DNA from: Labilibacter sediminis | GTDB lineage: Bacteria > Bacteroidota > Bacteroidia > Bacteroidales > Marinilabiliaceae | Length of the DNA stretch: 64,000 nucleotides | Assembly: GCF_005877885.1 (NCBI RefSeq) | Contig: NZ_VCHY01000001.1 | Span: 248,001-312,000 of the forward strand | Reading direction: 5' to 3' | Made by a program: the position numbers and the translations under genes | Shown: positions 1 through 64,000 of the stretch, one piece after another | Position numbering within the stretch: position 1 is the stretch's first letter | How the letters are laid out: each line of letters begins with the position of its first letter | The notes under the pieces: generated by a model | Database searches by the model: none | What the model was told of the DNA's origin: nothing | Seen by the model: only the letters and a program-made list of their open reading frames with translations

Positions 1-2361
1 AAACAAGCTATAGATCTGGTTCAAAACCAGTTTGAAATATACAATACAGCAAAGGTAATTAGCCAGAATTACTTTGCTCTGGGTATTATTGCGGATATTG
101 CCAATGAAGTTAAGTCTATTTGTCGCGAAGAAAATATATTTTTAATTGCAGATTCTTCTCATTTCTTACATAAAATCATTGATCAAAACGATACCCCGTT
201 TATTTATGAAAAGATAGGTACACGCTACCAAAACTTTATGATCGATGAGTTTCAGGATACTTCTAAACTTCAATGGTTAAACTTTAAACCGCTTATTGAC
301 AACTCACTTTCTAATAACGAGAAAAGCTTAATTGTTGGAGATGTAAAACAATCCATTTATCGCTGGAGAAATTCTGACTGGAACTTATTGGACAATCAGG
401 TAAGCAAAGATTTTAGACAACACGGTAGTCTTGAAAAAACTTTAGATAACAATTGGCGCAGTTATTCAAACATTATTGCTTTTAACAACACCTTATTTAC
501 ACAGGGTGCCCAATTTGCACAAAACGACTTCAACAATTCAATATCTGAATTTATTCATGATCAAGATACTCTTGACTTATATAAGAATAAAATTTCGCAT
601 GCCTATTTAGATGTATTTCAGCATAAACCTGAACAGAAAAAGAATGACCTGGGGCATATTCATATGCAGTTTTTTAAACCTGACAAGGAACTGACTTATA
701 ATGAGCAAATGCTTGGCCATATGGTAGAGCAAATTGAATTGTTGTTAAAAAAAGGATACGCTTGTAGCGACATTTGTGTTTTGGTTAGAAAAAAAGGCGA
801 AGGCGAAACAGTAGCCAATGCTCTGCTATCAGGCAGTTATTCAACCAATGGAAGTATAATTCCGGTTATTTCTAACGAATCCTTGTTTTTAGGCGGTTCC
901 AGTGCTGTTAATTTTATGATGGCTCAAATAAAATTCTTACAAAATCCGAACAATAAGATTTTAAAAGCTGATTTGGTTTTAAGTTATCAACTATTTAACA
1001 GCCCAAACTCTGAAATTGATATTGAAATTGGTCAATTCTTTCAGTTAGATTCGGATACTGATTTTGCAAAACAGGAATACGAATGGATTAATGATTTACT
1101 GATGCTTCGTCAAAAACCTCTTCTTGAGTTGGTTGAGATACTTGCCCATAAACTCAATGATGAGGTTAAGGCTGAACAAGGCATTTTTATACAGGCTTTT
1201 ATTAACTGCACCAATCAATTTATAAAAGATCAATTCCCCGATTTAAGTGCCTTTATCGAATGGTGGGATGAAAAAGGAATAAATGAAGCTGTTGCTGTTC
1301 CGGATGATCAGGATGCCATAAAAATAATGACTATCCATAAGTCGAAAGGATTAGAATTTAAAGCTGTTTTAGTGCCTTTCTGTAACTGGAAATTAGATAC
1401 AGAAATAAATAGCAATACTATATGGTGTCGCCCTAATCAGGAACCATTTAACGCCATAAAGTTGCTTCCTGTCACTTATACTCAGAAACTTAAAAACACC
1501 ATTTTTAAAGAAGATTATTTTAAAGAACGTTTGTATCAATACGTAGATAGTTTAAATCTGTTGTATGTTGCCTTTACCAGGTGTTGCGAAGTTTTAGTTA
1601 CCTATGGTCCCACACCTTCAAAAAACAATAAAGGAGAATTAAAAAATGTTTCTGATTTAATTTATTTTATCATTGATAACAATGCATGTACAGAAAACTC
1701 TGACGGCTATTTAAATTTCTCACAAGCCTGGGACAAAGAAAATGGAGTTTTTAAATATGGCGATATTCCTATTTGTCATCGTGATTCAAAATCCGGTGGT
1801 GAAATAGAAAGCGAAAACTTAAAGGCATTTAGCAATAAAGTGCTGAACGATGATAATATTGCCATTAAAATGGAAAGTGAATCTTACTTTTCCACAGATA
1901 ACACGACCAGTAAAATCAACTATGGTAAAATTATGCACGAAGCCTTCGAATACATCAATACCGTTAAAGATGTGGATAATGCACTAACTAAAATGGTTTT
2001 TGAAGGAAAGATAACTGCTGAAGAAAAAGCACCTCTTGCCAACCAGATATCAACGTTAATATCTCAAAACGAAACAAAAAACTGGTTTAGCGAAGATCAT
2101 ACCATAAAAACAGAAAATACAATTCTTACTAAAAACGGATCATACCGACCAGACAGGGTTGTAATAACCAAAGATGAGGTAATTGTTATAGACTATAAAT
2201 TTGGAGATAAAGAAGATAAAAAATACAACAAACAGGTACTGCATTATATAAGTCAGGTAAAATTAATGGGTTACAAAGAGGTAAAGGGATACATTTGGTA
2301 TGTCACACTAAACAAAATTGTTAATGTATCTCCAGAGATTATTCAAGGTCAATTATTTTAA
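1..2361 (+). CDS. UvrD/RecB-family helicase-nuclease (AddA-like), 5' end outside the window
   Basis: This is the C-terminal 786 codons of a superfamily 1A helicase fused to a RecB-type nuclease, probably the helicase subunit of an AddAB/RecBCD-like complex that processes DNA double-strand ends. Frame 1 is open from base 1, so the Walker A motif and the start lie outside the window. Helicase motif II (IDEFQDTS) is near codon 81, motif III (GDVKQSIYRWR) near 113, motif V (IMTIHKSKGLEF) near 443 and motif VI (LLYVAFTR) near 521. The C-terminal PD-(D/E)XK nuclease shows HEAFEYIN near codon 647 and then RPDRVV and VIDYKFGD near 730. The stop is followed by the rplS promoter about 70 bases downstream, so the gene ends its own unit. 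The helicase and nuclease calls are firm; AddA rather than another UvrD-nuclease fusion is inferred, because the partner gene is not visible. Confidence 0.9.
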   Translation, partial: KQAIDLVQNQFEIYNTAKVISQNYFALGIIADIANEVKSICREENIFLIADSSHFLHKIIDQNDTPFIYEKIGTRYQNFMIDEFQDTSKLQWLNFKPLIDNSLSNNEKSLIVGDVKQSIYRWRNSDWNLLDNQVSKDFRQHGSLEKTLDNNWRSYSNIIAFNNTLFTQGAQFAQNDFNNSISEFIHDQDTLDLYKNKISHAYLDVFQHKPEQKKNDLGHIHMQFFKPDKELTYNEQMLGHMVEQIELLLKKGYACSDICVLVRKKGEGETVANALLSGSYSTNGSIIPVISNESLFLGGSSAVNFMMAQIKFLQNPNNKILKADLVLSYQLFNSPNSEIDIEIGQFFQLDSDTDFAKQEYEWINDLLMLRQKPLLELVEILAHKLNDEVKAEQGIFIQAFINCTNQFIKDQFPDLSAFIEWWDEKGINEAVAVPDDQDAIKIMTIHKSKGLEFKAVLVPFCNWKLDTEINSNTIWCRPNQEPFNAIKLLPVTYTQKLKNTIFKEDYFKERLYQYVDSLNLLYVAFTRCCEVLVTYGPTPSKNNKGELKNVSDLIYFIIDNNACTENSDGYLNFSQAWDKENGVFKYGDIPICHRDSKSGGEIESENLKAFSNKVLNDDNIAIKMESESYFSTDNTTSKINYGKIMHEAFEYINTVKDVDNALTKMVFEGKITAEEKAPLANQISTLISQNETKNWFSEDHTIKTENTILTKNGSYRPDRVVITKDEVIVIDYKFGDKEDKKYNKQVLHYISQVKLMGYKEVKGYIWYVTLNKIVNVSPEIIQGQLF

Positions 2362-2430
2362 CCTATAAGCAAAAAAATTATGCCGCTATGCTCAAGAAGA
2401 TTGATATTCAATAAAAAACACAATATTTTA

Positions 2431-2461
2431 TTTTAATTACAAGATAAAAGTTGTAAATTTG
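2431..2461 (+). promoter_or_regulatory. Bacteroidota-type promoter of rplS
   Basis: A perfect -7 box TAAATTTG (TAnnTTTG consensus) lies at 2454-2461. A T-rich -33 candidate (TTTT) lies at 2431-2434, 19 bases upstream. Transcription would start near 2467, giving a leader of about 87 bases before the rplS start. Seen in sequence; activity is inferred. Confidence 0.7.
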
Positions 2462-2517
2462 CGCCCGATTATACAATCTGCATGTAATCTCTTATTGAAC
2501 AGGTGGTTCACGTAATA

Positions 2518-2540
2518 TTGCATGTATTTGTTAAATGCAA
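2518..2540 (+). promoter_or_regulatory. Leader hairpin just upstream of rplS
   Basis: TTGCAT (2518-2523) can pair with ATGCAA (2535-2540) around an 11-base loop, ending 13 bases before the rplS ATG. A structure this close to the start of a ribosomal protein gene is a candidate autogenous leader, as known for many ribosomal protein mRNAs. The stem is short and the role is inferred. Confidence 0.35.
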
Positions 2541-2553
2541 AATATTTCTTAAA

Positions 2554-2904
2554 ATGGATTTTATTAAAATTGCGGAAGAAGCATTTAAAACTGAGACAAA
2601 AGAAGTTCCTTCTTTTGGAGCAGGAGACACTATCTCTGTATCTTACAAGATTAAAGAGGGAAACAAGGAGCGTATCCAGGTTTTTAAAGGTGTAGTTATT
2701 CAAATTAAAGGTGCAGGTACTGCTAAAATGGTAACTGTAAGAAAAATGTCTGGAAACCAAGGTGTTGAAAGAATTTTTCCATTAAACTCACCTTTTATTG
2801 AAAAAATTGAGGTTAACCGTTATGGTAAAGTACGTAGAAAGCGTATTTTCTATCTTCGTGACCTTACTGGTAAAAAAGCCAGAATTAAAGAAAGAAGAAT
2901 GTAA
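2554..2904 (+). CDS. rplS: 50S ribosomal protein L19
   Basis: L19 is a structural protein of the large ribosomal subunit at the subunit interface. The 116-residue product starts [11 protein letters not shown] and contains the family signatures [31 protein letters not shown] and [10 protein letters not shown], at the normal length for the family. A longer reading from 2503 would add 17 residues unlike L19 and would cover the leader hairpin, so ATG 2554 is chosen. The gene has its own promoter and a strong terminator, so it is monocistronic here. The assignment is secure. Confidence 0.97.
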
Positions 2905-2921
2905 GAAACTCTTCATACAAG

Positions 2922-2956
2922 AATCCCCGTTCAGCAATGATCGGGGATTTTTTTTT
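2922..2956 (+). terminator. Rho-independent terminator of rplS
   Basis: The stem AATCCCCG (2922-2929) / CGGGGATT (2942-2949) is followed by an uninterrupted T run, 18 bases after the rplS stop. This is a textbook intrinsic terminator. Confidence 0.92.
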
Positions 2957-3021
2957 AGCTATAACAAGTAAGATATCCACCTTGCTATATTATTTGCTTG
3001 TTTGAATATATTATTAACAGG

Positions 3022-3049
3022 AAGGGTGCTCCCGAAAAGAAACACCCTT
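3022..3049. terminator. Hairpin between convergent transcription units
   Basis: AAGGGTG (3022-3028) pairs with CACCCTT (3043-3049). On the plus strand it is followed by TATT then A residues; on the minus strand no T run follows. It sits 24 bases past the end of the minus-strand beta-helix gene and could be a weak terminator for PUL 1. Confidence 0.4.
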
Positions 3050-3072
3050 TATTAAAAATAATCATCTAACTA

Positions 3073-4716
3073 CTACTCCAATTCAATAGCCCCCATATCA
3101 GGTAAACCATTTATCTTATTACCAAGAATATCTTCCTTCATATCCAAACCTATATATATACCTATAGAATCATTAGGGATTGGCTCAATCTTAATTCCTT
3201 TATCTTTTATTAAAGAAACATTTGCAGGAATATAGTCACTTAATGACAGTCCACCTGCTTTTGCCAGTTTTGCATCACCATATACAGGTTTTTCATCCTG
3301 AATATTCACATTTTTTGGCCAGGTAGACTCGTTCAAATACAAATTATTCTCAAAAACAACATTTTTAGGTTTTACTTTTACTGCCTTTTGTGGATTATAC
3401 TGATCTCCTAAAACCAATTCACTTTTACCTGATACATGAAATATATTATTGGCTATCAGAATACCCCTTGCTTTGCTTTCAACAGCTAATCGAGCAATAT
3501 TTTCTTTACTTGTAAATATTGTGTTATTGTAAAAGTAGCTATTGTATGGCCCCTTACGAGGTTTCTTTTTACCCACATAACCACTTAACCAAAAAACCTT
3601 TCCGTGTTGAAATGCACCGTTTTTACCTTTCTCACGGTAACCATCATTTACACTAATATTATAACGATATGCGCAATTATGGTTGTTTCCGAGAATTTCA
3701 CAAAAACCACCTGCATTGTTGTAACTGAAATTATATTGTACAATTACATTGGCGCAGTTAAAATCAATATGACAACCTGCAGAATCACCAGGACCATTGG
3801 CATTTAAAAACTTGTTGTTTTCTATAACAATGTTCTTTGCGCCCCAGGTCCACAGTCCACTTCCTCTACCCCATTTTCTGGAGTCATTGCTATCACCCGA
3901 CTTATCCACCATGTTATTTACAAACTGACCCTCCTGAACATTACTCAACTGGATACCCGGTCCTCCGGCTCTGAGAACCTTATTACCAAGAACCTTAACA
4001 TTCTTAATGTTTCTTTTTATACCGGTAAATTTAATCCCTGTATGAGCCACATCTGAAATTTCACATCCTGTAACCTCAATATTTCTTAGAACACCTTTTT
4101 CCACATTACTTATAAAGCGCATTCCCCAGCCATACTTTTGCGTTCCATTGGCCGTTCTCACTTCTTTAGCACCTCGTTGAAAACCCGGCTCTTCATAATA
4201 TATGTCTGATATTTTAATTCCTGAAAAATGAATGTTTTGGAACACACCTGCTTTGGTGGCCTTTACCAAAATACCACAACGCATGTCTTTTTGAACTGGT
4301 TTTCCCTTAATCACGCCTCCATTGGCTATAATAGATAAATCAGAGACTTTAATATTACTACAGTTACTTATTAAAATACCATTACGTAAGCCATAAGCAT
4401 TTATAAGTGCCTCCTTTTCCTCTTGTTTTTTAGATTCAGCATAACTGCTGATTACTATTGGTTTTTCAACAGTACCTGAAACACCTTCAAACTGTAACGA
4501 TCCTTTATGAGTATATCCTTTAGCCAAACGAATTTCATCGCCGGCTTTAAGCTTTAATTGATTGACCTTCCATAAGGTTTTAAAGGGTTTCGATTCTGAC
4601 AAACCATCATAATTATTATTACCTTTTATGGGATTTACATAGTAAACTTTCGCCTGTAGATTTAATGTTATCAGACAAAAGCAAAACATCAAAACTATAC
4701 TTCCAATACCTCTCAT
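3073..4716 (-). CDS. Secreted right-handed beta-helix protein, candidate polysaccharide-degrading enzyme of PUL 1
   Basis: A 547-residue exported protein. The first about 20 residues (RGIGSIVLMFCFCLITLN) are a signal peptide. The mature chain starts with KVYYVNP and GLSESKPFKTL, typical of pectate-lyase-like parallel beta-helix proteins. It continues with Asn-rich coils such as NIKNVKVLGNKV and NIVIENNKFLNANGPGDS, rungs of a right-handed beta-helix. No catalytic motif of a named polysaccharide lyase or glycoside hydrolase family was recognised. ATG 4716 is chosen; a TTG at 4731 in the same frame would overlap the stop of the upstream sulfatase. It is the last gene of the PUL 1 operon, 11 bases after that stop, and the only protein there with a fold used by glycan depolymerases. 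A role in cleaving a sulfated polysaccharide is therefore inferred; a structural or binding role remains possible. Confidence 0.65.
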   Translation of the reverse strand: MRGIGSIVLMFCFCLITLNLQAKVYYVNPIKGNNNYDGLSESKPFKTLWKVNQLKLKAGDEIRLAKGYTHKGSLQFEGVSGTVEKPIVISSYAESKKQEEKEALINAYGLRNGILISNCSNIKVSDLSIIANGGVIKGKPVQKDMRCGILVKATKAGVFQNIHFSGIKISDIYYEEPGFQRGAKEVRTANGTQKYGWGMRFISNVEKGVLRNIEVTGCEISDVAHTGIKFTGIKRNIKNVKVLGNKVLRAGGPGIQLSNVQEGQFVNNMVDKSGDSNDSRKWGRGSGLWTWGAKNIVIENNKFLNANGPGDSAGCHIDFNCANVIVQYNFSYNNAGGFCEILGNNHNCAYRYNISVNDGYREKGKNGAFQHGKVFWLSGYVGKKKPRKGPYNSYFYNNTIFTSKENIARLAVESKARGILIANNIFHVSGKSELVLGDQYNPQKAVKVKPKNVVFENNLYLNESTWPKNVNIQDEKPVYGDAKLAKAGGLSLSDYIPANVSLIKDKGIKIEPIPNDSIGIYIGLDMKEDILGNKINGLPDMGAIELE

Positions 4717-4727
4717 ACTCTGTTCCT

Positions 4728-6311
4728 TCAATTATTTTTATTAACTCTTTTAATCTGCTCTTCTAAAGCATCTCTCATTTCTTTTTTAACTTGAGCATAC
4801 CTAGGGTTATCAGCTTCATTGACCCACTCATGACTATCGTTTCTGTGATCGTAAAGTTCTTCTGAACCATTACTATACCGAACATATCGATAATCACGAG
4901 ATCGTACGGAATAATTCTGGTCTTCAGGCTTTTTAGATGCTTGATTAAGTACAACTGTTAATGCAACATCAGGGCCTTCCCATTTCTCTGTATTAACATT
5001 TTCAAGAAACGGTTTCAAACTATATCCGTCTAATGAAGCTCCTTGATTTGATATTAGCGTTGTACCTTGCAAACCACATAATTCTGATACAGTTGGGTAA
5101 ATATCAACAAGACTCACCGGATGTTTTACGGTTTTGCCTGCATTATGTGCATATCGGGGATCTTTTATAATTAATGGAACCCTGGTACTTTCTTCCCACA
5201 ATGAATTTTTAAATAAGTAATCCTTTTCCCCCATATTGTATCCATGGTCGCTAAACAAAATTACAATAGTGTTATCCTTATATATACTATTGTTAATAAT
5301 ATTCATAATACCGCCTACCATATCGTCAGCAAAAGATACACATGCAAGATAGGCCTGTAAATACCTTCTCAATCCTTCATCCAGTGTAGAGTACGAATTT
5401 TTAAGAGCAGTAAAATGAGTGCGTCCTTTGCTGCCGGAAAGCACCTCATCATATTTACAATCTGCATTATCATCTTCTTTAATTACAGGAATTTTTACTG
5501 ACTCCAAAGGAAATTTATCGAAATATTTTTGAGGTACAACCAATGGCGTATGTGGATTCATTAAACCAATGCCAATAAAAAATGGTTCATCTGTATTTTT
5601 ATTGGACTCTAACGTACTTATTGTGTTTTTAAACCAGTTTACGCTTTTTTCATCAGTTAACAGATCTCTGTCATCATCCGACACATATCTAAACTTTTTT
5701 TTCTTTTCCTGATGCCACCACCCGGTATAACCAGGTGAATTTTTAGATGCAGGTACACTTGGAATATCTGCTAAGGAGGCAAATGTTCCATCCAAAGGAC
5801 CAATGTTTCTATACGACTCTGGTACCGATGGATGACCAACAACTTTTTTACCGTTATATGCCAAAGGTTCCTGACTCTTTTTTACGCCCATATGTTGCCA
5901 CTCTTCCTTATGCCTGTGGTGAAATATTTTACCGGTTTGATATGTTTTATAGCCATTTTCAGCAGCATACACTGAAAGTGATTTTGAATTGGCAAGAATA
6001 TTATTTTTATAAAATGGTGTAAAACCATAGTTTTGAGATGTAGAAGGTAAAATACCTTTCATAAAACTAGCTCTGGATGGTGCACAAACAGGCGCATTAC
6101 TATGTGCATTATCGAACAACACTCCTTCATTGGCTAATTTATCCATATGTGGTGTTTTCGTTTGCGGATGCCCATCCATAACTCCAAGGTAATCGTTCAG
6201 GTCATCCAATACAATCATGACAACATTTGGTTTTTGTTGGGAATAAACCGACGATGTTGCAATTAATAAGGTTATTAGTAATGTAAGTATATTAGTTTTT
6301 TTCATTCGCAT
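4728..6311 (-). CDS. Secreted type I sulfatase, iduronate-2-sulfatase-like
   Basis: A formylglycine sulfatase predicted to remove sulfate esters from a polysaccharide in the periplasm or at the surface. Of 527 residues, the first 24 form a signal peptide ending SSVYSQ. Metal-binding aspartates are in VLDDLND (36-37). The maturation motif is CAPSR with Cys76, converted to formylglycine by a sulfatase-maturating enzyme not encoded in this window. A second metal site, LFSDHGYNMGEKD, lies in the C-terminal half. The overall pattern (GVLFDNAHSNAPVCAPSR, MGE near SDHG) resembles iduronate-2-sulfatase-type S1 enzymes; the substrate is not readable. It is the second sulfatase of PUL 1 and the beta-helix gene follows directly. 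A second ATG two codons downstream is an equally good start. Confidence 0.88.
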   Translation of the reverse strand: MRMKKTNILTLLITLLIATSSVYSQQKPNVVMIVLDDLNDYLGVMDGHPQTKTPHMDKLANEGVLFDNAHSNAPVCAPSRASFMKGILPSTSQNYGFTPFYKNNILANSKSLSVYAAENGYKTYQTGKIFHHRHKEEWQHMGVKKSQEPLAYNGKKVVGHPSVPESYRNIGPLDGTFASLADIPSVPASKNSPGYTGWWHQEKKKKFRYVSDDDRDLLTDEKSVNWFKNTISTLESNKNTDEPFFIGIGLMNPHTPLVVPQKYFDKFPLESVKIPVIKEDDNADCKYDEVLSGSKGRTHFTALKNSYSTLDEGLRRYLQAYLACVSFADDMVGGIMNIINNSIYKDNTIVILFSDHGYNMGEKDYLFKNSLWEESTRVPLIIKDPRYAHNAGKTVKHPVSLVDIYPTVSELCGLQGTTLISNQGASLDGYSLKPFLENVNTEKWEGPDVALTVVLNQASKKPEDQNYSVRSRDYRYVRYSNGSEELYDHRNDSHEWVNEADNPRYAQVKKEMRDALEEQIKRVNKNN

Positions 6312-6473
6312 ATTGAATTAAATAGTAAAAATATTACGGAAAGGTTTGTGTCGACGTGACATATTAGATAAAATAAACCAAAGGAAACTCTATTCCACAC
6401 AAGTAGAGTAAGCCTTTAGTTTATGTGTGCAAACTAATCAACAAAATCAAAAGATTTTTAGCTGGAGCATATT

Positions 6474-7934
6474 TTATTTATACCTGATTGTTCCCAGCTT
6501 AAAAAGAGGCTCATCAAACTCTTGCATTTGTTTTTTAAGCTCTTTCAAAAAACGTTCAGATATTTCTTTATAACCTCGTTTGTTATAAAAATTAATTAAT
6601 TCATTAGGATCTTTTTCAAGGTCGAAGAGCCAGGGAGAATCATTTGGAGATAACACGAGTTTATATCTTTGATTGGCTGCTGCCACCCAGCGAGAAGCCG
6701 CATTGGTAATATACACTATTCGATCTGTATTTGAAACCACCTTCTCTTTATTTAAAAACGCATCAGACATATCTTTCCCGTGAAATTTTGGCCATCCATC
6801 TTTAACACCCATCATGCTTAATATAGTTGGGGCAAAGTCTGCAGTTGTATATGCAGTATTTATTAGCTTACTTCCTTTTACTTTTCCAGGATATTTCATA
6901 ATAAAAGGAATACCGGCTGATGTTTCGTAAGGTAAACCTTTATTATGACGAGCATGTTCTCCCATTAAGTCGCCATGATCTGATGTAAATACAACAATTG
7001 TATTTTGATCAAGCCCCTCTTGTTTTAAAACATCCATTATCTTGCCAACATTATCATCAATACACTTAACCATACCAAAATATTGTGCCATTGAGTGCTG
7101 ATCAAGTTCTTTAACCGACTTTTTTGTGAAAGCATTCCATTCAGGTGCACTTATTAGATTTTCAGTAAGACTATGCGGTTTTTTAAAGTTTAAATGTGTG
7201 TACATTGTATCGTACGGTGGACGCACTTTATTAGGACCGTGCGGATCCGGAATAGATACCATTATACAAAAGGGCTTATTCTTGTCTCTTTTTATGGCAT
7301 CGATTGTGCGGTTCGCCAAAAAATCAGTCGTAAATGATTCATCGGTGGCTGTGGTTACATCATAAAAGTAAGTCTTCTTCTTTTTATTAAACTTCCCTTT
7401 AAAACCCGGACCTTCTGCTTTTTCTTCCATGCCTTTATAATGGCCCCGGTTAAACATATATCTGTTATCATCAAAACCAAATTTACGAGCCGGTTCGAAA
7501 CCGGGTTTAGCATCTCCATCAAGGTGCCATTTTCCTACATAGGTTGTAGCGTATCCTTGCTTTTTTAATACCTCTGCAAATGTTACTAAACCATCGTTTA
7601 GTGGTAAATCATTTTTATAAGAACCTGTAGCAATAGGATACAAACCTGATATAAATGATGCTCTTGACGGTGTACAAACAGGAGATGCTGCATAAAAACT
7701 GCTACATAAAGCTCCCTTTTTAGCCAATTGGTCAATGTTTGGCGTTTTAACACATACATCCTTGCCCCAAATAAAAGCCTGCTCTTCAGACATTATATCT
7801 CTATAACAACCTAAGGTTCTATAGTTATGCTCATCTGTATGTATGATTAAAAGGTTGGGCTGCTTTTTTTGAGCAAATGTTATAGTACTAAAAAGTACTA
7901 TAACACTATACATTATTAACTTTTTCAAAATCAT
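6474..7934 (-). CDS. Secreted type I sulfatase
   Basis: A 486-residue formylglycine sulfatase with a signal peptide (LIMYSVIVLFSTITFAQ). The maturation motif is CTPSR with Cys87, in the context YAASPVCTPSRASF. The first metal-binding pair is Asp-Glu (HTDEHNYR, 34-35) instead of the usual Asp-Asp, a variant seen in some S1 subfamilies. The distal metal site is FTSDHGDLMGEH. It lies 26 bases after susD on the same strand and is followed, after a 162-base gap, by the second sulfatase, so it belongs to the PUL 1 operon. The two sulfatases differ strongly in sequence and so probably remove sulfate from different positions. The substrate is unknown. Confidence 0.9.
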   Translation of the reverse strand: MILKKLIMYSVIVLFSTITFAQKKQPNLLIIHTDEHNYRTLGCYRDIMSEEQAFIWGKDVCVKTPNIDQLAKKGALCSSFYAASPVCTPSRASFISGLYPIATGSYKNDLPLNDGLVTFAEVLKKQGYATTYVGKWHLDGDAKPGFEPARKFGFDDNRYMFNRGHYKGMEEKAEGPGFKGKFNKKKKTYFYDVTTATDESFTTDFLANRTIDAIKRDKNKPFCIMVSIPDPHGPNKVRPPYDTMYTHLNFKKPHSLTENLISAPEWNAFTKKSVKELDQHSMAQYFGMVKCIDDNVGKIMDVLKQEGLDQNTIVVFTSDHGDLMGEHARHNKGLPYETSAGIPFIMKYPGKVKGSKLINTAYTTADFAPTILSMMGVKDGWPKFHGKDMSDAFLNKEKVVSNTDRIVYITNAASRWVAAANQRYKLVLSPNDSPWLFDLEKDPNELINFYNKRGYKEISERFLKELKKQMQEFDEPLFKLGTIRYK

Positions 7935-7960
7935 GACTTAGTAATTACAAATTAATTATT

Positions 7961-9640
7961 CTACCAATTTGATTTTTGATCTAATAAATTATTGATGGTC
8001 ACCTCTTGTAATGGATAAGGTAATGATAAATGTTTAGAAGGATCGAAATTATTAACCGCTCTTAAAAATCCGATATGAGCAGTTTTTGAAGCATCAAACG
8101 CCTCGTTTCCTCTAACTATCTGATCCAAGAACTCTAAACGCTTCCCAAGCATTCCCCATCTAATTAAATCATGTTTACGCAATCCTTCAAAGCACAATTC
8201 TCGAAGTCTTTCATCCATTATCTCCAAAAAGAATTCATCTTTATTGGCTATCCTTCCTGGTTTTACGTCTTCAATATTTGCCAATCCTGCTCTGTTTCGT
8301 ATTTGATTTAAATATACTATAGCCTCTTGTGTTGGTCCATTATTTATTTCATTGGCAGCCTCAGCATACATTAATAAAATATCAGCATATCGTATAACTG
8401 GTAAGTTTATACCGGTAGTGTTTTTTGATGGTTGCTCTACTTTTTCCAGCAATATGTACGGTTCTACCTGATCGTCTTTCCCTTTCTTAATATCTAAATC
8501 CTCATAATTTTCAGGTTCCCATCTTCTAAATTTACCTGCAGTATAGGTAGCCTCCAACAAAGTAGGTACTACTTGTGCATCACCCCCTGCAGTATATCTC
8601 ATTCCCGGGATATTCCACTCTCTACGTTTATCTGTCAGCTCATACACAACATCTAAAACAGGTGAAACTGTCATATAAACTTTCGATACCGGGTGAAATC
8701 CGTCGTCCTCATAAGCAAAGGCCAGTCCGTTACTGTTACCTATTCTTCCGGAAGTTGCAACACCTATTGAACGATTCTCTGCAAATGAAATTTCAAATAT
8801 AGACTCTCTGGCATCATACTTATTTTGTATATAGTTTAAAAACAGGTTTCTGTACCCCAATGTATCTGCATCAACCACTAAACCGTGCCACCCATCTGAA
8901 ATAATGGAATCACAATGATTTAAAGCATTTTGACAATACTCTGTTTGTTGAAGCGGATAACCGGCCATTTTCATATACACTCTGGCCAAAATACCATGTG
9001 CCGCCATTTTATTCGCTCTACCAGGGATATAGTCATCATCTGAAGCATGCGGCAAATACATAGCTGCAAATTCCAAATCTTCAATTATTACGCTATATAG
9101 TTCCTCTAAAGAAGCAGCTGCCACATTGTTTGAACTTTGATCAACTACATATTCTAAACGTAATGGCACCTCTTCAAACAATGAAACAAGAGTAGAATAT
9201 GCAAATCCTCTTAAAAATCTTACCTCTGCAAAAAGTTCATTACTTCTTTCTTCTGAAAATGCATCCTTATCTATCTTTGCAATAAATAGATTGATATTAT
9301 TAATTGCAGCATACAATTGGCGCCACGTTCCTGAAACATGTATATCATTGGTTGTATGTCGGTATAAGGATACTGCCCATAACTCATCCCATCCTCTGTT
9401 GTAATAACCTTCATCCGTTCCGTATTCCATATATACAGAAAGGTTTCCCCCATATGCATTTTGCTTTGCAAATTGAGAGTAGATACCGGCCATTCCAATT
9501 TCAACACGCTCTTCTGAGTTATAAAAATCATCTACATCCCATACGGTTTCAGGGGCAACAACTAGCATATCTGAACAACTGGTATTAATTAACAATACTA
9601 CTGCTAATACCCATTTTACTTTATTTATATATCGTATCAT
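7961..9640 (-). CDS. SusD/RagB-family outer-membrane glycan-binding lipoprotein (PUL 1)
   Basis: SusD proteins cap the SusC transporter and deliver oligosaccharides to it at the cell surface. The 559-residue product has a lipoprotein signal with lipobox LINTSC (Cys22). Typical SusD features follow: the early stretch SEERVEIGMAGIYSQF, TPR-like helices with EVRFLRGFAY and GRANKMAAHGILARVYMKMAG, and the C-terminal signature with PVIRYADILLMYAEAANE, IRNRAGL and MDERLRELCFEGLRKHDLIRWG. It lies 72 bases downstream of susC, the usual order. The glycan is not readable, but the adjacent sulfatases point to a sulfated polysaccharide. Confidence 0.95.
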   Translation of the reverse strand: MIRYINKVKWVLAVVLLINTSCSDMLVVAPETVWDVDDFYNSEERVEIGMAGIYSQFAKQNAYGGNLSVYMEYGTDEGYYNRGWDELWAVSLYRHTTNDIHVSGTWRQLYAAINNINLFIAKIDKDAFSEERSNELFAEVRFLRGFAYSTLVSLFEEVPLRLEYVVDQSSNNVAAASLEELYSVIIEDLEFAAMYLPHASDDDYIPGRANKMAAHGILARVYMKMAGYPLQQTEYCQNALNHCDSIISDGWHGLVVDADTLGYRNLFLNYIQNKYDARESIFEISFAENRSIGVATSGRIGNSNGLAFAYEDDGFHPVSKVYMTVSPVLDVVYELTDKRREWNIPGMRYTAGGDAQVVPTLLEATYTAGKFRRWEPENYEDLDIKKGKDDQVEPYILLEKVEQPSKNTTGINLPVIRYADILLMYAEAANEINNGPTQEAIVYLNQIRNRAGLANIEDVKPGRIANKDEFFLEIMDERLRELCFEGLRKHDLIRWGMLGKRLEFLDQIVRGNEAFDASKTAHIGFLRAVNNFDPSKHLSLPYPLQEVTINNLLDQKSNW

Positions 9641-9712
9641 GTACTTATTTTTTTAATTATAATTGATAGTTAATTAAAGGCTTACACCTTATTATCAATA
9701 TTAATTGTGTAA

Positions 9713-12700
9713 TTAAAACTTAATATCAATACCTCCCATTACAGTAATACTTTGAGGATATGAAGAATAATCAGCATTTGGCGTTAATGCGCTTTTCTTA
9801 ATACTAACATCAGGATCATATCCGGTATAGTTGGTCCATGTATATAAATTTTGTCCTGAAACATATAACCTTACCTGTTTCATTCTAAGTTTCGACAATA
9901 ATCTTTTAGGTAATGTATACCCCAGGGTTACATTCTTTAATCTTAAATATGAACCATCTTCAACTAAACCTGAATGTGTTAGGTTACCAGCAGGAGCAGA
10001 AGCAATTACCCCGGCATAATACGTAGCATGTACATCCGTATCATTATTAAAAGGAGTCCAGGCATCTGCAAAATCAGAAAATCCATTAAAATTATTATTG
10101 GCAAAAGGAGATGCAAATTGCATCTTGTTTACATTAAGTACATCAAAGCCGTATGACCACTGGAACAAAACCTGACAATCGAAACCTTTATACTTAAACT
10201 CGTTACTTAAACCTCCAAAATGTTTTGGATGAGGATTACCAATTACTACCCTGTCATCAGAATTAATTGTTCCGTCACCGTTTTGATCTATAAATTTGAT
10301 ACTTCCTGGTGAAACAGGAGAACCATTGTCTGGTACACCTTCTTTTAGGACATAATTATCTGAAGCATTATCCCAGTAAAAATCATCGACCTGATATACT
10401 CCATCAAACTCTAATCCATACATCATACCTACGGGTTGTCCAACCTTTGTGATGTATTGATGCTCATCTAAAGTACCAATTATATTAGGGTCAGTATAAA
10501 TAGCATCCTGCCCTTCATTAAGTGCAACAGTTTTATTTTTATTGAATGCAATATTAAAATTAGATGTCCATTTAAAATTTGCTGTTTTAAAGTTGGTTGA
10601 ATTAAAAGAGAATTCAAGCCCTTGGTTTTGAACCGTTCCTACATTTTGCATTACTTTAGAAAAACCTGTACTTAAGGACATATCTGCATTTAATAATAGG
10701 TCACGTGTCATTTTGTGATAATAATCCACAGTACCTCTAAGTCTGTAATTAAGAACTGAAAAATCTAATCCTATATTTGACTGACTGGTTGTTTCCCAAC
10801 GCAAATCAGGTACGGCTATATTGTTTTGAATAGCACCAGGATTATACGACTGATCATCACCCCAGATATATCCTGTTCCTGTATTTACAGCTAATGTATT
10901 AAATGCAGCCAGGTTATTAATTCTGTTATTACCTGTTAATCCCCAGCCTGCACGTAACTTTAAACTTGAAATTAATTTATTTCTTTTTAAGAATTTTTCT
11001 TCTCCAATATGCCATGCTCCTGAAAAAGAAGGGAAATATCCCCATTTGTTTCCTTCAGCAAACTTTGAAGACCCATCGGCTCTAAAGTTTACTGTTAAAA
11101 GATACTTTCCTTTGTAGTCGTAATTAACCCTTCCAAAATATGAGAGCATATAACTTTCGGCAAATGAAGTTTGTGCCAATTTTGGAGTTATTCCAATACC
11201 AATATTATCAATTCCAAAATCATCAGTAGGAATATTTGAGTTCTGTAACCAGGTACCTGATTGCTTATACTGTGAGGCTTCAACTCCACCTAAAAGCGTT
11301 GTTTTATGTGCACCAAACTTTCGCTTATAGGTTAAAGTATTAGATGAAGATAAATTTTGCACCCTGTTTTGCGTTATTTGTCCAGTTACCCTGTCATCTG
11401 TATTCGTACCCTGACGTGTATCTTCGCCGTAGAAAATACTTGCTTTAGTTGTACTTAATTGATAATTACCTGAAACACGTAGCTTTAAATAAGGATTAAA
11501 ATCATGTAAGAATGTTGTTGTACCACGAATAACATCCAACATATGTACCTGATCAATGTTCTCTAAATTCTGAACAGGTGGATAAATAGTACTTCCCTGC
11601 GTATCTGTTGGGTCATAACCACCTTCTCCTAAACCATCATCAATAATTGGTTCTATCGGACGAAAACGTACAGCCTCTCTAATGATACTGGAGTACTGAC
11701 TTTCTCTCATGGATGGCCCCTTACGTTTTGAATTAGAAAATTGTAAAGAAGACAATAACTGTGTTTTTTCGGACAGCTTATGATTAATCTTCAGGTTATT
11801 GTTAATCTTTTGAAAACCAGTATTAATTAACGTACCATCCTGATCCAAATATTGGCCGGAGTAATATATACTGGTTGACTTTGAACCACCGGAAATACCT
11901 ATATTATACCTTTGAATTGGTGCCGCTCTAAATAAATCACTTTGCCAATCCGTACCTTCCATATCTCTGTATAACTCAGGATCAATCCAGGTATTATAAA
12001 ACTTATTTACTTCCCAGGTTCGTGTCCAGTTTTGCTGAGCCCAGGTCTGGTTTTCCTTGTACCTGACATATTCATACGGGCTTAATACCTCTAACCTGCT
12101 TGGTACATATTGCACACCATATGCTGCACTGGCTGTAACATCAGTTTTTCCATCATCTCGTCCGCTTTTAGTTGTAATTACAATTACACCATTGGCTCCA
12201 CGAGAACCATAAATAGCTGTAGCTGATGCATCTTTAAGCACGTCAAAACTTTCTATATCCTCAGAATTTATGGTTGATGGATCAAAATCTTCCAAAGGAA
12301 TGCCATCCACCACATATAAAGGTGAGTTATCTCCCGTAATTGAGTTACCTCCTCGAATCACAATATTTAAAGCTGATCCTGGTGTACCTTCTGATGAAGT
12401 AACCTGCACACCTGAAATACGACCCGCCAGGGCCTGATCAAAGTTAGCTGCAGGTGCCACCTGTAAATCTTCAGAACTCAGTGAAGCAATAGCACCTGTT
12501 AAATCTTTCTTTTTTTCAGTTCCATATCCCACAACAACTACCTGATCTAACTCTACATCAGCATTTCTTAATACAACGTTAATAGCTGACTTTGAACCAA
12601 CGCTTATTTGTTGTGTTTCAAGGCCAATAAAACTAAAAACCAATACTGCTTTATCATCAACATTTTCCAGTCTGTATTGACCATTCATATCTGTAATGGT

Positions 12701-12847
12701 ACCATTGTTGGTTCCTTTAACAGCAACAGTAACACCCGGAATGGTTGTGGCACTCTCATCGGTAACAATACCAGATATTGTTTTTTGCCCCAACATAAGT
12801 GCAGGGAAACAAAAAATCAGAATTATATTTAATATATATGATTTCAT
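9713..12847 (-). CDS. SusC/RagA-family TonB-dependent transporter (PUL 1)
   Basis: An outer-membrane importer for oligosaccharides that takes energy from TonB-ExbBD. The 1044 residues comprise a signal peptide ending MLGQ, and a carboxypeptidase-like regulatory domain (ISGIVTDESATTIPGVTV through VLVFSFIGLETQ). A plug domain follows (VVVGYGTEKKKDLTGAI; LYVVDGIPLEDF; VLKDASATAIYGSRGANGV). The rest is a long beta-barrel ending in an outer-membrane strand GGIDIKF. Length and motifs match the SusC family. Downstream is susD; upstream, 22 bases away, is the candidate glycan-binding lipoprotein, so all are likely in one transcript driven by the HTCS encoded further upstream. Confidence 0.96.
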   Translation of the reverse strand: MKSYILNIILIFCFPALMLGQKTISGIVTDESATTIPGVTVAVKGTNNGTITDMNGQYRLENVDDKAVLVFSFIGLETQQISVGSKSAINVVLRNADVELDQVVVVGYGTEKKKDLTGAIASLSSEDLQVAPAANFDQALAGRISGVQVTSSEGTPGSALNIVIRGGNSITGDNSPLYVVDGIPLEDFDPSTINSEDIESFDVLKDASATAIYGSRGANGVIVITTKSGRDDGKTDVTASAAYGVQYVPSRLEVLSPYEYVRYKENQTWAQQNWTRTWEVNKFYNTWIDPELYRDMEGTDWQSDLFRAAPIQRYNIGISGGSKSTSIYYSGQYLDQDGTLINTGFQKINNNLKINHKLSEKTQLLSSLQFSNSKRKGPSMRESQYSSIIREAVRFRPIEPIIDDGLGEGGYDPTDTQGSTIYPPVQNLENIDQVHMLDVIRGTTTFLHDFNPYLKLRVSGNYQLSTTKASIFYGEDTRQGTNTDDRVTGQITQNRVQNLSSSNTLTYKRKFGAHKTTLLGGVEASQYKQSGTWLQNSNIPTDDFGIDNIGIGITPKLAQTSFAESYMLSYFGRVNYDYKGKYLLTVNFRADGSSKFAEGNKWGYFPSFSGAWHIGEEKFLKRNKLISSLKLRAGWGLTGNNRINNLAAFNTLAVNTGTGYIWGDDQSYNPGAIQNNIAVPDLRWETTSQSNIGLDFSVLNYRLRGTVDYYHKMTRDLLLNADMSLSTGFSKVMQNVGTVQNQGLEFSFNSTNFKTANFKWTSNFNIAFNKNKTVALNEGQDAIYTDPNIIGTLDEHQYITKVGQPVGMMYGLEFDGVYQVDDFYWDNASDNYVLKEGVPDNGSPVSPGSIKFIDQNGDGTINSDDRVVIGNPHPKHFGGLSNEFKYKGFDCQVLFQWSYGFDVLNVNKMQFASPFANNNFNGFSDFADAWTPFNNDTDVHATYYAGVIASAPAGNLTHSGLVEDGSYLRLKNVTLGYTLPKRLLSKLRMKQVRLYVSGQNLYTWTNYTGYDPDVSIKKSALTPNADYSSYPQSITVMGGIDIKF

Positions 12848-12869
12848 ATTATAGAATTTTATTTTTCTA

Positions 12870-14432
12870 CTAGTTTTCTATTAATTCTTCTGCTAAATAG
12901 TACACATCTGAAATGGCAAATTTACCACTACATCCCTCATTATTTTTTGGTTTTATAACCCCTGTAAAGTATGTTTTTAAACGAAAGGCAATCGAAAACT
13001 TATCTGCCGATTTATAAGGATCTAAATCCATTTCACATTTCACCCACTTATCATCTGCATTTTTTATTGGATCCTTACGGCCATCAGGATCAACACCTTC
13101 CTGATCTCCCGGGTAAGGAGTTCCCATAAATGTATCATTAGAGCCATCGATTTTACAGATAACATCATGATTTACCTGAGTCCATGTCGCATTATAAAAT
13201 GAATTCGCAACATTCTCATCATAATCACTAGATACATAAATCTCAAGATCTGCAGGTGTTGTACCATCCGGCAAATACTCAACACTTGAATTTTTTATCC
13301 AAAAAACAGCTTTTAAATTCCAACAATAACCATAACTGTATTGTGTAAGGTTCTGACTATTCATCACTACCCACGATTCATGCGCGTTACAACTCCCCCA
13401 TTGATTAATGGTGCTGGTGGCGACTGATTGAAGAGTTGAAGGTGCTTCATCGAGACGTTCACCCGCTGCCGCATCACTTGGAGCCTCTTGGGTCCAGATC
13501 TGATTTTTCTTTATACCTGCATAATCAACAACAATTCTTTTATATCCAAATACAACATTAGTAGCCTCCATAGACGGGTAAAAGAAACAGTCTCTAGCCG
13601 GTTCTATGATAACAGGCTCATTAGATATGATTACTGTTATAGTTTCTAAATATGTAACCCCCTCTTCACTTATATTACTTATTACGGATATCGCAGGTTG
13701 AATTTCCTCACTTTCAGAAACCGTATAACCATCTGCCAATCCTATTGCTCCTGTTTCTGAATCAATTACCAGTTTATCCTGATGACTAGCCAATTCATAT
13801 CGAACATCAGGATTACCGTTCCCTAAAACTGCTTCTGATGTATATTTCCCTGTTCCAATAATTAAGTTTTCCGTTGTTGGACAGTAGCTTAACGCTTTAG
13901 GGCCTGGTAAAAGCGGCGCTACATTTAAATTAAACACATCATCAAATACAGTTTGAAGAGAATCTCCATCTTTATATGAAGTAGCCTTAATTGTAAAACT
14001 ATAGTCTCCAATTCCAAAATTATTGCCATTAGCAATAGAAATTGTCCCAGCTCCATTAGGATCAATAACAACTTTAGCATAGACAGTATCTCCATTCATA
14101 GCCTCCTGACTATCTTCTGGTATATTTATCCACATGGTATCTACCTTTGGATTTTCTACACTTACATATTGCATATAACTCTCATCCAAAGGACCGTTTT
14201 CACCTCTGGCACTTACAATTTCATAAAAACAAGGAATTCCCCCGGAACTAATAGTTGGCATATTCGATTGAATATGACTATACTCCCTTGCATTAATGAT
14301 ATCTGAATACATCAAATTATACGGTTTTACATGATGATCCTGATCTTCATTTAGCATGAAGGATTCGTCCTTACATGCTACCATGAGTAACATTGAAAGG
14401 ATAATTAAAAGACTATTTTTAAATAAATTCAT
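12870..14432 (-). CDS. Surface glycan-binding-like lipoprotein, first large gene of PUL 1
   Basis: A 520-residue predicted outer-membrane lipoprotein with lipobox LLMVAC (Cys20). Two Ig/cadherin-like segments seem to follow: one around YSFTIKATSYKDGDS, another around RYELASHQDKLVIDSETG, which ends in EETITVII-type strands. The C-terminal about 230 residues start near DCFFYPSMEATNVVF and look like a jelly-roll, carbohydrate-binding-like module rich in Trp and Tyr. The N-terminus (HHVKPYNLMYSDIINAREYS) recalls the DUF4958 'surface glycan-binding' proteins of Bacteroidota PULs, from memory only. Its place directly before susC, rather than after susD, is less usual but is known. No catalytic motif was seen. 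Binding of the PUL 1 substrate at the cell surface is inferred. Confidence 0.6.
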   Translation of the reverse strand: MNLFKNSLLIILSMLLMVACKDESFMLNEDQDHHVKPYNLMYSDIINAREYSHIQSNMPTISSGGIPCFYEIVSARGENGPLDESYMQYVSVENPKVDTMWINIPEDSQEAMNGDTVYAKVVIDPNGAGTISIANGNNFGIGDYSFTIKATSYKDGDSLQTVFDDVFNLNVAPLLPGPKALSYCPTTENLIIGTGKYTSEAVLGNGNPDVRYELASHQDKLVIDSETGAIGLADGYTVSESEEIQPAISVISNISEEGVTYLETITVIISNEPVIIEPARDCFFYPSMEATNVVFGYKRIVVDYAGIKKNQIWTQEAPSDAAAGERLDEAPSTLQSVATSTINQWGSCNAHESWVVMNSQNLTQYSYGYCWNLKAVFWIKNSSVEYLPDGTTPADLEIYVSSDYDENVANSFYNATWTQVNHDVICKIDGSNDTFMGTPYPGDQEGVDPDGRKDPIKNADDKWVKCEMDLDPYKSADKFSIAFRLKTYFTGVIKPKNNEGCSGKFAISDVYYLAEELIEN

Positions 14433-14528
14433 ACGTTTTGATTTTTGATTGTCAATCAGATTTCTTTGTTGTTATTGTGCGTGTTTTAAAAGGTTTCTTT
14501 GTTTAACAGATACATTCTAAATGTCTTT

Positions 14529-14660
14529 CTAAATACTTACCAAAAAGAAAACAATTAGAATAATTACCAGTATACTCCAAAAGAAGTATGAAAGTCTATT
14601 CATTTGTTTTAGCTTATTACTGTTATCTGCATTTCTTAAATATTGATCTTTTTCGTTCAT
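14529..14660 (-). CDS. Small single-pass membrane protein (43 aa) at the head of PUL 1
   Basis: A 43-residue reading frame starts at ATG 14660 and stops TAG at 14529. Residues 1-24 are hydrophilic (MNEKDQYLRNADNSNKLKQ...). Residues 25-43 are a strong transmembrane segment (YFFWSILVIILIVFFLVSI) with a Trp at the interface. Charge bias puts the N-terminus with its Lys/Arg in the cytoplasm. It lies 96 bases upstream of the glycan-binding lipoprotein gene on the same strand, in the region where the PUL 1 transcript should begin. No known family was recognised. The hydrophobic run and the position support a real gene, but chance cannot be excluded for so short a frame. Confidence 0.5.
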   Translation of the reverse strand: MNEKDQYLRNADNSNKLKQMNRLSYFFWSILVIILIVFFLVSI

Positions 14661-15257
14661 TTCTTTAACTAATTGTCGTGACAGTTAATTAGTGTTTCAA
14701 CTGTTTACCAAAATTGTCGGTTTTTAAAGAAATTTCACATGCACAATAGATTCAAATACAACAGGTATTTATGTCAGATTACCTCACTCTGCCACATCAC
14801 ATAGACCTGTAAAATCCGTCAATACAAAATCACTTCCGCTTGATTTACAACACCTTAACCCATGACACATTTTACTTCCTCTTCAAAACAACAAACAAAA
14901 TCAGTTACTCTTTTTTTTAGGAAATAAATTGTAAAATGGTGTTAACGAAACACAAAAACACCATATGGAATCATGTTAATTTTTTTTAAATTTTTTGAAG
15001 TATTTACGATAGATTTTAAACTTTAAGAAGTATTAAAATAAAAGTGTGAGAATCCGAATTCTTGAAAATTATACAGGTAGCGAAATATTGTTACAATAGG
15101 AGCTATTGCTTTTCATCTCTAAAATTGATACCAAAAGCATTCTATTAAATATATTTTATCCGATAGAAAAATACGAACTTAGCAGATACCTCATCACATC
15201 CAGTCATCAGAGCTTGGAAAAAGGTTATTGACCAATGGTTATCTCAGAAAAGGTAAT
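14661..15257 (-). promoter_or_regulatory. Upstream region of the PUL 1 operon
   Basis: About 600 AT-rich bases without a gene. A dyad ACTAATT (14668-14674) / AATTAGT (14687-14693) encloses a second short dyad TGTCgtGACA, immediately upstream of the microprotein start. Another small palindrome CAATAGgagCTATTG is at about 15104-15118. No TAnnTTTG box could be found on the minus strand here, so the promoter of PUL 1 is not located. Binding of the PUL 1 HTCS in this region is expected but not shown. Confidence 0.4.
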
Positions 15258-15522
15258 AACCTGAGTTCGATTAAAATTATAGAGCTCAGATTTTATTAAA
15301 ACACTGATATACAAGTTAAATTCTATTGGCATAGCGAGCTATGTTAATAGAATTTAATGATGTAGATGAGTGTTTTAATGAAAAGTTCAATGGTAACCAC
15401 TTATAAACATCGATTTTCTGCTTCATATTTGTTCGACATAGCCCGCTATGTCGAACAAATATTCCTTGAAACTCAATATTTATAGGCGGTCTGAGCCAAT
15501 AATTTTACGTCGAACTCAGGTT
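15258..15522. repeat. 265-bp nested palindromic element (MITE-like or structured RNA)
   Basis: The ends are perfect 13-bp inverted repeats: AACCTGAGTTCGA (15258-15270) and TCGAACTCAGGTT (15510-15522). Pairing continues inward with interruptions over about 30 bases. Inside are two long arms. Arm A has ATTAAAACACT (15295-15305) / AGTGTTTTAAT (15369-15379), with an inner hairpin at 15316-15357 tipped CATAGCgaGCTATG. Arm B has a perfect 18-bp stem, 15425-15442 / 15445-15462, tipped CATAGCccGCTATG, with imperfect pairing extending from about 15395 to 15490. The flanking AAT triplets (15255-15257 and 15523-15525) could be a target duplication. No reading frame is present. The whole folds as a three-way cruciform between the HTCS 1 gene and the PUL 1 operon. 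Confidence 0.8.
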
Positions 15523-15699
15523 AATAAAACAGATTCTGTCAGTGAATAAAACTAACATAGTGCAGTAGAGAGGTATTGTTTAAACACATCTCATTACAAA
15601 CCATACAATGGTAATTAAATTGCACAAACAATTAATCATAACAGCTCTTCTTCTTGATTGTAACAGAAAAAGAATATAATTGAGTAAGAATAAACTCTA

Positions 15700-15729
15700 G
15701 GGATAGCATTTTGGTATAAAGGCTATCCC
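15700..15729 (-). terminator. Hairpin downstream of HTCS 1
   Basis: A perfect 8-bp inverted repeat GGGATAGC (15700-15707) / GCTATCCC (15722-15729) with a 14-base loop, 80 bases past the HTCS 1 stop on the minus strand. It lacks a following T run, so termination is only possible, not strongly supported. The rest of 15523-15808 shows no gene. Confidence 0.4.
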
Positions 15730-15808
15730 AATCAAGCTTAATAATAAAAATAGTACTTATTGACAGACTTTAACATACTATCAAAACTGTAACTATAATG
15801 TATAGAAA

Positions 15809-18800
15809 CTACTTCTTTTGCATTTGCTTTCTATACTCCATTGGTACGCAACCAAAGATATTTTTAAAGCTTCTACGAAAATTTTGAATATCAAGATAAC
15901 CTACCTTTTCAACAATCTCCGAAACAGACAGATCTGATTCAGCTAAAAATTGAGCTGCTCTTTTTAATCTGATAGACTTAATAAATTCTCCAGGAGTTTG
16001 TTGCGTTGATTTTTTAAGTTTACGATAAAGTGTTGACGGACTGGATGCTACTTTTTCCGCAAGTATATCAGCATCAAAATCTCTGTTTGTTAAATTTTTC
16101 TCTATCACATCCATTACCTTATTTAAAAACTTAGCTTCAACAGTACTTATTTCTGCATCTTTAGGTTCTAAGGTTACTTTTTTGGAGTATTTACTATATA
16201 ACAATTTTCTATTGGCAACAAGCAGCTTAACCTTTTCTAATAACAATTCAGGATCGAAGGGTTTTGTCAGGTATGCATCTGCGCCTTTACGAGTTCCAAT
16301 AAGCTGGTCATTACTTGTACTTTTGGCAGTTAACAATAAAACGGGAATATGACCAACAATATCATTCGACTTTATTTTATGGCAAAGTTCAAACCCATCC
16401 ATACGCGGCATCATTACATCAGAAATAACAACATCTGGCTTAAGGTCTATTACTTTTTCAAATCCCTCAATTCCATCTACAGCCGTTTCAATATTAAATT
16501 GGTCAGATAACAATTCGGCTACAAACTCCCTTACTTCCTTATTGTCCTCTACTATTAATATTTTTGCGCCTTTAACGCCACTATTAACTGAACGTGAAGT
16601 GCCAATTCTTTTTTCAACAACAGGAAGCCATTCTGTACTAATTTCACTTTGCGAACTGGCAATTTCTTTGTCTGAAAGATGTTCTCTACCTTTTTTAAGG
16701 GTAATTGTAAAAGTGGTTAGTTCATCTTTTGTACTCTCAACTGAAACAGTGCCCTTATGCAGATTAATAAAGCTTTTAACCAAGGCTAATCCAATACCAG
16801 TTCCTCCAACATGACTTGTTCCGGAAGCCTGATAGAATCTATCGAATAAATGATTCAGGTCATTTTCCGGAATACCTTCACCATTATTAGAAACCTTAAT
16901 TACAATATCATCTTTTTCATTATGAAAAGAAACACTAACAAATGAAGGATTTCCGGTAAACTTAAAAGCATTTGAAAGCAAGTTATTAAATACAATACCC
17001 AGCTTTTCCTGATCAAAAAACACTTTACATGAATTAACCTCCCAGCTCTTTTTAAACTCTACATTTTGAGTGATAGCTAATTCTGAAAAAGGATCACAAA
17101 TCTCCTCCAGAAACCCTATTATATCCCCCTCCTGAGCTTGTAAGATAACTTTACCAGCCTCCATCTTTCTAAACTCAAGTAATTGATTTACCAAATTGGT
17201 TAATTTACCGGTATTGTTATAAATGAGCTGTACTTTATTATGGAAATATTTAGCCGGGGTATTATTAAAATCTTTATTCAACAATTCTTTAAGTGGAGAT
17301 AGAATAAGTGTTAGCGGAGTTCTGATTTCATGCGATATATTGGTAAAAAAGTTCAGTTTATATTCATTAACTCGAGATTCCTGCCTTCTTAAAACTTTTT
17401 CTATTTCTATATTATTGATTAAACGCTCCTGTTTTTTGGCTATTACTGTAATTACAATAACTACACTTAAAACAAGTATGATATATATAACAATAGCATA
17501 CCATGTTTCCCATGGAGCCGGTAAAATTTCAATGGGTAAAGAAAATCCTTTTTCATTCCATAATCCATTACTATTGGTAGCATATAGGTGCAAAGTATAA
17601 TCTCCTGGTTCTAAATTACTAAATGAAATATGACGGCGATTACCTATAAAAACCCGATCATCATCATACCCCTCAAGCCAATAGGCATAATTATTTCTAT
17701 GAGGAGATGTATAATCAAGTGCCGAAATTTCAAAAGAAAATTCTCTTTCTTTATAACCCAGCGTTAGTTTTTCGATTTCATTAATATTATTCGTAAGCCA
17801 ACCTTTCTCTGAAACAATGGCCTGCTTATTATATATTTTAAAATCACTAACAACTATTTTGGGTACAATAGGACTTACCTCAATCTCTGAAGGTTTGAAA
17901 TAAGTAAAGTTTGAATACCCTCCAAAATACATAGTTCCGTCTTTGGATAAGAAACATGCTGATTCGGAAAAGTGATTGTCTCCAACACCGTCACTTTTGT
18001 TAAAATTACGTATTCTACCTGTTTTCTTTTTAATCTTTGATAAACCAACATTGGTACTTATCCATACATTACCCCTTTCGTCACCTAAAATAGCGTTTAC
18101 ATAATCTCCTGATAAACCATCTTCAACGGTATAGTAGTTTAAGCTATAATTATTATCCTTTAATCTATCAATATAATTGAGACCACACGGGGTACCAAAC
18201 CAAATGGTATTATCATCATCTACCCAAATAGAAGTAACAATATTGCAAATGACTTTAGAATCACCCTTAACCAATCTTTCTGCGGAAGTAAAAACCGAAT
18301 CTTCGGGGTTATATAAATATAAACCATTATAGGTTCCTACCCATAAATTACCTTTCTTATCTCTAGCTATAGAGGTAACCCGGTTACTATGGAGTTGTCC
18401 TTCTTCAGGTGATGACTGAAAAACTTTTATATTATTAAAACTATTTCCTTTACGCTCAAACAAATAAAGTCCGCTGCGCTGTGTTGCCAACCAAAACTCA
18501 TCTCCTTCCATGTAAAAATCGTGTACCTTTTTTACACCGATAAAAGCATTGGTGTTAAAAAATTTATTAACCTGTACCAAAGCTGGCGTTTCTGCTTTCT
18601 TAAGATCTATAACGTATATTCCATCCTCAACACTTACCCATAATAAATTGGTATTATCCTCGTATAAGCTTTTTATAACCACATTACTTGTATTATACAT
18701 AGGATCATCAGGTTGAAACCTTACCCTGTCGTATTTTACCTTATCGGTAGTTACAAATAATCCATTTCCCTTGGTACCTACCCATAATCTGCCATCGGAG

Positions 18801-19960
18801 GTTTCGTGTATGGCATTAATATGATCTTTATTGAGTTTGTTTTTCCCCTTAGCCAGGGAAATATTATTACTATTAAGAACAGAAATATTGTTTTTTGATT
18901 GCCTGGCATCCGAATGAAGGGTATTAAACTTTTTTGTAGCCGACAATTTAACAATTCCCCCTCCGTCTGTTCCTATCCAAATAACCCCTCCTGCATCCTG
19001 ATGAATATCTAAAATAACATCGTAATCCTTATTTGTTTCTGCAACAAGAGAAGGCTTTATATTTACTTTGGTAAAAGTTTTGCTGTGTTTATTAAAAAGA
19101 TACAGACCATGCCCCCATGTTCCAACCCACAATCGCCCCTGGTTGTCGTCCATTAAAGAAAAGGTGCCGGATAATTTTGAGATATGAGGTATGGGAAGGT
19201 TAAAGCGTTCGAAGGTAAAATCTACATAGTTAAAGCGAACTAAGTCCATATCCCAGCCAACAATCCATAAATAAGGATCGTGTGGATCTATAACTACGTC
19301 TGTTACTTCTCTGTTTCCTTTTCTGTTAAGGTTAATATTTTTAAATTTTTCATTTACTTTCTTATACTTTAACCCTTTGTCTGTCCCACACCATATTGTT
19401 GAATCAGAAGTTTGTACTATTCTTCTTACACGATGTTTTTTTAAAAAACGGGTTGAACTGTTGTCTTTATCATATCTAAACAGTCCTTCTTTTAATCCTG
19501 TACCAATCCAGGTTTGACCTTGTAAATCCTCATAAAAGCAATAAATCCGTTTAGGAACCTCAGGCAGTGAATCAGATTTATAACTAAAAGACTCGCGCTG
19601 TACATCGTATATGCTATACCCGCCTGCCTTGGCGCCTATCCATAAACTACCACCTTTACTGTTATATAAACCTTCGACAGATGGATTATGCAAAGTATTG
19701 AAAGAATTAACGCCCGGTTTAAAATGTTTAAAAGTATAACCATCAAATCTGTTTAAGCCCCCTCGTGTGCCGAACCACATAAAACCATATTTATCCTGAC
19801 ATATGGTAGTAACTTCATTATGAGAAAGCCCATTATTTACTGATAAATAACTGATTAAATAATTCTCATTTACATGAGCATCTATTGAAAAAGCTGTTTG
19901 ATTAATTAACAGCAAATTCAACACTAAAACAACTTTAACTTTAAACAAACCTATCATCAT
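15809..19960 (-). CDS. Hybrid two-component system regulator (HTCS) of PUL 1
   Basis: A one-protein sensor and transcription factor that senses a glycan fragment in the periplasm and activates the PUL. The 1383 residues contain, in order, a signal/anchor and two seven-bladed propellers of Reg_prop repeats (many copies of the type GFMWFGTRGGLNRFDG, DLWVGT). A Y_Y_Y immunoglobulin-like domain follows near 740-810, then a membrane helix (WYAIVIYIILVLSVVIVITV) near 830. The HisKA motif has the phosphoacceptor His in NISHEIRTPLTL, near 870. The HATPase has N, G1 and G2 boxes (NNLLSNAFKFTG, GTGIGLALV). The receiver (KILIVEDN; Asp in VVISDVMMP) lies near 1135-1250, and a C-terminal AraC helix-turn-helix ends near YLDIQNFRRSFKNIFG. 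All catalytic residues seen are intact. It lies upstream of PUL 1 on the same strand, separated by 1.15 kb that contains the palindromic element. Confidence 0.95.
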   Translation of the reverse strand: MMIGLFKVKVVLVLNLLLINQTAFSIDAHVNENYLISYLSVNNGLSHNEVTTICQDKYGFMWFGTRGGLNRFDGYTFKHFKPGVNSFNTLHNPSVEGLYNSKGGSLWIGAKAGGYSIYDVQRESFSYKSDSLPEVPKRIYCFYEDLQGQTWIGTGLKEGLFRYDKDNSSTRFLKKHRVRRIVQTSDSTIWCGTDKGLKYKKVNEKFKNINLNRKGNREVTDVVIDPHDPYLWIVGWDMDLVRFNYVDFTFERFNLPIPHISKLSGTFSLMDDNQGRLWVGTWGHGLYLFNKHSKTFTKVNIKPSLVAETNKDYDVILDIHQDAGGVIWIGTDGGGIVKLSATKKFNTLHSDARQSKNNISVLNSNNISLAKGKNKLNKDHINAIHETSDGRLWVGTKGNGLFVTTDKVKYDRVRFQPDDPMYNTSNVVIKSLYEDNTNLLWVSVEDGIYVIDLKKAETPALVQVNKFFNTNAFIGVKKVHDFYMEGDEFWLATQRSGLYLFERKGNSFNNIKVFQSSPEEGQLHSNRVTSIARDKKGNLWVGTYNGLYLYNPEDSVFTSAERLVKGDSKVICNIVTSIWVDDDNTIWFGTPCGLNYIDRLKDNNYSLNYYTVEDGLSGDYVNAILGDERGNVWISTNVGLSKIKKKTGRIRNFNKSDGVGDNHFSESACFLSKDGTMYFGGYSNFTYFKPSEIEVSPIVPKIVVSDFKIYNKQAIVSEKGWLTNNINEIEKLTLGYKEREFSFEISALDYTSPHRNNYAYWLEGYDDDRVFIGNRRHISFSNLEPGDYTLHLYATNSNGLWNEKGFSLPIEILPAPWETWYAIVIYIILVLSVVIVITVIAKKQERLINNIEIEKVLRRQESRVNEYKLNFFTNISHEIRTPLTLILSPLKELLNKDFNNTPAKYFHNKVQLIYNNTGKLTNLVNQLLEFRKMEAGKVILQAQEGDIIGFLEEICDPFSELAITQNVEFKKSWEVNSCKVFFDQEKLGIVFNNLLSNAFKFTGNPSFVSVSFHNEKDDIVIKVSNNGEGIPENDLNHLFDRFYQASGTSHVGGTGIGLALVKSFINLHKGTVSVESTKDELTTFTITLKKGREHLSDKEIASSQSEISTEWLPVVEKRIGTSRSVNSGVKGAKILIVEDNKEVREFVAELLSDQFNIETAVDGIEGFEKVIDLKPDVVISDVMMPRMDGFELCHKIKSNDIVGHIPVLLLTAKSTSNDQLIGTRKGADAYLTKPFDPELLLEKVKLLVANRKLLYSKYSKKVTLEPKDAEISTVEAKFLNKVMDVIEKNLTNRDFDADILAEKVASSPSTLYRKLKKSTQQTPGEFIKSIRLKRAAQFLAESDLSVSEIVEKVGYLDIQNFRRSFKNIFGCVPMEYRKQMQKK

Positions 19961-20055
19961 ACGGCACTTATCATTGAAAATATAAAATTATAAAAAGATC
20001 AGTACTGTCGTAAGAATCTTCTTTCTTAATTTACTCTTTCTTACCAATAAGCGCT

Positions 20056-20099
20056 AAAAAATAAAAACCCAGCCAAATGAAGACTTCCGGCTAGGTTTT
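20056..20099 (-). terminator. Rho-independent terminator of the DUF1254/DUF1214 lipoprotein gene
   Basis: Read on the minus strand, the stem AAAACCTAGCC (20099-20089) pairs with GGCTGGGTTTT (20074-20064), with one mismatch, and is followed by a T-rich run to 20056. It lies 24 bases after the stop of the gene ending at 20124. Confidence 0.8.
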
Positions 20100-20123
20100 A
20101 TATCATGCTTTTTGTATTAAAAT

Positions 20124-21554
20124 CTATTTCATCAACTCCACATCCGGCATAACAAACGACTTATCCCAAAATGGTTGATCCGGACCATACAAACGTAACC
20201 ACACATATGGCTTTTTACCAGATGTTGGTACCCAGTTTGATTCTAATCCTTTGGGAGCTTGAGGGCCAAAATACACATCAACACTTCCATCATCATTCAT
20301 CGTCATATCTGGTGTATTAAACAAACCTAATCCAGATCTTCCTAAATCATTATCGATAAAAGCAAAGGTCTCATCGTCATAAACTGTAATTGACCAAAAC
20401 TGCTTTGCAGGAATATCTTTAGGAATATTCACTTTATAAAGCTTACCAGCCTCTAAAGCTCTTCCTTTAGAATCTTTTATCGGCGCAAGATAAATTGTAG
20501 CGGGATGCTTACCCAACTTTTTAGGATAAAGAGTAAAGAAGTTCCACGCTGCTGCTCTTTTATCTAACTCAATCATGTTATCGGCAATAAAATCAAATCC
20601 ATCAACATCATCCGTGCGCATTACAAAACTCCACCCTCTATTTTCCCAATACAAACCATCTTCGTGATGTTTATATACAAGGTCGTGCATATAATCATAG
20701 GCATCTTTGGCTGCCATATCGAAAATTTCTTTCATTCGTTCCGATGGATTAAATGGTTTACCCGGCTCAATACCAATAGTAGCTAACATACCCATCATTA
20801 CTTTATCTCTTTCAAGTACCGGCTCTACACTAAATATGGCGTGAATATCTTCTAAAGCCCTGTAATCATATCTTGGTAATGTTTGAAGTTTGTGCGGAAT
20901 ACCATCAACAAATTTTGTCTCTTGATCCTTATCTCCCAAGTAATACATTTTCATTGTTTGCGTATAAGCATAGGCATCTTCATCGGTAGCATTTTTACCT
21001 CTGATTGATCTAAAAACCAACGCAACTCTATATGTTGTACATTGTATTGGAAAATATCCTGATGCAGGCAATACTCCTTTATATCCCGGAGGAATAAGCA
21101 GATACTTACCTCCTTTACCTTTATCTGCTCCTGATGGTCCAACCCCTGCAATCGTTGATTGCCACGCATCAACTACCTGACCATATAAACTTGCTTTTTC
21201 AGATACCGCAGGAATATCTAAAACTACCGGCCCGTTTCGTAAATCTGTATAGGCTGTTATGTATGGAGTAGCAGTATTTGCTGTTATAGCCTTATGCTTA
21301 GATAATGCAGGTTTTGAATAGGCTATTACAACATTATCATCAACCGCAGGCAGTTCCATAAAACCTTCACGTAAGCGGTAAATAGCCGTTGCCGGCATGG
21401 CCCAAATTACAGCTTCAAATGCACGTTGGTAGGCAACTTGTTCTTCCAAAGAGTTAAATCTTTTGCTTTCTTCCTGAGTCTCAACAGGAGACTGACAGCT
21501 ACTAATACCAATCATCACAGATATGAGTAACACGGTTATTTTTCTTACGTTCAT
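20124..21554 (-). CDS. DUF1254/DUF1214 lipoprotein, copy 1
   Basis: A 476-residue lipoprotein (lipobox GISSC, Cys20) with the DUF1254 domain in the N-terminal half (VIWAMPATAIYRLREGF; ITAYTDLRNGPVVLDIPAV; LIPPGYKGVLPASGYF). The DUF1214 domain lies in the C-terminal half (IYLAPIKDSKGRALEAGKLY; QFWSITVYDDETFAFIDN; NWVPTSGKKPYVWLRLYGP). The family is widespread and has no settled function. The paired domains often occur in exported proteins. Its paralogue lies 450 bases upstream on the same strand with a repeat-rich block between them, and a sulfatase gene precedes both. What joins the three is not known; an extracytoplasmic enzyme or binding role is only a guess. Confidence 0.8.
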   Translation of the reverse strand: MNVRKITVLLISVMIGISSCQSPVETQEESKRFNSLEEQVAYQRAFEAVIWAMPATAIYRLREGFMELPAVDDNVVIAYSKPALSKHKAITANTATPYITAYTDLRNGPVVLDIPAVSEKASLYGQVVDAWQSTIAGVGPSGADKGKGGKYLLIPPGYKGVLPASGYFPIQCTTYRVALVFRSIRGKNATDEDAYAYTQTMKMYYLGDKDQETKFVDGIPHKLQTLPRYDYRALEDIHAIFSVEPVLERDKVMMGMLATIGIEPGKPFNPSERMKEIFDMAAKDAYDYMHDLVYKHHEDGLYWENRGWSFVMRTDDVDGFDFIADNMIELDKRAAAWNFFTLYPKKLGKHPATIYLAPIKDSKGRALEAGKLYKVNIPKDIPAKQFWSITVYDDETFAFIDNDLGRSGLGLFNTPDMTMNDDGSVDVYFGPQAPKGLESNWVPTSGKKPYVWLRLYGPDQPFWDKSFVMPDVELMK

Positions 21555-21589
21555 AATACTATATTCTAATAGATAATTCCAATCAAGAT

Positions 21590-21890
21590 TTAAAACTTCT
21601 GTATTAAATCATTTATCTCAGGGACTTCATCCCTAAAACCCTGACTTCCTTTTCTTTTCTTGATAAAAGAAAGGAAGCAAAGAAAATCAAGACTGCGCCC
21701 CTTTGCTATAAAAACACCAGCCTGCCGGCTGGCAGGTACGGTTGGTTTGTCTAAATCGCTAAAACTCGCTTCTTCCTTCCTCAGAAGCTCAAACAAATCG
21801 CAATTTTACGACAAACAACCTTGTTTTTATGCTCACAGGACAAGGTCAAGGTGAAGACAAGCTGGCTTTGCTAAAAAAATACCATATTTA
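21590..21890. repeat. Inverted-repeat-rich intergenic block
   Basis: A noncoding block, richer in G and C than its surroundings, packed with palindromes. It holds AGGGA/TCCCT at 21620-21634, and CTTCCT (21645-21650) pairing through a bulge with AGGAAG near 21671-21676. CCAGCC (21717-21722) / GGCTGG (21727-21732) competes with CCTGCC (21721-21726) / GGCAGG (21731-21736). GTTTGTC near 21746 pairs with GACAAAC near 21810. Short open frames on both strands here look spurious. Blocks of this kind are common intergenic repeats in Bacteroidota genomes, from memory; that was not checked. Confidence 0.55.
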
Positions 21891-21955
21891 ACTCTTGATT
21901 GGCATAGATAATTATTTATACATCAATGTGATATTGACAATGCATAATACCATTA

Positions 21956-21989
21956 GCAATTCATCCATTGATAATTTTAGATGAATTGC
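21956..21989 (-). terminator. Hairpin downstream of DUF1254/DUF1214 copy 2
   Basis: A perfect 10-bp inverted repeat GCAATTCATC (21956-21965) / GATGAATTGC (21980-21989), 20 bases after the stop at 22009. No T run follows on the minus strand, so it may be a transcript-end stabilising hairpin rather than a full terminator. Confidence 0.5.
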
Positions 21990-22008
21990 CTTTATAAACT
22001 GTATTGCA

Positions 22009-23478
22009 CTAATTTACCTTTACTAACTGAGGAAACTGATATTTTAGGCTTATCACTTCTTCATGCGGCTCGTACATTCTTAAGATAAGATAAAAACCAC
22101 CTTTAGGAGCAGGTAACCAGTTGTCTGTATTTTCTGGTTTTTCGTTCTGAATTAAAATATCAAACGAGCCGTCTGTATTTCTTTTCAATGCTTTTGATTC
22201 TGAACTAAATTTATAACGATTTAATTCATTATCCACAAACAACTTATTGGTAGCATCATACAATGTTAACGACCAAAATGAATTAACAGGAGGCTCTTTA
22301 TCGAAATGAATTTTGTAACTATTTACACCAGATACCGGCTTATTATCACTATCCGTGAAACGAATAGGGTACATGGCTTCTTTTTCTCCCTGACCACCCA
22401 AATACGGACCTGCAATTAATGAACGAAAAGAAAAATCATAACCATAATTATCAAGTTTTAAGGCTACATTCCATCCATTGTTTACATAAGAAGAAGAGTA
22501 CATAGAAGCTAAGATTGCCAAAGGGCCCTCAACTGCTGCTTCTTTTAATCCTTTAATTCTATTGGCATTTAATGATTTCTCGTCAAACTTACCGTCTTTA
22601 ATTCCGATTCGCTCTAATTGACCAACTAAAGATTTGTCATCATCTAAAATTTGGTTTTGACCGATGGCAAATGCCAAATAACGGTAAAATCGTAAAGTAT
22701 CACTAACATCATATTTAGGCATCGTTGGCAAAGCTGTTGATTTTACCACATTCTTTTTCCCTTTATACTCACTAAGCGATTTTAGTACAAATCGATCTTG
22801 CAAAGCATGAACTTTAGATACATCTTCTCCTTCTAAAACATGAATTCTACCCCAAAGCCAGGTTTTCTGTGTTTTCACCTCAACCTTTTTCGAAATCCCT
22901 TTCGGTAACCTACCTTGCCACCCTGGAGGAATTAATGCTACTTTTTGTGCTTTAGTACCGGTATTTCTTTTTCCGATATATTCAGTCAAGTTATGATACA
23001 TATCAAACACGTTTACCACATAATAGCGACCATCTGTATCAGGTGTTTCTAAAATATAAGGCTCCGTTAAATCAACTACAGCACTCATATAATAAGTATC
23101 ATTGTTAGCCGTTGGCATGTCTGTATCTTCTGCTGTAGGCAAACGCTTAGCCCAACCAATTTCATTTAAAGGAGCACGATAGCTGGTAGCAGGCTTTGGA
23201 TTAGGAACATCAATATATTCTCTCATCGCCTGCTCCATACGTACCATTGCATAACCCCATTCATAAGCAAGCGTACCTACAGCCTTGGCATCTATATAAT
23301 CACCTTTTGCACCAATTTCGGTAGAAGGAGCCACACTAATGATAGGATCCTCTTGTTGGGCTACTAAATCTGATAGTTTATTTTCCTGCTTATCACTTTT
23401 ACAACAGGTATCTGATTTCTTAGTACATGATGTAAATAACAATACCCCTATAACTGCTGTATACAATATTTTTTTCAT
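22009..23478 (-). CDS. DUF1254/DUF1214 lipoprotein, copy 2
   Basis: A 489-residue lipoprotein (lipobox LLFTSC, Cys18, followed by a Cys-containing linker KKSDTCCKSDK). It shares the two-domain plan of the downstream paralogue: DUF1254 with YEWGYAMVRMEQ, NDTYYMSAVVDLTEPYIL and ALIPPGWQGRLPKG; DUF1214 with SFWSLTLYDATNKLFVDN and NWLPAPKGGFYLILRMYEP. The two are clearly diverged and not a recent duplication. An arylsulfatase gene lies 200 bases upstream on the same strand. The function of the family is not established. The vicinal CC pair after the lipobox could be a metal or disulfide site, which is speculation. Confidence 0.8.
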   Translation of the reverse strand: MKKILYTAVIGVLLFTSCTKKSDTCCKSDKQENKLSDLVAQQEDPIISVAPSTEIGAKGDYIDAKAVGTLAYEWGYAMVRMEQAMREYIDVPNPKPATSYRAPLNEIGWAKRLPTAEDTDMPTANNDTYYMSAVVDLTEPYILETPDTDGRYYVVNVFDMYHNLTEYIGKRNTGTKAQKVALIPPGWQGRLPKGISKKVEVKTQKTWLWGRIHVLEGEDVSKVHALQDRFVLKSLSEYKGKKNVVKSTALPTMPKYDVSDTLRFYRYLAFAIGQNQILDDDKSLVGQLERIGIKDGKFDEKSLNANRIKGLKEAAVEGPLAILASMYSSSYVNNGWNVALKLDNYGYDFSFRSLIAGPYLGGQGEKEAMYPIRFTDSDNKPVSGVNSYKIHFDKEPPVNSFWSLTLYDATNKLFVDNELNRYKFSSESKALKRNTDGSFDILIQNEKPENTDNWLPAPKGGFYLILRMYEPHEEVISLKYQFPQLVKVN

Positions 23479-23683
23479 CTGTATAAAAATTTATCTTCAT
23501 TTGTCAGATGAAACTCCCAAATAAATTTGATCATCCTCCTGTGTATCAATTTGGATAATCAAATTTACATGCTCATTTCATGTGTATAATATTTATTTCT
23601 TAATAGCATATGCTTCACTTTTAATCTTATAGTGACATATACACTAATTCATTGTGAAGTCTTTAAATACTTTCATTATCAGG

Positions 23684-25222
23684 TTACTTTCCTGAAGCTT
23701 TTTCAATTTGATTCATAATTGCTGCTACACCTATTCCTGCACCTTTTTGACGAGGAGGAAACTCCTGCATACTTTTTACAAATTCTTTTACAGGCGGCGC
23801 TATCATCGGTAATATCCAGGTTTTCTCTTTCATCCACAAGAAATGCCCTTGTGTTTCCGGCGTTCTTTCATATGGATCTAATTTGATATCTATAATCATA
23901 CCTGCCGGAAGTTTCTCCGGAGCTTTAACCCACTCATCTTTTAAAGCCAAATGAATTTTCCAATTATCTACGCGTATAGCATTTAAATCATTTTCTCCAA
24001 AGTAAAAGAATTCGTGACGCTTGGTTTTACCCTTACCCGTTAATACATCCATTTGGTTGTAACCGTCAATATGGACTTTATATTGTTTACCATTTACTTT
24101 TTTACCTTTTAACAGCTCCTCTTTTATATTTTCCTCTCCTACTGCTGCCATTAACGTTGGCAACCAATCTTCTGCCGTAAAAAACTCACCGCTATACTTA
24201 CCAGCTTCAACTTTACCTGGCCATCGAACTAACATTGGCACTCTAAGGCCTCCATCCCAAGTAGTCCCTTTTTCACCACGGAAACTTGCTGTCCCGGCAC
24301 TTGGCCAATGCGAAAGGTTTACTCCATTATCAGATGTAAATAGTAAAATAGTATTATCTGAAATACCCATTTCATCCAACTTATCTAACAATTCACCTAT
24401 AAGGTAATCCATATGCATTAATCCATCAGCATATTTACCATGACCACTTTTTCCTTCCCACTCCTCGCTTACAAAAATCTCTTGATGCATACGTGTTGGG
24501 CAAAACCAAAGGAAAAATGGATCACCTTTCTTTTGAGTGCGATCTAACCAGTCTTTTGATATTTCAAGAACTTCATCATCAAAAGTTTCCTGTCGTTTAG
24601 CAAATAATGTTCCTCTGTCTTCAATAATTTGCTTACCTACTTTTCCAAAGCGAGGATCAACTGTTGTGTCATCAACATTGCTTGCTTTTGTATAAAGTAC
24701 ATTACGCGGACGACCAGGGTAATCTGGATCCTTAGGAAACTCAGGTTGCTCAGGCATATTCATCATGTTTAAATGATAAAGTACTCCAAAAAACTCATCA
24801 AATCCATGAACTGTTGGAAGGTGTTCATTACGATCTCCTACATGACTTTTCCCGAACTGTGCTGTTGCATAACCTTTATCTTTTAATAACTCTGCCAAAG
24901 TAACATCTTCGGCTTGCATACCCAAATGAGAACCTGGTTGTCCTACAGAAGTAAGTCCGGTTCGAATAGGGTACTGACCTGTAATAAATGCTGCTCTACC
25001 TGCTGTACAACTTGGGTGTGCGTAAAAGTCACTCAGCATCATACCTTCTTCTGCAATTCTATCTATATTTGGCGTATTAACAGCCCCCAATCCTCTATGA
25101 TATGCTGATATATCCATTGGTGCTACATCGTCAGTTGTTATGACAACAATATTTGGCTTTTGTGCAGTAGCACTTACAGCTAAGCCTGCAATCATAAAAA
25201 ATGATAATAATAACTTTTTCAT
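23684..25222 (-). CDS. Secreted arylsulfatase-like type I sulfatase
   Basis: A 512-residue formylglycine sulfatase with a signal peptide cut near AVSATAQ. Metal-binding aspartates are in TTDDVAP (31-32). The maturation motif is CTAGR with Cys72 (C-x-A-x-R type), unlike the CxPSR type of the two PUL 1 sulfatases. The distal metal site is LFTSDNGVNLSHWP. The pattern GEKGTTWDGGLRVPMLVRWPGKV is typical of the arylsulfatase A-like S1 group. It stands outside a susCD cluster, followed by the two DUF1254/DUF1214 lipoproteins on the same strand, so it may serve sulfate scavenging or a different substrate. The substrate is unknown. Confidence 0.88.
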   Translation of the reverse strand: MKKLLLSFFMIAGLAVSATAQKPNIVVITTDDVAPMDISAYHRGLGAVNTPNIDRIAEEGMMLSDFYAHPSCTAGRAAFITGQYPIRTGLTSVGQPGSHLGMQAEDVTLAELLKDKGYATAQFGKSHVGDRNEHLPTVHGFDEFFGVLYHLNMMNMPEQPEFPKDPDYPGRPRNVLYTKASNVDDTTVDPRFGKVGKQIIEDRGTLFAKRQETFDDEVLEISKDWLDRTQKKGDPFFLWFCPTRMHQEIFVSEEWEGKSGHGKYADGLMHMDYLIGELLDKLDEMGISDNTILLFTSDNGVNLSHWPSAGTASFRGEKGTTWDGGLRVPMLVRWPGKVEAGKYSGEFFTAEDWLPTLMAAVGEENIKEELLKGKKVNGKQYKVHIDGYNQMDVLTGKGKTKRHEFFYFGENDLNAIRVDNWKIHLALKDEWVKAPEKLPAGMIIDIKLDPYERTPETQGHFLWMKEKTWILPMIAPPVKEFVKSMQEFPPRQKGAGIGVAAIMNQIEKASGK

Positions 25223-25793
25223 TTTTATTTATTTTATTGGTAAAACTCTAATTTCTATTTTGTTGATCGTTTATCTTTACTTTATAAACCTTATTCCATA
25301 TTCTATTTATATGTACAACAGGCTATATTTCCGAACTATAATAAGATTACGAGTAGTTCACAAAAGTTGATGAATAATTTTAGATTACCAAACTTTTGAA
25401 CCTTTCGTTCTATAGTTTCATTCGTGAAATTATATTTACTTAAGATTACCTTTACTTCATATAAACATCACAGTGCACTAGTATGAGTTTCTACAGTTAA
25501 AATTTATATAACAAATATGCGACTATGGATTCGATCTCTTTAGAGAGAATAACCTAATGTTTGTTTTTAGGTGAATCACTTAGTACAAATTACAATAAAA
25601 TCAAATGATAGTCGAGTGGAAATTAAATGTACTAAGCTGAAATCGACAAAATATCACTGACTCATGACGCCTGCAAATATTGTTTTTCACTAAAATACAA
25701 CGAGCAAAAACGATATTTACATCAGGTTTCATTTAGCCTTTTATAATATCTGAGGTCTATAATTTTGGATTACAATACAGAAGGTTAGCAAAT
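25223..25793. other. Intergenic region without a gene
   Basis: About 570 AT-rich bases. The only structure noticed is an 8-bp inverted repeat CAAAAGTT (25361-25368) / AACTTTTG (25391-25398). No convincing promoter box or small gene was found. Confidence 0.5.
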
Positions 25794-25832
25794 GAAAAAT
25801 AAAACCTTATTTAAATTAAACCTAAAAGGTTT
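25794..25832 (-). terminator. Terminator overlapping the end of the BamA/TamA-like gene
   Basis: On the minus strand AAACCTT (25832-25826) pairs with AAGGTTT (about 25809-25803) and is followed by TATTTTT. The left arm covers the TAG stop codon of the gene. Confidence 0.6.
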
Positions 25833-27081
25833 CGTTAATTCCCAAATAAAAGCCCTTGGCTCCATATTTACCCCATGCATAATCTAAGGTTAGGTTAGTT
25901 CTTCGTTTTTTATTAATCATTATACGTAATCCTACTCCACCAGCCACATCTAAATGATCAAATAAATGAATATTATTCATTCGATTACTGGCAGTAGTAG
26001 CATTAACAAAGGCTACAGCTCCAAAAGTATCCTTGTTTTTTTGTAAAGGGAATCGGTACTCAACCTCTCCATACCAAATATCCTCACCTATAAAACGTCC
26101 CTTAGTGTAAGCCCTTCCAGACTTTCCAAACTGATCCCAGCCCACTGCGGGTAAATCTAAATAAGGCACATTTCCAGAAGTAACAGATGATGCGTATGTC
26201 CAGAAGGCCACCATATGACGAGGTCTATTTTTATTTAAACTGATATAATCTCTAAATTCAGCCCATAGCATAGTAGATCTCTGATCACTACCCATAAACT
26301 CTGAATTCATTCTAAAATTAACATAGGCATATCTACCCGAATATGGATTTGTGGTATTATCGCGACTATCGTATAGTACATTTAAAGACACACCAGATAA
26401 AGCATAACCTGTAGTAGAAAAACCGTGTGCAGTATTATATAAGTAATGACTGGTAAGTACAGGAATTTCTGCTTCCAAATCCAACAAATTATCCTCAATA
26501 TTGGAGTGTATATCCAGATGATATCCTACTCCTAAAAACAACCTGGTATCCTTATAGCGCTTCATAGCAGTTTCATGAAAACGCACATAATTAAACTCGA
26601 GCATTTGAGCTTCTTTTATAGGTGCACTTAACATATCATCCTGATACTCGAAACCACCGTCTACAATTTTGTTTGAATTAGGCCCTGTTCCTAAACCAAA
26701 ACTAGGTTGCGATGTTATAAAATAACGCCAATCTCCTATAAAATTCCAAGTATCACCCTCTGTAAATACATTTGTTTTTGCCGTTAAAATTAGTTGTTTA
26801 TTGGTGGTATAGATTACCGAACCTAAACCTGATGAAATAGTTGTTTTTGCAGGATCACCCATAAACCATGTTGCTCCTGGCGCTACCCCGTACATAAACC
26901 CATTGGTTGGGTTAGAAGCTAAAATAGGCAGTGGGATAAACGCAACATTTTTTTCCTTTTTATCTTTTGCATCATTAACTCCCTTACTTCCATCATGCTG
27001 TGCATTACCTACATTTAAAATAAACATAAAAGTTAGCAGTACAGCCATTCTATATTTTTTTAATCCTACCATATTAAGCAT
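25822..27081 (-). CDS. BamA/TamA-family outer-membrane beta-barrel protein
   Basis: A 419-residue exported protein with a signal peptide ending LNVGNAQ, matching the C-terminal barrel ('bacterial surface antigen', Omp85-type) of BamA/TamA-like proteins. It shows PLPILASNPTNGFMYGVAPG, VSLNVLYDSRDNTTNPYSGRY and GEVEYRFPL. The ending is AGGVGLRIMINKKRRTNLTLDYAWG, with a terminal strand to Phe. There are no POTRA domains, so it is a short barrel-only member and not BamA itself. A role in outer-membrane transport or assembly is possible but unassigned. A small lipoprotein gene lies about 100 bases upstream, with a hairpin between them. A second ATG three codons in is an alternative start. Confidence 0.82.
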   Translation of the reverse strand: MLNMVGLKKYRMAVLLTFMFILNVGNAQHDGSKGVNDAKDKKEKNVAFIPLPILASNPTNGFMYGVAPGATWFMGDPAKTTISSGLGSVIYTTNKQLILTAKTNVFTEGDTWNFIGDWRYFITSQPSFGLGTGPNSNKIVDGGFEYQDDMLSAPIKEAQMLEFNYVRFHETAMKRYKDTRLFLGVGYHLDIHSNIEDNLLDLEAEIPVLTSHYLYNTAHGFSTTGYALSGVSLNVLYDSRDNTTNPYSGRYAYVNFRMNSEFMGSDQRSTMLWAEFRDYISLNKNRPRHMVAFWTYASSVTSGNVPYLDLPAVGWDQFGKSGRAYTKGRFIGEDIWYGEVEYRFPLQKNKDTFGAVAFVNATTASNRMNNIHLFDHLDVAGGVGLRIMINKKRRTNLTLDYAWGKYGAKGFYLGINETF

Positions 27082-27114
27082 ATATAAAGTGTTATACTAT
27101 TTCTTTAAAGAGCT

Positions 27115-27151
27115 TATAAAACAAATCCCTATCCGCTTCGGATAAGGATTT
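27115..27151 (-). terminator. Hairpin between the small lipoprotein and the BamA/TamA-like gene
   Basis: An interrupted stem AAATCC..ATCCG (27123-27135) / CGGAT..GGATTT (27139-27151) with a 3-base loop. On the minus strand it is followed by GTTTTAT. It probably ends the small lipoprotein transcript, at least in part. Confidence 0.6.
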
Positions 27152-27183
27152 ATTTCTGCGTTTTATCTGCGGTAAGCAAGGTC

Positions 27184-27357
27184 CTATAAAGGATTCACAA
27201 CCGGATTTTCAGGTAGAGGTTGCTCAGCTGTTGGCGGAATTGGTTGAATCTTCTCTGGCACTTCAGGTTGTGGGTCTTCATTGCTTGAACATGACACCAT
27301 GATTGCTGAAGCTGTAATTGCTACAGCTACTAATAAAAATTTAAACTTTTTCATCAT
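27184..27357 (-). CDS. Small proline-rich lipoprotein (57 aa)
   Basis: A short frame with a clear lipoprotein signal: MMKKFKFLLVAVAITASA, then lipobox IMVSC (Cys23 counted from the first Met), followed by SSNEDPQPE. The mature part is about 35 residues, rich in Pro and Glu (IQPIPPTAEQPLPENPVV), ending at TAG 27184. The Ser after the lipidated Cys and the acidic start suggest surface or outer-membrane placement. It lies upstream of the BamA/TamA-like gene on the same strand. No family was recognised. The basic start, hydrophobic core and lipobox together are unlikely by chance. The ATG at 27354 is an equivalent start. Confidence 0.75.
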   Translation of the reverse strand: MMKKFKFLLVAVAITASAIMVSCSSNEDPQPEVPEKIQPIPPTAEQPLPENPVVNPL

Positions 27358-27819
27358 TCTAAAATTTTAATATGGATAACTAAATTTTACATGACAAAGT
27401 TGCATTACTTACGATCTTAATTTTATCGTGAAATACCTAAAGTAGAAATGTACGTATTTCCCTTAGACAGCTTAGTGAAAAATTAGAAGTCAATAATAAC
27501 CAAGGGCTTTTCTGAATACAAAAAACCAAAAAAAGAGAACCGTACTCTATTTGCAATATGCTCATAAAGAACGGTTCTATTATTTAAGCTCTTATCTAAC
27601 GGCTTTAAACTATTGGTTATTGGTTGTTGGTAAAAACACATATAATACAAAACAACCTTTTTTACCTGTTAGGGAACTAGATATGTGGTTACTAAAATAG
27701 TAATTCATAATTATTGATTCGTTTTTTATCATCTGTTATCTCAATTCTACTGACATACTCTATGCACCCATCTATATAACGTTTTTTGACCAAAAACTAA
27801 CAGCCAACAGCTAATAACA
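27358..27819 (-). terminator. Intergenic region with the terminator of the response-regulator operon
   Basis: On the minus strand AGAACCGT (27578-27571) pairs with ACGGTTCT (27543-27536), and a T-rich run follows to about 27521, so this is the likely intrinsic terminator of the kinase/regulator pair. The hairpin interior (CTATTTGCA ... ATAAAGAACGG) recurs in opposite orientation near 33483-33520. Low-complexity TTGGTTATTGGTTGTTGG sequence is at 27611-27630, and a reverse-oriented relative (ACTAACAGCCAACAGCTAA) is at about 27796-27814. No gene is seen. Confidence 0.65.
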
Positions 27820-28476
27820 TTACAAATCATCAAACAAATTACGCTCAACAGAATACAGCACCAATCCGGCTATATTTTTACAACCTGTTTTTTCTAATAG
27901 GTTTCTCTTGTGAGCTTCAACAGTTCTATTTGAAATAAATAATTCATCAGCAATTTCCTGATTGGACTTTTCTTTACAGATTAGATGAAGTATTTCTTTC
28001 TCTCTTTTGGTTAATGGTATCTCAGCTACCAAACGTTCCTTAGGGGCAGGCTTACCGCTTAAGCCCTCCATAATTATTTCTGTTACATCCTGACTATAGT
28101 ACTTTTTTGAATTAGCAACAGATTCAATGGCCATTCGTAACTCATCCTGAGTACAATCTTTTAATATATACCCCAAAGCCCCTGCCGACAACATCTTTTT
28201 GATGTTATAGTTCTCATTCATCATGGTAAGGGCCAATATTTTCACTTCCGAATACCGTTCTGACACTTGCCTGGTCAAAGCGATGCCATCCATTTCCGGC
28301 ATCATAATATCAGTAACCAACACATCCACTTTATTGTTTTTAAGAAACTCTAATGCCTCTATTCCATTGCCAGCTTCCCCTACAACTAAAAAATTATCCT
28401 GATCTAAAAAAGATTTTAGTCCTTGCCTGATCATAAGGTGATCATCAGTAAGCAATATTTTTATTGGTGTATTCAT
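27820..28476 (-). CDS. NarL/LuxR-family response regulator
   Basis: A 218-residue cytoplasmic transcription regulator. The receiver domain (1-120) has acidic residues DD (11-12), phosphoacceptor Asp56 in VLVTDIMMPEMDG, Thr/Ala in LALTMMN and Lys in YILKDCT. The C-terminal LuxR helix-turn-helix (150-215) carries PLTKREKEILHLICKEKSNQEIADEL and SNRTVEAHKRNLLEKTG. It starts one base after the stop of the sensor kinase and is surely its partner. Targets are not readable; the nearby lipoprotein and barrel protein genes are candidates by location only. Confidence 0.95.
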   Translation of the reverse strand: MNTPIKILLTDDHLMIRQGLKSFLDQDNFLVVGEAGNGIEALEFLKNNKVDVLVTDIMMPEMDGIALTRQVSERYSEVKILALTMMNENYNIKKMLSAGALGYILKDCTQDELRMAIESVANSKKYYSQDVTEIIMEGLSGKPAPKERLVAEIPLTKREKEILHLICKEKSNQEIADELFISNRTVEAHKRNLLEKTGCKNIAGLVLYSVERNLFDDL

Positions 28477-28477
28477 A

Positions 28478-30232
28478 TTAAACGGTTAATTCAAATAAAA
28501 TTTGTGTTCCATGCCCAGGAGTCGATTCTACCTCCAGATATCCTCCAATGGCATCAGTTCTGGTTTTCATGCTATTTAAACCAAATGTATGATTAGTATT
28601 TTGAGGTTCAAAACCAATTCCATCATCCTCGATGGTAAGGGTCACTAAATCATTACTTTTTAACAACTGAATAGAACATGTATCTGCCTTAGAATACTTA
28701 ATCATGTTATTAACTGCCTCTTGAACAATTCGATAAATAGTCATTTCTACTGCTAAGGTTAAACGAGTACTACCAAAGTTGTGATAAAACACAAGATCTG
28801 TTGATGTTGACCCCTTTATAGCATTAATTAACGACTCTATGGCAACAGCAACTCCATTTTGATCAACCACCTTAGGCATTAAATTATGTGCCAACGAACG
28901 ACTCTCTGAAATAGACTCCTTTAAATACTTATAGCCTGTAATAAACTTTTCTTCAATTGCATTATCCGGAAAAGTAATGGATGATCGTACCTTTTCAAAA
29001 TTCAGCAAGGATGTTGACATCGTTTGTTGAAGACTGTCATGAATTTCCCGGGCTATTCTGCTTCTCTCTTTATCTTCTGTTTCCAGAATTAAATTCATTA
29101 CTTTTTCCTCCTCTTTTACCCGATCAGTTATATCAACAAATAGCCCAACTACTCTGGTAGCCTTATTATGCTCGTCGCGCGAAGATGAGCCTTTGCACCT
29201 AAGCCAAACTACTTGATCATACCTATTATAAAACCTGGCATCTATATTAAATGGGGTATTATTTTCAATGTGCTCCTTAAATAATTTTTCAAAAGCAGCT
29301 TTATCATCGGAATGAATACGAGATAATAAAAAGTCAATATTGGGCTCAATATCACTAAGCTTATATCCCAGTAAATCAGAATTATCAGGCGACCAGACCA
29401 ACTCTCTGCTTTGCACATTATAATCCCACACATGTGCTCCGGAATTATTGACAGCCAGGGTAAAACGCTCATCACTCTTTAATAATCCTTTTTGCGTTTT
29501 TTCCAATTGTACTACCCCTGCTTTAAAATTAACATCTAATCTTTCTTCATATATTACTCTTCTGTATATTAGATAAAATGACACGCAAGAAATAACTATA
29601 ACAAAGATGATCAGTATTAAAACGGAATAAAATAATTTTAAACCCTGATTTACATTATCCACATATATAGTCTGAGTTCTGTCCTCAACTAACCTTTCAA
29701 AAACAACCAGGTTTTCAACAACATCTTTTCTAACTTTAATATATTGCCCTCCGCGCAAAACCATTAATGAACGTGTGTTGGTTTTATTAACCGGCAACAA
29801 AGGCTCTTCCTGATTCTCCTCAATGTAATCCATCTCATCAATAGCTTGTTTTTCGATACGTTTCTGTTTTTCAATAGCATCTTTTGCTTTTGTAAGATAT
29901 TCTAATTCGTTTTTTGAAAATTGATAAAACTCCGACGGTCTTACAAAATAGGAGCTATTGTTTATGGTATCCTTAAAGCTTTCTGCTAATCCCTGATACT
30001 TATCTAATATGTCCCTATCGCCAGATAATACGTAAGCTGCACAATTACGCATTAAGTCATCGCTATACTGCCTAAGACTATCACTCACCACAAAAGCATA
30101 ATGTCTATTTATCTGGCTCTTACCAAACTCCTTACGATTTTGCATTAATTGAAGAAAAGCGACCAAAATTACCAGCAAAAAAACAATTACGAAACTAAAC
30201 AACAGTATAAACGCGGTTTTTATTTTAATCAT
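28478..30232 (-). CDS. PAS-containing sensor histidine kinase (HisKA_3 type)
   Basis: A 584-residue inner-membrane kinase. It has a first transmembrane helix at about 8-30, then an extracytoplasmic helical sensor of about 170 residues (similar in plan to CHASE3-type domains). A second helix lies at about 200-222 (FYSVLILIIFVIVISCVSFYLIY), and a PAS fold at about 255-370 (LAVNNSGAHVWDYN, RVVGLFVDITDR). The dimerisation/phosphotransfer segment has its His in ERSRIAREIHDSLQQ near 395. The HATPase domain shows IVQEAVNNMIKYSKA, TIEDDGIGF and GLNSMKTR. All key motifs are intact. It forms a bicistronic unit with the NarL-type regulator. The signal is unknown. Confidence 0.93.
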   Translation of the reverse strand: MIKIKTAFILLFSFVIVFLLVILVAFLQLMQNRKEFGKSQINRHYAFVVSDSLRQYSDDLMRNCAAYVLSGDRDILDKYQGLAESFKDTINNSSYFVRPSEFYQFSKNELEYLTKAKDAIEKQKRIEKQAIDEMDYIEENQEEPLLPVNKTNTRSLMVLRGGQYIKVRKDVVENLVVFERLVEDRTQTIYVDNVNQGLKLFYSVLILIIFVIVISCVSFYLIYRRVIYEERLDVNFKAGVVQLEKTQKGLLKSDERFTLAVNNSGAHVWDYNVQSRELVWSPDNSDLLGYKLSDIEPNIDFLLSRIHSDDKAAFEKLFKEHIENNTPFNIDARFYNRYDQVVWLRCKGSSSRDEHNKATRVVGLFVDITDRVKEEEKVMNLILETEDKERSRIAREIHDSLQQTMSTSLLNFEKVRSSITFPDNAIEEKFITGYKYLKESISESRSLAHNLMPKVVDQNGVAVAIESLINAIKGSTSTDLVFYHNFGSTRLTLAVEMTIYRIVQEAVNNMIKYSKADTCSIQLLKSNDLVTLTIEDDGIGFEPQNTNHTFGLNSMKTRTDAIGGYLEVESTPGHGTQILFELTV

Positions 30233-30334
30233 GCACTATAATTATTTATGGTATAATGTAAAAATAGTAAGTCAATTGATTTTATACACTATAAATTGTG
30301 ATTCAATAATTTTAAATGGCATTAAAAAATGGTT

Positions 30335-33268
30335 TTAATCCAGACTAAAATTAGGCATTCGTTCCATTTTAGACACTTCTATACTTAAAAAGCCATACTC
30401 TTCAACAACCAAACCTTCAATCGCGTAACATCCTGGCCCACGAAAAGGATACTCTTGAGCCACAGGTGGAAAATGAACCGTATCGAGCCAATGCCCATCC
30501 AAATCTATCCAGGTACCAAAAAACATTATCTTTCCATTTGAAGCACGTGTTGGTTTACGATGAATTAAATAACCCACTATACGAACCATCCGACCAATTA
30601 ATTGTGGTAAATGACAGGCTTTTAAGCTGGATGGTAATTCATCTTTAACCAACTCGAACGGCGATTGAATAGAAAGCCCTAATAACTCCATCTCATCGAA
30701 GGCATCTTCGAGGCGATGTTTCCAAAGGGCAGGCAGTTTAAACTCCTTAACCTCGGCCTGAAACAATGTTTTTTCGGGCTTGGTCTTTTTATTGTGTCCC
30801 AATAAATAATGCACATCCCATAACAATTCCTTTTTATTGATTCCGGTAAAGCGAAATGCTCCAATCCTAACCAAAATAATCAGCTGTTCTATACCAATAG
30901 GGAAACGTTTCACAAAATCGCGGAAGCTCTTAAAAACACCATTCTCTTTTCGCTCCTTAATAATCCCTTTGACCATCTGTTTTTCTATATCTTTTAGCAA
31001 ATAAAAGCCCAGATAAATGTTTTTTCCCTTCACCGTATTTTCCCAAAAGCTACGATTTACACAAGGCACTTCTACTTTGGCACCATGCATTACAGCGTCA
31101 TGTAAATACAATTGAGCCGAATAAAAACCTCCTCCATTATTTAAGGTAGCTACCATATACTCTATGGGATAGTAAGCTTTTAAATAGAGGGCCTGAAAAC
31201 TCTCTACTGCATAACTGGCCGAATGCCCTTTGGCAAAAGCATAATTGGCAAAGCTTTCAATTTGTCGCCAAATATCCTGCACTACGGCATCGGCATATCC
31301 TTTTTGTTTACAGTTACTAAAGAACTTACTCCGTACTTTCCAAAACTCATTGCGCTGACGAAACTTCCACGACATACCTCTACGCAAGATATCGGCTTCA
31401 TCTAAAGCCAAGCCCGCAAAATAATGTGCCACCTTAATTACATCTTCCTGGTACACCATAACACCATAAGTTTCATCCAATATCTTATACAATTCGGGTA
31501 ACGCCTGTTGTGCTTCAAGTCGTTTATTCTTATCCTGAAAGCGAATAATATACTCCCGCATCATTCCACTCTTAGCCACCCCTGGTCGGATGATTGAACT
31601 TGCCGCCACTAAACGCTTGTAATCTTCGGCCTTTAGTTTGGTTAAAAGCATACGCATGGCCGGCGATTCTATATAAAAACAACCGATGGCCTCTCCCCGC
31701 CTTAACATTTGCTTTACCCGGGGATCTTCCATAAAAAGCCTGGTATTGTTTATGTCAATATCTACACCATGATTTTGCTTTATAATGGTCAGCGTATCCT
31801 TTATTTTGCCCAAACCTCGCTGACTCAGTATATCAAACTTATGCAATCCTAAATCTTCGGCTATATACATATCGAACTGGGTAGATGGATATCCTTTGGG
31901 CAGTAACTCTGTAGATGAATAGTTACTAACGGGCTCTTCGGCAATTAATATTCCACTGGAGTGGATGCTTGGATGACTCGGAAAGTCGGCGATGTACTTA
32001 CTATAGCGGATAACCCATTTCCCGTATTCGTCGGCCTGGTTGGGATCGGGATTTTTTTGCAGGCGGGTAATTTCTTCATCAGGCAAACCAAATACTTTAC
32101 CAATCTCTCTAAATGCCGATTTATGATTAAATGTAATAAAGGTACCCAACAGAACTGTACGATCCCAGCCATACTTATCAAATAGATAACGAGTAATATC
32201 ATCACGGTCAGTCCAGGAAAAATCAATATCAAAATCGGGTGGTGAGGTTCGGTACGGATTAATAAAACGCTCAAAATACAAATCCAACTCCACCGGATCA
32301 ACATTGGTGATGCGCAACAGGTAAGCCACCAAACTATTGGCTCCACTCCCCCTACCTACATGATAATAGCCCTGACCAAGCGAATATTGAACCAAGTCCC
32401 AATTGATTAAAAAGTAAGCACAAAAATTAAGCTCCCTAATTACCTTCAACTCTTTATCTAAACGCTTTAAAACTTCATCGCTTACCTCATCATACCTATA
32501 AGCCAACCCCTTGTGTGCCTCTTGCTTTAGCAACTCAAAATCTGCCTCTTCGGAATGCGTAAAAAGCTTTTTGTTTTTATTGGTTTTAAACTCAAACTCC
32601 ATACTGCATGCATCCAACAAACGCTTGGTATTCAGAATTATTTGCGGGTAATTTTCATAAATAGAGAGCAACTCTGACGCGCTTTTATACTGATCTTCGA
32701 ACCCTGCCTGCTCTGTCTTAGAGAGCTTACTCAATAAAGTGTTTTTATCAATGGCCCGCATCAAACGATGAATATTATAATCGCGCTTATGCCTGAAGGT
32801 AGCGGTTTGCAGTATCACCAACTTATCCAAATGCTTTTTCCACGGATTAAAAGGCAGGTTTCGTAAATCCTGAGGACTCACACCTATATATTCATTGTCC
32901 TCCAACTTACGTAATTCTGATGAAAACGGATAAATGACAAAAACGTCACCAAACTCAGGCGCATCGGGCTCAAAAGCCTGGTGATGATGTAAGTGAGGGG
33001 TCAAAAATTCATTAATTTCCCTAAAGCCATCGGCATTTTTAGCTATGGCCACATATTGTTGCTCAACTCCATTTCTAAAATCTACACCCACCACCGGGCG
33101 AATATTATGCTCGGCAGCCAGGCGAACAAAATCGAGATTTACAGCGGTGTTATTTATATCTGTTAAAGCTACCGTTGAATGCCCGCCTTCCGAAACCTCT
33201 TTTAAAACTTCCTCAACAGAGAGTGCTCCGTATTTAAAACTATAATATGAATGACAATTTAAAAGCAT
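30335..33268 (-). CDS. DnaE-type DNA polymerase III alpha subunit, short (error-prone, DnaE2/ImuC-like)
   Basis: A C-family polymerase of 977 residues, shorter than replicative alpha subunits of this phylum. The N-terminal PHP domain starts LNCHSYYSFKYGALS. The palm has DFDIDF (with the preceding YRTSPP) and the third carboxylate in LHKFDILSQRG. The region HVGRGSGANSLVAYLLRITN is a DnaE signature, as is FAKGHSASYAVESF. A helix-hairpin-helix part (FVKRFPIGIEQLIILVRIGAF) and a C-terminal OB fold (VRIVGYLIHRKPTRASNGKI) follow. EKTLFQAE near 840 could be a clamp-binding element. The Y-family polymerase gene lies 340 bases upstream on the same strand, and beyond it a divergent LexA-like repressor. 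This is the arrangement of inducible mutagenesis cassettes, so a translesion role is inferred. No ImuA-like gene is present. Confidence 0.88.
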   Translation of the reverse strand: MLLNCHSYYSFKYGALSVEEVLKEVSEGGHSTVALTDINNTAVNLDFVRLAAEHNIRPVVGVDFRNGVEQQYVAIAKNADGFREINEFLTPHLHHHQAFEPDAPEFGDVFVIYPFSSELRKLEDNEYIGVSPQDLRNLPFNPWKKHLDKLVILQTATFRHKRDYNIHRLMRAIDKNTLLSKLSKTEQAGFEDQYKSASELLSIYENYPQIILNTKRLLDACSMEFEFKTNKNKKLFTHSEEADFELLKQEAHKGLAYRYDEVSDEVLKRLDKELKVIRELNFCAYFLINWDLVQYSLGQGYYHVGRGSGANSLVAYLLRITNVDPVELDLYFERFINPYRTSPPDFDIDFSWTDRDDITRYLFDKYGWDRTVLLGTFITFNHKSAFREIGKVFGLPDEEITRLQKNPDPNQADEYGKWVIRYSKYIADFPSHPSIHSSGILIAEEPVSNYSSTELLPKGYPSTQFDMYIAEDLGLHKFDILSQRGLGKIKDTLTIIKQNHGVDIDINNTRLFMEDPRVKQMLRRGEAIGCFYIESPAMRMLLTKLKAEDYKRLVAASSIIRPGVAKSGMMREYIIRFQDKNKRLEAQQALPELYKILDETYGVMVYQEDVIKVAHYFAGLALDEADILRRGMSWKFRQRNEFWKVRSKFFSNCKQKGYADAVVQDIWRQIESFANYAFAKGHSASYAVESFQALYLKAYYPIEYMVATLNNGGGFYSAQLYLHDAVMHGAKVEVPCVNRSFWENTVKGKNIYLGFYLLKDIEKQMVKGIIKERKENGVFKSFRDFVKRFPIGIEQLIILVRIGAFRFTGINKKELLWDVHYLLGHNKKTKPEKTLFQAEVKEFKLPALWKHRLEDAFDEMELLGLSIQSPFELVKDELPSSLKACHLPQLIGRMVRIVGYLIHRKPTRASNGKIMFFGTWIDLDGHWLDTVHFPPVAQEYPFRGPGCYAIEGLVVEEYGFLSIEVSKMERMPNFSLD

Positions 33269-33287
33269 TGTTATTTTGTTATTTGTC

Positions 33288-33340
33288 TTTGGTTGTTAGT
33301 TATTGGGCGTTGGTGGTTGGGCATTAGGTGTTGGTTGTTT
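33288..33340. repeat. G/T low-complexity repeat
   Basis: Degenerate repetition of the type TTGGTTGTTAGTTATTGG and GGTGTTGGTTG. Related tracts occur at 27611-27630 and, as complements, near 27796-27814, 38690-38731 and 53572-53610. It is noncoding. Confidence 0.6.
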
Positions 33341-33425
33341 AAACCTTTATTAATGTTCCGATGCAAAGCTGATTAGCATTGCTCATGTCATTTGTGATGC
33401 GTCGGGTTGATTTTTTAATCGTATA

Positions 33426-33445
33426 CCCGGGGTTAAAACCCCGGG
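33426..33445. repeat. REP-like palindrome
   Basis: CCCGGGGTTaaAACCCCGGG: two 9-bp arms around AA, preceded by TATA and followed by CTATTGA. The same frame (TATAccc...gggCTAyTGA) recurs with different stem bases at 34956-34975, so the palindrome structure is conserved rather than its sequence. Confidence 0.7.
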
Positions 33446-33482
33446 CTATTGACATTAACCCATTACTGGTTAATCTTTTTTA

Positions 33483-33520
33483 AAAACCGTTCTTTATGCA
33501 AAAACTGCAAATAGAGAACT
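33483..33520. repeat. Second copy of the 27.5-kb hairpin repeat
   Basis: Read on the minus strand this contains TCTATTTGCA and then GCATAAAGAACGGTT, matching 27547-27576 on the plus strand apart from the loop. GTTCT and AGAAC can pair here too. It lies between the dnaE-like and dinB genes. Confidence 0.5.
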
Positions 33521-33548
33521 TCTCTACCATATCATTGATTAACCTCCC

Positions 33549-33609
33549 ACTGTTTACTGATCTCTGTTCACTAATTACTGATCACTGACTACTGTTAACT
33601 GATCACTGA
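33549..33609. repeat. ACTGATCACTGATTACTG low-complexity repeat
   Basis: About 60 bases built of degenerate CACTG/ACTGATCACTGA/TTACTG units that run up to and into the 3' end of the Y-family polymerase gene (stop at 33610). It is noncoding. Confidence 0.6.
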
Positions 33610-34845
33610 TTACTGCCTCCGGTGTGCCGGGATTACAGGAGCTTGTCCGTTAAAGGGATTCATGCCTCCAATACTTTTGGCATCCATACCTACGGCTCGT
33701 TTTACTGCGTGCTGTCCATATCTGTTTCGTACATTATCCATGGCTTGGTACAGCTTTATGATTTTCTCTGAGTCTTCAAAGAGCCTGATTTGGTAGGTCC
33801 CTCCCACCAAATTACTTAATCGCACCCCTATTAAGCGAATCAACACCCTGCGTTCATACATCTTTTCAAATAAATCAACCACTGTTGTAATAATCGTATG
33901 ATCTAAGGAAGTATATGGAACCCTTTTTTGCCTGGTATAAGTTTGAAAATCGGAATACCGTATTTTTAGTGTGATACATGCCGTTAGCTTATTTCCTTTA
34001 CGGAGTTGATAGGCTAAATTTTCGGCCATAGCTACCAAAATACTGCGCAGTTTAAACACATCGGTGGTATCCTTTTCAAAGGTTCGTTCAGTAGAAATAG
34101 ACTTACGCTCATGCCATGCCACCACAGGTGTATTATCAATGCCCTGGGCTTTTTTCCAAATCACCGTTCCATTTTTTCCCAGTACACGCTCCATCAATTC
34201 CACAGGCATATCCTGAACTGTTTTAACCCGTTCTACCCCTAAACTACGCAACTTATGGTAAGTTTTATCGCCCACCATAGGTATCTTTTTTACAGATAAT
34301 GGCGCCAAAAATGATTTTTCGCCTCCCTCGGCAATTTGAATATGATTATTGGGCTTTGCCTCTCCCGTTCCTACCTTTGAAACGGTTTTACTTGTAGACA
34401 ACCCAAATGAAATAGGTAGGTGGGTTTCTTTTAAAATTTCCTCTCTCAGCTCCCTTGACCATACATAACTAGTTCGTACAAACTTATCCATGCCGGTAAT
34501 ATCTACATAAAACTCATCGATAGATGATTTTTCGAAAAGAGGTGAACGCTCCCTGATAATATCTGTTACCATATCAGAAAACTTACTATATATACCACTA
34601 TTACCTCTAATCACCACCGCATCCGGACAAAGCATGCGCGCCATTTTCATGGGCATAGCCGAATGAATACCATAAACACGTGCTTCGTAACTACAAGCCG
34701 CAACCACTCCCCTGTCTGAGGTACCACCAATAAGCACCGGACGATTGTTTAATTTGCTGTCCAACAACCTCTCACACGACACAAAGAATGTATCCAAATC
34801 CAAATGTAAAATTGTTCTTCTCACGATTGTCGAATATTTCGTCAT
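33610..34845 (-). CDS. dinB: Y-family DNA polymerase (Pol IV/DinB-like)
   Basis: A translesion DNA polymerase of 411 residues. The catalytic palm has LHLDLDTFFVSCE near the N-terminus (first metal Asp; Phe at the steric-gate position) and SSIDEFYVDITG (Asp-Glu pair) near residue 110. The finger motif AACSYEARVYGIHSAMP and the thumb helix-hairpin-helix (KIPMVGDKTYHKLRSLGV) are present. The C-terminal little-finger domain (ISTERTFEKDTTDVFKLRSIL, IRLIGVRLSNL) is also intact. It resembles Pol IV and UmuC-type enzymes; the Phe-Phe after DLDT favours the DinB group. It lies upstream of the dnaE-like gene on the same strand and divergent from the LexA-like repressor, so it probably acts in an inducible mutagenesis module. 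Confidence 0.92.
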   Translation of the reverse strand: MTKYSTIVRRTILHLDLDTFFVSCERLLDSKLNNRPVLIGGTSDRGVVAACSYEARVYGIHSAMPMKMARMLCPDAVVIRGNSGIYSKFSDMVTDIIRERSPLFEKSSIDEFYVDITGMDKFVRTSYVWSRELREEILKETHLPISFGLSTSKTVSKVGTGEAKPNNHIQIAEGGEKSFLAPLSVKKIPMVGDKTYHKLRSLGVERVKTVQDMPVELMERVLGKNGTVIWKKAQGIDNTPVVAWHERKSISTERTFEKDTTDVFKLRSILVAMAENLAYQLRKGNKLTACITLKIRYSDFQTYTRQKRVPYTSLDHTIITTVVDLFEKMYERRVLIRLIGVRLSNLVGGTYQIRLFEDSEKIIKLYQAMDNVRNRYGQHAVKRAVGMDAKSIGGMNPFNGQAPVIPAHRRQ

Positions 34846-34923
34846 TATTTTGACTATAAATTAGTCATTTATTTTTATATTTGAATGAAAAAAGGAAAAT
34901 ATGTGAGGGTATTTTTATGTTTA

Positions 34924-35076
34924 GGCTAAAGCCAATTATATACCATCTATTTATACCCTAGGATAAATCCTAGGGCTACTGATTAAAACATCTTAAAAAA
35001 ATGCAACACCAAATAACATCAATAGACACAGGCTTTTGCCTGTGATAATAAACATTACACAATCCGGTTTTAACCG
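34924..35076. repeat. Cluster of four small palindromes in the dinB-repressor intergenic region
   Basis: Four hairpins of different stem sequence but similar design: GGCTaaAGCC (34924-34933), CCCTAGGATaaATCCTAGGG (34956-34975), CACAGGCttttGCCTGTG (35027-35044) and CGGTTttAACCG (35065-35076). All have two- to four-base A/T loops. They occupy the 254-base region that must also hold both divergent promoters. They could be REP-like repeats or operator/transcript structures; no shared SOS-box sequence is seen among them. Confidence 0.65.
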
Positions 35077-35099
35077 AAACTTAAATTAAAAAATACACT

Positions 35100-35822
35100 A
35101 TGTTTTTTCCTGACAACATTAAATTTTTACGTAAACGAAAAAAGCTGTCGCAGGCCGATTTAGCCAGGCAATTAGACCTTACAAGAACCACCCTGGCGGG
35201 ATATGAAAAAAACATTCAGCCACCATTTAAGGTGCTCATTAAGTTTGCCGAATATTTTAACCTGTCTATTGATGCATTGGTACGCTACAATCTGCAGGCT
35301 CTATCCGAATTTCAGCTTTCGCAAATTGAAGATGGTTTTGACGTAGATGTAACCGGTAAAAAACTACGCTTGCTCACCATATCGGTTAATAACGAAGGAA
35401 ATGAAAATATTGAAATGGTTCCGGTAAAAGCACAAGCCGGCTACACCAATGGTTATGGCGATTTAGATTTTATTGAGTCGCTGGAAAAGTTTACGCTCCC
35501 CTTTTTACCCAAAAATAAAACTTACCGAACCTTTCAAATACAAGGTAACTCCATGCTACCTGTTCCAGAAGGATCGTGGGTTACTTGTTCTTATATCGAA
35601 AACTGGAAAAACATAAAAAACGGCACGCCATGTATTATTGTTACGCAAGATGATGGCATTGTTTTTAAGGTGATATACAATCAACTCGAAGAAAAACAAA
35701 ACCTATTATTGGTATCAACTAATCGTGAGTATAAACCTTACGAATTGCCTGCTAAAAACGTAGTTGAAATATGGAAGTTTGAAACTTACAATCGATTTGA
35801 GATCGAAGAAAACCAAACGTAA
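35100..35822 (+). CDS. XRE-S24 self-cleaving repressor (LexA/UmuD/CI-like)
   Basis: A 240-residue transcription repressor expected to control the damage response of the divergent polymerase genes. Residues 6-62 are an XRE helix-turn-helix (KFLRKRKKLSQADLARQLDL, TRTTLAGYEKN). The C-terminal S24 peptidase holds a predicted cleavage site Ala113-Gly114 in KAQAGYTNGYGD, catalytic Ser151 in QIQGNSMLPVPEG, and catalytic Lys190 in DGIVFKVI. These three elements together are diagnostic of LexA/UmuD/CI proteins that cut themselves when stimulated by RecA filaments. The DNA-binding domain is phage-repressor-like, not LexA winged helix. It faces dinB across 254 bases containing palindromes. Alternatively it is a UmuD-like polymerase partner. 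Confidence 0.9.
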   Translation: MFFPDNIKFLRKRKKLSQADLARQLDLTRTTLAGYEKNIQPPFKVLIKFAEYFNLSIDALVRYNLQALSEFQLSQIEDGFDVDVTGKKLRLLTISVNNEGNENIEMVPVKAQAGYTNGYGDLDFIESLEKFTLPFLPKNKTYRTFQIQGNSMLPVPEGSWVTCSYIENWKNIKNGTPCIIVTQDDGIVFKVIYNQLEEKQNLLLVSTNREYKPYELPAKNVVEIWKFETYNRFEIEENQT

Positions 35823-35848
35823 AATTATACCATCAACTCAAAGAAAAA

Positions 35849-36050
35849 CACCTTCGGGTATTTTTGCCCATTAACATCGGAAAGCCCTTACAATGGTAAT
35901 GGGACATTTTTCCCGTTGGCATAATAAGCCCTTCATAATGATCATACGCAATTTTGCGAATGGTAATGTGCAATATTGCTCATGGCAATTGTAAACCCTT
36001 TGCAATGGTAATATGCAATTTTGCAGGTTCATATAACAATAAAGCACCAT
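35849..36050. repeat. Degenerate 22-23-bp tandem array with two alternating unit types
   Basis: At least eight consecutive units of 22 or 23 bases start at 35849, 35871, 35893, 35916, 35938, 35960, 35982 and 36005, with a weaker ninth at 36028. Type A units start ATGGTAAT and carry a small palindrome (GGGACATTTTTCCC, CGCAATTTTGCG, GCAATATTGC, TGCAATTTTGCA). Type B units contain AAGCCCTT or AAACCCTT. The order is A B A B A A B A (B). The period is not a multiple of three, so the short minus-strand open frame across it is not coding. It lies between the LexA-like gene and the polyamine operon. Confidence 0.75.
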
Positions 36051-36122
36051 TATAAATACTCTCATTTAAAACCAGTTAACTATTCGCTACAGCTTTTAAT
36101 CTACTCTTAAAACAAAAATCAA

Positions 36123-36152
36123 TTGCAGAAAAAGATTTTTGTACTACATTTG
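36123..36152 (+). promoter_or_regulatory. Promoter of the polyamine operon
   Basis: A perfect -7 box TACATTTG (TAnnTTTG) at 36145-36152, with TTG at 36123-36125 exactly 19 bases upstream as the -33 element. Transcription should start near 36158, giving a leader of about 135 bases before the first gene. Confidence 0.7.
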
Positions 36153-36164
36153 TCCGCCTTTTTT

Positions 36165-36218
36165 ATGAAATCAGCAAGCAGTTGCCATAAACAACTGTTT
36201 GCATGGATTTTACAATAG
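36165..36218 (+). promoter_or_regulatory. Leader with a 17-codon upstream frame and overlapping hairpin
   Basis: Directly after the predicted transcription start an ATG at 36165 opens a frame of 17 codons (MKSASSCHKQLFAWILQ) ending at TAG 36216-36218. An 11-bp stem with one G-U pair, GCAAGCAGTTG (36174-36184) / CAACTGTTTGC (36192-36202), lies inside it, and a run of seven T begins at about 36221. The layout resembles a leader peptide with an attenuating hairpin, but the T run is not adjacent to the stem. A regulatory role is inferred. Confidence 0.4.
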
Positions 36219-36291
36219 GCTTTTTTTGATATTAGCGGAGTGAAAAAATGTTCTTCTGCTTTAGTTATTATCTTTTTAATTATAAAAAATT

Positions 36292-37494
36292 ATGAATAAA
36301 GTGCTTATTATCGGAGCAGGTGGAGTGAGCAATGTGGTTGTTCACAAATGTGCCCTTCTACCTGAAGTGTTTGGTGAAATTGTTTTGGCTTCACGAACCA
36401 AAAGTAAATGTGACTCAATAGCCCAAGCCGTATTAAAACGAACGGGGAAGCAGATTATTACCGAAGCTTTAGATGCCGATAATGTTTCAGAAACCGTAGC
36501 GCTCATAAAAAAACACAATCCCGCATTGGTTATTAATGTAGCACTACCATACCAGGATTTAGCCATTATGGATGCCTGTTTAGAAACCGGTGTTGACTAT
36601 CTGGATACAGCCAACTACGAACCTAAAGACGAAGCTAAGTTCGAATACAAATGGCAATGGGCTTATCAGGATAAGTATAAAGATGCCAGATTAATGGCCT
36701 TACTGGGCAGTGGTTTCGATCCGGGTGTAACCAACATGTTTTGCGCTTATGCACAAAAACATTTATTCGATGAAATACACCACATTGATATTGTTGATTG
36801 TAATGGCGGAGATCATGGAAAAGCCTTTGCTACCAATTTTAATCCGGAAATTAACATACGTGAAATTACCGCCCGCGGTCGTTACTGGGAAAAAGGCGAA
36901 TGGAAAAGCACCGACCCATTATCAGTTAGTCAAAAATTTGATTTCCCAGGTGTAGGCGAACGAAACATGTACCTTATGTATCATGAAGAGATGGAGTCGC
37001 TATGCCAAAATATACCCGGGTTAAAACGCATTAGGTTTTGGATGACCTTTGGTGAAGAATACCTGACACACCTGCGTGTGATGCAAAACATTGGAATGAC
37101 GCGCATTGATGAAGTTGAGTATAAAGGTCAAAAGATTGTTCCACTGGAGTTTTTAAAGGCCGTATTGCCCGATCCGGGATCGTTAGCCGAAAATTACACC
37201 GGCAAAACATCTATTGGTTGTGTTATTGAAGGTATTAAAGACGGTAAAAAGAGCAGGAAGTTTATTTATAACATTTGTGATCACGCCGAAACATACAAAG
37301 AGGTAGGATCGCAAGCCGTTTCGTACACTACAGGTGTTCCGGCTATGATTGGTGCCAAAATGATTCTTCAGGGACACTGGAAAAAAGAAGGTGTTTATAA
37401 CATGGAGCAGTTGGATCCAGATTTGTTTATGGAAGATTTAAATAAGTACGGATTACCTTGGCAAGTGGAAGAATGGAGCAATTCGGTAAAATAG
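36292..37494 (+). CDS. Carboxynorspermidine/carboxyspermidine dehydrogenase (saccharopine dehydrogenase family)
   Basis: It condenses putrescine (or diaminopropane) with aspartate semialdehyde and reduces the product to carboxyspermidine, using NADPH, in the cytoplasm. Of 400 residues, the N-terminal Rossmann fold has IIGAGGVSNVVVHKC and LASRTKSKCD. Family features include YLDTANYEPKDEAKFEYKWQ, LLGSGFDPGVTNMFCAY and VDCNGGDHGKAFATNFNPE, which distinguish this group from lysine-pathway saccharopine dehydrogenases. The adjacent decarboxylase gene, overlapping by 22 bases, confirms the pathway. It is the first gene of the operon behind a clear promoter and a long leader. Whether the natural product is spermidine or norspermidine is not readable, but the downstream putrescine genes favour spermidine. 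Confidence 0.93.
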   Translation: MNKVLIIGAGGVSNVVVHKCALLPEVFGEIVLASRTKSKCDSIAQAVLKRTGKQIITEALDADNVSETVALIKKHNPALVINVALPYQDLAIMDACLETGVDYLDTANYEPKDEAKFEYKWQWAYQDKYKDARLMALLGSGFDPGVTNMFCAYAQKHLFDEIHHIDIVDCNGGDHGKAFATNFNPEINIREITARGRYWEKGEWKSTDPLSVSQKFDFPGVGERNMYLMYHEEMESLCQNIPGLKRIRFWMTFGEEYLTHLRVMQNIGMTRIDEVEYKGQKIVPLEFLKAVLPDPGSLAENYTGKTSIGCVIEGIKDGKKSRKFIYNICDHAETYKEVGSQAVSYTTGVPAMIGAKMILQGHWKKEGVYNMEQLDPDLFMEDLNKYGLPWQVEEWSNSVK

Positions 37495-38642
37495 ATTTTA
37501 GCCAGGATTGGCTTAATCAGGTACAAACGCCCTGTTACATTGTAAACGAAACACAGTTAGAAAGCAACTTAAAGGTTTTAAAATACGTTCAGGATAAAGC
37601 TGACTGTAAAATACTTTTGGCCTTTAAGGGCTTTGCCATGTGGAGCTTAGCACCATTAATCAGCAGGCATCTGTCCGGAACTTCGGCCAGCTCTGTAAAT
37701 GAAGCTTTATTGGGTAAAAACGAGTTTAAGGGAGAATTACATGTGTATTCTCCCGCATATACCAGTAAGGATATGGATGCTCATGTACAAATGGCCAACC
37801 ATATTGTGTTTAATTCTGTTTCGCAATGGAACCGGTTTAAATCGCAATTGGCCCATCATCCAAACATTAAAACCGCTTTAAGGCTCAATCCGGAACACTC
37901 CGAAACGGACACTCCCATATACGATCCCAGCGGTCAGTATAGCAGGCTTGGCGTTACAGCAAAACAGTTTAAAAGTAGTTTAAAGGATTTACAGGGAATT
38001 TCGGGCTTACACTTTCATAATTTATGCGAGTTAAACAGCGATGCCCTAGAGCGAACCTTAGCGGTGGTGGAAGAAAAGTTTGGCTTTTGGTTTTCCAATA
38101 TTTCATGGATCAACTTTGGGGGCGGACATCATATAACTCGTCCTGATTATGATATTGATCGCTTAATAAAAATCATTAAACGATTTAAAGCCAAATACAA
38201 TATTGAGGTATACCTCGAACCCGGCGAAGCCATTGGTCTTAACACCGGAGTTTTAGTCAGCACTGTTGAAGATGTGATTCATAACGATATGGACATTGCC
38301 CTTTTGGACACCTCTGCTTCGGCACATATGCCCGATGTATTGGAAATGCCCTATCGCCCATACATATTAAATGCTGCGGATACCGGGGTAAAACCATTTA
38401 CTTTTCGCTTAGGTGGAAATACCTGTTTGGCTGGTGATGTGATTGGTGATTATAGCTTTGATGCGCCTTTAAGCGTTGGCGACAAACTGGTTTTTGGAGA
38501 TATGGCGCACTATACCATGGTTAAAAACACCACATTCAATGGGGTAAATTTACCATCCATTTACATATACAATGGTGAAAGCAAGCAGTGTCGTTTAGTG
38601 AAACACTTTAATTATGAAGACTATAAGAGTCGCTTAAGTTAA
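37473..38642 (+). CDS. nspC: Carboxynorspermidine/carboxyspermidine decarboxylase
   Basis: A PLP-dependent fold III decarboxylase of 389 residues that turns carboxyspermidine into spermidine. The PLP lysine is Lys52 in ILLAFKGFAMW. The phosphate-binding region is ISWINFGGGHHITRPDYD, and the C-terminal active-site Cys and Asp lie in LGGNTCLAGDVIGDY, typical of NspC. The barrel contains GLHFHNLCE and YLEPGEAIGLN. ATG 37473 is chosen; it overlaps the end of the dehydrogenase gene by 22 bases, implying translational coupling. A TTG at 37458 is less likely. The next gene, speB, follows after 90 bases that contain a low-complexity repeat. Confidence 0.95.
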   Translation: MEQFGKIDFSQDWLNQVQTPCYIVNETQLESNLKVLKYVQDKADCKILLAFKGFAMWSLAPLISRHLSGTSASSVNEALLGKNEFKGELHVYSPAYTSKDMDAHVQMANHIVFNSVSQWNRFKSQLAHHPNIKTALRLNPEHSETDTPIYDPSGQYSRLGVTAKQFKSSLKDLQGISGLHFHNLCELNSDALERTLAVVEEKFGFWFSNISWINFGGGHHITRPDYDIDRLIKIIKRFKAKYNIEVYLEPGEAIGLNTGVLVSTVEDVIHNDMDIALLDTSASAHMPDVLEMPYRPYILNAADTGVKPFTFRLGGNTCLAGDVIGDYSFDAPLSVGDKLVFGDMAHYTMVKNTTFNGVNLPSIYIYNGESKQCRLVKHFNYEDYKSRLS

Positions 38643-38689
38643 TTATTAGTCGAAAACGTGGCAAAGAGTTATTTCGTACCATGTGTATT

Positions 38690-38731
38690 TTACTAATAAC
38701 CAATAGCTAATGGCTAAATACTAAAAAACTA
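38690..38731. repeat. TAACCAATAGCTAATGGCTAA-type low-complexity tract inside the polyamine operon
   Basis: About 40 bases of degenerate TAATAACCAATAGC/TAATGGCTAAATAC units immediately before speB. It is of the same family as the tracts near 27.6, 33.3 and 53.6 kb. It adds no gene and separates nspC from speB. Confidence 0.5.
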
Positions 38732-38732
38732 A

Positions 38733-39596
38733 ATGGATTACTCAAAATATTTTTGTGGTGAAGATGGTTATTGCTTAGACTACAATAGAGCTCAAATAGC
38801 CATATTACCTGTTCCATACGATGGTACCAGCACCTGGATAAAAGGATCGGATATGGGGCCTTCTGCCTTGATTGAAGCCTCCGGAACATTAGAGATGTAC
38901 GACATCCCTACAAAAACAGATGTTTCAAAAAAAGGCATTTATACCATGCCTGCGGTGAGCGAGAACGATTCTCCCGAAAACATGGCCGAGGCGGTGGAAA
39001 CGGAAGTAAACAAACTCATAACTGACCAAAAGTTTCCGGTTGTAGTGGGTGGAGAGCATTCTGTAAGCATAGGGGCTTTTAATGCCGTTACTCGTGCTTA
39101 TAAAGATATCACCATACTTCAGTTTGATGCCCATGCCGATTTGCGTCCTTCATACGGAGGATCGGAATACAACCATGCCTGTGCGATGTTTAAAGCCAAC
39201 GAAAAAGCGCCGATTGTGCAGGTAGGTATCCGAAGCATATGTGAAGAAGAAAAGGTGTTTGTGTATGACAACAACATGTTTTTTCGCCATCAGATACGAG
39301 AAAACGCCAACTGGCAAAATGATGTTTTAGGCAGGCTCTCAAAAAACGTATACATCACTATCGATTTAGATGTGTTTGATCCGTCTATCATGCCATCTAC
39401 AGGAACACCTGAACCCGATGGTTTATTGTATAACGATGTGCTTTCTATGATTAAAAAAGTATCGGAACAGAATAATATTGTTGGTTTCGATGTGGTGGAG
39501 CTTTGCCCAAATAAATACAATAAAGCACCTGATTTTTTAGCTGCCAAATTAATTTATCAAACCCTCAGTTTGATATTTAACAAGCAGAAGTATTAA
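38733..39596 (+). CDS. speB: Agmatinase
   Basis: A manganese ureohydrolase that splits agmatine into putrescine and urea. The 287-residue product has all metal-binding motifs of the arginase family: GGEHSVSIG (His109), FDAHADLRPSYGG (Asp132, His134, Asp136), and TIDLDVFDPSIMP (Asp211, Asp213). PSTGTPEPDGL follows the last, as in agmatinases. It lies between the spermidine genes and arginine decarboxylase, so it supplies putrescine to the dehydrogenase. Many Bacteroidota use agmatine deiminase plus carbamoylputrescine hydrolase for this step; here the one-step agmatinase is used. Arginase is a theoretical alternative, but the operon makes agmatinase far more likely. Confidence 0.95.
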   Translation: MDYSKYFCGEDGYCLDYNRAQIAILPVPYDGTSTWIKGSDMGPSALIEASGTLEMYDIPTKTDVSKKGIYTMPAVSENDSPENMAEAVETEVNKLITDQKFPVVVGGEHSVSIGAFNAVTRAYKDITILQFDAHADLRPSYGGSEYNHACAMFKANEKAPIVQVGIRSICEEEKVFVYDNNMFFRHQIRENANWQNDVLGRLSKNVYITIDLDVFDPSIMPSTGTPEPDGLLYNDVLSMIKKVSEQNNIVGFDVVELCPNKYNKAPDFLAAKLIYQTLSLIFNKQKY

Positions 39597-39619
39597 TTAT
39601 TTTTTAATTGTTTTCGCTC

Positions 39620-41512
39620 ATGAGAAAGTGGAAAATTGAAGATTCTGAAGAACTTTATAATATAGGTGGATGGGGTGTAAATCACTTCTCTATCAACAAC
39701 AAAGGAAATGTAACTATTTCTCCTAACAAAGATGGCGTGCATGTAGACATCAAGGAAATTGTAGATGAGTTACAATTACGCGATGTAACTACTCCTGTTT
39801 TATTACGTTTTCCGGATATCTTAAACAGTCGTATCCAAAAGATGACCGACTGCTTTAACATTGCCCGTAAAAACTTCGATTATAGCGGCGAAAACTTTGT
39901 GGTATACCCCATTAAGGTGAATCAGATACGTCCGGTAGTTGAGGAGATTGTTAGTCATGGAAAAAAATATAATGTGGGCCTGGAAGCCGGATCAAAACCT
40001 GAGCTTCATGCGGTACTGGCTACCAGTGTTGGCACCGATTCTATTATTATTTGCAATGGTTATAAAGACGAAGATTACATAGAGTTGGCATTGCTTGCCC
40101 AAAAGATGGGACGTAACATTTTCATTGTCATCGAAAAGCTAAATGAATTACGCATCATATCTTCCATAGCTAAACGGCTAAATATAAAACCAAACCTGGG
40201 GGTTAGAATTAAGCTAGCCAGTTCAGGATCGGGTAAATGGGAAAGTTCAGGTGGCGATGGTAGCAAGTTTGGATTAACAGCCAGTGAACTATTAGAAGCC
40301 CTGGATTACCTTGAGGAAACTGATCTTAAGGATAGCCTGCGTTTAGTGCATTTCCATATTGGCAGCCAGGTAACCAAAATACGCAGAATAAAAATTGCCC
40401 TTCGCGAAGCTGCCCAGTTTTACGTACAACTACGCCTGCAAAATTACAATGTAGATTTTGTTGACATTGGCGGCGGACTAGGCGTTGATTACGATGGTAC
40501 ACGATCAGCCAATAGCGAAAGTAGTGTTAATTACAGCATTCAGGAGTATATTAACGATGCCATTACCTGCATGGCCGACGCCAGTAACAAAAACAACTTA
40601 CCACACCCAAACATCATAACTGAATCGGGACGATCATTAACTGCTCACCACTCGTTATTGGTATTTGAAGTACTGGAGTCTACATCGGTTCCAGAATGGA
40701 AAGAGGATGATGAAGTTAGTGATGATGATCATGAGCTGGTTAAAGAACTATTTGCTTCATGGGAAGAGCTTAACCAGTCGAAAATGCTATCGGTTTGGCA
40801 CGATGCCCAACAAGTTAGAGAAGAAGCTCTGGACAGGTTTAGTCTGGGCTTACTGGATTTAAAAACCCGTGCCCAAATAGAAAGGTTGTTTTGGTCTATT
40901 GCATCCGACATTTACAAGATGACACAAAATTTAAAGCGTATTCCGGATGAGTTTAATTCCTTATCAAGATTGCTGTCTGACAAGTACTTTTGTAACTTTT
41001 CTTTATTTCAATCCCTGCCGGATTCATGGGCTATTGGTCAGGTATTCCCTATTGTTCCCATACAGGGACATACACAAAAGCCAACCCGAAATGCCACACT
41101 ACAGGACATCACCTGCGATTCGGATGGTAAGATCGATAATTTTATAGCTACTAAAAATTTAAACCATACACTTCCCGTACATCCTTTAAACAAAAAAGAA
41201 CCTTATTATATCGGGGTATTTTTAGTGGGTGCGTATCAGGAGATATTGGGTGATTTGCACAATCTTTTTGGCGACACCAATGCTGTACATATCTCTGTGG
41301 ATAAGCAAGGCTACAGTATCGACCAGATTATTGATGGAGAAACCGTTGCTGAAGTATTGGAGTATGTACAATATAACCCCAAAAAACTGGTGCGGGCTGT
41401 TGAAACATGGGTGACTTCTTCAGTTAAAAACGGTAAAATATCTTTAGCTGAGGGTAAAGAATTTTTATCCAATTATAGATCCGGTCTTTATGGTTATACA
41501 TATTTAGAGTAG
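39620..41512 (+). CDS. speA: Biosynthetic arginine decarboxylase
   Basis: A PLP enzyme that converts arginine to agmatine, the first step of this operon's pathway. The 630-residue length fits the SpeA family. The PLP lysine is Lys99 in VVYPIKVNQIRPVVEE. Other signatures are LVHFHIGSQVTKI, VDIGGGLGVDYDGT, ITESGRSLTAHHS and PYYIGVFLVGAYQEILGD. The start ATG 39620 gives RKWKIEDSEELYNIGGWG, the normal N-terminus; a TTG at 39608 is unlikely. It follows speB after 23 bases and precedes the DUF4395 gene by 33 bases. The encoded pathway is arginine, agmatine, putrescine, carboxyspermidine, spermidine. Confidence 0.96.
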   Translation: MRKWKIEDSEELYNIGGWGVNHFSINNKGNVTISPNKDGVHVDIKEIVDELQLRDVTTPVLLRFPDILNSRIQKMTDCFNIARKNFDYSGENFVVYPIKVNQIRPVVEEIVSHGKKYNVGLEAGSKPELHAVLATSVGTDSIIICNGYKDEDYIELALLAQKMGRNIFIVIEKLNELRIISSIAKRLNIKPNLGVRIKLASSGSGKWESSGGDGSKFGLTASELLEALDYLEETDLKDSLRLVHFHIGSQVTKIRRIKIALREAAQFYVQLRLQNYNVDFVDIGGGLGVDYDGTRSANSESSVNYSIQEYINDAITCMADASNKNNLPHPNIITESGRSLTAHHSLLVFEVLESTSVPEWKEDDEVSDDDHELVKELFASWEELNQSKMLSVWHDAQQVREEALDRFSLGLLDLKTRAQIERLFWSIASDIYKMTQNLKRIPDEFNSLSRLLSDKYFCNFSLFQSLPDSWAIGQVFPIVPIQGHTQKPTRNATLQDITCDSDGKIDNFIATKNLNHTLPVHPLNKKEPYYIGVFLVGAYQEILGDLHNLFGDTNAVHISVDKQGYSIDQIIDGETVAEVLEYVQYNPKKLVRAVETWVTSSVKNGKISLAEGKEFLSNYRSGLYGYTYLE

Positions 41513-41545
41513 GTTTGTAGCAATTTTAAACTTTAATAATAAAAT

Positions 41546-42085
41546 ATGTCAGCATTTAGTTTTGGTGAGTACATTAGCGGAAGAGGGTACAAAGTGGTTA
41601 ACGAAAGAGTAATGCGTGGAGCATCAGGCATCATGCTTTTACTTGGTTTAATTGCCTTTGTAAATGGGTTTATCCTCGAAAACTATATTGTTATACCTTA
41701 TATATCAGGATTCTTAGCCATTAATTTTCTGATGGGAATCCTTATCAATCCTAAATATTCACCCATTAGGTTTACTGCCTGGTTGCTGGTTCGCAAACAA
41801 AGCCCTTTATATATAGGCGCTGTACAAAAAAGATTTGCCTGGAGCTTAGGCTTTACACTTACCATGGTAGTGTTTGTTTTATCTTTCTTTTTATTGGAGG
41901 ATGTATCTTATTTTGAACCTGTATGCATGCTGTGCCTGATATGCATATTGTTCCTATACCTCGAAACTGCTTTTGGTATTTGCATAGGTTGCAAAATATA
42001 TCATCTATGTATAAAAATGAAAATAATGAAAACCCCTGCTGAAAAACCCAACTGCATGGGTGACGTCTGTGAAACAAAGGCTTAG
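41546..42085 (+). CDS. DUF4395-family integral membrane protein
   Basis: A 179-residue membrane protein with four hydrophobic helices, at about 25-45, 48-66, 98-117 and 125-150. The Cys-rich signature VCMLCLICILFLYLETAFG and then ICIGCKIYHLC is typical of DUF4395, whose members often lie near thiol/redox or sulfur genes. The C-terminal tail has further Cys residues (PNCMGDVCETKA). It begins 33 bases after speA and no terminator intervenes, so it is probably co-transcribed with the polyamine genes. A transport or redox role is unproven. The operon ends after it with a repeat element and a terminator. Confidence 0.8.
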   Translation: MSAFSFGEYISGRGYKVVNERVMRGASGIMLLLGLIAFVNGFILENYIVIPYISGFLAINFLMGILINPKYSPIRFTAWLLVRKQSPLYIGAVQKRFAWSLGFTLTMVVFVLSFFLLEDVSYFEPVCMLCLICILFLYLETAFGICIGCKIYHLCIKMKIMKTPAEKPNCMGDVCETKA

Positions 42086-42100
42086 TAAAAATATTTATTA

Positions 42101-42270
42101 AACCCACATTATGTATTAGAACTTCGTCATGAACATTGAAAGCACGATAAAACAAGGCTTTACTGAAATGAGGCATAGCATCGTTCTGGTGAGTTGAAGT
42201 GAAGCAACAAAGTGTCTTGTTTTGAAGTGATTTCAATGTGCAATAGATTTTCTAATGCATAATGCGGGTT
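42101..42270. repeat. 170-bp MITE-like element with 21-bp terminal inverted repeats
   Basis: The left end AACCCACATTATGTATTAGA (42101-42120, plus one A) matches the complement of the right end (42250-42270) at 19 of 21 positions. Pairing resumes further in: CATTGAAAGCAC (from 42134) with GTGATTTCAATG (to about 42239), and AAAACAAG with CTTGTTTT, so the whole element forms one imperfect hairpin. It holds no credible gene; a minus-strand open frame through it is an artefact. It lies just after the DUF4395 stop and before the shared terminator. Confidence 0.75.
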
Positions 42271-42278
42271 AAAATGTA

Positions 42279-42308
42279 AAAGGGTAACTCGTGATGGAGT
42301 TACCCTTT
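42279..42308. terminator. Bidirectional terminator
   Basis: A 12-bp stem AAAGGGTAACTC (42279-42290) / GAGTTACCCTTT (42297-42308) with a 6-base loop and T-rich flanks in both directions. It serves the polyamine/DUF4395 operon on the plus strand and the GAF-domain gene on the minus strand. Confidence 0.88.
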
Positions 42309-42346
42309 GTTATTTTACATCAATTTGCCATAATCTGAGTTATGCA

Positions 42347-44728
42347 TTATAACTCTCCGGAATTAACTACGTGTTCTATTTCTTTCTGCTTAATTTCGTT
42401 TATTCCTACATTGCTAAAGTCTACCTCAATACGTAAAGCTTTAAGTCCTGAAGCACCTTTTAAGTCTTCCAGTTCAAAATCTTCAACCAAACTAGTAATA
42501 TATCCCTGCGCCTGCATATAATCAATATACCTTTTGTACTCCTCAATTTCATCGGCATAAGAATATATAATGGCTATTTTACCAACTTCGGTAATTCGCT
42601 CTCTGGTTCCCTTTATTAAGGCTTTATCTATACGCTTTTTAGTGATTTCGTACCTGATATTGTATGCACCAGCTACGTCAAATTTCTTTTCATCCTGCCT
42701 AAACTCAATACTCAATGGATTAGAATGTACAAGAATTAATTGAGTTATATCCAGCTTTGTTGGCAAAGATGGCTGTAATCGTCTTATTTCATGGGCTATT
42801 TTCACCTGAACAAGCAATTGCCACAAACGAATATTTTTAAGGTATATATCGTTATATTCTAAATCTTTAACGAGCGACTGCCCCAAGTATCCGTTATACT
42901 CAATACCATCTGTTCTGTATTTTTCAAAATAGTGTGGAAATACCAACTGGGCATTGACTTGCTCTTTATCTATAATATCACCCACTTTATCATTTATCAA
43001 CGTAAGGCTGTCTTCAAAATCTTTTCTTTTTTTGTACAATACACCCAACTCATCATCTAATGTTTTAAAGTAATCATCAACAGGCTTTTTCATCTCTTCA
43101 AACCTGTTTTTTAGCAATAGCAATAGCGGATCAATTTCTTTCTTTAAAAACTCAATTATACTGACTTCATCTCCTGCCTTTAATCCGGATTTGACTGTTT
43201 TTAAATGCTTCTTAATTTTATAGCTGTGATCATTTAAAAGAGGAATATCTCTTTGACTCGTTTCCATTTCAATAATGGATAATGCATGCTGCAACTGCTC
43301 TGTTAAATCCGATTGAATAGCTATATTTCGTTCTACAGATGAACTTCTTATATCCGAAGCTCCATAAATAGGAACTATGCCAGGGAACACAATAGGCTCT
43401 ATACTGACCAGCTCTCCCTTAGCGCTTTCGTTTAACATTTTACCGGCTACTTCATGAAACCTCCACTCTACTGTTGGATGAATAGCAGTAAATTCTTCCT
43501 GAATATACGCTCTTAACTTATCATACCACTCATCCATTGAACGTTTTAAAGCCAAACTAAATATTGGAAATAGTTCGTACAGCCTTTTCATTTGAAGCAT
43601 ACTTATTGCTCCCGGATGCTTACATCCAAACTCCAACATACCAATAACCTTATCCTCTAAAACCAAAGGTACAATAGCATGACTTCTAATTCCTTTTTGC
43701 AAGTAAGCATCCACTACTTTATTACGCTCAAGCTTTTCAAAATCCTGGGTAATAACAATTCGCTGCTCCTTGTAAGCTTTTTCATATACGGTACCTTTGT
43801 AATCATTACAATCGAGGACCGATAAAGGAACTATGGTCTTCCATATCATGTTTTCACTCAACCGTGTTTCAAAATTATTTGTAGCAGCCAGGCCAAATTC
43901 CACATGAGGATTTTCGAGTAATGCCCTTATTTTTTGGCGAATTTTACCAAAGCCTTCTTCACTGATGATGGAGTATTTATCCAACAGATCAGACTTTAAC
44001 TGCGAAATCACATAATCATAGGTAATATCAACATAGTTAAACTTTAAAAAGCCTGTAAATTCAAACTTATCCAAAGGTATTTTCTCATACCAGAAATCTA
44101 AATCATTATCCTTATCAAACAGCTCTTTCAATTCATCTTTCGTAAGTTTTTTATAATTGCCAATGGGTTTCACCCTTAAGTAAGATGTATCTACTTTTGT
44201 TTGAAAGAATTTAATGGACTTATCCAATTCATCTGTAAGTTTCAGCGTTTTGGGCATATCCAAAATGATATTGAAATCGTATATCTTTTCAAGAATGATT
44301 AAGTAGGCATGATAAAGTAATGAAATTAAGGCCTTGTCGTTGGCAATATCCTTGGCTATTTCCAAACTGCGATGTTCTCCCGCTATTACCTCTTTAAACT
44401 TTGAAGTAGAATAAAGTGTACTCATTTCAAAAGGCGGAAATGCGGCAGAAATCTCCACCTTATCATTTAATGGATTAAATAAAAATCCCATCAAATGATT
44501 TACCAGTGTTTGGTTTTCCTTAATTATAACCTTATCTGTAATAACCGTTTTTAATTTAGGAACAGCATTTACCTTGTTTAAAATATCATTAGCTGCACCT
44601 CTTAACGGGTGATTTTGAGAATCACTAATTTTCTCTATTTCTGAAATAAGATATTCAAAACTCAATGAGGTTTTAAAAGGTGCTTTTTTCAGTGTACAAC
44701 TAATTTTCATTTCTTCAGTCTTTTCCAT
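42347..44728 (-). CDS. GAF-domain protein of unknown function (793 aa)
   Basis: A large, probably cytoplasmic protein without signal peptide or membrane helices. A GAF-like segment lies at about 300-395 (IWKTIVPLSVLDCNDYKGTVY, RIVITQDFEKL, SHAIVPLVLEDKVIGMLEFG, LFPIFSLALKR). Before it is an alpha-helical region; after it a predicted coiled coil at about 480-600 and a C-terminal alpha/beta part (LDITQLILVHSNPLSIEFRQDE). No kinase, cyclase or DNA-binding motif was found, so it may be a ligand-sensing scaffold. Similar GAF proteins are a Bacteroidota-specific group, from memory. ATG 44728 is preferred over a TTG at 44749. It stands alone, ending at the bidirectional terminator. Confidence 0.7.
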   Translation of the reverse strand: MEKTEEMKISCTLKKAPFKTSLSFEYLISEIEKISDSQNHPLRGAANDILNKVNAVPKLKTVITDKVIIKENQTLVNHLMGFLFNPLNDKVEISAAFPPFEMSTLYSTSKFKEVIAGEHRSLEIAKDIANDKALISLLYHAYLIILEKIYDFNIILDMPKTLKLTDELDKSIKFFQTKVDTSYLRVKPIGNYKKLTKDELKELFDKDNDLDFWYEKIPLDKFEFTGFLKFNYVDITYDYVISQLKSDLLDKYSIISEEGFGKIRQKIRALLENPHVEFGLAATNNFETRLSENMIWKTIVPLSVLDCNDYKGTVYEKAYKEQRIVITQDFEKLERNKVVDAYLQKGIRSHAIVPLVLEDKVIGMLEFGCKHPGAISMLQMKRLYELFPIFSLALKRSMDEWYDKLRAYIQEEFTAIHPTVEWRFHEVAGKMLNESAKGELVSIEPIVFPGIVPIYGASDIRSSSVERNIAIQSDLTEQLQHALSIIEMETSQRDIPLLNDHSYKIKKHLKTVKSGLKAGDEVSIIEFLKKEIDPLLLLLKNRFEEMKKPVDDYFKTLDDELGVLYKKRKDFEDSLTLINDKVGDIIDKEQVNAQLVFPHYFEKYRTDGIEYNGYLGQSLVKDLEYNDIYLKNIRLWQLLVQVKIAHEIRRLQPSLPTKLDITQLILVHSNPLSIEFRQDEKKFDVAGAYNIRYEITKKRIDKALIKGTRERITEVGKIAIIYSYADEIEEYKRYIDYMQAQGYITSLVEDFELEDLKGASGLKALRIEVDFSNVGINEIKQKEIEHVVNSGEL

Positions 44729-44886
44729 GACACAACAGGTATATTGCAATATTATGCATCTATTATTAAACCAAAACTATCATTGTGGATAAACCATATA
44801 AAATCGATGCTCAAACGGCTCTATTCTACTTTAAAACAAATCTTGGATATGTATTGTTTATCATCGAATAAGTCAAAGAATATATC

Positions 44887-45315
44887 TTAAATGATCTTTT
44901 CCATGATTTCTATAGCTGAATCAAGAAATTTTGGACATTCATTTTTAAATACTTCCTGCTCTCTTGCCTTCTCTTTTTCAGATGCAATACTAATATCATA
45001 ACCAATAAGTTTTTTACATTGGTCACTCCCATTCTTTTGCTTAAACTCCTCGATAAAACGCTGTGCTTTCACATAAAATTCTGCCTTATCATCCAAGTTG
45101 GATTCGGTATAACCTTTGTGTAAACCTAAGGCCATTAATGCACCTGTAACTACACCACAGGTTTTTCCCTGCTGGGCAACTCCACCTCCAAAAGCCGAAG
45201 CTATTAATAACAAATTATCATCGTTTATAGATTTAGGTGCCAAGGCCACTAAAACAGCTTGAGCACAATTACATCCATTACTAAACTTAAGCTGAGCTAC
45301 TTTATTCTTATCCAT
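44887..45315 (-). CDS. C_GCAxxG_C_C family protein
   Basis: A 142-residue putative redox-active protein. The Cys motifs are FSNGCNCAQAVLVAL near the N-terminus, FGGGVAQQGKTCGVVTGALMALG in the middle and DQCKKLIGYD and NECPKFL towards the C-terminus. These four spaced Cys sites define the C_GCAxxG_C_C family, proposed to bind a metal or to form disulfides; the function is unknown. In this copy the usual GCA reads NCA. It sits as a single gene upstream of the GAF-domain gene on the same strand, 158 bases away. Confidence 0.85.
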   Translation of the reverse strand: MDKNKVAQLKFSNGCNCAQAVLVALAPKSINDDNLLLIASAFGGGVAQQGKTCGVVTGALMALGLHKGYTESNLDDKAEFYVKAQRFIEEFKQKNGSDQCKKLIGYDISIASEKEKAREQEVFKNECPKFLDSAIEIMEKII

Positions 45316-45351
45316 TACTTATTTTTTAAATTAATCCGGCTTAATTTAAGC

Positions 45352-45385
45352 AAAAAAAAGGAACCTGAACCAGATTCCCTTTTTT
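45352..45385 (-). terminator. Intrinsic terminator of the PUL 2 operon
   Basis: On the minus strand AGGGAATCTG (45380-45371) pairs with CAGGTTCCTT (about 45367-45358), with one mismatch, followed by a run of T to 45352. A run of T on the other side makes it symmetrical. It lies 125 bases past the end of the GH5 lipoprotein gene. Confidence 0.75.
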
Positions 45386-45508
45386 CAACCTAAAAGTTGA
45401 TATATCGTATTAAATTATTCGATATTTACTTTAAAAATATACTATATATAACTCTCCAATTATTTATATTTTTGATAATACCCAAAAAATTTAATAAAGT
45501 ACTTTTTA

Positions 45509-46750
45509 TTAAGGATTACTGTACCCTCTATGAGATCTTAATACATTACGAATGTATACTCCGGATTCGCTTAGTTCTGATTCAACCCAATGTCCCTTTA
45601 CATTAGCACCTGGAATCAAAGCCGAGGCTGTTTCATCCTTGTCTGCTATTGACCAATTACACCAACTCAATTTATGCTTATCTAAAAACCTAACCCAGTC
45701 ACGGGTCCATTCCCGATTAAAATCACCACCCCCACTTGCATCACTTACTCCCCATTCAGTAACAAACAATGGAATATTTGCCTGAATTGCAGCTTCAGCT
45801 ATTGGTACTAATTTCTGATGACCTTTAGTGGAAGCATAAAAGTGAAAAACATAGCCAATATTCTCACCTTCTATCTGACTTCCTATTACTTCTGAAACCT
45901 CTTGAGACCAATTACGGGTGCCTACTAAAATAATGTTATCACTGTCATGTTTTCGTATTGCTGCAATAACAGTTTCTGCATAAGGTTTTATTACATCACT
46001 CCAAGATACATTTAACGGCTCATTATAAATTTCATAGATTACATTAGGGTACTGTCCGTATTTTTTTGCCATTTCAGTAAAAAAAATAACTGCTTCTTCC
46101 TCATAATTTTCAGCGTGATGTGAATGCCAATCTATAATAACATATACTCCTTTTGCAATTGCTGCATCCACAATTAATTCAACCTTCTCTTTTTCCGAAG
46201 CTTTTGAAATATACCCCCCATTGGCATCTACTCCCATAGCAGCTCTAATAATTGATGATTCCCAGTCTTCAGCGAGCCAATTTACAACATCAGCATTCCA
46301 ATATTTCCCCATCCATTGGCTCCAAAACAAGCTCATACCTCTTAGCTGAACCGGTATTCCAATCTCATCAACAATATATTTTCCTTTTGTTGACAACCGA
46401 CCATATATTTCAACAGGTGTTCCTTCTTGTTTGCGGAAAAGTGCTGAAATTGTAAGCGACTCATTTAATGTTATTACACTAGTTGTATTTCCTGATTCTA
46501 TTGATCCTGACCATGTAATAAATTCATACCCTTCAGATGGATATGTATTTAAACGAACTTTAGTGCCTTGCGGTATTGATGAGAGATCCTCAATGGTCTC
46601 GCCCGTATTATCATTTAACACTTCTACCACTCCTTTATTCTCTGGCAAAACTTGAATATTTATTTCATGTTGCGGTATTTCTTCAGCCTTATTATCGCAA
46701 GAAAAAACAAACAAAGAAACAAGTATTAATAAGCTATTTATGAATTTCAT
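45509..46750 (-). CDS. GH5 endo-beta-1,4-glucanase lipoprotein (GH5_2-like)
   Basis: A 413-residue lipoprotein (lipobox FVFSC, Cys18), probably on the cell surface or in the periplasm. Residues 28-108 match the divergent InlB B-repeat type domain (VRLNTYPSEGYEFITWSGSI). The GH5 catalytic barrel follows: RGMSLFWSQWMG near 137, DWHSHHAEN near 207, acid/base Glu244 in IYEIYNEPL, VFHFYAST near 301 and nucleophile Glu332 in LFVTEWGVSD. These patterns best fit GH5 subfamily 2 endoglucanases. ATG 46750 is used; a TTG four codons earlier is less likely. It is the last gene of the PUL 2 operon and is separated from the preceding gene by an internal terminator, so its expression may be lower or separately set. 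Confidence 0.92.
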   Translation of the reverse strand: MKFINSLLILVSLFVFSCDNKAEEIPQHEINIQVLPENKGVVEVLNDNTGETIEDLSSIPQGTKVRLNTYPSEGYEFITWSGSIESGNTTSVITLNESLTISALFRKQEGTPVEIYGRLSTKGKYIVDEIGIPVQLRGMSLFWSQWMGKYWNADVVNWLAEDWESSIIRAAMGVDANGGYISKASEKEKVELIVDAAIAKGVYVIIDWHSHHAENYEEEAVIFFTEMAKKYGQYPNVIYEIYNEPLNVSWSDVIKPYAETVIAAIRKHDSDNIILVGTRNWSQEVSEVIGSQIEGENIGYVFHFYASTKGHQKLVPIAEAAIQANIPLFVTEWGVSDASGGGDFNREWTRDWVRFLDKHKLSWCNWSIADKDETASALIPGANVKGHWVESELSESGVYIRNVLRSHRGYSNP

Positions 46751-46768
46751 TTTACAATACAATTAAAT

Positions 46769-46809
46769 TAAAAAAAGCATTGGCTTTACGAAAACAGCAA
46801 AACCAATGC
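46769..46809 (-). terminator. Internal terminator or attenuator upstream of the GH5 lipoprotein gene
   Basis: On the minus strand GCATTGG (46809-46803) pairs with CCAATGC (46783-46777) and is followed by seven T. It sits between the duplicated-domain lipoprotein and the GH5 gene, ending about 20 bases before the GH5 ATG. A second 7-bp inverted repeat, TAGTATA (46828-46834) / TATACTA (46843-46849), precedes it. Confidence 0.7.
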
Positions 46810-46893
46810 ATACAAATTATCATTTTATAGTATAGGTACTTTTATACTATTGCAATAAATAACATTGAAATAAATTCAACTCTCACTTACAAA

Positions 46894-48420
46894 TTATTTG
46901 GCTATTAGCTTATTAAAACGATACACCGGTTTATTTGGATGAAGGCAACCAATAAATAATGTTTTAGAATCACCGGTACCATAACCAAACACCTCATACT
47001 TTCGTCCAGGATGGTCATCATCTAGTCCAATACACACCTCTGTACTACTTAGTTCAATATAGATGTATTTATTACCTTCTTCATCTTCAGAAGTAACAAT
47101 GCTATAAGTGTGGCCAGTTCTGGCATTATCGTCAACGAATACCGCTCTTTCTCCATCACCTGCTGAAGCAGCAGTATAATAGCCAGCTGTTAATCCTGCA
47201 TCAACAGCCATAGATGTTGTAATACCATGAGTTTCTATCTTGTAACTTCCATCAGGATAAAAAGTATATTCATCATCATATAGATTATCTCCTTCTCTTT
47301 CATTTGGACCAGCATGCCACCACCATTTAGATGGATCTAATAAATTTGCATATTTAGCCCAACCAACAACACCTAAATGACCTACCTGGGATGCGTCTAA
47401 TGTCCAGGTACCGCCATTTACCTCGTCACCCCCATGAAGTAACATAGCTAAATCTTCAGCATTAATAACCTCACGAGGTTCTGGTTTTTCACGCTCCGGA
47501 ATGTAACCTTTAGGAACAATTCTGCAATACCTGTTCTCGTTGGCACTTACAATACGAAGATATATAGTTTTAGGATCTCCATCTTTATCATCTAGTATTT
47601 CATAACGCCTATCAACATTCTCATCATCATACCCAATACATACATGCTCACTGGATAATTTAATTGCTACCGGGTTTTCTGAATCATCCTCTACGATTTT
47701 AAACTTATAACCATCATTTCGAGCATTATCATCAACCTGCATATTTAAATCATATTGAGTTTCTTTTAATACGGTATAATAATTTCGATTTTTAAGAACA
47801 TCAACATTTTGAACCTGCGTTTTACCGTTTGTTATAGTTTTAAATGAACCATCTGCATAAAAGATAAATTCATCGTCCATTATTTCTGAACCATCCTTTG
47901 AGCCAATTGGAGCATCCCACCATCTGTCGTATTTGTCAGCACCTGAAGCACCACTCCCCAGGAAACCATCAATTGTAGGATCTAACACCCAAGCTTGTCC
48001 ATCAATCGCAGCATTGTTTGTTAATAAATTAAACAACTCCAGAGCAGCATCAGACATCCCTGTAAATGTTTTCTCCTGAATCAATTGTTTGGTTTTAACT
48101 CCTGATTTATTATCGCTAAGAATGGTTAAAGTCACATCATAAGAACCTTGGGCCTTAATCAATACCGTATCCTTTTCTTTACCAACAACAGCTTCTTCTC
48201 TACCTTCTAATTCCCAAGCTAAAGTATATTCTCCATCTATAAGTGATGTATTAGCAATAACAAACCTAAAGGTGTCTATTGCTCCGTTGGGAAGCTTTAA
48301 ATTTTCTATGGAAAAATCTACAGCTTCTTCAGGTAATTTTTCTACATGGCTTAATTCTGTATCGTCAGAACAACTTACAATACAAAATCCGACTATCAAT
48401 AAAAACAATATTTTTTTCAT
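46894..48420 (-). CDS. Duplicated-domain surface lipoprotein, candidate glycan-binding protein of PUL 2
   Basis: A 508-residue lipoprotein (lipobox FCIVSC, Cys17) with an N-terminal Ig/PKD-like segment (about 35-115). Two homologous domains of about 170 residues follow. Each contains WTLD or WVLD, a Gly-rich GFLGSG/GHLGVVG, RWWDAP/KWWWHAG, DDEFIFYADGSFK / DDEYTFYPDGSYK, VDDNAR, and LSSEHVCIGYDDEN / LSSTEVCIGLDDDH followed by RRYEI / RKYEV. The conserved Trp and Asp/Asn suggest carbohydrate binding. No catalytic motif and no known family name was recognised. Position after susD matches a surface glycan-binding protein. Confidence 0.65.
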   Translation of the reverse strand: MKKILFLLIVGFCIVSCSDDTELSHVEKLPEEAVDFSIENLKLPNGAIDTFRFVIANTSLIDGEYTLAWELEGREEAVVGKEKDTVLIKAQGSYDVTLTILSDNKSGVKTKQLIQEKTFTGMSDAALELFNLLTNNAAIDGQAWVLDPTIDGFLGSGASGADKYDRWWDAPIGSKDGSEIMDDEFIFYADGSFKTITNGKTQVQNVDVLKNRNYYTVLKETQYDLNMQVDDNARNDGYKFKIVEDDSENPVAIKLSSEHVCIGYDDENVDRRYEILDDKDGDPKTIYLRIVSANENRYCRIVPKGYIPEREKPEPREVINAEDLAMLLHGGDEVNGGTWTLDASQVGHLGVVGWAKYANLLDPSKWWWHAGPNEREGDNLYDDEYTFYPDGSYKIETHGITTSMAVDAGLTAGYYTAASAGDGERAVFVDDNARTGHTYSIVTSEDEEGNKYIYIELSSTEVCIGLDDDHPGRKYEVFGYGTGDSKTLFIGCLHPNKPVYRFNKLIAK

Positions 48421-48438
48421 AATACTTTCAATAACAAA

Positions 48439-50112
48439 TTAATAACCAGGGTTCTGATCTGCAGGTGAGATTCCATCATTAGTTAATATTTCTTCATTTG
48501 GAATAGGAAAAATATCAAAGTGCTCGTCATATTCAGCAGAACGTTTACTATATCTGCCGTTTAACGGATACTCTATATCAAGAAATTCTTCAGCCATCCC
48601 CATTCGAGTTAGATCATACCAAACAGTATATTCTGCTACAAACTCTTTACGTCTTTCTTGTACCAGAGCCACTTTCCAAACCTCACTACTATATCCTTTG
48701 GTATTTTTATAATTTGTATAAAAGATCTGTGCGTCAGGAACAATAACAGGCATCCCTGTTTCTCTTGGCGAAGGTATAATTGCCTCTGCATCATACCCGT
48801 TCGGGAAACTGTTTAATCCGACCTCTAAATTTGCAAAAGCACGATTTCTAATTTGGTTGATCTCAGACCATCCATTTCCACCAGTTTGGAACTTACACTC
48901 AGCCAGGTTAAGAAGAACTTCAGCATATCGCATTAAAAGTGCTGACTTTCTATAGTGAATCATTTGCGGATCTTCTTTTGTAATCATATTACACTCTTGC
49001 CAGTATTTTAAACAACGGTTATTTGCCAGGTTAACTTCTCCATTGACATACATGCCAGATGTAAAAGTTGGATGATTTTCAGGCAACTCAAAATATGGAT
49101 TTCCGTTTCCATAAGTCATTACAGAATAGTCCTTACGGTAATCACCAACTTCCATATCTTCAACCCATTCGTGAGAAATAAAAAGTGATCCCCACTCCAT
49201 ATTATTATTTACCCACCAGTAAGCGTCATCATCATTTGCACCACTCCAATTCATATTCTCATGTTCGGGATAAGCAACTTCCCATACACTCTCTTTCCCA
49301 TAACGATAACTCACCGCATTCATTGCACCAAAACAAGGTTCTAATTCATATATACCTTCTTGAACAATATCTTCAAGTTGAAGCTTTGCCATTTCAAATT
49401 GATTGTTTTGCATGTAAGATTTTGCAAGGTATGCTTTAACCATTCCCTTGGTGATTCGACCAGCTTCGTTATTTCGTGGTGCCCAATCGATAATCTCTTC
49501 TGCAAAAGTAAAATCCTCAATAATTTTCTTCCATGCAGCTTCTGTTGATTCCGGGCGTGGCTTATCAGGAGTATTAGAATATGTCTCTCCTGTTTCTAAC
49601 ATTGGAACCGGTCCAAAATTTATAGTTAAGTAAAAAAAGTTGTAAGCTCTTATTACACGTGCCTCTGCTTCCAATAGATCCAGATAATCCTGTCCGCCAT
49701 CTACCTCTGCAACATCTACGTTTTCGAGCATTTGCAAAAATACATTAACTCTATTTATAGCCGTATAACAATGTTTCCAAGGCCCAAGAAAAAAGCCATC
49801 ATCAGCTAACCAGCCAAATTTAGACCAGTTGGCATCCCAACCACCTGCCTGACAATCCATAGCGGGCATGTTGCCTAATTGCACATGTGGCTTAAAGTGC
49901 CAATCTCTTTTGGTACCTGAACTTTCCATCCCGTAAAAAGTATCATATAATCCATTAACCAATTGAGTCATTGTTTTGGTTGGATCGGCTTCCGCTAGAG
50001 CTTCCGGGCTTACAATATTGTAATGCTCAACTTCAAGGTAATCTTCCTGACATGAAAAAAGCATCAGAGAGAAGAAAGTTGTAAATATTAATTTTGAAAC
50101 TATATTTTTCAT
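48439..50112 (-). CDS. SusD/RagB-family outer-membrane glycan-binding lipoprotein (PUL 2)
   Basis: A 557-residue lipoprotein (lipobox LMLFSC, Cys21) that caps the PUL 2 SusC transporter. SusD features include TQLVNGLYDTFYG near the N-terminus, EARVIRAYNFFYLTINFGPVP, GRITKGMVKAYLAKSYM in the TPR-like part, and MRYAEVLLNLAECKF, QERRKEFVAEYTVWYDLTRMG and FPIPNEEI at the C-terminus. Many Trp residues in the variable loops fit binding of a beta-glucan. The gene follows susC by 35 bases and precedes the duplicated-domain lipoprotein by 18 bases, so all belong to one transcript. Confidence 0.95.
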   Translation of the reverse strand: MKNIVSKLIFTTFFSLMLFSCQEDYLEVEHYNIVSPEALAEADPTKTMTQLVNGLYDTFYGMESSGTKRDWHFKPHVQLGNMPAMDCQAGGWDANWSKFGWLADDGFFLGPWKHCYTAINRVNVFLQMLENVDVAEVDGGQDYLDLLEAEARVIRAYNFFYLTINFGPVPMLETGETYSNTPDKPRPESTEAAWKKIIEDFTFAEEIIDWAPRNNEAGRITKGMVKAYLAKSYMQNNQFEMAKLQLEDIVQEGIYELEPCFGAMNAVSYRYGKESVWEVAYPEHENMNWSGANDDDAYWWVNNNMEWGSLFISHEWVEDMEVGDYRKDYSVMTYGNGNPYFELPENHPTFTSGMYVNGEVNLANNRCLKYWQECNMITKEDPQMIHYRKSALLMRYAEVLLNLAECKFQTGGNGWSEINQIRNRAFANLEVGLNSFPNGYDAEAIIPSPRETGMPVIVPDAQIFYTNYKNTKGYSSEVWKVALVQERRKEFVAEYTVWYDLTRMGMAEEFLDIEYPLNGRYSKRSAEYDEHFDIFPIPNEEILTNDGISPADQNPGY

Positions 50113-50147
50113 AGAAAACTTATTTTTACTTCTTAGTTTAATAAACT

Positions 50148-53100
50148 TTAAATTCCCACACTTACACCAAAAGAATATACTCTTGGGAACGGATAACGAC
50201 CTGCATCAAATCCTGTAGCTCGTGGATCTGAATTACCAACTTCCGGATCTCCAAATTTATATGAACTAAATGTTGCCACATTGTCAACACTAAATGATAG
50301 TCGGGCTGACTTCATTTTAACTTTACTCAAAACTGAGTTAGGTATTGTATATCCAAATTGAATACTCTGGATTTTAAAGAAATCTCCTTTTTGAATGTAC
50401 GCATCGGACACTCTTGCATTAAGCGCAAAATTTGTTCTTGTTAACCTTGGGTTTGAAGCGGACGTGTTTTGCGGCGTCCATGAATTTTCAAGAATATCCG
50501 GAGAAACATTTCTCATACCACCTCCAGGTTGATAAACAGGAGCAATCATATTAGCATAAGCAAACGATAGCACGTCTTGCCCGGCTACGCCATGTGCATT
50601 TAGCGCAAAATCAAAATTTTTCCAACCTAAATTAACATTCACTCCATATGTGAAATCCGGCTGACCATTCCCGATAATTGTTTTATCATCTGCTGTAATT
50701 TGCCCATCAGGTTCTCCATTAGGACCAGAAATATCTTTATAAATTCTATCCCCAGCCTTACTCCCAGGTAATGAAGGTCTTAATTGAGTTTCACCATCAC
50801 TCTGAAAAATACCATCTGTTTGATAGCCATACCAGGAACCTACGGCATATCCTTCCTGGGTAACTGAATAGTTTTCCCATTCCATACCTTCAAGAATATC
50901 ATCATAATTATCGTCACTAGAGCCAAAATATATAGGGTCTCCGATTTTAATGGCTTCATTTTTAATTTTAGATCCGTTAAGTTTTACATCAACCATCCAA
51001 TCGCCAAATCGTTTTTGGTAGCCTAACAAAATCTCAAAACCTGTATTTCTAATTTGACCTGTATTGGTATAGACATTGTTATAACCTGTAGATGGACGAA
51101 CTTTAGAATACAATAAAAGATCCTTGGCATCTCTTTTAAAATAATCAAAAGCTAATGTTATGCTATTATCAAACAGACCTAAATCAATACCGATATTGGT
51201 TTGTTCATTTGTTTCCCATTTTAAGTTCTCATCTACAATTACCGAAGGAGCAATACCTGCGGCAGGTGAATGAGTTGTAGGATTGGCATAATCATAGGTA
51301 TAAAACATGATTCTATCTGAACTCACCTGTTGCTTGTACCTGTTAGTCGCATAACCAGAATTACCAGTTTGTCCCCAGCCTAAGCGCAATTTCAAATTAC
51401 TTAGCTGTTCAATATTTATAAAATCTTCTTCTGTTATTCTCCATGCCACAGATGCAGAAGGGAACGTTCCAAAACGATTACCAGGACCAAAATTTGAAGA
51501 TCCATCTCTACGAATGGTTGCTGTAGCGATATAGCGATCTTTATAAGTATAGTTTGCACGACCAAATAATGACGATTGACGAGACTCTAAATTTAAACCT
51601 CCACTCACATGTTCAGATCCTGGATCTTGGGTTAGATCAATTTGACGAATATTTGGTGAAGGAAAATCACTTGCTCCCCCTCGGATAGTTTGTCCTTTTC
51701 TTTGATTTGCTGAGAATCCGGCCATTAAATTAACTCTGCTTGACCCAAATGTATTATTATAGGTCACAAAATTCTCTGTTAAATATTCAATATTCGACCA
51801 ATTATTAACCGAAAAATTATCAATACCTGATGCATTTATAGTACGATTATGCCTGGCACCATACCAGTGACCACCTCCGGCATTATAATTAACACCATTA
51901 ATCGTTTTAATTGTTAATCCTTCAAGAAGCGTTATTTCTAAATACGCATTAGCTAAAGTTCTGTTTTTAAACCATGGACCTTCAGCCGTTTCTGCTACTG
52001 CCACAGGATTATCTAAATTTTTATTCACATAAGTACTGGAAGAGTTTGCTTCATGAAAATACCCCCAGGTACCATCAGGGTGCTGAACAGGTTCGTGAAC
52101 AATATTACCCGTAGCATCTCTATAATCCATAGTGGGAACTAAAGCTGCATAATCATACAGATTTCCGTTACCTTCGCCCTCTTCTCGAGTATATATCAAA
52201 CTTATTCCGGTTTTAATGAAGTCATTAACTTTCATGTCGATATTTGATCTCGATGTTATTTTTGTATAATCACTTCCTTTAATAACGCCCTTATCATTCA
52301 GGTAACCTACCGACATAGATGCTTGTACTGATTCGGATCCTCCTGATGCAGTCATATGATATTGTTGCCTCAATGTTGTTTCTGTCATTTCATCCTGCCA
52401 GTCAATATAGTTTAGCTTTGAAGGATCAGACCAAGTAGGATTGGGGGTAGTTCCATCATTGATATTCATTTGATTAGCCACAGCAGTAAAGCCAGCCATA
52501 TCCGCCACATCAATTTTACCGCTTAAGGTATTTACACCAAATGTAGCTTTAGCACTTATAAAACTACCATCAGAAGATCCTTTTTTTGTGGTAACCATTA
52601 TAACACCATTAGCTCCCCTCGATCCGTAAATTGCTGTAGCAGAAGCGTCTTTAAGAACTTCTATAGACTCTATGTCGCTTGGATTTAAAAAATCAGCATT
52701 GGAACCTACCATGATTCCATCTACCACATATAAAGGTTTTGTTGAATTATTAATGGTAGCAACACCACGTATTACCACATTTGCAGATTCTCCAGGTTTT
52801 CCAGAGGTTCTAACCACCTGAACACCTGAAGCCATCCCTTGCAATCCCTCACTCAAATTAGCTACACTTTTATTGGCCACCTGTTCTGACTTAACCGAAA
52901 CTACCGATCCTGTAAGGTCACTCTTTTTGGCAGAACCATAACCAATGGCAACTACTTCATCTAGCAACTCAACACTTGGTTGTAGCTCAACATTAATAAT
53001 ACTTTGGTCTGCAAGTAATACTTCATAGTTATCGTATCCGATGAACGAAAAAACAATCGTATTTCCTTTTTCTACAGACAATGAATAGTTACCATTGAAA

Positions 53101-53312
53101 TCAGAAATAGTACCACCTGTTAAACCTTTTACATAAACTGTTACCCCGGGTAAAGGGTCTTTATTAGATGCGTCAGTAATATTTCCTGTTATCGTGGTTT
53201 GAGCAATAGCCCCTACTGACATTAAACATAGCAGTATAGTAAAAGAACTTTTTACTATACTTTTAAAAAACTTTTCCAAAAGAAAAATCTCAACTCTCTT
53301 TTTTTGATTCAT
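50148..53312 (-). CDS. SusC/RagA-family TonB-dependent transporter (PUL 2)
   Basis: A 1054-residue outer-membrane oligosaccharide importer. After a long N-terminal leader with a hydrophobic stretch (FTILLCLMSVGAIAQ) comes the carboxypeptidase-like domain (ITGNITDASNKDPLPGVTV). The plug follows (VVAIGYGSAKKSDLTGSVVSV; PLYVVDGIMVGSNADFL; VLKDASATAIYGSRGANGV), then the barrel, ending VYSFGVSVGI. Length and motifs are standard. It is the first gene of the operon and has a 140-base 5' leader after a predicted -7 box that is preceded by the conserved PUL 2 operator. Confidence 0.96.
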   Translation of the reverse strand: MNQKKRVEIFLLEKFFKSIVKSSFTILLCLMSVGAIAQTTITGNITDASNKDPLPGVTVYVKGLTGGTISDFNGNYSLSVEKGNTIVFSFIGYDNYEVLLADQSIINVELQPSVELLDEVVAIGYGSAKKSDLTGSVVSVKSEQVANKSVANLSEGLQGMASGVQVVRTSGKPGESANVVIRGVATINNSTKPLYVVDGIMVGSNADFLNPSDIESIEVLKDASATAIYGSRGANGVIMVTTKKGSSDGSFISAKATFGVNTLSGKIDVADMAGFTAVANQMNINDGTTPNPTWSDPSKLNYIDWQDEMTETTLRQQYHMTASGGSESVQASMSVGYLNDKGVIKGSDYTKITSRSNIDMKVNDFIKTGISLIYTREEGEGNGNLYDYAALVPTMDYRDATGNIVHEPVQHPDGTWGYFHEANSSSTYVNKNLDNPVAVAETAEGPWFKNRTLANAYLEITLLEGLTIKTINGVNYNAGGGHWYGARHNRTINASGIDNFSVNNWSNIEYLTENFVTYNNTFGSSRVNLMAGFSANQRKGQTIRGGASDFPSPNIRQIDLTQDPGSEHVSGGLNLESRQSSLFGRANYTYKDRYIATATIRRDGSSNFGPGNRFGTFPSASVAWRITEEDFINIEQLSNLKLRLGWGQTGNSGYATNRYKQQVSSDRIMFYTYDYANPTTHSPAAGIAPSVIVDENLKWETNEQTNIGIDLGLFDNSITLAFDYFKRDAKDLLLYSKVRPSTGYNNVYTNTGQIRNTGFEILLGYQKRFGDWMVDVKLNGSKIKNEAIKIGDPIYFGSSDDNYDDILEGMEWENYSVTQEGYAVGSWYGYQTDGIFQSDGETQLRPSLPGSKAGDRIYKDISGPNGEPDGQITADDKTIIGNGQPDFTYGVNVNLGWKNFDFALNAHGVAGQDVLSFAYANMIAPVYQPGGGMRNVSPDILENSWTPQNTSASNPRLTRTNFALNARVSDAYIQKGDFFKIQSIQFGYTIPNSVLSKVKMKSARLSFSVDNVATFSSYKFGDPEVGNSDPRATGFDAGRYPFPRVYSFGVSVGI

Positions 53313-53451
53313 AGATTTTGATTTAAATTAAATTACACATTTGTAGTTATTTTGATTTTTATGATTAGCCTTAACCGTTTATTCATTACAATAAAAGCTT
53401 AGATACTCCATATAAAAACCGATAGCTTTTAGGCATTAATAATCTTTGCTA

Positions 53452-53519
53452 CAAACCTAAATGATGAGGAAGGAAACTATTTGACACTCTGTTTTTTTGA
53501 ATTACACCACTGTTTTAAA
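53452..53519 (-). promoter_or_regulatory. Promoter and probable HTCS operator of the susC operon (PUL 2)
   Basis: The minus-strand -7 box TAGGTTTG is at 53459-53452. Upstream, 53481-53519 matches 56616-56654 (before the secreted GH5 gene) at 32 of 39 positions. The -7 box starts 22 bases below the motif edge in both cases. On the minus strand each motif holds a direct repeat at 21-base pitch: ACAG twice here, ACAA twice in the other copy. No good -33 element is present, as expected for an activator-dependent promoter. Confidence 0.75.
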
Positions 53520-53532
53520 CAGGTAAAAAAAG

Positions 53533-53566
53533 CTTGACGATACGTATTATTGTCTTGACGATATGT
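53533..53566. promoter_or_regulatory. 13-bp direct repeat at 21-bp pitch upstream of the susC operator
   Basis: CTTGACGATAcGT (53533-53545) and CTTGACGATAtGT (53554-53566) match at 12 of 13 positions and start exactly 21 bases apart, two helical turns. They share TTGAC with the edge of the 39-base motif at 53481. The pair is absent from the GH5 upstream region. They look like half-sites for an AraC-type dimer. Confidence 0.6.
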
Positions 53567-53571
53567 CCGAC

Positions 53572-54165
53572 ACCCTAAACCATAAACCCCAGAACAGCCT
53601 AACAACCAATAACTAAACAATCAAAACTCCTCTTACACATCCAATAAAACGAACATGGGAATTTTAATTAATAAAATTGCACACTGGTGCATGATTAAAA
53701 TTAAATTGAGAGTTACACAGGTATTTATGCAAGCTGGTGAGACCTTTAACAAGTAAATTTAAAACACTTGAAACTATGAATTGAATTTAGGAGTTGCTTT
53801 ACGGCTACTTCTAGAGTAAATATTATAATGAAAAAGATTAAAAGAATGCTTTCTGTAGTGCTTTCAAATAAATAATCGGACTATCATTTTAAATTAAGCA
53901 GTTAGTTTTATGAATGACACAAAATTTTCAAATCAACCAATTCCTTATGTCTTTTTTTAAGTTGTGATAGTAATATCCCCTCTATATCATTTTGATGGTT
54001 TAAACCCATACTCAGCAACCTTTCAATAAGCACATACGGCTTTAATCCTTATTCCCTTTCAAAATAACTTATGATTATGCCTGAATCACTTTTAATGTTG
54101 CAAATCTGTATGTATTTATGAAAAACTGATACTAATTGACAAAAATCAAAGAGTCATTTACATTA
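53572..54165. other. Intergenic region between PUL 2 susC promoter and the GH5 terminator
   Basis: About 590 AT-rich bases with no gene. The start (53572-53630) is an ACCCTAAACCATAAACCCC / AACAACCAATAACTAAACAA low-complexity tract of the family seen elsewhere in the window. No further promoter box or hairpin was convincing. Confidence 0.5.
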
Positions 54166-54166
54166 C

Positions 54167-54205
54167 AAAAAAAAGAGGCTATCAACACTTGCGTGAGATA
54201 ACCCC
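54167..54205 (-). terminator. Intrinsic terminator of the secreted GH5 gene
   Basis: On the minus strand GGGGTTATC (54205-54197) pairs with GATAGCCTC (54183-54175), using G-U pairs, and is followed by a run of eight T. It lies 115 bases after the stop of the gene. Confidence 0.75.
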
Positions 54206-54319
54206 TTATTATTTAGACAGCATTTATCCTTTAATAAGGATACCATCTATTACAAACCTATATTTACCTCAATCCGATATAATCCTGAGCTCGTCAATAT
54301 TAATCGAATTAAAGTCAAT

Positions 54320-56470
54320 CTAAATTATTACTAACTTTTTGATTTCTGAATTTATCTTTACTAAATATATTCCCTTTCCTCCTATTTCACTTGTTGGAAT
54401 AGAAATACTAGAAGATAAGTTTGACCTTGAAAACACTTTCCTGCCTGTAGAATCATAAATATTTAATTCCACAGTATTTTCTGAATTAATACTAATCGTA
54501 ACAAATTCATTTGCGGGATTAGGATAAACACTAAAGCTATTATTAGATATGGTTTCTTCACTAGTAATAGTATTTAGGTTTGCTGATTTAGTAGTTGAAA
54601 CACTTACAAATTTCCACTGTTGACTTTGATTATAATTACCTGTACTCCATAATTTTACGTTTTGATTATTTGCACCACCCGGACCTCCAGCAATAGAGAA
54701 ACCAGAAGCGTTTCTTTTTTCAAGACGATAAAAATCATTTTCTACATGTACTTTTTTCCAATGTTGGTTTTGGTCATCACTTTTGCAGGTAACTAATTTA
54801 ACGTTTTGACCATTTGCCCCACCATTTCCTCCATCAATACAATAGTTTGTACCTTTCTTCTGATAACTATAGTATCCATTTCCTCTATCAATTTCATTCC
54901 ACTGTTGAGTTCCACTATTAATATTAGCACTATACAAATTCACATCCAAAGCGCTAGTCCCTTGAATAGCGTAACCAGTTGCATTTCGTTTAATTAATTG
55001 AAAAACATTATTTGCGACCCCGCTAGTAACTGATACGTCAACATTGGCTTCATTGTCAATTTTTGTACTCCAATTTCCACCGTCTACAGTAATTATGGTT
55101 TGAAACTGGTAGGCATTATCAGCTACAGGAGTATTATCCGGAATAACTATATCAATATCTAAAGTTCCAGTTCCTGCAGTAACATCTACTTTTTTGTCTA
55201 CATAGGATGTCCATGGATCTGAATCTAATTGAAAAGTAACTACAATATCTCTATTGGTTGATGACGAATAGTTAACGGTAACAGTGGCTGTTGATCCGGG
55301 ACTTACAGATTCAGGTGTGTTAATAGAGATAATATCGTCACTGTAATTTATACCACTATTATTGATAATTGAATCTACTACTGGTTCATATTCCCAATCA
55401 CAATTATCTCTATCCATCAATTGAAAATTTCCACCATCATCCCAAATAACAGGTGTAAGTTTATACGCTAAAGCTTCTTTTGTATAATACGCTGCATGTA
55501 CAGCCCGATCTGTAGCTACATTAGATTTTAAGGTTCCCCATTCACCAATAACAACGGCTATATTCTTATCAATAAATTTAGTTTTAATGGTATTAAATAC
55601 TCCTTTTAAATCTGACTTATCCTGAGCTGTCCCCCACTCCTTATCATTTGTTGTTCCGGAAAATGCCCACGGACTGTAAACATGTACAGAAAGAATCACC
55701 TTTTCATCATTATTTGGGACAACAAAATCATCCAATGCAACAGAAGTATAACTTGCAGCATATGTGGGACACATTAAAAAACGTTTGGCATTATTACCAC
55801 CGGAATTACGTATGGTATCAACGGCTGCTTTATTAAAAGCATTTACCACCGTTCTTTCTGATGCAACTCCTCCATTCCATTCATTAGTACTTCCATGTAC
55901 GCGAGGTTCATTAATAGTTTCAAAAATCAAGTAGTCGCCATAATCTTTAAATCTTGTTGCTAATTGTCCCCAGATCTTTTTCAACTGTTTTACTGCTGCA
56001 TCTTTATTCGCCGTTGTAGGCTCTAGCCAATCATCTTCTTCGTGATGTGTATTTAAAATCACATACATATTATTATCAAATGCATAGTTTACCACCTCTT
56101 CAACACGATCTAACCATGCCTTATCAATTGTATAATTTGGAGAATTTCCAACATGATTGTACCAGGTAACCGGAATACGAATAGTCTTAAAGCCTTTTTC
56201 CGCTACTGCAGTTATCATAGCTTTTGTAGTTTTCGGATTACCCCACATGGTTTCTGTATTAAGCCCAGATGCGTAAGTACCATGTGCATCTAAAGTATTT
56301 CCTAAATTCCAACCAACACCCATATCGGCTGTTAATTGTAGAGCAGTTAAATTATCCCGTATTCCTGTTTTAGCAGTTTGTGCTAAAATAGGTGTAATAC
56401 TGAGAAGTGAAATTGCAGCAAAACAAAACATGAGTTTTGCATTAATAAATGTAAAAATGTTCTTTTTCAT
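54320..56470 (-). CDS. Secreted multidomain GH5 endoglucanase (GH5_4-like) with ricin-type module and type IX secretion tail
   Basis: A 716-residue extracellular endo-beta-1,4-glucanase. It has a signal peptide to about residue 31, then a GH5 barrel at 40-375: GWNLGNTLDA (53-62), HHEEDDW near 142-148, acid/base Glu188 in FETINEPRVHG, HVYSPWAF near 263 and nucleophile Glu310 in VVIGEWGT. The motif GWNLGNTLDA with WGNP fits subfamily 4 (endoglucanase, lichenase, xyloglucanase activities). An Ig-like beta-sandwich (about 385-475) follows, then a ricin-type beta-trefoil with three QxW-like motifs (QQWNEI, QHWKKV, QQWKFV; about 485-625). The C-terminal type IX secretion sorting domain has SVYPNPANEFV and GIYLVKI. 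It forms its own transcription unit, divergent from HTCS 2 and preceded by the shared operator. Confidence 0.93.
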   Translation of the reverse strand: MKKNIFTFINAKLMFCFAAISLLSITPILAQTAKTGIRDNLTALQLTADMGVGWNLGNTLDAHGTYASGLNTETMWGNPKTTKAMITAVAEKGFKTIRIPVTWYNHVGNSPNYTIDKAWLDRVEEVVNYAFDNNMYVILNTHHEEDDWLEPTTANKDAAVKQLKKIWGQLATRFKDYGDYLIFETINEPRVHGSTNEWNGGVASERTVVNAFNKAAVDTIRNSGGNNAKRFLMCPTYAASYTSVALDDFVVPNNDEKVILSVHVYSPWAFSGTTNDKEWGTAQDKSDLKGVFNTIKTKFIDKNIAVVIGEWGTLKSNVATDRAVHAAYYTKEALAYKLTPVIWDDGGNFQLMDRDNCDWEYEPVVDSIINNSGINYSDDIISINTPESVSPGSTATVTVNYSSSTNRDIVVTFQLDSDPWTSYVDKKVDVTAGTGTLDIDIVIPDNTPVADNAYQFQTIITVDGGNWSTKIDNEANVDVSVTSGVANNVFQLIKRNATGYAIQGTSALDVNLYSANINSGTQQWNEIDRGNGYYSYQKKGTNYCIDGGNGGANGQNVKLVTCKSDDQNQHWKKVHVENDFYRLEKRNASGFSIAGGPGGANNQNVKLWSTGNYNQSQQWKFVSVSTTKSANLNTITSEETISNNSFSVYPNPANEFVTISINSENTVELNIYDSTGRKVFSRSNLSSSISIPTSEIGGKGIYLVKINSEIKKLVII

Positions 56471-56586
56471 TATGATTTTGATTTAAGTGAAAAAAATTAG
56501 TTGATGTTTTTACTCATAACTTGAATTACACAAGTATCAATAGCTCATAATTTAATAGTGGGTAAATTGGTTAAAAAAACACAGGT

Positions 56587-56654
56587 CAAACTTATAATGA
56601 AAACTCTATTACATATTGACTATTTGTTTTTTTGAATTATACCATTGTACTAAA
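56587..56654 (-). promoter_or_regulatory. Promoter and probable HTCS operator of the secreted GH5 gene
   Basis: The minus-strand -7 box TAAGTTTG is at 56594-56587, and the 39-base motif shared with the susC promoter is at 56616-56654, at the same distance from the box. Its core on the minus strand is ACAATGGTATAATTC then A7 and ACAA, a 21-base direct repeat. The rest of the 317-base divergent region (56471-56787) must also hold the HTCS 2 promoter, which was not located. Confidence 0.75.
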
Positions 56655-56787
56655 ACCAGCATAAATCTTTGATTTAGGAATGGTTTGAATTGATTGAGCG
56701 TCCAATATACCCTGCAAGAACTATTCATACACCATATTTCAGTATTAGAATGTTTTTTTTTATGAGATAAAAAACAAGCTAATTAAA

Positions 56788-59700
56788 ATGAGATCAATAA
56801 GACTTACGATTTTCTTTTTTGTCTTAACTGTGAATTGTTCGCAGGTACGTGGAATAGATATATTGGATAATACGATTGCTAATCTAACATATAAAGACGG
56901 ACTTTCTGATAATAATGTCAATTGCATAGCTCAAGATACAACTGGATTTATATGGATTGGGACAAGAAATGGGCTCAATAGATATGATGGTTTTAAAGTC
57001 AAATCATACTTTCATGATGCATTAATACCAAACAGCATAAGCGACAACCACATAACAGCAATACATATAGACCCTTTAGGCACAGTATGGGTTGGTACGC
57101 AAAACAATGGTTTATGCAAATACAACCCTTTAACAGATAGTTTTATACACTATAAAGGAATTTCTTTTCAGGACAGTGTATTATCGCATCCATATGTTAC
57201 TGATATATGCGATGATACTTATGGTAACTTATGGGTTTCAACCGCTGAAGGGATTAACTTATACCATAAAGAAGCTGATTATTTTGAACCCTTTCTTTTT
57301 GGTTTAGTCTATAAAATTACGGACGATGATATTAACCGATTAAGTCATTTGCATATTTCTGATGGAGGACTTAAGGCCATTTATAAGTTGCGAAACAAAA
57401 TATTTAGTTCTAAATATGACTTAATAAACAACCTTAACTCCATAGCAAAAAACAAAATACCAAAAGAAGAGTTAAGTACAATCGTAAAATATGCATTTAA
57501 AAGAATTCCTGAGAAAAATAATAAGTTTGAACGTTATAACTCAATATGTTCCGATAACTCAGGTAATTTATGGTTAGCATTTCGCGAAGGAGGTTTTGCT
57601 GTTTTTAACACAAAAACATGCCAATTAGAACATATTTCTATTCCTTCTCAATTATCCAGTACATCATCACCTTTTCGTGTCTCCTCGTTATTGGTTAATA
57701 ATAATAAACTTTGGATAAGTACTCGAGATAAAGGAATTTATATCTATTCAATAACTGATAAAACTTTTACTAAAATTCAAAATGATGTATCAACAAGCAT
57801 ATATTTGACTAAGCAAAAACAAGATATATTTTATTATTCTAATCAAAAAATATACAAATTTGCTAATAGTAATAACACAAACAGCACAATACCAGAAATA
57901 TTCATACCTGAAATCACATATTGTGTATCGGAAATATTTATAGATAAAGAAGAAAATATTTGGGTAGCCTCAAATGGAGATGGAGTTTTTATAGCACAGA
58001 AAAAAAAGAACTTTACTATTTGGGATAAAACAGAAAGAAGTCCCGTTCCATTATCAAAAAAGGCTGTTTCATCCCTCCATCACAATGACGGTTTTTTGTA
58101 TGTAGGCTATTATAATAACAATATCGACCAGATTAATTTATCGACTCAAACACTAACCACTCTTCGTGATGATTCAGTAGTAAATAGTGAACATCTGCTT
58201 GGTTCGGTATATGCAATTAATAATGATGATCAGGGAAATTTATGGGTAGGTAGTTATTTTAACGGACTTCAAAAGATAAATAAAAATTCATCACAAACAG
58301 AATACCTATATTCAAACAATGCCTTAGATTTTAGGAGTTTTACAATCGACAATAATAATAATCTGTGGGCCGCATCTCATGGATATGGATTATTACAATT
58401 TGACTCAACTGGTGTTTATAAAAATCAATGGCATGTTGATTATGACAACTGGATTAACAGTTTATGCGATGATTGGCTTACCCAGTGTTGCGTAGATACA
58501 AGTAATATTCTATGGATAGCTTCTTCTCTTGGCCTTTGTAAATTTGATACTTCAACCAATGAATTTACAACTTTCAAACACAAAAAGAATAATCCCTCAA
58601 CTATAAGCCACGACAATATAATTACTGTTTATTGTGATGTAGACAATAATATTTGGGTAGGAACTCCTAATGGACTCAATTTATTTAACCGCTACGATCA
58701 AAGTTTTACACACTTTACCGATAATCAAGTCATCAACAATGTTTGCGTAAATTCAATTATAGAAGATCATCATAAAAACCTATGGTTAGGTACAAAAACT
58801 GGTATCTTACATATACTCTTAAATCGCGAAGCCACTCCAGAAATTAAAAATGTACACAACTACAGTTATCATAGCGGTGCAAACGGTGAGAATTTCCCAC
58901 GTGCAGTTACAAAAGATACAAATAACAACATATATTTTGGTGGAAAACATGGTATAACATGGTTTAATCCTGATGAAATATCACCAACGCAAAGCATTTA
59001 TAAGGTTGAAATATCAGACATACGAATACTTAACAAAAGCATATTCAGTCATAACTCACCTTACATCGAAATTGGAAAATCTTTTTACAAGAATAAATCC
59101 ATAACCCTTAATTATGAGCAAAATATCTTAAGCATTGACTTTACCGCCTTTAATTTTCTTCACAACAATAAAATACAATATTCAACCTTCTTAGAAGGAT
59201 TCAATAATTCATGGCAAGAAATAGGCAGTGATCATAAGGCAACATACACCAATCTTAAACCGGGCACCTATACTTTTATAGCTAAAGCTAGTCCTATAGA
59301 TGAAGATGAAATTGTATTAAGTTCCAGTATTGAAATTATAGTACTACCTCCATTTTTTAAATCGAACCTTGGAATACTAACTATTTCATCCATAATTTTA
59401 CTAATTCTATTCCTATCCTTTTATATAATATTTAGATGGTTTACATTACAAAAGAGTGTCGATTTAAAACAGATTGAAGCAAATAAGCTAAAAGAACTAG
59501 ATAGGTCTAAGTCTATTTATTTTACAAATATTACTCATGAATTCAGAACACCAATTACCCTTATACAAGGGCCTATCAATAGCATTTTAAAAGACACACA
59601 AAATAAACTTACCCGCAGTGAAATTACAACCCAATTAAAATTAGTAAAAAGAAATACAGCGCTCCTCCTTAGGTTAGTTAATCAAATCCTTGATTTTAAA

Positions 59701-61044
59701 AAGGTTGATGCCGGAAAAATTTCATTTCACCCAACCTACGCCGATATAATACCTTTTATTACTAAAATTGCGGAAAGCTTTATTCCTATGGCTAAAGAAC
59801 AACACATTTCTTTTGACATAAATTTCTCAGATTCTTCATGTATGACAATGTTTGATACGGATAAAATGGAAAAAATCATATACAATCTTTTATCTAATGC
59901 TTTTAAGTACACAACAGAAGGAGAATCCATAAGCATAAGAATTACAATCGATACTAACAATTCTCAAATAGAAAATTCATCACTTTTTAAGATAATTGTT
60001 AAGGATTCAGGAATAGGAATACCTAAAGATAACCTCTCAAGCCTATTTTCACTTTATTATCAAGCAGAAAACGCAAATACAACTGATAAAATTGGAAATG
60101 GAATTGGGTTGTACCTTGTTAAAACCTATACTGAACTACATGGTGGTAAAGTGTATTGCGAAAGTACTTTAAATAAAGGATCTGTATTTACGGTAGAAGT
60201 ACCAATAAAATCAAATTTAACAACAGAAACCTTTTACCATGAACCAAATATGATACTTAACAAACACAATACGGTAGAGCATATTGAAAAAACAAAAATT
60301 TTGCTTGTAGAAGATAATGTCGATATTCAGTTTTTTATAAAGAATCAGTTGAAAGATAGTTTTAATATAATTACTACCAATAACGGAGCTGATGCTCTAG
60401 AACAATTAAAAACGTCAAAACCAGATATCATAATTAGCGATATAATGATGCCTGTACTAGACGGATATGAACTTTGTAAGCAGGTAAAAAAGAACGTTTC
60501 CTACTGCCACATACCTTTTATTATGATTTCAGCAAAAATAACTCATGAATCAAAGCTTAAGGGTTATAATGCTGGAGCAGACGATTATTTGACTAAACCA
60601 TTCGATCCCGAAATATTAATATTAAAAATTAATCGTATAATGGAATTAAGAAAAAACATTCAAGAACAAATAATAGAAAAACCTGATATAATTCCTCAAG
60701 CCATCAATCAAAAAGAAAATCCTGAAAAACTCTTTTTAGAAAATCTTTATGCAATTATTGAAGAAAATATTGATAATATAAATCTTGATGTCGATTATTT
60801 GTCTAAAGAACTTTCTATCAGCAGGTCAGTATTATACGAGAAAATTAAAATATTAACTGATCAGCCAATTGCAGAGTTTATTAAAAATTATCGACTAAAT
60901 AAAGCAACCAAAATCATTGAAAAAGGAGAGTCTATCATCTCAGAAGTTGCCTGGCAAGTGGGTTTTAAATCTCACGCACATTTCACACGTTCATTTAAAC
61001 AAAAATATAATTGCACTCCAACTGAATTTAAATCTAAACGATAA
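56788..61044 (+). CDS. Hybrid two-component system regulator (HTCS) of PUL 2
   Basis: A 1418-residue one-protein sensor and activator. It has a signal peptide and propeller repeats of the Reg_prop type (GFIWIGTRNGLNRYDG, TVWVGTQNNGL, NIWVASNGDGVF). A Y_Y_Y domain (LEGFNNSWQEIGSDHKATYTN) is followed by a membrane helix (LGILTISSIILLILFLSFYI). Then come HisKA with His in NITHEFRTPITLI near 910 and HATPase (YNLLSNAFKYT; GNGIGLYLVKTY). The receiver has KILLVEDN and Asp in IIISDIMMPVLDG, from about 1170. The C-terminal AraC domain ends SHAHFTRSFKQKYNCTPTEF. The first propeller contains an unusual charged helical insertion at about 170-245 that replaces normal blade sequence. It is divergent from the secreted GH5 gene and probably activates both PUL 2 units through the 39-base motif. 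Confidence 0.95.
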   Translation: MRSIRLTIFFFVLTVNCSQVRGIDILDNTIANLTYKDGLSDNNVNCIAQDTTGFIWIGTRNGLNRYDGFKVKSYFHDALIPNSISDNHITAIHIDPLGTVWVGTQNNGLCKYNPLTDSFIHYKGISFQDSVLSHPYVTDICDDTYGNLWVSTAEGINLYHKEADYFEPFLFGLVYKITDDDINRLSHLHISDGGLKAIYKLRNKIFSSKYDLINNLNSIAKNKIPKEELSTIVKYAFKRIPEKNNKFERYNSICSDNSGNLWLAFREGGFAVFNTKTCQLEHISIPSQLSSTSSPFRVSSLLVNNNKLWISTRDKGIYIYSITDKTFTKIQNDVSTSIYLTKQKQDIFYYSNQKIYKFANSNNTNSTIPEIFIPEITYCVSEIFIDKEENIWVASNGDGVFIAQKKKNFTIWDKTERSPVPLSKKAVSSLHHNDGFLYVGYYNNNIDQINLSTQTLTTLRDDSVVNSEHLLGSVYAINNDDQGNLWVGSYFNGLQKINKNSSQTEYLYSNNALDFRSFTIDNNNNLWAASHGYGLLQFDSTGVYKNQWHVDYDNWINSLCDDWLTQCCVDTSNILWIASSLGLCKFDTSTNEFTTFKHKKNNPSTISHDNIITVYCDVDNNIWVGTPNGLNLFNRYDQSFTHFTDNQVINNVCVNSIIEDHHKNLWLGTKTGILHILLNREATPEIKNVHNYSYHSGANGENFPRAVTKDTNNNIYFGGKHGITWFNPDEISPTQSIYKVEISDIRILNKSIFSHNSPYIEIGKSFYKNKSITLNYEQNILSIDFTAFNFLHNNKIQYSTFLEGFNNSWQEIGSDHKATYTNLKPGTYTFIAKASPIDEDEIVLSSSIEIIVLPPFFKSNLGILTISSIILLILFLSFYIIFRWFTLQKSVDLKQIEANKLKELDRSKSIYFTNITHEFRTPITLIQGPINSILKDTQNKLTRSEITTQLKLVKRNTALLLRLVNQILDFKKVDAGKISFHPTYADIIPFITKIAESFIPMAKEQHISFDINFSDSSCMTMFDTDKMEKIIYNLLSNAFKYTTEGESISIRITIDTNNSQIENSSLFKIIVKDSGIGIPKDNLSSLFSLYYQAENANTTDKIGNGIGLYLVKTYTELHGGKVYCESTLNKGSVFTVEVPIKSNLTTETFYHEPNMILNKHNTVEHIEKTKILLVEDNVDIQFFIKNQLKDSFNIITTNNGADALEQLKTSKPDIIISDIMMPVLDGYELCKQVKKNVSYCHIPFIMISAKITHESKLKGYNAGADDYLTKPFDPEILILKINRIMELRKNIQEQIIEKPDIIPQAINQKENPEKLFLENLYAIIEENIDNINLDVDYLSKELSISRSVLYEKIKILTDQPIAEFIKNYRLNKATKIIEKGESIISEVAWQVGFKSHAHFTRSFKQKYNCTPTEFKSKR

Positions 61045-61048
61045 TTAA

Positions 61049-61074
61049 ATATGATCTATTTTATAGTATCATAT
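61049..61074. terminator. Small hairpin between convergent genes
   Basis: A perfect 7-bp inverted repeat ATATGAT (61049-61055) / ATCATAT (61068-61074) between the ends of HTCS 2 and the M23 peptidase gene. It is AT-only apart from one G-C pair, so a weak terminator at most. Confidence 0.35.
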
Positions 61075-61089
61075 CATAACCAATCTTAA

Positions 61090-62061
61090 CTATTCCATAC
61101 AGGTTGTAATGCTCTCAGCTTTAGCAACAACTTCTTTATACTCATTGGGTGATAAATCATTAAAAAAGTAATTTACCGGATTCACTTCCACATTATTTAC
61201 ATGTACTTCATAATGCAAATGCGGACCTGCAGACAAACCTGTATTACCAACTAAACCAATAATCTCACCACGCTTAACCTTCTGACCACGCTTAACCTTA
61301 AACTTACTTAAATGAGCATATAATGTAATAATTCCGTAGCCATGGTCAACTTCTATTACCTTACCAAAACTCGACGAGTTACGCACACTACTCACCTTTC
61401 CTTCTGCAGAAGCGTAAACACTCGTCCCTGTTGGTGCAACAAAATCAATACCTTCATGAGGTCTTACCTTTCCTAAGATTGGATGTAATCTTTGAGGAGC
61501 AAAACCTGAACCTATATACTTTAAATCCCAGTTAGCAATAGGAATAATGGCAGGCAAGTGCTGCATTCTGTCAAAATTAACCACAGTCTTTTTAAAAAGC
61601 TCTTTGTATGATCCTTCCTGAACATTCATTTTTGCAAACAACTCATCCAGTTTTTGGTATGTGTCTAAAATTTCACTTGTACCTGTCGAACTTTTTAACT
61701 CTGTATATTTATCTGTACCCCCGGTACCTGCCTTTCTCAAAGAAGCAAGCATTGGTTTATCTCCAAGCAAAGTTCGGTATAAACTATCATCTAAGGTTAT
61801 TAAATCATCTAAGGTTTTATTCGCTTCTGCCAACTTTCCATCCAATATTTTAAGGTGTTTTTGCATATCTGAATTTTCCTTGGCCTGAATCTTTTCTGTT
61901 GGTGTTTTAAAGTTTAAAGCTACCACAGCAAAACTGGTAACACCTAGTAATACTCCAGCCACCAGATATGGAACAAAAGATTTAAACTTATCCTTTAAAG
62001 ACTTATTAACAGGGATATACGAAAGAGTATTAGGATCGTAAATATATTTTGTGTTGGCCAT
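61090..62061 (-). CDS. M23 family metallopeptidase (LytM-type), membrane-anchored
   Basis: A 323-residue peptidoglycan endopeptidase-like protein. A cytoplasmic N-terminus precedes a transmembrane helix at about 30-50 (FVPYLVAGVLLGVTSFAVVAL), then a periplasmic coiled-coil-like linker (about 55-165) and the LytM domain (about 190-300). The zinc ligands are present: His202 and Asp206 in VRPHEGIDF, and His281/His283 in GPHLHYEVH, so an active enzyme is expected. ATG 62061 is chosen because MANTKYIYDPNTLSYIPV is the usual N-terminus of this Bacteroidota group; a TTG at 62076 is unlikely. It is a single gene. Confidence 0.93.
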   Translation of the reverse strand: MANTKYIYDPNTLSYIPVNKSLKDKFKSFVPYLVAGVLLGVTSFAVVALNFKTPTEKIQAKENSDMQKHLKILDGKLAEANKTLDDLITLDDSLYRTLLGDKPMLASLRKAGTGGTDKYTELKSSTGTSEILDTYQKLDELFAKMNVQEGSYKELFKKTVVNFDRMQHLPAIIPIANWDLKYIGSGFAPQRLHPILGKVRPHEGIDFVAPTGTSVYASAEGKVSSVRNSSSFGKVIEVDHGYGIITLYAHLSKFKVKRGQKVKRGEIIGLVGNTGLSAGPHLHYEVHVNNVEVNPVNYFFNDLSPNEYKEVVAKAESITTCME

Positions 62062-62457
62062 AAATATTATTTTCAAGAATTCTCCAGTAGATTAATTAGG
62101 TTCCAATAACATCTTTTAAAACAAGCAATTAAAACCATGTAATTTAATGCGATTTTAATTGCTACCAGCTACGATGTAGTTGTATATAGTTACGGTGCAT
62201 AACATAAAATGTTACATCAAACCGTTGTTTTAAAACTTAAAGGCTCGTAAAACTACAATTATTCAGCTATAAAAAAAACTTCAAAGCATATAAATATTTA
62301 GTTATACAGATATAATTTTAAACTTGAAAATTTAAAACTCATCAAGATAAAACATCCATTCATACATAATTGATCTGGAATTACAAGAGTTATTAAAGCG
62401 ACCTCTTCAATACCTGTAATAAACATAACTTAATCACAAGTCATATTCCTACTGTTC
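62062..62457. other. Intergenic region upstream of the M23 gene
   Basis: About 400 AT-rich bases without a gene. A perfect 10-bp inverted repeat GCAATTAAAA (62125-62134) / TTTTAATTGC (62153-62162) lies 64 bases upstream of the M23 start and could be an operator or leader hairpin. No TAnnTTTG box was found on the minus strand. Confidence 0.45.
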
Positions 62458-62946
62458 CTATACTGTTTTTTGCCAAAAGTACATTGGCGGATCACATTCA
62501 ACAAACCCTACTCTCTCGTACAAGCTTTGGGCCTTTTCATTATCATGTCTCACCTCGAGCGTAACCTTGCAAAAATGGTTGTCTTTTGCATAGCCAACAA
62601 TCAAATCCAGCAAAGCTTTTCCTGCACCAAGTTTTCTGCTATTCGGCGTTACAATAAAATCATGAATATTAATTAGCTGCTGTGCTTTAAAAGTAGAGAA
62701 TCCAACAAATGTATTGGCTAATGCGATAAACTCATTATTCTTCTTGAGCATGAACCCTAAATAATTGGACTGTTTTAACAATTCCGGGACTAATCTTTCT
62801 CTTAACTCGTTCGATATGGGTTTACTTAAGCCCATATTATCCAGCATATAATCATTCATCAGGGATAAAAAAGCTGTTGTATGTAATGTATTGTTTAAGT
62901 CTACTAATACCAGCTCAAATTTATTCTCAACATTAGTTACTACCAT
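62458..62946 (-). CDS. GNAT-family N-acetyltransferase
   Basis: A 162-residue cytoplasmic acetyltransferase that would use acetyl-CoA on an unknown amine. The GNAT core shows strand 4 and motif A (INIHDFIVTPNSRKLGAGKALLD, with RKLGAGKA as the pyrophosphate loop) and motif B (KVTLEVRHDNEKAQSLYERVGFVE). The start ATG 62946 overlaps the stop of the upstream histidinol-phosphatase gene by 7 bases, so the two are translationally coupled. The substrate is not readable. Confidence 0.92.
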   Translation of the reverse strand: MVVTNVENKFELVLVDLNNTLHTTAFLSLMNDYMLDNMGLSKPISNELRERLVPELLKQSNYLGFMLKKNNEFIALANTFVGFSTFKAQQLINIHDFIVTPNSRKLGAGKALLDLIVGYAKDNHFCKVTLEVRHDNEKAQSLYERVGFVECDPPMYFWQKTV

Positions 62947-63797
62947 TCCAATCCTTTTTCAGTGAAAGCAACTTCAACCCATTTGCTATTAATCAACTCC
63001 TTTAAATATCTATAACCTGAATTATATAATTCCTGAGCTACATAACCATATCCAACTTCCAATTTATCCGGATAGTGAGCATCACTATTTATGGTAACTG
63101 AAATATTTTTATCCAGCATTTTTTTAAACAAGTCGACACCGGGAAATAACAAACCATTGCAATCGTATGATTTGGTATTTATTTCAACAATTAGCTTTTT
63201 ATCAGCAATTAGGTTTAACGTTTTCTCTATTTCCGCCTGATACCAATCAGATGATTCATCAAATAAAGGTTTAGTATGATTGTGCATCTTAATTTTATCG
63301 AAATGACCAATGATTTCAAATTCCTGTGTACGAATCATTTCTCTGGTTAGCTCAAAAAAACGCTCTACTGCCCTTCTTATGTCTCCTTCAAATACCTGGT
63401 TTACTCCTACCATGAACTCATCAAAACTTCCATCAATAGCCCATGGTTCACCATTTTTCAGTTTATCTACAAAATGAATAGATCCAATTTTATAATCCAG
63501 TTGAACATCATCCAAAAATGGAAAATTTGGACCTGTTAAATTAGGGATATAATCGATTTCTAAAGATGTTAACACCCTAATCTGTGCGTTATACTTTTCT
63601 TTTAATTCTGATATGTCTTTAATATATGATGATAATCGCTCATGGGGCATGGTCCAAAAGCAATCAAAAGGAACCGGCGCATGCGAAGAAAAACCTATTA
63701 CGGGCATCTTACGGTTAATGGCTTCGATAATGTAATCCTCAACTTCCTTGTGCCCATCACAATAACTACAATGGCCGTGATAATTAGTCCAACTCAT
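62940..63797 (-). CDS. Histidinol-phosphatase of the PHP type
   Basis: A 285-residue PHP-superfamily metal-dependent phosphatase, most like HisK-type histidinol-phosphatases that make histidinol in histidine synthesis. The motifs are NYHGHCSYCDGH (His7, His9, His16), GFSSHAPVPF, TSLEIDYIP, IGSIHFVD, IGHFDKIKMHN and VTINSDAHYPDKVG-type NSDAHYPDKL near the C-terminus, all PHP metal sites. ATG 63797 gives the normal N-terminus; a TTG at 63830 is unlikely. There are no other histidine genes in the window, so another phosphoester substrate remains possible. It overlaps the GNAT gene downstream. Confidence 0.88.
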   Translation of the reverse strand: MSWTNYHGHCSYCDGHKEVEDYIIEAINRKMPVIGFSSHAPVPFDCFWTMPHERLSSYIKDISELKEKYNAQIRVLTSLEIDYIPNLTGPNFPFLDDVQLDYKIGSIHFVDKLKNGEPWAIDGSFDEFMVGVNQVFEGDIRRAVERFFELTREMIRTQEFEIIGHFDKIKMHNHTKPLFDESSDWYQAEIEKTLNLIADKKLIVEINTKSYDCNGLLFPGVDLFKKMLDKNISVTINSDAHYPDKLEVGYGYVAQELYNSGYRYLKELINSKWVEVAFTEKGLEW

Positions 63798-63978
63798 ATG
63801 TGGTAATAAATAGTTTGGTATAAAAATCAAATAATTTTCATCAATTTCAAACTATATCTTACATAAATCTTACAGTAGTTAGACCAATTACAAATATACG
63901 GTTGAATGATGACGCAATATTAAAATTATCACCAACGAAAAATTAAATACATTAACTAATATATATCAATACAATGAT

Positions 63979-63986
63979 TAACTTTG
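63979..63986 (+). promoter_or_regulatory. Possible promoter -7 box for a gene beyond the window
   Basis: TAACTTTG fits TAnnTTTG and is followed by CGCTCG, close to the end of the window. It is divergent from the histidinol-phosphatase gene. No clear -33 element was seen. Confidence 0.4.
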
Positions 63987-64000
63987 CGCTCGTTTTTAGA

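What the first reader, a model, noticed from the sequence alone, without database searches (positions are those of the whole stretch)
53452..56654. Conserved 39-base operator at identical distance from both PUL 2 promoters
53481-53519 and 56616-56654 match at 32 of 39 positions in otherwise unrelated intergenic DNA. In both, a TAnnTTTG -7 box (TAGGTTTG, TAAGTTTG) lies with exactly 21 bases between it and the motif. Within the motif, a four-base direct repeat at 21-base pitch changes in step (ACAG...ACAG versus ACAA...ACAA). This is what one expects for an AraC-type HTCS dimer that activates both units. It gives a concrete operator prediction for an HTCS, few of which are mapped.
Basis: partly seen in the sequence, partly recalled or inferred. 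Interest (0 to 1): 0.75.

Follow-up and report, generated by a model that had tools for sequence, protein, structure and literature searches.

The report
HTCS operator pair in one PUL
Two promoters of a glucan-degrading gene cluster carry nearly the same 39-base control site at the same distance from the promoter, most likely the docking site of the sugar sensor-regulator encoded beside them; it fits a design already described in related bacteria and is a good new example rather than a surprise.

Summary
In detail: 32 of 39 identities, both blocks exactly 21 bases from a minus-strand TAnnTTTG box; 500 shuffled pairs reach at most 28. The core has no third copy in the genome at up to 3 mismatches. 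Best reading: operators of the adjacent AraC-type HTCS, switching on a GH5 gene and the susCD-508aa-GH5 unit. This design is published: 16 predicted Bacteroides HTCS motifs are direct repeats averaging 21 bp (PMC3878776, passages). A motif-free test in the genus agrees: 19 of 114 HTCS-adjacent intergenic regions carry a strong 21-bp repeat, against a mean of 4.2 at 29 other spacings, and box-anchored self-match also peaks at 21. A second locus of this genome has paired, box-locked sites with other letters. Against: neither site here passes that test's own threshold (9 and 7 of 14), the GH5 site is hardly a repeat, the 'change in step' is one column pair, no ortholog allows footprinting, PUL 1 shows no clear repeat, and binding is untested. 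A new member of a known kind.

The parts
53481..53519 (-). operator copy 1, upstream of the SusC unit; on the minus strand two half-sites (AAAACAGTGGTGTAATT and AAAACAGAGTGTCAAAT) at 21-base pitch; the second runs one to two bases past the 39-base block
   Evidence: 32 of 39 to copy 2; 11 of 21 self-match at shift 21
53452..53459 (-). -7 box TAGGTTTG, 21 bases from operator copy 1
   Evidence: fits TAnnTTTG (consensus cited in PMC7366714, passages)
56616..56654 (-). operator copy 2, upstream of the GH5/ricin-lectin gene, in the intergenic region shared with the HTCS gene
   Evidence: 32 of 39 to copy 1; self-match at shift 21 only 8 of 21
56587..56594 (-). -7 box TAAGTTTG, 21 bases from operator copy 2
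56788..61044 (+). HTCS 2, 1418 aa: Reg_prop, Y_Y_Y, HisKA, HATPase_c, response regulator receiver, AraC-type HTH; CHIP motif in the receiver
54320..56470 (-). GH5 cellulase/endoglucanase-like protein with ricin-B-lectin and Por secretion tail; target unit 1
50148..53312 (-). SusC-like TonB-dependent receptor, first gene of target unit 2
48439..50112 (-). SusD-like protein, target unit 2
46894..48420 (-). 508-aa protein without Pfam match, in the place where a surface glycan-binding protein is often found (recalled); target unit 2
45509..46762 (-). second GH5 endoglucanase-like protein, target unit 2 (operon membership inferred from spacing)
53533..53562 (-). second 21-base direct repeat, ATCGTCAAG twice, just upstream of operator copy 1; a weak third copy reaches 53583; role unknown
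   Evidence: 12 of 14 match at shift 21; 2 of 300 shuffles reach it

Best explanation
The two 39-base blocks are the operators of HTCS 2. When an oligosaccharide binds its periplasmic sensor, HTCS 2 is phosphorylated on its receiver domain, which frees the AraC-type domain. Two such domains bind side by side in the same orientation to two half-sites 21 bases (two helical turns) apart (minus strand, roughly AACARnnnnnnnAAW twice). The promoter-proximal half-site starts 33 bases upstream of the TAnnTTTG box, where a -33 element would lie, so the bound protein can recruit RNA polymerase with the primary sigma factor. This switches on the GH5 gene and the susC-susD-508aa-GH5 unit together. Shown: the paired sites in register with the boxes, their uniqueness in the genome, the intact HTCS gene beside them, and the 21-bp repeat excess next to other HTCS genes of the genus. 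Inferred: that HTCS 2 is the binder, that it binds as two half-sites here, that it activates, and the ligand (a beta-1,4-type glucan fragment).
For: Sites and spacing. Two sites only in the genome. HTCS domain set; kinase histidine, receiver aspartate and CHIP motif. Motif-independent test on unique non-convergent intergenic regions, window excluded: 19 of 114 HTCS-adjacent regions have 11 or more of 14 matches at shift 21, against mean 4.24 (sd 1.89, max 8) at 29 other shifts; SusC-adjacent 1 of 14; other regions of those loci 5 of 198 (mean 5.0 at other shifts); controls 5 of 106 (mean 2.59, max 7). Box-anchored mean self-match, window included, is highest at shift 21 in HTCS loci (4.56; other shifts 3.84-4.23; controls 3.89 at 21), and highest for proximal copies starting about -46 to -33 from the box. 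L070, another HTCS locus of this genome, has two promoters matching at 31 of 42 in register with the box, with a TGTAWGAT-like octamer recurring at 21 bases (7 of 8 and 6 of 8). Published: 16 Bacteroides HTCS motifs are direct repeats averaging 21 bp. Both GH5 proteins match cellulases/endoglucanases best among solved structures.
Against: Neither site here reaches the 11-of-14 threshold of my own test (SusC site 9, GH5 site 7), and the GH5 site shows no preference for shift 21. In L070 the repeat is confined to the octamer; over 14 bases shift 21 is not the best (7 of 14). No ortholog of HTCS 2 was found, so footprinting is impossible: at most 36% identity over part of the protein in the genus; none at E 1e-220 in the other 70 family genomes; one 32% hit in 393 order genomes, own included; no other at E 1e-230 in 395 phylum genomes; at most 32% in the GTDB scan, which is tuned to close relatives. 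PUL 1 of the window shows no clear 21-bp repeat in four upstream regions (best 9 of 14). A first test on SusC promoters with exact boxes (8 boxes) gave no clear peak at 21. 95 of 114 HTCS-adjacent regions miss the threshold. Control regions are somewhat raised at 21 too (7 of 147; other shifts 0-9). Binding and start sites are untested.
Confidence: 0.72

Rival explanations
1. The paired block is the operator of a different regulator (another AraC-type protein or another HTCS of the genome) that coordinates the two units, and HTCS 2 uses another site, such as the ATCGTCAAG repeat at 53533-53562.
For: The genome has 24 HTCS-like matches at E 1e-100 or better, HTCS 2 included. A second direct repeat, stronger at 21-bp pitch (12 of 14), lies just upstream of copy 1. 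The binder is assigned by position only, and the block's own repeat is modest.
Against: The exact ATCGTCAAG array has no other genomic place at up to 2 mismatches, so it is absent from the GH5/HTCS region. The 39-base core has only two genomic copies, both in this cluster, as expected for a local regulator.
Confidence: 0.17
2. The 39 bases are a shared promoter or bending element (A-tract and upstream element) read by RNA polymerase itself or by a general factor, not by an HTCS.
For: The block contains an A7 run, and a 21-bp period equals two helical turns, as phased A-tracts would give. Control regions show a small rise at shift 21.
Against: Two hits only in the genome at up to 3 mismatches of the core; a general element would be common. 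The 21-bp excess is concentrated next to HTCS genes.
Confidence: 0.06
3. The similarity is a leftover of a promoter duplication and has no function of its own.
For: Two copies in one cluster could arise by duplication.
Against: Identity drops to background at the block edges while the box distance is kept: 4 of 21 in the spacer, 22 of 60 upstream. Recent copying would leave similar flanks.
Confidence: 0.04

Closest known systems
Predicted HTCS binding motifs of Bacteroides (Ravcheev et al. 2013, PMC3878776; passages read)
   Same: [quoted passage not shown] motifs shared by several promoters of one locus are described.
   Different: Another, unnamed genus; only two sites in one genome, without orthologs; here the distance to the TAnnTTTG box is tied in. 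The passages I saw give no box distance; figures (logos) and supplements were not seen, so letters were not compared.
BT4124/bt4114 and BT4663/bt4662 HTCS-promoter pairs (PMC11253607; passages read)
   Same: HTCS acting on the susCD promoter of its own locus; binding shown there by EMSA; the CHIP motif discussed there is present in HTCS 2.
   Different: Experimental there, inferred here; the DNA sequences used there were not seen.
L070 locus of the same genome (contig C155 42000-55999)
   Same: Two promoters in an HTCS locus with paired sites (31 of 42) at a fixed distance from TAnnTTTG, octamers 21 bases apart.
   Different: Unrelated letters (TGTAWGAT type); divergent genes of 408 and 560 aa rather than susC.

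Membership tests
HTCS (hybrid two-component system with AraC-type output), protein 56788-61044 | Reg_prop/Y_Y_Y sensor, HisKA, HATPase_c, receiver, AraC-type HTH in one chain | tested here: met
   Pfam-A matches in that order; HTH_18 57.1 bits against cut-off 33.6
HTCS (hybrid two-component system with AraC-type output), protein 56788-61044 | Phospho-acceptor His and Asp, S/CHIP receiver motif | tested here: met
   THEFRTP, SDIMMP, YCHIP read by eye; the partner D and K of the AraC domain were not assigned
HTCS operator of the Ravcheev type | Direct repeat with about 21-bp pitch | tested here: inconclusive
   SusC site 11 of 21 and best among shifts 15-27; GH5 site 8 of 21 and not best
HTCS operator of the Ravcheev type | Shared by more than one promoter of the HTCS's own locus | tested here: met
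HTCS operator of the Ravcheev type | Local: few sites outside the HTCS's own locus (Ravcheev describes some distant sites too) | tested here: met
   2 sites in 6.36 Mb at up to 3 mismatches of a 24-base core
HTCS operator of the Ravcheev type | Conserved upstream of orthologous genes in related genomes | not testable with these tools
   no ortholog of HTCS 2 found
HTCS operator of the Ravcheev type | Bound by the HTCS receiver-AraC fragment | not testable with these tools
   needs EMSA or footprinting
Bacteroidota primary-sigma promoter | TAnnTTTG -7 box | tested here: met
   TAnnTTTG outnumbers the reversed pattern 181 to 118 in 430 HTCS-locus upstream regions and 77 to 26 in 147 controls; start sites not mapped

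The most novel reading that the evidence does not exclude
HTCS operators follow a fixed ruler tied to the primary-sigma promoter: two 21-bp-spaced half-sites with the proximal one starting about 33-46 bases upstream of TAnnTTTG, in place of a -33 element, whatever the letters. Operators and regulons of the many HTCSs could then be read from single genomes without orthologs. In this locus the SusC promoter in addition stacks a second 21-bp array (ATCGTCAAG) upstream, so either two regulators or a longer HTCS array controls the transporter separately from the GH5 gene.
Probability: 0.28. Interest if true: 0.55.

Novelty: new member of a known kind. Interest (0 to 1): 0.35.

Why it matters
HTCSs are a major class of glycan sensor-regulators in Bacteroides and relatives, and many have no known operator. 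This pair is a clean, testable prediction in a locus without orthologs, and the genus-wide test suggests that the 21-bp, promoter-anchored layout may help to find HTCS operators where footprinting across species is impossible.

Tried and rejected
Footprinting through orthologs of HTCS 2: none found. Other copies of the core in 9 genomes of the genus at up to 3 mismatches: two stray hits, with three hits of the reversed control; the listed open reading frames around them do not look like a PUL, judged by eye. One other 2-mismatch hit in 393 genomes of the order, with one hit of the reversed control; no exact TAnnTTTG box lies within the next 120 bases. A search of 100 fetched stretches (window apart) for sites like the motif: best score 17.6 against 49.5 and 51.7 for the two copies. 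The nearest AraC domain, in L068 (61 of 125 identical), has no site that I could recognise by eye. Box-anchored test restricted to SusC promoters: 8 boxes, no clear 21-bp peak. PUL 1 of the window: four upstream regions, best 9 of 14.

Within-locus pairs of upstream regions: 7 of 41 loci had a pair at 29 of 39 or more: the window, L061 (36), L063 (32), L070, L074, L080 and L087. L080 and L087 are one intergenic region read from both sides; L061 was not followed; L063 shows no preference for shift 21 and is not counted as support; L074's pair lies away from its HTCS and may belong to another regulator. So paired sites as such are not unique to this cluster. The list contains short-period tandem repeats (L061; window 30335), and regions between divergent genes are counted from both sides; one search counts each region once, leaves the window out, and uses only the outer 600 bases on each side of regions longer than 1200.

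Full report
Observation. The two blocks, boxes and spacings are as described: 32 of 39 identities, TAGGTTTG at 53452-53459 and TAAGTTTG at 56587-56594 on the minus strand, 21 bases between box and block in both. In 500 pairs of dinucleotide-shuffled upstream regions the best 39-base match was 28. Identity outside the block is 22 of 60 upstream, 4 of 21 in the spacer and 21 of 60 beyond the box. A 28-base core hits only these two places in the window, and a 24-base core only these two in the whole genome of 6,355,814 bases at up to 3 mismatches, with no hit of the reversed control.

Anatomy. Read on the minus strand in rows of 21, copy 1 is GTTTAAAACAGTGGTGTAATT / CAAAAAAACAGAGTGTCAAAT and copy 2 is TTTTAGTACAATGGTATAATT / CAAAAAAACAAATAGTCAATA. 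The rows of copy 1 agree at 11 of 21 and those of copy 2 at 8 of 21; shift 21 is the best of shifts 15-27 for copy 1 but not for copy 2. In 14-base windows the best self-match at shift 21 is 9 for copy 1 and 7 for copy 2. The shared part is roughly AACARnnnnnnnAAW. The ACAG/ACAA change in step is one pair of columns among seven differing columns; I put its chance probability near 0.08 by rough arithmetic, so it is suggestive only. The proximal ACAR starts 33 bases before the T of the box. By eye there is no TTTG at the -33 place, as in an activator-dependent promoter; but PMC7366714 (passages), which cites the B. fragilis consensus, also notes that the -33 motif was not found in Flavobacterium johnsoniae, so this argument is weak.

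Surroundings. Copy 2 lies between the GH5 gene (54320-56470, minus) and the HTCS gene (56788-61044, plus). Copy 1 lies upstream of susC (50148-53312), susD, a 508-aa protein without Pfam match, and a second GH5. Both GH5 proteins match cellulases or endoglucanases best among solved structures, which fits a beta-1,4-type glucan but does not fix the substrate. The HTCS has the full domain set, with kinase histidine, receiver aspartate and the CHIP motif that PMC11253607 (passages) links to suppression of DNA binding until phosphorylation. Its last 88 residues match PDB chain 12aw_A, deposited as a hybrid two-component system protein (E 8.5e-13).

Test of the mechanism without the motif. No ortholog of HTCS 2 was found: at most 36% identity over part of the protein in the genus, 9 genomes with the own one; none at E 1e-220 in the other 70 of 71 family genomes; one 32% match in 393 order genomes at E 1e-200; no other in 395 phylum genomes at E 1e-230; at most 32% in the GTDB contig scan, which reaches close relatives only. 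Footprinting was therefore impossible. I asked instead whether HTCS loci in general carry 21-bp direct repeats. I took 80 stretches around HTCS matches (140 matches in all; all 24 of the own genome, two of which lie in the window, and 58 stretches from the 116 matches of the other genomes, mainly down the E-value ranking), plus the window. With the controls included, the set holds 85 HTCS genes; L118 lacked a complete one. Twenty spaced stretches of G003 served as control; six hold regulator-like genes or a SusC. In unique, non-convergent intergenic regions, with 52 near-duplicates dropped and the window left out, 19 of 114 HTCS-adjacent regions had 11 or more of 14 matches at shift 21, while the 29 other shifts gave mean 4.24, sd 1.89, max 8. 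SusC-adjacent regions gave 1 of 14, other regions of the loci 5 of 198 (mean 5.0 at other shifts), controls 5 of 106 (mean 2.59, sd 1.77, max 7). A count by gene, window included, gave 39 of 430 at shift 21 and 3 to 17 at the others; controls gave 7 of 147 at 21 and 0 to 9 at the others. The two sites of this finding do not themselves reach the 11-of-14 threshold, so the test supports the design, not these two sites directly.

Position relative to the promoter. Anchored on exact TAnnTTTG boxes, the mean self-match in HTCS loci, window included, is highest at shift 21 (4.56; other shifts 3.84-4.23; controls 3.89 at 21); 13 of 160 boxes have a match of 9 or more at shift 21, against 2 to 9 at other shifts. 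It is highest for proximal copies starting about -46 to -33 from the box; this locus, at -33, lies at the near edge. A first attempt on SusC promoters only had 8 boxes and no clear peak, and PUL 1 of this window shows no clear repeat in four upstream regions. In-register comparison of the 42 bases upstream of boxes ranks this pair first of 203 within-locus pairs (32 of 42). L070, in the same genome, is second (31 of 42), with octamers of TGTAWGAT type 21 bases apart (7 of 8 and 6 of 8; over 14 bases shift 21 is not the best). L074 is third (29 of 42) but away from its HTCS. Three of 203 within-locus pairs reach 26, against 13 of 36,400 between-locus pairs, from which overlapping stretches and orthologous promoters were not removed.

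Literature. PMC3878776 (passages) predicted motifs for 16 of 36 B. thetaiotaomicron HTCSs; all are direct repeats, on average 21 bp apart, read as a dimer on one side of the DNA, and the authors call for experimental tests. PMC11253607 (passages) reports EMSAs of BT4124 and BT4663 fragments on susCD promoters in which such sites had been predicted. [quoted passage not shown] The listings that I saw for HTCS operators (in full; 20 of 170; 20 of 206) show no other paper on HTCS operators by title. The library is open-access only, so this is no proof of absence.

Conclusion. The blocks are most likely HTCS 2 operators of the published design: a new member of a known kind. The identity of the binder, activation and the ligand are inferred. 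The finding as given does not mention a second 21-bp array, ATCGTCAAG twice, at 53533-53562 (12 of 14 at shift 21; 2 of 300 shuffles of the intergenic region reach it; no other genomic place at up to 2 mismatches). It could be a second control site of the SusC promoter and is the main loose end.

Noticed in passing
window 53533-53583, minus strand: Second direct repeat with 21-bp pitch (ATCGTCAAG, ATCGTCAAG, weak ATGGTTTAG) just upstream of operator copy 1; no other genomic place at up to 2 mismatches.
   Followed up: partly
L070 4957-4995 (minus) and 5448-5486 (plus), same genome, contig C155: Two divergent promoters in another HTCS locus with paired sites (31 of 42) at equal distance from TAnnTTTG.
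   Followed up: partly
L074, upstream of genes 1-644 and 1132-2277: Two promoters sharing TGTAACA-rich sites in register with the box (29 of 42), away from the HTCS; possibly another regulator.
   Followed up: no
L113, L081, L129, L092 HTCS-adjacent intergenic regions: 21-bp direct repeats of 12 to 14 of 14 next to HTCS genes, candidate operators of those HTCSs.
   Followed up: partly
L061, upstream of genes 3981-6566 and 16354-17154: Two upstream regions share a block of 36 of 39, and more beyond it; nature unknown.
   Followed up: no
window 56664-56671, plus strand: AATCTTTG (one mismatch to TAnnTTTG) pointing at the HTCS gene, 9 bases beyond operator copy 2; the same site might also affect HTCS 2 itself.
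   Followed up: no
window 14433-23683: PUL 1, with its own HTCS, shows no clear 21-bp repeat in four upstream regions (best 9 of 14).
   Followed up: partly
window 56788-61044: HTCS 2 has no ortholog in the genus, family or sampled order and phylum genomes: an orphan locus, perhaps acquired.
   Followed up: partly
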